Part shown: positions 1 to 25,814 of the stretch, piece by piece
Layout of the letters: each line of letters starts with the position of its first letter
Position numbering within the stretch: position 1 is the first letter of the stretch
IMG/VR virus record: IMGVR_UViG_3300045135_002802
Span: 1-25,814 of that record
Length of the DNA: 25,814 nt
DNA from: a virus
Direction: 5' to 3' (one strand)
The notes under the pieces: generated by a model
Told to the model about the DNA's origin: nothing
Databases searched by the model: none
What the model saw: only the letters and a program-made list of their open reading frames with translations
Translations under genes and position numbers: made by a program

Positions 1-306
1 AACGTGTGTCCTCAACCATACCATGCAGGTTCCTCCTGCCCTTGGCTGTGTGAAGTTTGCGTCCAATGATATCATGTCATCTGTTCCATCACAGGTTATG
101 ATGCCACCAAATGAACTGCTGTATGCGGCACCGTTGACTAGATCGCCATCGTATGTGCTTCCGCCTGATCCTTGGTTGGTGAACGACGTGCCTGTGCCTG
201 GATAGCAGTTGGTGTCACCCCAGTCCAACAACACCTCGGGGTTGCTCAATTGACTGATCCTCTCCTGATAGCCACCCGCTGTTGCGGCCGCTAATCCACC
301 TGGCAT
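1..306 (-). CDS. LamG-like fibre/adhesin protein, N-terminal part (runs off window)
   Basis: Reading leftwards from an ATG at 306-304 gives 102 codons without a stop up to the window edge (MPGGLAAATAGGYQERISQL...). The ATG shares its A with the TAA stop of the preceding fibre gene (TAATG), so translation is probably coupled. Residues about 45-102 contain a stretch of the type LVNGAAYSSSFGGIITCDGT followed by DDMISL and a later MVWLR. This resembles the first strands of a LamG/concanavalin A-like jelly roll, a fold common in phage receptor-binding and adhesion proteins. The call as a tail-fibre component rests on that pattern and on position behind a fibre gene. The C-terminal end is not visible, so length and full domain content are unknown. 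Confidence 0.7.
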   Translation of the reverse strand, partial: MPGGLAAATAGGYQERISQLSNPEVLLDWGDTNCYPGTGTSFTNQGSGGSTYDGDLVNGAAYSSSFGGIITCDGTDDMISLDANFTQPRAGGTCMVWLRTHV

Positions 307-3300
307 TATGAGTGTGCTCCAACATATGCACCGTATAGGGTTGAACCCACATACCATAGTTCGATCGTGTTGTAACCTGATGTTGCCAGTGTTGGTGCTA
401 CACCGCCCGCCCATTGCATTGTGGGCCAAGTCACTGCGTAGTTAGTACCGTCGTCGATCATCAATGTCATCCTGTGTCCTGATGCCCAATTTGATAGTGT
501 GAAAGTTGTTGCCTGTCCCAGCGTGATGGTCTGTATGCCACCTAGTGTTGGGTCCAATGCCACCGAAGCCGCTGGAGTAAGTGCGTTTACAATGTCTTTA
601 TTTGGTTCACCAAATGCCACGGTGCCAGAACCGTCTGTTCTTAATATTTGATTGGCACTTCCGTCCGCTGTTGGCAAAGTATACGCACCGTTGATCTGAA
701 CTGCACCTGTGCCCTGTGGGTCTAAATTGATGTTGGCATTAGATCCTGGTGATTGTATTGTATCAACAAGAATGTTACCTGTGAAAGTCTTCTGTCCTGT
801 TATGGTCTGTTCAGTGTCGATCAACACCGTGTTACTCGTGGCCGCACCCGCCTCACCCCTCAGTAGGTGTACCCTGTATGCGTTCACAGTCGTGCTTGAT
901 CCCGATGTCGAACTGGCCTTAAGTGAGACCGTTGTACCTGATAAACTTGCAGTGAACGTCAATTGGTCAGTGCCTTTGGTGCTTACCAGTGGACCCGCGC
1001 CCACGTAGGCGTCTGAGCCATCCTGTACAACCATGACTTCCTGTATAGATGATGCACCCTCTGTGGAATTCGTACCTGTAAGTATGTAGAATGCACCTGT
1101 GTAACTATCTGTGCTGAATGTGTCCACTGTTGTGGCAGTTGAACTCACGTTTGTGGCCGCGACCACGTTCACGTTGTCACCTGTACTTGCACTCTCACTG
1201 TCACTCAACAGTATCCTGTACATTGTTACCCTCAGGTTCGGTGTGAGACCTGCACCTCGCAACCTCACATTGGAACCACTTATGTCAGCGGTCAACGTGA
1301 TAAGGCTGTTGTTTCCTGTGTAGTGTTCGTTGTATATGGTTATGAAAGCGTCTGATCCGTTATGCACAACCAGTGCTTCCAGGTTAGAAAGTTCTGTGTT
1401 GTCACTGGAATTCACGCTTATGAAATATTTTGCACCCCTGTAACTGGCGTGTGCCCAGGTGTCCAGGTTCTCTGTGGCACTGTCAACATCTGAATTGATT
1501 ATCGTTGAAACGTTTCCTGAAGTGGCCGCTGTTGTGGAATCACCTAGACTGATCTTGTACAGACTGACCGAGTTTACAACGCTGGCACCTGTCGCCAAAA
1601 GTCTAACATTTCCTGAGGCGATGTCTGCATCAACAGAGATGTGATCGTTTGTGCCGTCACCTGATTCCACCATGTGTGACTGTGTTACGAATGCGCTTGA
1701 GTCATTGTGGACCACGCTGTACCTGGCTGTTGAAACCTCACCATTTATCTCGTCTCTCGTTACAGCATAGTAGAAGGCGCTGTCCGCAGATGATGTTGTG
1801 AATTGATCGATTGTGCCCTGAGATGTACCTAACGCAGTGGTCGGCGATGGTACCTCTGCATCATCCGTGCTTGAGGTAGATGCTGTGGTTGTTATATCAA
1901 CAAATGCCGCACTCGATGTATCGTATTTCTCATAGGCACCGGTTGAACTGTTGTATCTGATCATGCCACCAACTCCGGTTGGCTGTTGTCCAGATGTTCC
2001 AGTTGGCAGTGTGAGTGCGCCCGTCATACCAGACAGTATCATCTGTGTGTCGTTTGCTTCAATGTTGTTGTGTGTGATGTATAAATTATCAGAAGTTTGT
2101 CCACTGGCCCTGTAGATGTTGTCAGCCTCCATGCCGAGACGTGCGAAGTATATCTTTGTGTTTGGATTACAACTAGCTCTCAACCTCGCCTTACCGCTTG
2201 AAACATCTGCTGTAAATGTTGCTAAATTGTTGTTTGCTGTCAATACGAAACTCTCAGATATTGTTGCATCTGTTCCAGCATCGTTCACGGTCATGGTGAC
2301 CTCTGAGTTCTGGTACTCAGATCCCGATTCCATCGTAATGAAGTATCTCGCGGCCTTGTATTTGAAAACATCAAATGAATCTACTGTTTCAACTGCACTG
2401 TCGATGTCACCCTTGACACCGTACAGGAAGTTGTCGAACTCTCCCAGTTTGGTCTTGGATCCTAGGTCCTGCCTGTACAATATGGCAGTACCTGTGGTGT
2501 TACCACCGGAAGTAGCACTCAATGTCACTGTGGCACCCGAGATCGCGGCGCTGATTGTGTGCAATGGTGTGCCCCTGCTCGACACCAATGCGTAGTCATC
2601 ATGATAAACCGTTGTGCCGTCGTGTGTTAGACTGGCCTCACTTATCTGGTAGTCGCCTGCCGTGTCATCCTTGATCAGGATCACGTACTTGGCACCTCTG
2701 ATATCTGTCTTGGTGAATTGGTCTAATGTCGTTGCACTAGAAGTGATGCTTGTTGTTGTGCTTATTATTTTTGAATTTGTGTTGGCAACAGTCTCGTGGT
2801 GATCACCTAGTGCTATCCTGTATATCCTCAGGTTGGTGTGTGATGACGTGTTCGTCGCCGCCGACAGTTGAACCATGTCTCCGGATATGGCCACTGTGAA
2901 ATCTGCTATGCGGGTTGAATCCTCATTGACGTTGTACGTGGAAACGTAAGGTGTTGTGTCGTCGTGTACCACCGACACTTTGAGATGCCCAACGAATCCG
3001 TTGTCTTGGTCCTCCATGACCACGTCATAGATGGCACCTCGGTATTCCGTGATGTCGAACTCGTCTATCACAGCAGACGTCGTACCAAGTTTGTAGTAGT
3101 TGAATTGTTTGACCGCTGTGTTGTTCCCACCACCACCGCCGGATGATTCTGAGAATGAAAGGTTACCTGAGCCGTCTGTAGTAATCACCTGTCCGTTACT
3201 TCCGTCTGATGAAGGAAAAGTAAGGCCTGAAACGGTCAGCGTTCCTGTTGTGGTGATGTTCTCGTCACCAAAACTAATTGCACCTGATGAATCTGTTATT

Positions 3301-3527
3301 GAACCATTGGCAAGAGTCAAGTTGCCTATGGTGGATCCAGTGGTTCCTGCGAGAGTACCTGTGATTGTTCCGTTTACGTGTAGTGCTGTTGTGGGTTCAG
3401 AAGTACCAATACCTACACGACTGTTTGTTACGTCGAGATACAGTAGGTTTGTTTCAAATGCAAGGTCGACTCCATTCCTAGTCAGATTGGACTTTAGGAC
3501 CGACCCCGATATACGACCAATGGCCAT
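306..3527 (-). CDS. Large tail fibre protein with six tandem ~105-residue repeats
   Basis: 1073 aa. Residues 1-52 are the shared fibre N-terminus (MAIGRISG..., FETNLLYLDV, RVGIGTSEP) also found in the proteins at 4817-7012 and 9027-12734; it probably attaches the fibre. Residues about 106-127 and 951-973 are copies of the PxxDGSxxQxxxTDGSG module. Six repeats lie at about 136-243, 246-356, 365-468, 563-664, 668-776 and 784-890, with signature DxF...YRGAKY...VVHDGS.AY...ADISG..V.L.A...YR. An LPTGTSGQQP module at 507-546 separates repeats 3 and 4. Residues 975-1073 carry a fibre-tip type pattern (YAVTWPTMQWAGGVAPTL, then a short Tyr-rich end) seen at the C-termini of many phage fibres. The start has a good Shine-Dalgarno (AAGGAG) 9 bases upstream. 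Receptor binding or fibre shaft is inferred; the target is unknown. Confidence 0.85.
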   Translation of the reverse strand: MAIGRISGSVLKSNLTRNGVDLAFETNLLYLDVTNSRVGIGTSEPTTALHVNGTITGTLAGTTGSTIGNLTLANGSITDSSGAISFGDENITTTGTLTVSGLTFPSSDGSNGQVITTDGSGNLSFSESSGGGGGNNTAVKQFNYYKLGTTSAVIDEFDITEYRGAIYDVVMEDQDNGFVGHLKVSVVHDDTTPYVSTYNVNEDSTRIADFTVAISGDMVQLSAATNTSSHTNLRIYRIALGDHHETVANTNSKIISTTTSITSSATTLDQFTKTDIRGAKYVILIKDDTAGDYQISEASLTHDGTTVYHDDYALVSSRGTPLHTISAAISGATVTLSATSGGNTTGTAILYRQDLGSKTKLGEFDNFLYGVKGDIDSAVETVDSFDVFKYKAARYFITMESGSEYQNSEVTMTVNDAGTDATISESFVLTANNNLATFTADVSSGKARLRASCNPNTKIYFARLGMEADNIYRASGQTSDNLYITHNNIEANDTQMILSGMTGALTLPTGTSGQQPTGVGGMIRYNSSTGAYEKYDTSSAAFVDITTTASTSSTDDAEVPSPTTALGTSQGTIDQFTTSSADSAFYYAVTRDEINGEVSTARYSVVHNDSSAFVTQSHMVESGDGTNDHISVDADIASGNVRLLATGASVVNSVSLYKISLGDSTTAATSGNVSTIINSDVDSATENLDTWAHASYRGAKYFISVNSSDNTELSNLEALVVHNGSDAFITIYNEHYTGNNSLITLTADISGSNVRLRGAGLTPNLRVTMYRILLSDSESASTGDNVNVVAATNVSSTATTVDTFSTDSYTGAFYILTGTNSTEGASSIQEVMVVQDGSDAYVGAGPLVSTKGTDQLTFTASLSGTTVSLKASSTSGSSTTVNAYRVHLLRGEAGAATSNTVLIDTEQTITGQKTFTGNILVDTIQSPGSNANINLDPQGTGAVQINGAYTLPTADGSANQILRTDGSGTVAFGEPNKDIVNALTPAASVALDPTLGGIQTITLGQATTFTLSNWASGHRMTLMIDDGTNYAVTWPTMQWAGGVAPTLATSGYNTIELWYVGSTLYGAYVGAHS
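858..3122 (-). repeat. Six-copy protein-domain repeat (3 + 3) within the fibre gene
   Basis: Six copies of a ~105-residue beta-rich unit occur in two blocks of three: residues about 136-468 and 563-890. The best conserved strand is VVHDDTTPYV / LTHDGTTVYH / VVHNDSSAFV / VVHNGSDAFI / VVQDGSDAYV. The third copy is degenerate there (TVNDAGTDATI). A seventh copy closes the protein encoded at 4817-7012 (VVHDGSTAYG, about 4820-5125). The copies are clearly diverged, so this is an old protein-level duplication and not a recent DNA repeat. Confidence 0.8.
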
Positions 3528-3612
3528 ACTCGTGTACTCCTTCTATAATAATGTTAGTAGAGCATATGCCCTACACAGCCTGATATCATTGCCGGCTGAG
3601 CCACAGTAACAG

Positions 3613-3620
3613 TATTTATT
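3613..3620 (-). promoter_or_regulatory. Late promoter AATAAATA for the six-repeat fibre gene
   Basis: On the minus strand AATAAATA matches the T4 late -10 element TATAAATA at 7 of 8 positions. It lies directly after the T-tract of the preceding terminator. By T4 spacing, transcription would start near 3607 and give an ~80-base leader. The leader can form two hairpins (CAGCC/GGCTG arms at 3576-3580 and 3594-3598; a 7-bp stem at 3557-3574) ahead of AAGGAG. Confidence 0.65.
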
Positions 3621-3625
3621 CGTTC

Positions 3626-3657
3626 AAAAAAAAAGGGCGACCCGAAAGTCGCCCTTT
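3626..3657 (-). terminator. Rho-independent terminator of the 337-aa fibre gene
   Basis: A perfect 10-bp stem (AAAGGGCGAC at 3632-3641 with GTCGCCCTTT at 3648-3657) and 6-base loop are followed on the minus strand by nine T residues (A-run 3626-3634). It lies 29 bases past the stop of the gene at 3686-4699. The same stem sequence is reused, with one wobble, behind gp23. Confidence 0.92.
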
Positions 3658-3679
3658 GTATTCTACTAAAAAGTATGAA

Positions 3680-3687
3680 TATTTATT
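3680..3687 (-). promoter_or_regulatory. Extra AATAAATA motif between a stop codon and a terminator
   Basis: Minus-strand AATAAATA overlaps the stop codon of the 337-aa gene and lies upstream of the terminator at 3626-3657. If active it would start near 3674 and yield an RNA of about 49 bases ending at the terminator, or add read-through into the next fibre gene. It may also be inactive. Confidence 0.3.
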
Positions 3688-4699
3688 AGTTGTTGGTTCT
3701 CACCGCACAGTTTACCAATTTGATACCTGCGTCTGTTGAACTTTCTAATGCTCTACCAATAACGTGGAAAGGAGAGATTGTCTCCCCTGCCGCTACTGCT
3801 CTAGCACAACCTTTTACGCTTGAAGTAACCAGTCTTTGACCTTTTGTCACAGCACCTGTAACTCTAACCGGAGTTCTACCAGTCATTGCCACATATGGGT
3901 GTGATTCGTTGTTACCTGCCGCCGCGTTCATGGCGTATGCTGGCATGTCAGAGATAACACCAAAAACGTTCTCAGATAGGTCTGATGTTGTTTCTGTGAT
4001 TTCTGCTGTGCCGCCCACTTCCACAACTGCGCCTGCTGTCATTGGAGCGTCTGCTTCGAAACGCTCGGCAACGTCCGCGTACTGTGCCGAAGTTGATGTT
4101 GCGTGTACCACGTTGGCCCTGATGTCTACAAGGTCTCCTGTACCCGGTGTTGAGTCGTTTCCTTCCGCTCTCTTGAATGCTGTGAAGGCACCGCCTGCGT
4201 TACCGTATATTGAAGTACCGTCATCTGCGAAACTTTCATCCCAAGCCCAGAACAGGTTCTGTTCGGTGGCAGTTGATGTTGCACCCCTGTTCACCTTAAG
4301 ACCGGAAATGCTTGGCATTCCTGCGTTTGATGATACGTTCCTGTTGACCTCAATGATGTTGTCCTCAACTGATAAAGTCGCAGTGTTAATGATAGTCTCA
4401 GTACCGTCAACTGTTAAATTTCCGTGTACCCTAACACCTGCGTCCGTCACAGTCAATTCAGTGTTTCCACTTACTGTGATTGTTACATTGTCTGATGCCG
4501 CTGTTGCGTTTGTTGTGCCAGATGTGATAGCAGTTGTTGAAATTGCTGAAATCTGATCGTCAACGTATTTCTTGTTTGCCGAGTCACCGTCACTTGATGG
4601 CGCATCGGTTGACATACCTGTGATCTTGTTGGTGGATGCACTAATTGTGATGTCACCAACCGATATACCGTTGTTTACTCTAAAGTTACGTGTTGTCAT
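3686..4699 (-). CDS. Fibre/structural protein with G2-like (autoprocessing-type) C-terminal region
   Basis: 337 aa. Residues 1-60 (MTTRNFRVNNGISVGD..., then ANKKYVDDQISAI) form a fibre start with a KKYVD trimerisation-type segment. Residues 93-185 carry the NLTVDGTETIINTATLSVED...NRG...WDES module shared with the 731-, 1235- and 278-aa proteins. Residues 207-337 (YADVAERFEAD, VFGVISDMPAYAMN, VAMTGRTPVRVTG) resemble the beta-rich region seen near intramolecular chaperone/peptidase G2-type domains of phage appendage proteins; that assignment is tentative and no catalytic residues were identified. The gene is a single-gene unit: a promoter lies in the previous terminator's loop and its own terminator follows. 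The Shine-Dalgarno AAGGGA lies 11 bases before the ATG, with a three-codon mini-ORF between. Confidence 0.75.
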   Translation of the reverse strand: MTTRNFRVNNGISVGDITISASTNKITGMSTDAPSSDGDSANKKYVDDQISAISTTAITSGTTNATAASDNVTITVSGNTELTVTDAGVRVHGNLTVDGTETIINTATLSVEDNIIEVNRNVSSNAGMPSISGLKVNRGATSTATEQNLFWAWDESFADDGTSIYGNAGGAFTAFKRAEGNDSTPGTGDLVDIRANVVHATSTSAQYADVAERFEADAPMTAGAVVEVGGTAEITETTSDLSENVFGVISDMPAYAMNAAAGNNESHPYVAMTGRTPVRVTGAVTKGQRLVTSSVKGCARAVAAGETISPFHVIGRALESSTDAGIKLVNCAVRTNN

Positions 4700-4744
4700 A
4701 GTTCCATGTTTCCCTTATGATTTGTTGTTATAAAGTCAGGCCGT

Positions 4745-4785
4745 AAAAAAACGCCCTAACAGTTGTATTTACCATTAGGGCGTTT
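4745..4785 (-). terminator. Terminator of the 731-aa fibre gene, with the next promoter in its loop
   Basis: A perfect 11-bp stem pairs AAACGCCCTAA (4749-4759) with TTAGGGCGTTT (4775-4785). On the minus strand it is followed by seven T residues (A-run 4745-4751, partly paired). The 15-base loop (4760-4774) holds GGTAAATAC, the promoter motif of the next gene. Confidence 0.9.
4766..4773 (-). promoter_or_regulatory. Late promoter GGTAAATA inside a terminator loop
   Basis: Minus-strand GGTAAATA followed by C. With T4 spacing the start falls near 4760, at the edge of the stem's 3' arm. The new transcript would carry only one arm and could not re-form the terminator. The leader to the ATG at 4699 is about 61 bases and contains AAGGGA. 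Confidence 0.65.
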
Positions 4786-4816
4786 AGAATTATCGTTAGG
4801 GTCTTAGTTTTGCCTA

Positions 4817-7012
4817 TTACACCGCCATTAGTGAATACTGCACCTTGGCCGCTGTCTGACCACCTGTTGATGTGGCCTTGACGTTCACTGTGTTCGAACC
4901 ATCATGCTCGAAAGTGATTGTAGCCAGGTCAGTAGAACCTGTGTTTGTCACACCGTATACGTTACCATAAGCCGTTGAGCCGTCATGTACAACGTGGGCC
5001 TTGATAACCGCGTACTCTGTGTTCGCAGTGTCAGTTAGTCCTATGAATAACTCCGCACTTCTGTAAGAAGCGGCGTTGAAACTCATGATAGTTGTCGCAG
5101 TCGATGTGAAGTTCACCGAACTTGTCTCAGATCTTGCAACACCACCTGTCACTAGTGAAGTACCGTCCGCACCTGTGATCGCAAATATTCTAGCACCGTT
5201 GTGTGGGGCAGAAGTAAATGTGATGTTCGTGCCTGACACTGAGTAGTTCTCAGTTGGTTCCTGGTACACGTTGTCGATGTAAACGAAAACGTTGTTAGCA
5301 CTCTCAGGTGCTGAACTGAAGAAACCTGTGAAAGTTGTAGTGGATCCGTCACCTGTGGTTGATTCCTTAGTGAATGTTGGTGCCGCTCCAGCGATCGCGA
5401 ATTCAACGAAAGTTGAACCATCGTTACATCCTTCGTATTTTCCTGTTTGTGAATTGAACCTGATGATACCGTTCGCCGCCGTAGGTCTCTCAGCAGTTGT
5501 ACCAACCGGTAGTCTGATTGCGTCAGTCGAACCCGACACGTCTAAGTCATACGCTGGTGAACTTGTTCTGATACCGATGTGGTTCTCAGAACCATCTAAG
5601 AATAACATGTGAGTGTCATCGTTAGATTCAAACCTGGCGTCTACTGAAGCAGAACTTTCATTGAACACGAAGTTTCCGCCGTCAACGTCAAACGCTGTTG
5701 AAATTGCCACAGCACCCGTTGAGTCTGTGATCACTATCGCCGCTGTACCATCGTTCGCTCTAACGTTCGTTGCGTTGACTGATGTTGCAGTAGCGGTCGT
5801 GAACGTACCTGCCGCCGCAGTCGTACCACCGATCACTGTGTTGTCGATTGTACCAGAGTTGGCATCGATCTTAGAAATCAACACGTTTCCTGTACCTGCT
5901 GGTGTTATAACGATATCCTCGTTCGATCTTGATCCAAGTATCTCGTTGTCCTCGATCGACATTCCTTGGAAAGTCGCCTTGTTAAGTGTGGCGTCTTTGG
6001 CTTGGATGTCAGCGTAACTGTCGATTGTAACGTTACCCGCTGTTGTTCCGTCCTCACCAGATGTAACCGCGAAAACGAACTCGTCCGCTGATTCATCCCA
6101 TAGTAATGACACGTTGTCATCTGATCCCCTGTTGAAGAATAGACCTTGGTCAAACGTGTTAGCCGCTCCACCTGAGTTGTTCTTAGCCAGTGTCAGTAGA
6201 GGATCTTCGATCACTAGTGTCTGTGAATCAATGGTCGTTGTGGTACCGTTAACTGTTAAGTTTCCACCAATTGTGGCATTACCTGATGTTGTTACAGTTG
6301 TGAATGTTCCAGCCGCCGCTGTGTTGGCTCCAATTACACAACCATCGATAGCACCATCACCGTCGTCGTCGATGTTGATACCGGCGTTGGCCACAAGTGC
6401 TGTTGCCGCCGAGTTTGATCCAATGGTCACACCGTCAATGGCTCCACCATTGATGTCCGCTGTGTCGGTCTGTAAGGTTGATCCACTCGTCACGATCACT
6501 GAACCTGATCCGTTTGGTGTTAATGTGATGTCGCCGTTCGTGACCAATCCCGTGATCGTTGATGCTGTGTTTGATATCTGTGTAACACCCAACTGAGTAG
6601 AAGCCGCCCTCATGATAGCGATCTGGCTACCAGCCGTCTTGAAATGGATCTCGTCCACATCCGAACTTGGTTCTACGTTCACTGACGTATCCTCGTCAGC
6701 GTCTTTCAGCTCGTCACCTGATGCCAGGTTGGCCCAAGCACCATTGGCGTAACCTTCAATGGTTGAGGTAGTCGAGTTGTATCTTAAGTCACCGTTTGCT
6801 GGTGATCCCGGTCTCTGTGCCGTGTTACCTGACGGCAGTCTTATTGCGTCAGTTGCCGAAACGTGTAACGTAGTTGCTGGTGAGGCCGTACCAATACCAA
6901 CTCTTGAGTTACTAACGTCTAGGGCTAATAAATTTGTTTCAAATGTTAGGTCAGTGCCTGATCTAGCCAAGTTGGCTGACAGCATCTGTCCCGTTATACG
7001 TCCTATTGCCAT
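4817..7012 (-). CDS. Tail fibre protein, modular, with one C-terminal repeat domain
   Basis: 731 aa. Shared fibre N-terminus at 1-55 (MAIGRITG, FETNLLALDV, RVGIGTASP). LPSGNTAQRP module at 59-98. IDG-VIG-TAAAGTFTT repeats at about 187-243 and 388-407. NLTVNGTTTTIDSQTLVIED/WDES module at 251-312. A second HIGIRTSSP...LDVSG element at 478-493, LPVGTTAERP module at 501-540 and GDGSTTTF...VYQEPTENY module at 554-614. The last ~100 residues are a seventh copy of the repeat found six times in the gene at 306-3527. The Shine-Dalgarno AAGGGG is 7 bases before the ATG. It is transcribed alone, from a GGTAAATA promoter to a strong terminator. The role as fibre or adhesin is inferred from the modules; the exact place on the virion is unknown. 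Confidence 0.85.
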   Translation of the reverse strand: MAIGRITGQMLSANLARSGTDLTFETNLLALDVSNSRVGIGTASPATTLHVSATDAIRLPSGNTAQRPGSPANGDLRYNSTTSTIEGYANGAWANLASGDELKDADEDTSVNVEPSSDVDEIHFKTAGSQIAIMRAASTQLGVTQISNTASTITGLVTNGDITLTPNGSGSVIVTSGSTLQTDTADINGGAIDGVTIGSNSAATALVANAGINIDDDGDGAIDGCVIGANTAAAGTFTTVTTSGNATIGGNLTVNGTTTTIDSQTLVIEDPLLTLAKNNSGGAANTFDQGLFFNRGSDDNVSLLWDESADEFVFAVTSGEDGTTAGNVTIDSYADIQAKDATLNKATFQGMSIEDNEILGSRSNEDIVITPAGTGNVLISKIDANSGTIDNTVIGGTTAAAGTFTTATATSVNATNVRANDGTAAIVITDSTGAVAISTAFDVDGGNFVFNESSASVDARFESNDDTHMLFLDGSENHIGIRTSSPAYDLDVSGSTDAIRLPVGTTAERPTAANGIIRFNSQTGKYEGCNDGSTFVEFAIAGAAPTFTKESTTGDGSTTTFTGFFSSAPESANNVFVYIDNVYQEPTENYSVSGTNITFTSAPHNGARIFAITGADGTSLVTGGVARSETSSVNFTSTATTIMSFNAASYRSAELFIGLTDTANTEYAVIKAHVVHDGSTAYGNVYGVTNTGSTDLATITFEHDGSNTVNVKATSTGGQTAAKVQYSLMAV

Positions 7013-7057
7013 TTTGTTTTCCCCTTATCGATAATATTTGTTTTGCAAAACTATTGA

Positions 7058-7065
7058 TATTTACC
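7058..7065 (-). promoter_or_regulatory. Late promoter GGTAAATA for the 731-aa fibre gene
   Basis: Minus-strand GGTAAATA, with a predicted start near 7052 and a 40-base leader holding AAGGGG. The predicted start abuts a 12-base perfect palindrome, GTTTTGCAAAAC (7040-7051). The plus-strand promoter of the neighbouring gene lies back to back, 21 bases away. Confidence 0.65.
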
Positions 7066-7086
7066 GTATTACACTGTATAATGGGT

Positions 7087-7094
7087 GTTAAATA
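7087..7094 (+). promoter_or_regulatory. Late promoter GTTAAATA just ahead of a plus-strand gene
   Basis: GTTAAATA followed by C, ending 12 bases before the ATG at 7107. T4 spacing puts the start near 7100, leaving a leader of about 7 bases with no Shine-Dalgarno. The same octamer precedes the gene at 21138-21380 on the other strand. Confidence 0.55.
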
Positions 7095-7106
7095 CCGACG
7101 ATCACG

Positions 7107-7637
7107 ATGAAAAAACACGACTATATCACAATTTTGGGCACGAACTCCATAAAAATGTCACCACAGGAATTGCGCGAATACGGGCCGGTTATCAGTGTCA
7201 CTAATAAAAAACTGAATTTTAAACACATCGACTACGTCTGGACCAGACAAGAACCAGATCTTCTTTGGTTTCTGCAACAGAGACCTTCACCGGTAGAATG
7301 TGTGACAACACCAGATCTTTACAAGAAATATGTGTTTTATGACAAGGTGCACAGTTTTCCGCCAATATCACCGCAGTTTAATCTCACATTAGATGTAAAC
7401 ACAGACGATCAAACACTGACGTTGCTGTCAGCGATCGGACTGGCTAACAAGAGCGTGATGTTAGTGGGTTACAACATCCAAAATCCCAAGGTGTTGAAAG
7501 ATCTTAGATCTATAATAATGTTACACCCAACGTTAAAATTTTACTTCCTGTGCAATCCACCAAAGACCAAGCAACTGGACTACTGTTCAAATGCAGAGTG
7601 TGTGCTGTTCAAGGACATGGAGCAATTGAAACAATGA
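7107..7637 (+). CDS. Unknown protein, possible divergent DUF115/GT42-like Rossmann protein
   Basis: 176 aa, not firmly recognised. It opens with a strand plus Gly-rich turn (YITILGTNS) and has a central segment LLSAIGLANKSVMLVGYNIQ. That layout parallels the AFVLGNGES and LRLALDLGFKDIYILGFDYQ segments of the DUF115/GT42-like protein at 20518-21138, but the match is weak and the family call is a guess. It contains Cys, Trp and Tyr in numbers unlike the Thr/Ala/Ser-rich fibres around it, so it is probably a globular enzyme or accessory protein. It is transcribed against the flanking fibre genes. Its stop TGA overlaps the next gene's start (ATGA at 7634-7637), so the two are probably co-translated. 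Confidence 0.75.
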   Translation: MKKHDYITILGTNSIKMSPQELREYGPVISVTNKKLNFKHIDYVWTRQEPDLLWFLQQRPSPVECVTTPDLYKKYVFYDKVHSFPPISPQFNLTLDVNTDDQTLTLLSAIGLANKSVMLVGYNIQNPKVLKDLRSIIMLHPTLKFYFLCNPPKTKQLDYCSNAECVLFKDMEQLKQ

Positions 7638-7990
7638 CGGATAACCTAAATTATATAGTCAAAGTAAAGTGGCCACCTCACTGCAAGAACAGAGATTTGA
7701 AAATACTCAAGGATAGGCCGGACATAGTGCAGACCATGAACGGATTGAGAAGCAAAATTGAAAACTTTTGTAAAGCGTCATGCAGTGATTTGTTTAAGAT
7801 CAGCGACGAGTATGACATGCAAGGGTTTAACGTTGGCTTCGTTTCGGGACCAGACGCCTACAATTTCATCCTTGAGCAGGCAACGATAGGATACGAAATT
7901 GAACGTTCAATCGGCCGTTACAACATCTTCTCGCAAAAGTACATAAAGCATATATTGTTGTACACACCCAAGGGTATAGTAGTAGATTAA
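7634..7990 (+). CDS. Unknown 118-aa protein coupled to the preceding gene
   Basis: The start is taken at the ATG of an ATGA overlap at 7634 and not at an in-frame ATG at 7550, which would force an 88-base overlap. A GGAG lies 11 bases upstream. The protein (MTDNLNYIVKVKWPPHCKNR...) is mixed alpha/beta in character, with three Cys and a Tyr/Phe-rich C-terminal third (SIGRYNIFSQKYIKHILLY). I see no known motif, signal peptide or membrane segment. Its stop TAA shares the bases TTAA with the stop of the convergent gene at 7987-9027. No terminator is visible between them. Function unknown; it probably acts together with the 176-aa partner. Confidence 0.75.
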   Translation: MTDNLNYIVKVKWPPHCKNRDLKILKDRPDIVQTMNGLRSKIENFCKASCSDLFKISDEYDMQGFNVGFVSGPDAYNFILEQATIGYEIERSIGRYNIFSQKYIKHILLYTPKGIVVD

Positions 7991-9027
7991 TCAGCAAAGC
8001 CGTGCATGATAACGATACGTGCACCATCGTGTGGAGCCTCGATAGATGATCCATCACTACCACCAGTGAAGCTCATGGTGTCACCTGAGATGGTGTAGTT
8101 CTGCGTGGGCTCCTGCATCACGCCATCTACGTACACTATTATGTTGTTGGCCGCTGTAGGTGTGGTTGTCATTGTGAACTGCGTTGATGATCCATCACCA
8201 GTAAACACGTCTTTCGTTATGCTCGATGCCGCGGCCTCTGTACGCAACGCGGTATAGGTCGAACCGTCCAGGGAGACTTCATATTTGCCTGTTGTAGTAT
8301 TAAAGCGTATGATACCTTCCTGCGCCGATGGTCTCTCCGCAGTTGTTCCTGTCGGAACGACCACACCCGTCGTCGTGTTGAAGTCGAACAATCCCGTTCC
8401 CTGTGTGGTGAACGTCATGTCCGCATTGGTCACTATGTTTCCGATGTTGTTAGTGACGAATTCTGTGTTTCCTGTTGTAGTTGATAGGTTCTGTAGTCCT
8501 TTAGTGCCCGTGTATCTCGCACCTGATATGTACACCGACTTGCCCGTGAAGTCGATTCCATTCGGTAGGTTGGTACCTATGAAGTGTAGCACACCAGATT
8601 GGTAGTCAAAGAACCATTCATCGTTGTTGCCGGAACCTGTGGCGAACACCTGGTCACCGCTTGCCGCCGCGTTGCCGGCATCTGATGAAGTATGGATATA
8701 AACCTTAACTTGATATGTAGATCCTATCTCTGGTGGTATCCAGTCTGTCAGTCCAGTCTTCCATGATCTGTTGGCTGTTGATGTTCCGTCTGCTGTGGTC
8801 TCATTTGGTGTGCCAGTTGGATACACCGTGACCACTCCTGCGCTCGAACCCGGCATTGTACCTGGAATGCTTGACGCCTGGTTCCAAGTGTTGTCACCCC
8901 TTAGTAGTAATGGAGATGCGATGGCCTCGTTGGGTGCTTTCTTTAATGCGTTGGTGTCAGTTTTCGTGGCACCGTAACCCAATTTCTTCCAAAGGTAATC
9001 TACTTTTTTTGCGTCAGTTATTGCCAT
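7987..9027 (-). CDS. Virion/fibre-associated structural protein (MAITDxKKVDYLWKKLGYG type)
   Basis: 346 aa. The N-terminal ~110 residues (MAITDAKKVDYLWKKLGYG..., KAPNEAIASPLLLRGDNTW, then TDWIPPEIGSTYQVKVYI) match a type recurrent in marine T4-like phage structural clusters; no function is established that I know of. Residues 223-263 are the VPTGTTAERP...IRFNTTTGKYE module. Residues 270-346 are the GDGSSTQF...VYVDGVMQEPTQNYTISG module also present in the 731-aa and 155-aa proteins. The start codon overlaps the stop of the 1235-aa fibre gene (TAATG), so both are made from one mRNA, probably in a fixed ratio. This suggests a partner or tip/adaptor of that fibre. The 3' end is convergent with the plus-strand gene at 7634-7990, the two stops sharing TTAA. 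Confidence 0.85.
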   Translation of the reverse strand: MAITDAKKVDYLWKKLGYGATKTDTNALKKAPNEAIASPLLLRGDNTWNQASSIPGTMPGSSAGVVTVYPTGTPNETTADGTSTANRSWKTGLTDWIPPEIGSTYQVKVYIHTSSDAGNAAASGDQVFATGSGNNDEWFFDYQSGVLHFIGTNLPNGIDFTGKSVYISGARYTGTKGLQNLSTTTGNTEFVTNNIGNIVTNADMTFTTQGTGLFDFNTTTGVVVPTGTTAERPSAQEGIIRFNTTTGKYEVSLDGSTYTALRTEAAASSITKDVFTGDGSSTQFTMTTTPTAANNIIVYVDGVMQEPTQNYTISGDTMSFTGGSDGSSIEAPHDGARIVIMHGFAD

Positions 9028-12000
9028 TACTCAATGCTCAGTGCTGTTATACTGTCTCCTGATTCTAGTTTAATCCTGATCAGTACATTATTCCCTGTAG
9101 CATTTGTGGCGTTTTCTGAACCCAGCGTCAGCGTAAATGTTTGGTTGGAATAACTTGTACCGTCAATAATTCTGTCTCCCGATGTGAACGCACAACCATT
9201 TGATCCGTTTCCGCCGTTGCCGGTGTCTGATCCTGGCACACCTGAACCACCGTAAGTGATACCAGCGTCTAACCATCCGTTCAATCCAGATGCTGAATCT
9301 ATTGCAGTGCCTGGTGCCGCGATGAAGAAGCCTGACACAGTTCCCGACAGCCTCACTGTGAAGTTGGCCATCGTGGTTCTCCTGAACGCGAAGTTGTAGT
9401 ACTGTGCTTCGCCTCCGTCCCTGCCTGTTGCAAGGTCAGGACCAGCAGGTAGGTAACCTGAGCTCAGGTCTGTGGTGAAGTGTTTGATCGTTCCAAATCT
9501 TGAAATCGCTTCATTGGTTCCTGCCACAGTGACTGCACCTGACCATGCGTGATCCGTGTAGTAGTTGGCATTTGAAGAATCATTTAGTGACGGTGTGTCA
9601 CCTGACAGCGAACCAAATCCGCTTATCCTCACAGCGTCGTCATCGAAGCCGGCGCCTAAAGAATCTGATACAGTAATACCGCCCGCTTCATTGTCCAGTG
9701 TGAGCAGTGATGCGGTGTATACTTGAATTTTTGTTGTGCTTTCCGAGTATGAACCAGTTCCGTTTGCGTTCTTACTCCTTGCTTTAATCTGTTGTACTGA
9801 CCTAACACTTGACGTTGTAAGTGGCTGTGTCAGTGTGCCCAGTGTGTATGCTGAACTCACACCAGTGTCTGTGTTTGGAATACCACCTGTCAGCATTGAA
9901 CTTGCTCCGTCTATGTTGGCATACGTGTAACCTGTTGCGGAAATTACATTTCCGGAAGTTGATTCTTGGTTTGTGCCTGGGTCAACTTCATGAGGATCTG
10001 TGGCATCTTGGTACGCTTGTCCTGTGAAGTTGGCCACTGTTGTGCCTGTGATTGTCACGGTAGGTGAACCTGTGTTGTAGTATGGCACACCCGAAACATA
10101 ACGCTGTGTTCCAGCAGTTCCTTGTGCTATTGTACCTATTGTGGTTGTAGGTGTTGCTGTGATGTCGTCTTTGACCACGTGGACGTAGTTGGTGTTGCCA
10201 CCAGCACTGCTTTCTAATCTCTGTGCGTTGACTCCCACTGTGTAGTCTGCAAGTGCCTGTGTGATCTTAGCATCGGTTACTAGGTATAATCTCTGTGGGT
10301 ATGAACTGTCCACTTGGTCATAGTCCTTGTGATCCGACGTCACAAGTTTGGTGAACGTGCCGTTGTTGGCACCGCCTTCCGTGGTTGTGAATGTCCTTGC
10401 ACCACTGGCGCTGGCGTTGATTGATGCCGTCACTGTCTGGTTCACAGTTGAACCTGTTCCGTTTGAATCATTAACTAAAAAGCCATTAATGACATTTGTG
10501 TCTAGTGTAGTTGTAGTTGTGTATCTTCTTGCAGTTGTAGATTCTAGGCTTGCGCCCGCTGTCAGCGTGTCTGCTGTTGAGGTGTTGTCATCGAAACCCG
10601 CACACAGGTGTGGGTTAGTTCCCTGCGCGGCATCTGCCATTGTCAAACTGAAACTGCTGAGTCCATTTGGTGCGCTTGGTGTAGATTTCATAGCAAAAGT
10701 GATAGTTTCTTCATCATCTTGTGCTATTGTGTCTGGTGTACCTGAGGCTCTGAATCTGAAATTGATGTTGCCTACGGATGTACCTGAGTAGTCCTTGTCA
10801 AGAGTTGCACCTATCGTTCCTGCTGTTGAACCATCTTCTGCCACTGTTGTTATAGAGCTGGAGTCATCGAAAAAATCGTATTCATAACTTGAAGCATTTT
10901 GAGAAGTGTTTGTGAATCTTGCGATTGCTCTGTCATTGCCATCTAGGTCAGTGGCATCATACAATGACAGACTGTTGTCTCCAGAACCTGTTGAGACCGT
11001 GACTGCCGTGCCGGCAATGTTTGCTCTCACGTCTGGTTCAACAATTATATTGAGATTAGTAGAAAAAGTTGAATTTGTATGTCCATTTGCCAGTGTTAAT
11101 GAGGTTGTAAATGTTCTTGTGGTACCGCCTGACTGTTGTCCCGACGTCAAGTTAAAAGTGTTTGCAATAGTCTGTCCGGTGTCGCCAGATCCTCCTGAAC
11201 CTATGTTTACGACCGTGTTCGAATCACCTTCGCCGAAGTTCCAGGTGTAAGTCTGCGTTGCAGAGAAGTCTGTATTGCTTCCTGGATTTGTTGCCGTGTT
11301 GTTAGTGAATGTCACAGGGAATCCGCTTGTGGCTTCTTCGTTGACTCCCCTTATGGTTGAGTCTGCGACCGAATATAGAGGAGTGTGTTCTGAGTACACC
11401 TCGAAATTGCTCGATGTAGTCGCAGGTATAACGGCAGGATCCGCAGTTGAGTGTGTCAACAGTCTCAACCTGATAGAATACTTGGTGTCACCAGCGCCTG
11501 TGCCTGCAACTGTACTCCCGTCATCTCCAGATGCGTTGGTGTAGGTGTGTGCCAGACGTGAACCACCATTGAGACTGGAGCCTCCCGCGACACCATCACC
11601 GCTTATGGCGTTTTCCGAACCATCTCCCCAATCTACATCATAGGTTACTGTTGCTCCGCCAGTGTTTGTGGTATTATTCTGTAGGTACACAGTGTCGCCT
11701 GTGTCCGCAGTCGTTATAGGTGAACCACCTGATGCCGCGGCGTACATCGCGAACGATGGCACCGGTTCTGCCGTTGCCACAGTTATGTAATTCGATCTCG
11801 TTGATGTAGCGAAACTGCCAGCGGAATCTGTTGTGCCCGCGTCATTTTCGAACGCTTTCACCACCACTGTGTATGGTGATCCAGAATTTGCGTTGTATGT
11901 GTGGCTTGGTGTAGAGTCAGTTGTTGCCGTTGTCTCATCTCCGTCACCCCACGTGATCGTGTATCTTGTGTTGGCACCTGCGGTAGGCGTGGTTGTGATT

Positions 12001-12734
12001 GTGAGTGTGACAGTGTCTCCTAAACTGATTGATGTCGCGTCAGAAACGAATGAAACCGATTTGATATAGGTGCCCGCCTGCACGTTTCCTATCACTTCGT
12101 TTAGTTCATCTATGGCGTTGGTCACTGTGGTGTCTGATGCAAGTCCTAGGTATGCACCGTCACCGAACGTTGAGTCTGTTGGCAGTCGCAGTTCAACGTT
12201 GTCCCCCGTAACACCGCCTGACGAAACAGAAGCAATCTCGTTGTCCACATATTGCTTTGTGGTGACGTCATCGTTGGCGACCGGTGATGCCGCCTGTATG
12301 TTTGCCAGTGTAACGTTTGTGAAATCTGTTCTCGTTGATCCATCTTCCGGTGTGGTACCAAATCTGAATTTGTCTAGTGTCTCGTCCCAGTATAAAACTG
12401 CTTCGTCGGCGCCGGCACGTTGGATCATTATACCTGCGTCAGTGGCTGTGGAGTTGTTCTCGTTGATGGATATGATGTTGTCTTCTACGACTAAATTCTG
12501 TGAGTCTATGGTAGTGGTTGTGCCCTGTACAGTAAGGTCACCAGTGATGGTCTGGTTGCCCTGTACACGCATGTTGCCGTTAACATCAAGTTTAAAATTA
12601 CCTGGACTGTTTGTGCTTACACCAATCCTGTCATTTACTACATCTATGTAGAGTAAATCTGTCTGAAATGCTATGTCTGTCGAACGCAAAAGGTTCGATT
12701 CTAATATATCACCACTGATTCTGTTTATTGCCAT
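9027..12734 (-). CDS. Giant PKD-domain tail fibre/adhesin
   Basis: 1235 aa. Fibre N-terminus at 1-52 (MAINRISGDIL, FQTDLLYIDV, RIGVSTNSP). LTVQGTTTTIDSQNLVVED...YWDET module at 66-120 and KQYVDNEIASV at 160-170. Four PKD/Ig-like units follow: about 225-319 (TITWGDGDE), 325-445 (DVDWGDGSE), 455-568 (TWNFGEGDS) and a weaker one at 570-685 (YDFFDDSS). Residues about 690-1130 are beta-rich and unassigned. The last ~90 residues (SGLNGWLDAGITYGGSGVPG, a GNGGNGSNGC turn and SGDSITALSI) resemble a C-terminal fibre tip common in marine phages. PKD units usually act as rigid spacers or carbohydrate- or protein-binding modules at cell surfaces. A late promoter lies 11 bases before the ATG and no Shine-Dalgarno is visible, suggesting a near-leaderless mRNA. 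Confidence 0.87.
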   Translation of the reverse strand: MAINRISGDILESNLLRSTDIAFQTDLLYIDVVNDRIGVSTNSPGNFKLDVNGNMRVQGNQTITGDLTVQGTTTTIDSQNLVVEDNIISINENNSTATDAGIMIQRAGADEAVLYWDETLDKFRFGTTPEDGSTRTDFTNVTLANIQAASPVANDDVTTKQYVDNEIASVSSGGVTGDNVELRLPTDSTFGDGAYLGLASDTTVTNAIDELNEVIGNVQAGTYIKSVSFVSDATSISLGDTVTLTITTTPTAGANTRYTITWGDGDETTATTDSTPSHTYNANSGSPYTVVVKAFENDAGTTDSAGSFATSTRSNYITVATAEPVPSFAMYAAASGGSPITTADTGDTVYLQNNTTNTGGATVTYDVDWGDGSENAISGDGVAGGSSLNGGSRLAHTYTNASGDDGSTVAGTGAGDTKYSIRLRLLTHSTADPAVIPATTSSNFEVYSEHTPLYSVADSTIRGVNEEATSGFPVTFTNNTATNPGSNTDFSATQTYTWNFGEGDSNTVVNIGSGGSGDTGQTIANTFNLTSGQQSGGTTRTFTTSLTLANGHTNSTFSTNLNIIVEPDVRANIAGTAVTVSTGSGDNSLSLYDATDLDGNDRAIARFTNTSQNASSYEYDFFDDSSSITTVAEDGSTAGTIGATLDKDYSGTSVGNINFRFRASGTPDTIAQDDEETITFAMKSTPSAPNGLSSFSLTMADAAQGTNPHLCAGFDDNTSTADTLTAGASLESTTARRYTTTTTLDTNVINGFLVNDSNGTGSTVNQTVTASINASASGARTFTTTEGGANNGTFTKLVTSDHKDYDQVDSSYPQRLYLVTDAKITQALADYTVGVNAQRLESSAGGNTNYVHVVKDDITATPTTTIGTIAQGTAGTQRYVSGVPYYNTGSPTVTITGTTVANFTGQAYQDATDPHEVDPGTNQESTSGNVISATGYTYANIDGASSMLTGGIPNTDTGVSSAYTLGTLTQPLTTSSVRSVQQIKARSKNANGTGSYSESTTKIQVYTASLLTLDNEAGGITVSDSLGAGFDDDAVRISGFGSLSGDTPSLNDSSNANYYTDHAWSGAVTVAGTNEAISRFGTIKHFTTDLSSGYLPAGPDLATGRDGGEAQYYNFAFRRTTMANFTVRLSGTVSGFFIAAPGTAIDSASGLNGWLDAGITYGGSGVPGSDTGNGGNGSNGCAFTSGDRIIDGTSYSNQTFTLTLGSENATNATGNNVLIRIKLESGDSITALSIE

Positions 12735-12747
12735 AATACTACAATGG

Positions 12748-12755
12748 TATTTACC
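12748..12755 (-). promoter_or_regulatory. Late promoter GGTAAATA for the PKD fibre gene
   Basis: Part of the near-palindrome GGTAAATACC (12746-12755), identical to the one at 16033-16042. The predicted start near 12742 leaves an 8-base leader without a Shine-Dalgarno. Confidence 0.65.
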
Positions 12756-12781
12756 AAATTATCGTACGAGTCTCTTCCTAC

Positions 12782-12789
12782 CATAAATA
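12782..12789 (+). promoter_or_regulatory. Late promoter CATAAATA for the plus-strand fibre gene
   Basis: Seven of eight match to TATAAATA, ending 8 bases before the ATG at 12798. The predicted start near 12795 implies a leader of about 3 bases. It is back to back with the minus-strand promoter at 12748-12755. Confidence 0.6.
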
Positions 12790-12797
12790 TTCTTAAT

Positions 12798-13664
12798 ATG
12801 GCACTATTACCTATCAGTAAAATAGAAAAAATTTCTGAAAAACGTGTTGATGTGCAACAGGTCAACGTGTATGAAAACTCTGTCAGCGGTGATGCAATCC
12901 ATGGTGGAAAAATTACGAATTTCAGCAGTGAAGGCATAAAGGACAAGGCAGATTCTGTACAAATCACAGTGAGAAATGACAAAGTAGAAATCGAAAAGGA
13001 TCTAGTTGTCAAGGGCACAGTTACCGTAGAAAACCTCAAGTATGTTGAGGCGGAGGTTCCTAAACTGAATGTAAAAGATGCCATAATGATAGATCATAAC
13101 GAAGTGATTTGGAAGCATACACTAGGTAAAAGTGTGCAAAAAAGCAGTCTTACTGAGGTAGGAGTTTTAAAAAAATTACAGGTAGACAAGACATTTTTTG
13201 CAAATCAACAGCGTGTAGGAATCAACACAGAGGCACCGTCTGCTGATTTTTCAGTAAACGTTGGAGGGTACGAAGTGATCACTAGAATGCAAGAGAGAAA
13301 TGCATTCGTTGGCACTCATGCGCCTGTGCCGTTTGCAATAGGAACCGACGACACAGCAAGAATTGTTTGTAAATCAAACGGCGATGTGGCAATCGGCAGT
13401 GAGGACGGACGCTACGTAAAGATGAATGTGTGGGGACAAGTGGGTATCGGAGTTAAGAACCCGCAAGAGAGCCTGCATGTGTCTGGTAACATTAGGTTTG
13501 GTGACAAGACATTCGCATCAGGAAAGAGTTATCCAGGCCAGGGAAGATGGGAAACTGGATCTGTTGTTTGGAACGACATGCCAGAAATAAACCAACCTGT
13601 TGGTTGGGTATGTATAAAAGGAGGAACGCCCGGTTCGTGGCGTCCGTTTGGACTAATATCCTAA
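12798..13664 (+). CDS. Tail fibre/appendage protein on the opposite strand
   Basis: 288 aa from the ATG at 12798 (MALLPISKIEKISEKRVD...). An in-frame ATG at 12744 exists but would place the promoter motif inside the coding sequence. Residues about 58-80 hold a VEIEKDLVVKGTVTVENL element like the NLTVxGT fibre module. VGINTEAPSADFSVNVGG (140-157) and VGIGVKNPQESLHVSG (215-230) are two copies of the VGIGT..P..LHV fibre element. The C-terminus (GRWETGSVVWNDMP, VGWVCIKGGTPGSWRPFG) is a phage fibre-tip type ending. It is Lys/Glu/Val-richer than the Thr/Ser/Ala-rich minus-strand fibres, consistent with a separate origin. The gene is convergent with the operon ending at 13801 (or 13653); no terminator is visible. 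Confidence 0.8.
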   Translation: MALLPISKIEKISEKRVDVQQVNVYENSVSGDAIHGGKITNFSSEGIKDKADSVQITVRNDKVEIEKDLVVKGTVTVENLKYVEAEVPKLNVKDAIMIDHNEVIWKHTLGKSVQKSSLTEVGVLKKLQVDKTFFANQQRVGINTEAPSADFSVNVGGYEVITRMQERNAFVGTHAPVPFAIGTDDTARIVCKSNGDVAIGSEDGRYVKMNVWGQVGIGVKNPQESLHVSGNIRFGDKTFASGKSYPGQGRWETGSVVWNDMPEINQPVGWVCIKGGTPGSWRPFGLIS

Positions 13665-13850
13665 TTCAAAACAACAACTGAATCTGGTCTGAAAGAAGTA
13701 ATGGTATATGATTATACCAATTATTATGCCTTCTAGTAAAGCAATGATGGCGCAAGGCACAGGATATCTTTTGATTATCTTGATTTTGAATTTATAGAAT
13801 TTATTCGCCCAACTTGTGAAGGTTGTGAATAATTGCGATAATGTGGGCAC
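13653..13850 (-). CDS. Possible 65-aa single-span membrane protein, GTG start
   Basis: The frame opens with GTG at 13850 inside the end of the 155-aa gene (50-base overlap). GGAG is placed 6 bases upstream. It ends 12 bases into the 3' end of the convergent plus-strand gene. Residues 20-29 are basic (FKIKIIKRYP), followed by a hydrophobic stretch at 31-52 (CAIIALLEGIIIGIIIYHYF), a plausible inner-membrane helix. It fills the otherwise empty 136-base gap at 13665-13800. No family is recognised. Such a protein could be a small lysis or membrane-modifying factor, but nothing in the sequence proves it. A TATAAATT motif inside the gene (13789-13796) may be chance. Confidence 0.42.
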   Translation of the reverse strand: MPTLSQLFTTFTSWANKFYKFKIKIIKRYPVPCAIIALLEGIIIGIIIYHYFFQTRFSCCFELGY

Positions 13851-14268
13851 TGTCTACTCCGTTATTGGCAGGTGGTGCAGAACCAAATGTCACAGCGCCT
13901 CCCGAGTAAGTGTAGTTAGTGCCTGGCACTTGGTACACTCCGCCAATGAATATTGCCATGTCGGTGGCATCTGTTGGTGTTGTTGACAGTGTCGCCGCTG
14001 TCGAGCCGTCAAGCGTGTTACCCGAACCATTGCCGAACACAGTCGTTGATCCGTCTCCTTGGAACTTGTCCACAGTCAAAGTCTTCTCTCCAGCCGCACT
14101 TGATATGTTGTACCATTGCGATCCAATGTAACCTTGATAAGTTGATGTGGTGGTGTTGAATATGATCTGACCGTCCTGTCCTGTGGGTCTGTTGGCAGTT
14201 GACACTTGTGGTATCTCTACCGAAGTAGCACCGTGTTCTAGTTCTCTGTTTTTAACGAACCTTCCCAT
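13801..14268 (-). CDS. Small fibre/virion protein (155 aa)
   Basis: MGRFVKNRELEHGATSVEIP starts the protein; the opening resembles the MGRPIRKDK start of the 140-aa protein at 15510-15932. Residues 19-58 are the TANRPTGQDGQIIFNTTTSTYQGY...WYNI module. Residues 65-150 are the GDGSTTVF...IFIGGVYQVPGTNYTYSGG module with a SAPP turn. Both modules recur in the 731- and 346-aa proteins. The gene starts 4 bases after the stop of the 109-aa gene and is the third in an operon from the promoter at 15450. AGGA lies 10 bases upstream of the ATG. It is a structural protein by module content; the place in the virion is unknown. Confidence 0.8.
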   Translation of the reverse strand: MGRFVKNRELEHGATSVEIPQVSTANRPTGQDGQIIFNTTTSTYQGYIGSQWYNISSAAGEKTLTVDKFQGDGSTTVFGNGSGNTLDGSTAATLSTTPTDATDMAIFIGGVYQVPGTNYTYSGGAVTFGSAPPANNGVDSAHIIAIIHNLHKLGE

Positions 14269-14272
14269 GGTA

Positions 14273-14602
14273 TTACAATCCTATCGTTGATACTGTTACT
14301 ATTACTTGTCCTGTTGAGTCAGCGTTCTGCACATAGATTTTATCACCGTTTCCGAGTATCATTTTCTCAGTGTCAATGATGTAACTGTCAGTCGCCTGTA
14401 TTGTCAGTGAGTTGTAAATCTTGTTGTTCTCTGTTGGCACGGTTGTTGAACCGTCATTTGGCAAAAGATATACGTCGATTGTGGCATCTGAACTTGTGAT
14501 GTTGCAGAGATGTATTGACGTCACAGCCGTGTCAGCCGTGGCCTCAAATGCATGATCCAGTGCTGTAATAGTTGTTGGTGCTGTTCTTTGTGTAATCGCC
14601 AT
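14273..14602 (-). CDS. Small beta-rich virion protein (109 aa)
   Basis: Begins MAITQRTAPTTITALDHAFE. It has a pattern of short beta strands: AVTSIHLCNITSSDATIDVYLL, then IYNSLTIQATDSYIIDTEKM, ILGNGDKIYVQNAD and VIVTVSTIGL. This is typical of small phage beta-sandwich proteins found beside fibre genes, but I cannot name a family. AGGA sits just upstream of the ATG, 3 bases after the stop of the 278-aa gene. It lies in the middle of a three- to four-gene operon of small virion proteins. Confidence 0.78.
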   Translation of the reverse strand: MAITQRTAPTTITALDHAFEATADTAVTSIHLCNITSSDATIDVYLLPNDGSTTVPTENNKIYNSLTIQATDSYIIDTEKMILGNGDKIYVQNADSTGQVIVTVSTIGL

Positions 14603-14605
14603 ATG

Positions 14606-15442
14606 TTATCCTAACGCAATGGCCAAAGCCGTTGCTTTCTTTTTACTTATCAGTTCTCCCTCTGTGCCTGAACTGATGCTTGAGTTGATGAAATACAGGC
14701 CAGTGCCTCCACCGCCTGCTGTCTTGTTGTATAATTTTGTTACTGTGGATGCCGCTGGTGTGCTTGCCGCACCAGAGAAAGTTAATGTGTCATTTATCAC
14801 CACATCGCCTGTACCGTTCGTGATCAGGGTCAAATCGCCATTAGAGGAATCACTGGTAATAGATGTGATATTTGTCAAGTCTGGGTCCAGCGTCACTGTA
14901 ACGGTGTCTGGTTCCGTAGCGGCTGTAGTAATACCGTTGGCGCCTGAAAATTGCAAAGTGTTACCTGTACCAACTGTTACCTGTGCAGAATCGTCACCTG
15001 CCACTTTAAGACTGAAACCACCACCAACTGTGGTGTCAACATAGTTTTTTGTCGCGACATCTGATGTGTTGCTTGGTTCCGCCGCCCTTATGTTGGCCAG
15101 TGCTGTATCTGTGATTGATGAGCCGGTGCCATCTGAAGTGGTAGTCACTGCCTTGAAAACGTCATCGCCTTCATTCCAATATATGGCCGCATTGTTGGCC
15201 GCACCCCTGTTCACTAATATACCTGCGTCTATGTCACTCGGTGTAGAGTTGTTTCTGCTGAGCACTATCACAGGATCCGAAACAGCAAGTGTGGTCGTGT
15301 CGATTACTGTCTGTGTGCCCTCAATATCCAGGTTTCCTTTGACCACCACCGCTCTCGAGTCGAGGATAATGTCGTTTGTACCACCCGCACCGGACCCTGC
15401 CTTGATGTTGTAGTCCGCTGAAGTTCTAAGAGTTTTAGCCAT
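14606..15442 (-). CDS. Fibre/structural protein with shared NLTVxGT module (278 aa)
   Basis: Residues 1-36 (MAKTLRTSADYNIKAG...NDIILDS). Residues 37-98 are the NLDIEGTQTVIDTTTLAVSDP...NRGAANNAAIYWNEGDDVF module. ANIRAAEPSNTSDVATKNYVD at 116-136 is equivalent to the segment before the PKD region in the 1235-aa fibre. The C-terminus (STVTKLYNKTAGGGGTGLYF, then GELISKKKATALAIALG) is a distinctive ending seen in marine T4-like structural proteins. It is the first gene of an operon with the 109- and 155-aa genes. A perfect TATAAATA lies 7 bases before the ATG and no Shine-Dalgarno is present, so the mRNA is predicted to be leaderless. Confidence 0.82.
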   Translation of the reverse strand: MAKTLRTSADYNIKAGSGAGGTNDIILDSRAVVVKGNLDIEGTQTVIDTTTLAVSDPVIVLSRNNSTPSDIDAGILVNRGAANNAAIYWNEGDDVFKAVTTTSDGTGSSITDTALANIRAAEPSNTSDVATKNYVDTTVGGGFSLKVAGDDSAQVTVGTGNTLQFSGANGITTAATEPDTVTVTLDPDLTNITSITSDSSNGDLTLITNGTGDVVINDTLTFSGAASTPAASTVTKLYNKTAGGGGTGLYFINSSISSGTEGELISKKKATALAIALG

Positions 15443-15449
15443 TTGTTAG

Positions 15450-15457
15450 TATTTATA
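15450..15457 (-). promoter_or_regulatory. Late promoter TATAAATA (perfect T4 match)
   Basis: Exact T4 late -10 element, overlapping the end of the preceding terminator's T-tract. The predicted start near 15444 leaves about 2 bases before the ATG at 15442. Confidence 0.75.
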
Positions 15458-15490
15458 AAAGATTTGGGGGAGCGTGTAACTCCCCCAAAT
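15457..15490 (-). terminator. Terminator-like hairpin after the 140-aa gene
   Basis: A perfect 11-bp GC-rich stem pairs ATTTGGGGGAG (15462-15472) with CTCCCCCAAAT (15480-15490), with a 7-base loop. The minus strand continues CTTTTA, a short T-tract that runs into the next promoter. It lies 19 bases past the stop of the 140-aa gene. Confidence 0.75.
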
Positions 15491-15509
15491 AAGCACGTGA
15501 TCGTTATGA

Positions 15510-15932
15510 TTATCTAACGTCAATGTTCGCTTTACCAGAATCTTGACCTTCGTCAGTACCTTCTGCTTTAAGCGTGTATGGTGCATTTCCTGTCGCACCA
15601 CCGGCTGTCACATAGTGAATCGTTCTGTTGTAAAACTTTTCAACATATGCAACCGTTGAGTCATCTAATATAACTTGAACACAAAATTGGTTAGATGAGT
15701 TTGCTAATGAACCTGGAGCAACCGCTTTCAGTTCGTATACTGCTTCAGTAGAGTCTTCCAAGTGTATTTTGAACAACTTAGATCCTCTTTGTGAAACAAT
15801 GTAAGCAGTAGTTGAATCAACTTTAGCACCACCTGATGGTCTGTAAGCCGTCACTGCTATTTTTCCTGAAAGGTTGCCACCGAAGTCATTTGCTCCGCTA
15901 ACCATTTTGTCTTTTCTTATTGGTCTTCCCAT
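15510..15932 (-). CDS. 140-aa virion protein, probably abundant
   Basis: MGRPIRKDKMVSGANDFGGN... with beta-rich content (KIAVTAYRP, AYIVSQRGSKLFKIHL, CVQVILDDSTVAYVEKFYN, IHYVT) and a hydrophilic Gly/Asp tail. MGRPIRK starts are frequent in marine T4-like structural clusters, but I know no assigned function. It sits alone between its own promoter (16035) and terminator (15457-15490), close to gp23. It has a strong Shine-Dalgarno (AAAGGAG) and a highly structured 97-base leader. Its codon choice is closer to gp23 than to the fibre genes. These signs suggest high expression, for example a capsid decoration or tail-associated protein; that is inference. Confidence 0.8.
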   Translation of the reverse strand: MGRPIRKDKMVSGANDFGGNLSGKIAVTAYRPSGGAKVDSTTAYIVSQRGSKLFKIHLEDSTEAVYELKAVAPGSLANSSNQFCVQVILDDSTVAYVEKFYNRTIHYVTAGGATGNAPYTLKAEGTDEGQDSGKANIDVR

Positions 15933-16029
15933 TTTTTTTCTCCTTTAAAGGAGTCCAATGCCAGTTCTCCTGGCTACGCGGTGGTTATCCGCATAAGTCT
16001 TTTGCTTTGTGCAAAAGCACGTTTGAACT
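15933..16029 (-). promoter_or_regulatory. Structured mRNA leader of the 140-aa gene
   Basis: The predicted 97-base leader can form four hairpins on the minus strand: CTTTTGC/GCAAAAG near the 5' end (about 15999-16017), GCGG/CCGC (about 15978-15992), GCCAG/CTGGC (15960-15974) and CTCCT/AGGAG (15941-15954). The last contains the Shine-Dalgarno. It may stabilise the mRNA or control its translation. Confidence 0.5.
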
Positions 16030-16034
16030 AGAGG

Positions 16035-16042
16035 TATTTACC
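16035..16042 (-). promoter_or_regulatory. Late promoter GGTAAATA for the 140-aa gene
   Basis: Part of the near-palindrome GGTAAATACC, same as at 12746-12755. The predicted start is near 16029, ahead of the structured leader. Confidence 0.65.
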
Positions 16043-16069
16043 AAATTTTTTGTAGTAAAATCTGCGCTT

Positions 16070-16114
16070 AAAACGGAGTGGTGGGAAAAAAAGAATTCAG
16101 TCACACCACTCCGT
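16070..16114 (-). terminator. Terminator-like hairpin after the 77-aa gene
   Basis: A perfect 11-bp stem pairs ACGGAGTGGTG (16073-16083) with CACCACTCCGT (16104-16114), with a 20-base loop. On the minus strand it is followed by TTTT. It begins 28 bases past the stop of the 77-aa gene. The loop is large for a classical terminator. Confidence 0.65.
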
Positions 16115-16142
16115 GAGGTTACAGTATTTCTAGATTTTTATA

Positions 16143-16376
16143 TTATTTTCTGTTGTAGATATGATATAAAATCCAAACTGCCACAAGTCCGATCAGACCT
16201 TGATCTGAGAACCCTTGCAGTACGCCCTGGACGTTTCCTATCACAGAAACGTTTGGCCAGAACGGAATACCTTGACCATTGAAAAGGATTTCTAAAACGA
16301 TCCCTAACGCGATAAGACTAACTCCCACGTCAGCGATTCCTTTCGCCCATCCTTTTATTTTCATCATGATATCCAT
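16143..16376 (-). CDS. Small two-helix membrane protein (holin-like topology)
   Basis: 77 aa with a strong Shine-Dalgarno (GGGAGG) 6 bases before the ATG. A basic N-terminus (MKIKGWAKG) precedes hydrophobic helix 1 (about 13-33, IADVGVSLIALGIVLEILF). A loop with FWPNVSVIGN follows, then helix 2 (about 60-74, GLIGLVAVWILYHIY) and a basic end (NRK). By the positive-inside rule both termini would be cytoplasmic, the layout of class II holins. No sequence family is recognised, and other small phage membrane proteins would look the same. It is transcribed on its own, just downstream of gp23, between a TCTAAATA promoter and a hairpin terminator. Confidence 0.75.
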   Translation of the reverse strand: MDIMMKIKGWAKGIADVGVSLIALGIVLEILFNGQGIPFWPNVSVIGNVQGVLQGFSDQGLIGLVAVWILYHIYNRK

Positions 16377-16421
16377 GTTGGACCTCCCTTGATGTTAAAA
16401 GATTCTAATGAACCTTCGAAT

Positions 16422-16429
16422 TATTTAGA
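16422..16429 (-). promoter_or_regulatory. Late promoter TCTAAATA for the 77-aa gene
   Basis: Seven of eight match to TATAAATA on the minus strand. The predicted start near 16416 gives a 40-base leader with GGGAGG. It is the only plausible promoter in the 193-base gap between gp23 and this gene. Confidence 0.5.
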
Positions 16430-16524
16430 AGTGTGCAACAAGAGTAAAACTATAACATTTGGTCTGTGAACGGTATGAAGGTGGAAAAAAATTATATGTG
16501 AGTGCTTATTGAAAGCACAGCCAC

Positions 16525-16553
16525 AAAAAAAGGGCGACATAAAGCCGCCCTTT
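16525..16553 (-). terminator. Rho-independent terminator of gp23
   Basis: Stem AAAGGGCGAC (16529-16538) with GCCGCCCTTT (16544-16553) and a 5-base loop, followed on the minus strand by seven T residues (A-run 16525-16531). One pair is a G-U wobble in minus-strand RNA but an A-C mismatch in plus-strand RNA, so the hairpin fits minus-strand transcription best. A small hairpin (GTGCTT/AAGCAC) follows downstream, about 16502-16518. Confidence 0.9.
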
Positions 16554-16569
16554 CTTGATAAAAATTCGA

Positions 16570-17745
16570 TTACGCGAATTTTAAGTTTCCGTTTGTTACA
16601 CCTACTGTGTTTACGTAGTCAGCCGCGTTACCTAGTGAAGATGCAGTGTTTGTTAATTCAACATAACCGTATCTAGTTAGGAAACCTACAACTGGTTCGA
16701 AAGTAGCAGGATCTAGTACAACGCCTGAAGACATTAAAGGAATGTAAGGACAATAGAACGCTGGAGCGTCTGCCTCACTTGCACCTTTGTAACCTACAAG
16801 TACGTCTGTACCGTCAGAAGCGTATGCGTCAACGTATACTCTCATAGCACCGTTTAAAGTACCAACGAATTTAGTGTTTGTTGGTGCTTCGAATGTACCT
16901 TCAGTTGATCTTGCGAACGCTGAAGTTGTTGCTGATTGAAGTACAGTTAAAGCAGTTGGAGATACTACAGCGTAGTTTCCAGCGCCTCTTCTTGTTCTTG
17001 TTGCGATTTCATTCGCCGCTCTGTTGATCAACACAGCCAATGCCGCGTGTTCATCACCAACGAATGTAGCAGTACCAGATACAGCAGATTGATCATACGT
17101 ACCTGAACTTGCCGAACCGGCTAATGTTCTTAATGATCCGATGATCTCTTGGTCGATCTCAGCAGTAATCTCTTGAGCTAATGCCGCCATGATTTCTGCT
17201 TCTACATCGATACCTTGCTGTGCTTGAGCATCTTGAGCCGCTTCAAAAGTCCATCTAGCAGAAAGTTTTCTAGATTTCGCTTCAACCGGTTGTTTCAAGA
17301 TCTGGATTGATAATCTCTTACCAGGTGTACCCTCTAAAGAGGCAGTTGATGCACCTTTAGGTGTAGAGTTGTTCTGGTTACCAGAGTATGCTTTCGCGAT
17401 TTTGAATGGAGATAATGCTTCTTCACCTGCTGTCGTGTTTGACGCAACTGTGTCTGCATATCTTATTCTTAATGTGTGGATTTGTCCTACAGGACCAGTC
17501 ATTGGTTGTACACCTACGATCTCGTTAGCGATCACAGTTGGCATAACCCTTCTGATTACTGGTAGGATAACCCTGTTTAACGTAGCAACGTTACCTGCAG
17601 ATGTGGCACCAGCAGTTGACTGCTCAGCCAAGTATCTCTTCGTGTTTTCTAACACGACATCCATAGTTTTTTTCTTGTTGCCTGTTAAACCTTCGGTTAG
17701 GGCCTGTTTAGTTTCGCCCCATTTTGATTCAAATATATCTGACAT
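16570..17745 (-). CDS. 23: Major capsid protein (T4 gp23-like)
   Basis: 391 aa. It contains gp23-type segments: VATLNRVILPVIRRVMPTVI and NEIVGVQPMTGPVGQIHTLR early, FEAAQDAQAQQGIDVEAEIM in the middle, and YCPYIPLMSSGVVLDPATFE followed by VGFLTRYGYV near the end. It forms the capsid hexamers. The N-terminal propeptide probably ends at LAE (39-41) before QSTAG, fitting the L/I-x-E specificity of gp21. At 391 aa it is much shorter than T4 gp23 (521 aa), implying a reduced or absent insertion domain. The Shine-Dalgarno AAGGGG is well placed. It is the last gene of the head operon, 22 bases after gp22, and is closed by a strong terminator. Confidence 0.96.
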   Translation of the reverse strand: MSDIFESKWGETKQALTEGLTGNKKKTMDVVLENTKRYLAEQSTAGATSAGNVATLNRVILPVIRRVMPTVIANEIVGVQPMTGPVGQIHTLRIRYADTVASNTTAGEEALSPFKIAKAYSGNQNNSTPKGASTASLEGTPGKRLSIQILKQPVEAKSRKLSARWTFEAAQDAQAQQGIDVEAEIMAALAQEITAEIDQEIIGSLRTLAGSASSGTYDQSAVSGTATFVGDEHAALAVLINRAANEIATRTRRGAGNYAVVSPTALTVLQSATTSAFARSTEGTFEAPTNTKFVGTLNGAMRVYVDAYASDGTDVLVGYKGASEADAPAFYCPYIPLMSSGVVLDPATFEPVVGFLTRYGYVELTNTASSLGNAADYVNTVGVTNGNLKFA

Positions 17746-17767
17746 TTGATCTTTTCCCCTTAGTTTG

Positions 17768-18835
17768 TTAATTAATACCCGCTAATTTACGGATATTGGT
17801 TAAGTCAGCATCTTCCCTTTGTGCTCTGTCACCTTTTGCTTCTGTCATAACTTGTTTGGCAGTTTCAACTGGTTTGTCAGCCATCACATGTGGTAGATAC
17901 TTGTCGAATGAAGCCTGTAACTTGTCTGTTTGAACTGATTCAAGCAGTTGGCTCATAACTTCACCCTTTTCTTTGCCCAATGGTTTGAGCATCTCAGCCA
18001 TCTTTTCCTTGCGTTCCATCAAGTCCGCTTGTCTTTTGGCTTCCGCCTCTTTGGACTCAATCACCGCTTGTTTCTCTTCGACGGCTTTCTCAGCGTCTCT
18101 TAACTTAAGAGTGGTTTCATCCACTACTTTCATTAACTTCGCAGTCTCAGACTTCTCATTTAAGTAAGAATTCTGGTACTCCGATGAGAACGCTTCGAAT
18201 ATTTTCTTGCCAAAGTTGATTTCTCTAGCCGCTGTGATGTCTTCTTTAAGAGCTTTTAACTCTTCAGCAAGTTTTTTGTTTACAGCAGACTCTACAACTT
18301 TAGCAGATCTTGTAATGAAAGCCTCTTTCATCTTGGCCATTTGTTTTTTGGCCTCGGCTACTAGTTTGACTTTCGTCTCCACAACGCCTTTTTTGTCTTC
18401 ATGGAACTCTTTAATTTCTTTTGCAAGAGCGTTTACTACGAACTCTTCCATTTTGTTAAAGTTTTCATGCACACCTTTTCTGTCGTTGTGTAGTTCTTTC
18501 AACTCCTCTGACAACTTCTGCATTATGAATTCCTGCAGTTTGGCAGAGTGAGCGCCTACGTTTTCTTTGTAGGCAATTTTTTCTTGTGCTAGTGCTTTTC
18601 TGTCTTCCACGAACTTCGTGATTTCCTCAGATAACTTCTCAGTCATCATCTTGTCAATCGCTTCGATCATGTTAGATTTGTCATGTTCGTATCTTTTTGC
18701 GAACTCTTCTCTTAACTCCGCACTAACATTTTCTCTATTTTCCTTGATTTTTGAATCCCAAGCCTCTTGGATAGACTTTTGAACGTCTTCCGATATGGCT
18801 CCTGACTCAACAAGTTTTGATATTGCATCGATCAT
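17768..18835 (-). CDS. 22: Prohead scaffold protein (T4 gp22-like)
   Basis: 355 aa, longer than T4 gp22 (269 aa). It is almost wholly charged and helical (repeated KEIKEFHEDKKGV / LKELHNDRKGV type segments, then EKQAVIESKEAEAKRQADLM), consistent with a long coiled-coil core scaffold. The C-terminal part (MLKPLGKEKGEVMSQLLESV, then NIRKLAGIN) resembles gp22 of marine T4-like phages. It assembles the prohead core and is then degraded by gp21. It starts one base after the gp21 stop (TAACATG), with AGGA 11 bases upstream of the ATG, so gp21 and gp22 are probably translationally linked. The assignment follows from composition and strict gene order. Confidence 0.92.
   Translation of the reverse strand: MIDAISKLVESGAISEDVQKSIQEAWDSKIKENRENVSAELREEFAKRYEHDKSNMIEAIDKMMTEKLSEEITKFVEDRKALAQEKIAYKENVGAHSAKLQEFIMQKLSEELKELHNDRKGVHENFNKMEEFVVNALAKEIKEFHEDKKGVVETKVKLVAEAKKQMAKMKEAFITRSAKVVESAVNKKLAEELKALKEDITAAREINFGKKIFEAFSSEYQNSYLNEKSETAKLMKVVDETTLKLRDAEKAVEEKQAVIESKEAEAKRQADLMERKEKMAEMLKPLGKEKGEVMSQLLESVQTDKLQASFDKYLPHVMADKPVETAKQVMTEAKGDRAQREDADLTNIRKLAGIN
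17784..17791 (-). promoter_or_regulatory. Possible variant late promoter CGTAAATT ahead of gp23
   Basis: Minus-strand CGTAAATT, near the gp22 stop, differs by one base from the CGTAAATA upstream of gp20. A start near 17778 would give a 33-base leader with AAGGGG. No perfect TAAATA core exists before gp23, so this is the best local candidate. It is weak evidence alone. Confidence 0.3.
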
Positions 18836-18836
18836 G

Positions 18837-19466
18837 TTATTTTAGGTCCTTTATTATGTTTGTTAGGGCATCTTTCAGATACCTTTGTGCTTTTGGGTCA
18901 TTTCTAACTTCGGCCGCCAAACCTTTCGCCATGTTACCACCCTTGGTGTTCATTAGGTGTTCGTAAATTGGCGTTGGGTAAGCACCTGGTGCCGAAGGTT
19001 GGGCTACCACGTCAACTGTGATGATCTCGAAATCTGAAACTTCGCCACCGCCGTACTCGGAAATGTTACCACTTCCTCTTGACGATACGCCCAGTTTCAC
19101 ACCCGATTCCAACATAGTCTTCACAAGTGAGCCCATTGGTGTCGGCAAAATCTTCATCTTGCCGTATCCATTTGGACCATCCATCCACATTTCAGTAATC
19201 ATGTGAGACACACGGTCCAAATTAATCTTTAAATCATCTGGATGGTCAACTTCACCTAACACTGAGTATCCAGAACTGATCTGATCGTTCAGTGTCTTTG
19301 TCGCTTTGGCGATCTCTGACACAGGATAAACTCTCTGATTAGCGTTCTTGATCCCACCTTGGATACAGATGCCCTTCATGTACAAATCCTTACCGTCTTT
19401 TCCCTCGTGTAAGACCTGCACCCTGGCCTGATCAAAAGTTAGATTCTCCCTTAGGTATAGTGACAT
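18837..19466 (-). CDS. 21: Prohead core protease (T4 gp21-like)
   Basis: 209 aa, matching the length of T4 gp21 (212 aa). It is a herpesvirus-assemblin-like serine protease that matures the prohead. The GEVDHP segment carries the likely catalytic His75, and GVSSRGSGN (126-134) holds the likely nucleophile Ser (128 or 129). Other conserved parts are GICIQGGIKNANQRVYP (32-48) and FEIITVDVVAQPSAPGAYPT (146-165). A strong GGGAG lies 6 bases before the ATG. It sits between the core protein and scaffold genes, as in T4. Its expected targets in this window are the core protein, gp22 and the gp23 propeptide. Confidence 0.96.
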   Translation of the reverse strand: MSLYLRENLTFDQARVQVLHEGKDGKDLYMKGICIQGGIKNANQRVYPVSEIAKATKTLNDQISSGYSVLGEVDHPDDLKINLDRVSHMITEMWMDGPNGYGKMKILPTPMGSLVKTMLESGVKLGVSSRGSGNISEYGGGEVSDFEIITVDVVAQPSAPGAYPTPIYEHLMNTKGGNMAKGLAAEVRNDPKAQRYLKDALTNIIKDLK

Positions 19467-19489
19467 TCCAAACTCCCGTTAATCAACAA

Positions 19490-20419
19490 TTACTTAGAAG
19501 CAACTGGTGATTTTGCTGATTTGTCTGATCCGTCAGCAGTTGCAGGTTTAACTTCTTTCTTCATTGAAGAAGATTTGTCTTTTCCTGGACTGTTTTCGAA
19601 CTCACCCATTTTTTGTGCAGTTGGAGCCGGTCTTCCTTTGTCTTCTGCTCCGCCTTTGGCGATGTTTGCACCACCTTGGCCCATTTTAGTTCCTGCATCT
19701 GCTACTGGTGATTTTGCAGACTTGTCAGATCCGTCAGTGTTGTTCGCAGATTTTTGGATCTTGTATTCTTTTACAGTTTCCTTTGTGTCTGCTTCTTTGC
19801 TTTCCACTGGCATTTCTGGAGTTTCTTGAGCTGGCATTTCAACGGCCTCTTCTTTTTCTTCTTCGCCGTCGTCTTTCTTGCTCATCATTGCTTCGAATTC
19901 TGCTTTTAATTCGTCTAAAGCGTCTTCCAAGTCAACAACTCTGTCTTCCATATCTTCTTCGCCCTTGTCAGCGTCCATGTCTGCTGGCATTTCTTCGCCT
20001 TTGTCTGCATCCATTTCGCCTTCTTCTTCGGCTGATATGTCTTTAACCAATTCGTCAGTTGCGTCACCGCCTACTTCTTCGATTGATTCTTCTTCAGTTG
20101 TTTCAGATTCTGTTGCTTCGTCTTCTAATTCAACAACTTCATCTACTTGCTCGTCTTTAGATTCTTCAGAAGTCTCTTCAACTTTCTCATCTTTTGCTTC
20201 TTCTGTAGTTTCTTCTACTTTCTCTTCCTCAGATGCTTCAGTCTCTTTAACTTCTTCTTTAGACTCTTCTTTAGCCTCAGCAGTCACTTCCTCATCCGCT
20301 AGGTTCTCGTAGATTTCTCTAGATTTTTCTACTACGATTTCGTGGAATAGTGCTTCTGCTTTGTCGTTTTCTTCGTTTATCAGTAATTCTAATAAACTCT
20401 CAAATTTATTATTTGACAT
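19490..20419 (-). CDS. Prohead core protein, very acidic (T4 gp67/gp68 position)
   Basis: 309 aa. The N-terminus (MSNNKFESLLELLINEENDK, then AEALFHEIVVEKSREIYENL) matches the prohead core proteins of marine T4-like phages. Residues about 43-215 are dominated by Glu/Asp with Lys, with internal repeats (EEKVEETTEEAKDEKVEET, ADKGEEMPADMDADKGEE). The C-terminal third is a Lys/Ser/Gly-rich tail with DGSDKSAKSPVA twice (near 228 and near the end). It probably fills the prohead core with gp22 and is cleaved by gp21. It is far larger than T4 gp67 (80 aa) or gp68 (141 aa). The start has AAAGGAG 8 bases upstream and its own TGTAAATA promoter. It begins the core-21-22-23 unit. Confidence 0.88.
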   Translation of the reverse strand: MSNNKFESLLELLINEENDKAEALFHEIVVEKSREIYENLADEEVTAEAKEESKEEVKETEASEEEKVEETTEEAKDEKVEETSEESKDEQVDEVVELEDEATESETTEEESIEEVGGDATDELVKDISAEEEGEMDADKGEEMPADMDADKGEEDMEDRVVDLEDALDELKAEFEAMMSKKDDGEEEKEEAVEMPAQETPEMPVESKEADTKETVKEYKIQKSANNTDGSDKSAKSPVADAGTKMGQGGANIAKGGAEDKGRPAPTAQKMGEFENSPGKDKSSSMKKEVKPATADGSDKSAKSPVASK

Positions 20420-20463
20420 TACACGTGCTCCTTTATTGTCGATTTGTACTTATAAGTGTACTG

Positions 20464-20471
20464 TATTTACA
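20464..20471 (-). promoter_or_regulatory. Late promoter TGTAAATA for the core-21-22-23 unit
   Basis: Minus-strand TGTAAATA directly follows the terminator of the glycosyltransferase-like gene. The predicted start near 20458 gives a 39-base leader with AAAGGAG. Confidence 0.65.
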
Positions 20472-20481
20472 AAAAGGCGCT

Positions 20482-20519
20482 AAAAAGGGCACATTAACTG
20501 GCAAAAAATGTGCTTTTTT
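20482..20519 (-). terminator. Terminator after the glycosyltransferase-like gene
   Basis: GCACATT/AATGTGC stem (arms 20489-20495 and 20507-20513) with an 11-base loop. It is flanked by A6 and T5 on the minus strand; CC interrupts between stem and T5. It overlaps the end of the gene's stop codon. Confidence 0.7.
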
Positions 20520-21138
20520 AGCCTAATTTCAGTTGTAAATTGAACTTTGATAGGAATTCTTCGGTGGTCATGTGATCAATGTTGCCATTCCACTCGAGAT
20601 CTTTTGGTTGGAACCAGCCCTTTGGTATGACTCTATGGAATTTGGCATCAGGAAAATCCTGTAGGCATCGCTTTGTTTGGTTCATCCAGTTACCATAGAA
20701 AGTTGCTTCGTCTTTTTTTCTTTTGTAATTCCTGGTGTCCCCAAACATGTTGTTCAATTTGAAGCCACTTCCTACTTTGTGCCCTTGGTAGTCAAAACCC
20801 AGTATGTAAATGTCCTTGAATCCTAGGTCTAAGGCTAGTCTTAGGGCAGTCGGGCCCGAACTCCAGCCGAGACTTGGTTTGAACCAGTTGCAATGATCGA
20901 GTATTTTTTGATTTTTGTTGTACTGTGCATTGAAATTCGAATAGACCTTGTTGTTGATCATGTAATCACCTTCGGCTATTTCCATGATCATCTTGGGATC
21001 AACAGCAATCAGGAAGTCAGGTCGGTGTGTCCTGTACACAGCGTTGCAGGCAAACACCTTGCCTTGCTGTTTGAGATCATCTATGTCGATGCCCCTTCGG
21101 GATTCTCCGTTACCTAGTACAAATGCTGTGTTGGACAT
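20518..21138 (-). CDS. Putative glycosyltransferase-like protein (DUF115/GT42-like fold)
   Basis: 206 aa. The N-terminus AFVLGNGESRRGIDIDDL followed by VFACNAVYRTHRPDFLIAVD resembles the GNGPS start of CstI/II-type (GT42) sialyltransferases and DUF115/MptE-like proteins. SSGPTALRLALDLGFKDIYI then LGFDYQG matches their second conserved segment (SG...A.ALG...I...G.D). A Lys/Arg-rich middle and a C-terminal GWFQPKDLEW segment complete it. No catalytic residue can be assigned with confidence. Its start shares bases with the preceding 80-aa gene's stop (TAATG). It is an insertion into an otherwise canonical T4 head operon, closed by its own terminator. It could modify a virion protein or host surface sugar, or be a non-enzymatic nucleotide-sugar binder. 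Confidence 0.72.
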   Translation of the reverse strand: MSNTAFVLGNGESRRGIDIDDLKQQGKVFACNAVYRTHRPDFLIAVDPKMIMEIAEGDYMINNKVYSNFNAQYNKNQKILDHCNWFKPSLGWSSGPTALRLALDLGFKDIYILGFDYQGHKVGSGFKLNNMFGDTRNYKRKKDEATFYGNWMNQTKRCLQDFPDAKFHRVIPKGWFQPKDLEWNGNIDHMTTEEFLSKFNLQLKLG

Positions 21139-21380
21139 TATAACTCTAAGTTATCGTCTTGTGCTGGTGTACCGTACATCTTTTGGACAAACACGGCCTC
21201 TTCCTTCTGTTGTTCGTCGTGTGCTTCTGACGCCAACCTCATTGAATTGATGTCTTTCAGTGTTAATCTTGTTTTCCTTGTGTCTCCGTCGTCTAATATA
21301 GAGATGTCGTTCTCGGGTTCGTAGGTCTTGTCCTGTTCAAACCCGTCTGCGCCATATGTGAAGAATTCAAATAGTTTCAT
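21138..21380 (-). CDS. Small head protein in gp67 position (80 aa)
   Basis: MKLFEFFTYGADGFEQDKTY... with RKTRLTLKDINSMRLASEAH followed by a charged helix and the end MYGTPAQDDNLEL. Small proteins with a similar DTRKTRLTL and MYGTP pattern are familiar directly downstream of gp20 in marine T4-like phages, where T4 itself has gp67 (also 80 aa, a prohead core protein). Homology to gp67 is not visible, so the link is positional. It is 17 bases from the gp20 stop. That gap holds AAAGGG and a GTTAAATA motif only 6 bases before the ATG, so it could be read both from gp20 mRNA (with Shine-Dalgarno) and from its own leaderless transcript. Confidence 0.78.
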   Translation of the reverse strand: MKLFEFFTYGADGFEQDKTYEPENDISILDDGDTRKTRLTLKDINSMRLASEAHDEQQKEEAVFVQKMYGTPAQDDNLEL

Positions 21381-21386
21381 TTTGCG

Positions 21387-21394
21387 TATTTAAC
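21387..21394 (-). promoter_or_regulatory. Late promoter-like GTTAAATA in the 17-base gap after gp20
   Basis: Identical octamer to the one before the plus-strand gene at 7107. The predicted start near 21381 is directly before the ATG at 21380, so any transcript would be leaderless. AAAGGG upstream would serve only read-through mRNA. Confidence 0.45.
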
Positions 21395-21397
21395 CCT

Positions 21398-23143
21398 TTA
21401 TACCTGTCCACCACCACCTGTGCCGCCTGGGGTCGTGCCTCCGCCCCCTTGTCCTCCCGGTGTCTGACCCGGTTGTCCCGGTTGTGGTGAGTCCGGTCCT
21501 GGTGCTTCTGCGTCTGCTGTTGGTTCCTCGAACTGATCTAGGTCACTCGAAATGCCGGATTGTGTCACGCCTGCACTTCTAAGTTGATTAGATTTGGTCT
21601 GTTTCTTCTGTGGTACGTTGTTTTCTTCTGCCCAGAGCTCTGCGTTCCTTGCCATTTCTTCTTCAGTAAGTCCAAGATATCTCTTCAAGGCGAATCTCTT
21701 ACTCATGTAAGGTAGTTCCGCCACTGCTGTGAATGTGTTCACCCTTGCTTGGTCCATTTCTGTTTGTCTGTACTGTGCAAAGTTCTGTGGTGGATTCAAT
21801 TTCAGTTCAAACATTCCGTTGTCAATGTTATAACCTTTGGATTTGATCCATAATTTGAATTCTTCGTCAAATGTTGCCGCCAACATCGATTGCAATCTAG
21901 CACAATACTTGTTGAATCTCAATTCTTGTATGTAAGCAGTACCCACCCTGCCGTCATTGTACTGTTGCTGTCCGTCTTCTGCTCCAGTTGGCAGATATGA
22001 ACTTGGAATTCTCAGTCCTCTAAACAGTTTGTTTGTGAAATATCTTAGATCATCGATCTCACCTAGGTTTGTACCACCTGGAAGTGTGTCAACTTTAGAT
22101 CCTCTACCCTCTGCTGTCTGTGGGAAGAAGTAATCTTCGTTGATCGACATTGGGTTGTATGTAGCGTCTATGAAGTTGGCACCACCTGACGCACTTGGAA
22201 TCCTTCTTTGGTTTATCTCGTTCTTCACTCTCTCAACGAACTGCATCGCCAAGTGTGTTGGCATGTTACCCACGTCGATGTAGAAAACCCTTCTTTCAGG
22301 TGCTCTTTGAACCCTGTAAATTATGATCGCGTCCTCTAATAATTCTTTCTGTTTGTAAACTTTGAATACCTGTTCTAGAACCGATTGTCCAAATGGGAAA
22401 AGGTTGTCTAAACCGTCTGACATACTCATGTGTATCACATGTTCCGCGTTTATGTTGTACGCATTCATGGTCCTGTAAAATCTTCCACCTGACATTCCAC
22501 CTGCAAAGCCTGACATATTATTTGTAGCACCGGCGTTTGCATAACTTGATCCATATGCCGCAGTACCGCCACCTGTTGTTCCACCTCCACCGTACGTTTG
22601 GTTTGGTGTTATCTGTGTCGCGGATAGTCTCTGTAGGTTTGGATTGATGTCTCTGATCACATACTGCTCTGGCTTCTTGCCTTCGGATTCGTTTACTACG
22701 ATCCTGTCAACTTTTGCGTTGTCAACGTAAAGCCATTTCATGGTTTCTGGATCTCTGACAAAGAAACAGTCTCCGTATTTCAGTGCGTTCCTGAATATCC
22801 TGAAGATTCTCTTGTTGAATTGATTTGATTTCGTCCATTGCTGTAACGCTTTCTTCAACAACTTGACTTCGTGGTCTGTTGTCTCGTCCTTGAACACTAT
22901 GTCAAACGGTGTCTCGTTCTCCGTGTTCTTCTGTGTTGAGAATTCTGCTAGGATGTCCAACGCGGCGTTGATCTCCGAGTCTGAATCCATCTGGTCATAC
23001 TGGAAGTATCTCTGGATCCTGTTAGGGTGTCCTGTGTAAACGTCCGGCAGGTAAGAACTGTAGTTTCTCTTTGCGAAATTTGGCACTTTCTCTCCAGATA
23101 TTGGAGACATGTTAGCGTCTTTGAAGTATTTTTTCCAAGCCAT
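21398..23143 (-). CDS. 20: Portal protein (T4 gp20-like)
   Basis: 581 aa (T4 gp20 is 524). It forms the dodecameric portal vertex for DNA entry and tail attachment. T4-type segments include YSSYLPDVYTGHPNRIQRYF near the start, DSDSEINAALDILAEFST, FPFGQSVLEQVFKVYKQKEL, EDAIIIYRVQRAPERRVFYI, the FFPQTAEGRGSKVDTLPGG block and GLRIPSSYLPTGAEDG. Two low-complexity parts are unusual: a Gly/Ser/Ala-rich insertion at about 183-222 and a Pro/Gly/Gln tail from about 535 to the end. Only a distant AGGA lies before the ATG. A CGTAAATA promoter motif is present in the end of the upstream gene. It heads the head-morphogenesis block. Confidence 0.97.
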   Translation of the reverse strand: MAWKKYFKDANMSPISGEKVPNFAKRNYSSYLPDVYTGHPNRIQRYFQYDQMDSDSEINAALDILAEFSTQKNTENETPFDIVFKDETTDHEVKLLKKALQQWTKSNQFNKRIFRIFRNALKYGDCFFVRDPETMKWLYVDNAKVDRIVVNESEGKKPEQYVIRDINPNLQRLSATQITPNQTYGGGGTTGGGTAAYGSSYANAGATNNMSGFAGGMSGGRFYRTMNAYNINAEHVIHMSMSDGLDNLFPFGQSVLEQVFKVYKQKELLEDAIIIYRVQRAPERRVFYIDVGNMPTHLAMQFVERVKNEINQRRIPSASGGANFIDATYNPMSINEDYFFPQTAEGRGSKVDTLPGGTNLGEIDDLRYFTNKLFRGLRIPSSYLPTGAEDGQQQYNDGRVGTAYIQELRFNKYCARLQSMLAATFDEEFKLWIKSKGYNIDNGMFELKLNPPQNFAQYRQTEMDQARVNTFTAVAELPYMSKRFALKRYLGLTEEEMARNAELWAEENNVPQKKQTKSNQLRSAGVTQSGISSDLDQFEEPTADAEAPGPDSPQPGQPGQTPGGQGGGGTTPGGTGGGGQV

Positions 23144-23178
23144 ACTTTATATTACAATCTTTTCCTCATTTTAGCAAC

Positions 23179-25317
23179 CTAAACTAGGCCTACTTGATTA
23201 CGATCTTTCCGTGCTGTGGTTTCAACGGCTTTTAATGCCCGAGATTCTACTGCAACAAGCGTATTTACGCCATTGACCATATTCGCTAACGCCTTGTTGG
23301 CGTTGTTTAGTTCTGTGGTCATGGTGGCCATCTTGTTTTCCAGTGCTTCTGTGTTGAATGTGTTCTTTAGATCCTGGTTAGCAACTACGGTGCTTTTGGT
23401 TCCAGCGGTTACCATTTCCGGTCCTCGCTCACCTACAAGGTAAGTTTTTCCCGTGTCCATTCCACCACCAAACTGTCTTTCACCACCAAAGAATGCGCCA
23501 GCACCCTGTCCTAGGCTTCCGCCCAGAGATGCTCCAAGTAGTGCACCGCCCGGTCCGCCCAACATGAACCCAGCGATTCCGCCCAGACCCATCCCTATGA
23601 GGCCACCCAAGCCAGAGGCATTGTCGTCTTTGTCCTTGTTTAGCAGTTGATTTCCCACTGATAGTCCTGTAAGCGCCACACCGGCCGCTCCCAGTCCTCG
23701 TCCGACGTTGCTGTTGAGTGCCGACCTAATGCCACCACCGGCACGTGCTCCTTTGTCCTTGCCACCGGTCAGCGTCTGAAACAATCCGCCCCCGGTTCTG
23801 GCCATCCTGAATCCTAGTTCCGTACCCTTGGCTATTATTCCGATCTGTATTGCTTTGCTGAACAGGAACTTACCGCCAAGCCCTGCTATCAGCAGACCCG
23901 CGGACACCACGGGCATTTGTGCCAGTGCCGTTGCAATGGCACCTCCTGCTCCCAATGTTGTCTTAAGTGTTCCCACGAGGCCTCCAAGTGCCGGACCAAA
24001 CGATTTCAGTAAGGCAGTTTCTATTCCTTGGAACTGACTTGATAAAACTTTTGTGGCATCCTCGAAAGTAGTAAGGTTCCTTACGAGGCTGGTCGCTGAC
24101 CTGTTCTGCTCGTCCAGCACCGCACCTGCGTCGGTTACCCTTCTCCCTAGTTCTATGATACCACCTTGAAGCCTTAGGAATTCGACCTGTCCAGTCACAG
24201 TGGCCTTTCTAAATCTATCTATGCTACCTGCCGAGATGTCTCTGATCCTTACCAGAGCCTCCTCACTGGTTGTTACTCCGCTTATCAGATCTCTTATCAC
24301 TTGTTGTGCACCAGGAATGTTTTGAACTAACGCCAGAGCGGATTCTGTAACCGGAACACCTGCGTTGGCAATCAGGTCTTGGAAGCCTTCGGCCAACTCC
24401 GGACTGATACCTGCCACCGTTCCCGCGAATGCCTGAAGTCTTTGACGTGTTGCATCTGTCTGTCCCTGGAGTGCGGCTTGGAACCTTTCATTGGCACGCT
24501 GTTGTTCTATCTGTTGTCGCAGTTCGTCTCTTTGCTGACCTGTTAGTTTTGCCAATCTGTCCAATTGCTCTGCGAAACTGATTGCACTGTCTCTACGTTG
24601 GGAGTCTGTGAGTAGGTTCAATATTCCTGTCCTTCTCTGCGAGTCTAGGTTCAAAAGCAGTGTCTCGTTGAGTTCATCAACAGTGAACCCCAGTGGCGCC
24701 AGTCTTTCTATTCCCACCTCTCTGGTGATCCTGCCCAGTTCCGCTATCCTCTTGGCACCTTCCGTGGTTGAGCCGAACAGCGCCGCTAGGTTAGATGAAT
24801 TATTTGCCACCAAGGACGCAAAGTCGTCCAACGGTAAGGCCGCAGATGCCGCCGCGGTCCTCAACTCCACTATGCTCTGACCAAAGTTGGCTCCAGTCTG
24901 TGAAAGTTGTCTGAATGTCTCAACGTTGGTGTCCAGCCTACGTCCCAGGAATCCCAGTCCCTTGATGTTGTCAGTGAACGCACTGATAGATCCCGATCCT
25001 TCGAACGCCGCCTTGCCCAGTCCCATGAAACTGTCGCCCAGTTTACCCAACTGTTGCAGTTGTTTGTTCTGTGCTTTTTTGAGGTCTTCGTATTCATCTA
25101 CTTGATCCTCGAGTGCGTTGTTTAGTTCTTGTCGGAGTTTTTTGTTTTTTACGTTTGAAGCGATTTCTTGTCGTGCGTCTCTGATCTTGTCACGGGCAAT
25201 CCTCGCCTCCTGGTCTGCGCTGGCCTTTTGCGCCCTTGCCTGTTTCTGGATCTCCTTGGAGAGATTCCTTACCGTATCACCTAATTTTTTCAACTCTTCT
25301 TCTGTGTATTCTGCCAT
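23179..25317 (-). CDS. Tape-measure-like tail protein
   Basis: 712 aa. Residues 1-95 are a charged coiled coil (EELKKLGDTVRNLSKEIQKQ...). A long helical, Gln/Arg/Leu-rich middle follows (about 120-430). Two hydrophobic Gly/Ala-rich stretches lie at about 440-500 and 565-615. TYLVGERGPEMVTAG at 625-639 is followed by a short coiled coil to the end. The VGERGPE segment near the C-terminus is a hallmark of many phage tape-measure proteins; the hydrophobic stretches fit the membrane-penetrating role. If fully helical it would span roughly 100 nm, similar to a T4-length tail. No clear gp29 homology was seen, so it may instead be another internal tail or head protein. Its promoter is a perfect TATAAATA; the nearest Shine-Dalgarno-like AAGGTG is 14 bases from the ATG. 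Confidence 0.75.
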   Translation of the reverse strand: MAEYTEEELKKLGDTVRNLSKEIQKQARAQKASADQEARIARDKIRDARQEIASNVKNKKLRQELNNALEDQVDEYEDLKKAQNKQLQQLGKLGDSFMGLGKAAFEGSGSISAFTDNIKGLGFLGRRLDTNVETFRQLSQTGANFGQSIVELRTAAASAALPLDDFASLVANNSSNLAALFGSTTEGAKRIAELGRITREVGIERLAPLGFTVDELNETLLLNLDSQRRTGILNLLTDSQRRDSAISFAEQLDRLAKLTGQQRDELRQQIEQQRANERFQAALQGQTDATRQRLQAFAGTVAGISPELAEGFQDLIANAGVPVTESALALVQNIPGAQQVIRDLISGVTTSEEALVRIRDISAGSIDRFRKATVTGQVEFLRLQGGIIELGRRVTDAGAVLDEQNRSATSLVRNLTTFEDATKVLSSQFQGIETALLKSFGPALGGLVGTLKTTLGAGGAIATALAQMPVVSAGLLIAGLGGKFLFSKAIQIGIIAKGTELGFRMARTGGGLFQTLTGGKDKGARAGGGIRSALNSNVGRGLGAAGVALTGLSVGNQLLNKDKDDNASGLGGLIGMGLGGIAGFMLGGPGGALLGASLGGSLGQGAGAFFGGERQFGGGMDTGKTYLVGERGPEMVTAGTKSTVVANQDLKNTFNTEALENKMATMTTELNNANKALANMVNGVNTLVAVESRALKAVETTARKDRNQVGLV
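23262..23269 (-). promoter_or_regulatory. Possible intragenic late promoter CGTAAATA ahead of gp20
   Basis: This is the only copy of the TAAATA core found inside a coding region. It lies in the last codons of the tape-measure-like gene, points at gp20 and would start near 23256, 113 bases before the gp20 ATG. Confidence 0.4.
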
Positions 25318-25347
25318 ATGACTTTATTTCGCACCTTTTTATACGCA

Positions 25348-25355
25348 TATAAATA
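25348..25355 (+). promoter_or_regulatory. Late promoter TATAAATA for the gp26-like gene
   Basis: Perfect T4 late -10 element. The predicted start near 25361 gives a 38-base leader, A-rich and without a clear Shine-Dalgarno. It faces the minus-strand promoter at 25381-25388. Confidence 0.75.
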
Positions 25356-25380
25356 TAGACATCTATGCGCAGTTAGTGTA

Positions 25381-25388
25381 TATTTATA
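25381..25388 (-). promoter_or_regulatory. Late promoter TATAAATA for the tape-measure-like gene
   Basis: Perfect T4 late -10 element on the minus strand. The predicted start near 25375 gives a 58-base leader. It lies downstream of, and facing, the plus-strand promoter, so the two transcripts overlap by about 15 bases at their 5' ends. Confidence 0.75.
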
Positions 25389-25398
25389 GAATTAAAAA

Positions 25399-25814
25399 AT
25401 GACAGAAAACACAAACCCATTAAACAAGTATTTTCGGCAACCGTCTCTTTACGTCAAACTGCCCTCCAAAACGGCCTACCCACCGCACGTGATCGCACCC
25501 ACGCAGTCGGGAGAACTGGGGGTCATGCCCATGACTGCCAAAGATGAGATAAGGTTCAAAACACCAGACGCTCTCATGAACGGACAGGGAGTCGTGGATG
25601 TTATACAGAGCTGTGTGCCAGACATCAAGGACGCATGGCAGATCAAGAGCTACGACCTCGACACCATACTGATAGCCATCAGGATAGCCACATACGGTGA
25701 GACCATGGAGATCAATTTCACAGTGCCGGGGGCAAACCAGTCAGTGGCACACACCATCAACCTGCCTTCGTTGCTTGACGAGATCAGCAATAAGACGATC
25801 ACGAATGATTTTTC
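25399..25814 (+). CDS. 26: Baseplate hub protein, T4 gp26-like (N-terminal part, runs off window)
   Basis: 138 codons are visible from the ATG at 25399. MTENTNPLNKYFRQPSLYVK, then PMTAKDEIRFKTPDALMNGQ, VVDVIQSCVPDIKDAW and LIAIRIATYGETMEI match the T4-type baseplate protein family of gp26 in marine myoviruses. This is a small protein of the baseplate central part. The Cys-pair segment common in relatives after the ATYG helix (CPxCG type) is absent here and replaced by NFTVPGANQS. The gene is divergent from the tape-measure-like gene and has its own perfect late promoter. The 3' end lies outside the window. Confidence 0.85.
   Translation, partial: MTENTNPLNKYFRQPSLYVKLPSKTAYPPHVIAPTQSGELGVMPMTAKDEIRFKTPDALMNGQGVVDVIQSCVPDIKDAWQIKSYDLDTILIAIRIATYGETMEINFTVPGANQSVAHTINLPSLLDEISNKTITNDF

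Follow-up and report, generated by a model that had tools for sequence, protein, structure and literature searches.

A DUF115/GT42-fold gene, putatively encoding a glycosyltransferase, in the head operon of uncultured T4-like phages

Why would an enzyme resembling glycosyltransferases be encoded among the genes that build a phage head? This question is raised by a 25,814-base virus fragment from IMG/VR (IMGVR_UViG_3300045135_002802; this whole stretch is referred to as the window), in which the initial annotation placed a DUF115/GT42-like protein, marked by the strings LGNGES and SSGPTALRLALDLGFKDIYI, between the gene at the T4 gp67 position and a prohead core gene. The gene and both strings of its translation were found in the window exactly there, and the neighbours defining this location were named by Pfam and PHROG matches to the S77 protease, gp23 and the portal protein (Table 1). 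The presence of a DUF115/GT42-fold enzyme in a probably late head operon is well supported. As for its role, the explanation tentatively preferred, with a confidence somewhat short of even, is that of a late glycosyltransferase of this fold attaching sugar to a structural protein of the virion. To our knowledge, few phages are known to carry glycosylated proteins on their particles, and the locus suggests that this group of uncultured T4-like viruses of bacteria may decorate its own particles with sugar.

Table 1. Features of the head operon region of the window, in the direction of its genes
Feature	Coordinates	Strand	Remarks
TATAAATA, T4-late-promoter-like motif	25381..25388	-	64 bp upstream of the 712-aa gene
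712-aa gene upstream of portal	23179..25317	-	Opens the predicted late unit; weak tape-measure-like PHROG match
Portal protein, gp20-like	21398..23143	-	phrog_213
80-aa gene at T4 gp67 position	21138..21380	-	phrog_13986; TAATG-coupled to the enzyme gene
206-aa DUF115/GT42-fold enzyme, putative glycosyltransferase	20518..21138	-	phrog_30607 family; ATG start
Terminator-like hairpin	20489..20513	-	Arms 20489-20495 and 20507-20513; 7-bp perfect stem, 11-nt loop, T-rich tail; not conserved
GTAAATA, late-promoter-like site	20464..20470	-	Lies past the enzyme gene, ahead of the core genes
CTTATAAGTAC element	20446..20456	-	With the preceding base contains the palindrome ACTTATAAGT
309-aa Glu-rich prohead-core-like protein	19490..20419	-	Scaffold role presumed from position and composition
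Prohead protease	18837..19466	-	Peptidase_S77 / phrog_207; Pfam and PHROG matches
355-aa core-like protein	17768..18835	-	phrog_10922; role presumed from position
Major capsid protein gp23	16570..17745	-	PF07068; Pfam and PHROG matches

Synteny and inheritance of the gene

The enzyme gene is flanked by the portal and 80-aa genes on one side and by the Glu-rich core gene and the S77 protease gene on the other. The upstream coupling that had been described was also observed, the TAA stop of the 80-aa gene overlapping the ATG of the enzyme gene (TAATG). The 80-aa protein showed 36% identity, over 45 aa, to the protein whose gene follows that of the portal in Sinorhizobium phage Phosso, and the window portal and gp23 were nearest to those of large T4-like phages, e.g., Phosso, Atu_ph07 and PA5oct; HTVC008M, which has a relative of the enzyme, was absent among the best-listed records for these two proteins. 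Three relatives were found on contigs filed with marine MAGs (TMED41, REDSEA, MED657), and the clade is therefore probably marine in part.

A protein scan of viral contigs revealed 260 relatives, of which the best 80, 72-99% identical, were analysed as a gene-fetched set. In these, the 80-aa gene was directly upstream of the enzyme gene in 80/80, a count that is conditional, since the set was chosen by the gene itself. All 80 presented an ATG start, which overlapped the 80-aa gene by one base in 70 and was separated from it by one base in 10, and the core gene came next in 76, the contig of the other four ending within ~130 bases of the gene. Because this set had been chosen by the enzyme gene, a second one, independent of it, was fetched with the protease (best 80 of at least 600 stretches). 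Among these 80 loci, protease identity was at least 88% in 42, of which 38 covered the slot and all 38 carried the gene, 3 being cut by a contig end, and it was 78-81% in the remaining 38, of which 30 covered the slot. The gene was found in 13 of these 30 distant slots, with enzymes 43-53% identical to the nearest query, and the other 17 were empty, with 122-190 bp in its place; 12 of the 80 protease-fetched rows do not cover the slot, and the slot table excludes L108-L112. Since 17 of the 30 covered slots are empty in this more distant lineage, the head does not need the enzyme. Phosso and Atu_ph07, two cultured relatives, carry other genes in the slot, and among 50,697 phage records only 3, all from Pelagibacter phages, contained any relative of the enzyme, in each case outside the head operon.

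In a protease tree of 71 rows (54 with the gene and 17 empty), which is weakly resolved with many open forks and has the empty row L176 on a long branch, presence and absence require at least four changes, two of them forced by starred branches. Divergence of the enzyme tracks that of the head genes (Pearson 0.91-0.94), reaching 0.94 with the protease (n=96) and 0.94 with the portal (n=86). Median pairwise dN/dS, calculated for each gene from at most 150 randomly drawn pairs with 80-98.5% identity, was 0.092 for the enzyme, 0.104 for gp23, 0.044 for the portal and 0.189 for the 309-aa core gene, and the value for the enzyme is therefore that of a real coding gene under purifying selection. The enzyme gene is thus vertically inherited, syntenic across its clade and fixed within it. 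The possibility of a recent insertion into the operon of one phage was ruled out by the conserved synteny, the presence in the protease-fetched set, the tree and the head-gene-like divergence, so that the gene can be called inserted, as it originally was, relative to T4 and to the empty-slot sister lineages, but not within its own clade.

Other genes also occur at this location. In one distant sublineage a methyltransferase-like gene was observed between the 80-aa and enzyme genes (L158:2716-3321, L165:2686-3282, L167:2695-3297, L180:1580-2176); in L158 and L180 it matched Methyltransf_24 below the Pfam cut-off, with a weak likeness to CmcI and rhamnosyl-O-methyltransferase. A ~200-aa gene was found between the enzyme and core genes in two loci (L138:2163-2756, L139:1316-1918), which indicates that the slot accepts other genes; the one in L138 gave no Pfam or PHROG match.

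Transcription units around the gene

The gene had also been described as closed by its own terminator. A hairpin is indeed found in the window, folding weakly better than shuffles (z -1.39), and it was not among the three sites of a standard terminator scan of the window, its loop exceeding that scan's loop limit of 8. However, when the intergenic regions of 125 relatives were examined, only 4 contained a comparable perfect stem, and the proposed terminator is therefore a local feature rather than a conserved one.

By contrast with this hairpin, TAAATA was found before the core gene in all 125 gene-bearing and all 17 empty-slot intergenic regions. In the window, the longer form GTAAATA occurred at 4766, 7058, 12748, 16035, 20464 and 23262 (-), six of six on the strand that encodes the structural proteins, where 2.2 would be expected on both strands, and most of these sites lie shortly before the start of a structural gene; the one at 23262 is placed inside the 712-aa gene, ~120 bp before the portal start. 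From their likeness to T4 late promoters and their position, motifs of this type may be T4-type late promoters, and the six sites are likely the late-promoter set of the clade. A motif scan of the window revealed no late-promoter-like motif directly before the enzyme gene, for which reason its slot would be the tail of the portal unit, preceding the promoter-like site of the core unit. Late expression of the enzyme gene fits this arrangement of promoter-like motifs before the portal unit and the core genes, and the suggested timing with head assembly is consistent with it.

A further element, CTTATAAGTAC, was noticed near the core promoter-like site. The string TTATAAGTAC was kept beside TAAATA in 98 of 125 gene-bearing relatives, and TATAAGTA was present in only 2 of 17 empty-slot relatives; a regulatory function of this element is possible.

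Fold, family and active site

The structure of the enzyme was predicted with AlphaFold on an alignment of 23 rows (A1; the window and 22 of the 80 gene-fetched loci), giving a model with pLDDT 82.2 and pTM 0.83, in which residues 133-140 were poor. In a Foldseek search with this model, the sialyltransferases 9c08 and 2p56 were among the five matches at E<=0.001. Structural alignment of the model with VIA-align gave the Maf flagellin glycosyltransferase 5mu5 as best match (Z 12.0, rmsd 4.1, 172 residues), followed by Cst-I 2p2v (Z 11.3, rmsd 3.7, 177 residues), the archaeal MptE-type kinase 8sd5 (Z 10.2, rmsd 2.8 A, 138 residues), CstII and a Pasteurella sialyltransferase (Z 9.2-10.1, with 9.3-10.1 for CstII), the next distinct family being the thiamin pyrophosphokinases (Z 7.7 and 6.8). 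The DUF115/GT42-like assignment is thus borne out at the level of a predicted structure, the model presenting a nucleotide-sugar-enzyme fold. Nevertheless, a glycosyl transfer activity does not follow from the fold by itself, because among the top rows it is the kinase 8sd5 that has the lowest rmsd.

Profile searches led to the same families. The enzyme matched PF01973 (DUF115 / MptE-like) with 24.6 bits (E 2.5e-5, residues 26-117), below the gathering cut-off of 34.6 bits, and PF06002 (GT42) with 23.8 bits (E 3.8e-5, best stretch residues 5-39), below the cut-off of 25 bits; at E<=0.01, the two profiles were matched by 10 and 11, respectively, of 29 diverse members. The phrog_30607 profile was matched by the window enzyme (E 4.8e-29), by the distant head-slot member L187 (1.8e-28) and by a longer paralogue described below (3.4e-23), and an NCBIfam scan gave no name for the window enzyme or the paralogue. 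Two other resemblances were discarded: a match to plant ribosome-inactivating proteins (2qes, E 0.0027, in a single-sequence phmmer search of the PDB) was due to chance and disappeared with the 29-member profile, and the many short-chain dehydrogenases/epimerases returned by Foldseek aligned with VIA Z of ~5, a general Rossmann-like resemblance.

Conservation of the active site was examined in an alignment (A2) of 29 members, picked for diversity from 126 complete ORFs and reaching down to 38% identity to the window enzyme. About 40 residues, many of them polar, are strictly invariant, including GNG, R14, C31-N32, R36, D47, K49, W92-S-S-G-P96 (T97 beyond it excluded), G114-F-D116, N129-N130, Y138, N150-W151 and Q154. 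In a broader alignment (A4) of 13 chosen rows, comprising members from the head slot and from Pelagibacter phages as well as the island paralogue, the residues shared by every row were GNG, R14, G26, C31-N32, R36, D47, G95, Y111, G114, D116, N129-N130, T135, Y138 and W151. When aligned to CstII, the GNG loop falls on the GNG loop, N32 at Asn31, S94 at Ser132 and D116 at Asp154. The GNG loop, Asn31 and Ser132 of CstII are presumably nucleotide-site residues, and the corresponding columns G9-N10-G11, N32 and S94 were invariant in the 29 members. The catalytic base of these sialyltransferases is a histidine, His188 in CstII and His202 in CstI, according to PMC4202792. In the sequence alignment, Asn150, present in 29/29, takes the place of His188, and no histidine was invariant among the 29 diverse members; Cst-type catalysis is therefore unsupported. 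Of the catalytic residues whose conservation was in question, those of the nucleotide site are retained across relatives, but the Cst histidine is not; nucleotide binding thus seems to be preserved, unlike the Cst type of catalysis. Because an invariant asparagine replaces this histidine, the enzyme is regarded as a divergent phage branch (phrog_30607) of the DUF115/GT42 fold, not a proven member of GT42 or Maf and not to be filed as either. We infer that it would transfer sugar by means of a different base from the histidine of Cst.

Sugar context, rival explanations and known systems

Sugar chemistry for the family is supported by sugar-nucleotide genes, by the island of the paralogue and by the methyltransferase-like neighbours. 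A contig of the same species, which shares 97.6% identity with the window along 8.3 kb, carries two DegT aminotransferase and two epimerase matches, beside a carbamoyltransferase-like gene and others named by eye; one DegT match of this contig contains an in-frame TAA (L262:4872-5654, i.e., G003:C1:33595-34608), attributable to decay or to an assembly error. DegT aminotransferases were detected in 7 of 16 contigs and epimerases in 7 of 16, with no match to either in the gene-bearing contigs G004, G006 and G008-G011, which are possibly fragments. The longer paralogue of the enzyme occurs in 3 of the 16, adjoining a DegT aminotransferase and an epimerase on a contig ~91% identical to the window's tail region. 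Its surroundings form a sugar island (L217:68-7187, L218:6482-13985), with DegT aminotransferase, epimerase, asparagine-synthase-like, FkbM-like and several unnamed glycosyltransferase-like genes. A phage sialic acid pathway was also sought, and no sign of CMP-sialate synthesis was found: PF02348 (CMP-sugar synthetase), detected in 11 of 14 control genomes, was matched in 0 of the 16 contigs, many of them fragments, and the host could supply the donor.

Which molecule the head-slot member modifies does not follow from this context. The Ser+Thr content of candidate acceptors, 17.9% in gp23 and 22-27% in fibre-like proteins, is a lead only. The latter form a series at 306-15442 (-), poor in Lys and Arg, several of which share an N-terminal pattern (MAIGRI/MAINRI...). 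Two plus-strand genes, 7107-7637 and 7550-7990, were noticed amid these minus-strand fibre genes. For the first, 16 relatives were detected among viral contigs (42-100%), and by eye it seemed a second member of the family, its Rossmann-like outline being reminiscent of the enzyme fold; a profile comparison with the enzyme was colinear but insignificant (probability 1.1%, E 0.049), and its poor model (pLDDT 58.8) best matched an unrelated lipoprotein (Z 7.2), CstII coming sixth at 5.7. It is not claimed as such a member.

According to the preferred explanation, a small, single-domain, nucleotide-sugar-dependent glycosyltransferase of the DUF115/GT42 fold would be made late, in translational coupling with the 80-aa protein at the gp67 position, from the transcript of the portal gene, and would put sugar on a virion protein during assembly, be it the major capsid protein, another head protein or a Ser/Thr-rich fibre protein. 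By analogy with Maf and flagellin, it may act in the cytoplasm, adding O-linked sugar to the building blocks of a surface structure that assembles itself. A virion protein as acceptor is the best single reading of the gene's position. A bolder version, that it is a dedicated virion-protein glycosyltransferase of the Maf/Cst fold with a catalytic motif of its own (NN, T..Y, NW..QT; Asn for the Cst histidine), fixed in the head operon of uncultured T4-like phages whose particles are sugar-coated, partly with sugar from phage-encoded sugar-nucleotide genes, is possible and is put forward with clear reserve.

The paralogue's setting has another implication. Its island, with DegT aminotransferase, epimerase, asparagine-synthase-like and FkbM-like genes, is O-antigen-like, and the enzyme might instead modify host lipopolysaccharide or another envelope glycan, e.g., to block superinfection or keep progeny from re-adsorbing to debris, in which case its location among the head genes would serve for timing only. 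Host O-chain modification has been proposed for pelagimyophage glycosyltransferases in PMC7029224, where host-envelope changes are also a proposed use that sugar-nucleotide genes may serve, and the GT42 Cst enzymes act on lipooligosaccharide (PMC4202792). However, the envelope-type genes accompany the paralogue and not the head-slot gene, which tracks the head genes in place and divergence and is coupled to one of them in a late-looking unit, so that such a role is rather unlikely. Phage glycosyltransferases often act on DNA as well, as stated in PMC12619734 and PMC7029224, and a late unit beside the portal precedes packaging; even so, in the loci examined the enzyme gene directly adjoins head genes, and it is very improbable that the enzyme adds sugar to bases of the phage genome before packaging.

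The chemistry itself may also be questioned. PF01973 is the MptE-like family, the model aligns closely with 8sd5 and more loosely with the thiamin pyrophosphokinases at the Z values given above, and the acidic residues D47 and D116 are invariant, all of which would suit a nucleotide-dependent transferase of that branch, moving a diphosphate or nucleotidyl group to a protein or small molecule. This is improbable in view of the higher Z of Maf and Cst-I, the alignment of the N-terminal GNG..S and SSG motifs with the Cst enzymes and the association of the paralogue with sugar genes, and a glycosyltransferase is likely rather than a kinase-type enzyme. Finally, the missing Cst base and the position among core and scaffold genes could point to a catalytically dead fold serving as a head-assembly chaperone or minor head part, but an invariant set so large and so polar would be unusual for a pure binding role, and this is the least probable of the readings considered.

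If a virion protein is indeed glycosylated, phrog_30607, a phage family without a name, would gain a function, and the DUF115/GT42 fold would have a catalytic variant that lacks its customary histidine. Moreover, a conserved gene in the head operon, together with natural empty-slot sister lineages, offers a built-in comparison for the roles of virion glycans, among which escape from receptors, debris or grazers, stability and timing may be asked about.

No paper describing a glycosyltransferase in a T4-like head operon was found in the open-licence literature, which is not proof of absence. The nearest phage relatives, gp007 of Pelagibacter phage HTVC008M and Mosig_00142 (phrog_30607), present the same motifs at 27-33% identity, but they are 267-281 aa long and lie outside the head operon, whereas the window enzyme has 206 aa and lies within it. 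With the GT42 enzymes Cst-I and CstII it has the fold in common, and the GNG.S, Asn31, SSG and GxD motifs could be aligned; unlike them, it presents Asn150 in place of the histidine base and scores below the PF06002 cut-off. The fold and a PF01973 match, also below the cut-off, are shared with MptE and archaeal HPPK (8sd5). In mycobacteriophages, glycans have been found on capsid and tail-tube subunits (Freeman et al. 2023, as cited in PMC12619734), which is a case of sugar on the particle subunits of other phages. In Maf, the central PF01973 domain, predicted to be the best structural match of the window enzyme, is one of three and resembles Cst-II, and its acceptors are Ser/Thr residues of flagellin, according to PMC11339370. 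The window enzyme has a single domain and 14% identity to Maf; Maf acts, per the same text, on the subunits of a self-assembling surface structure, and the same is proposed here for the enzyme encoded in the phage head operon.
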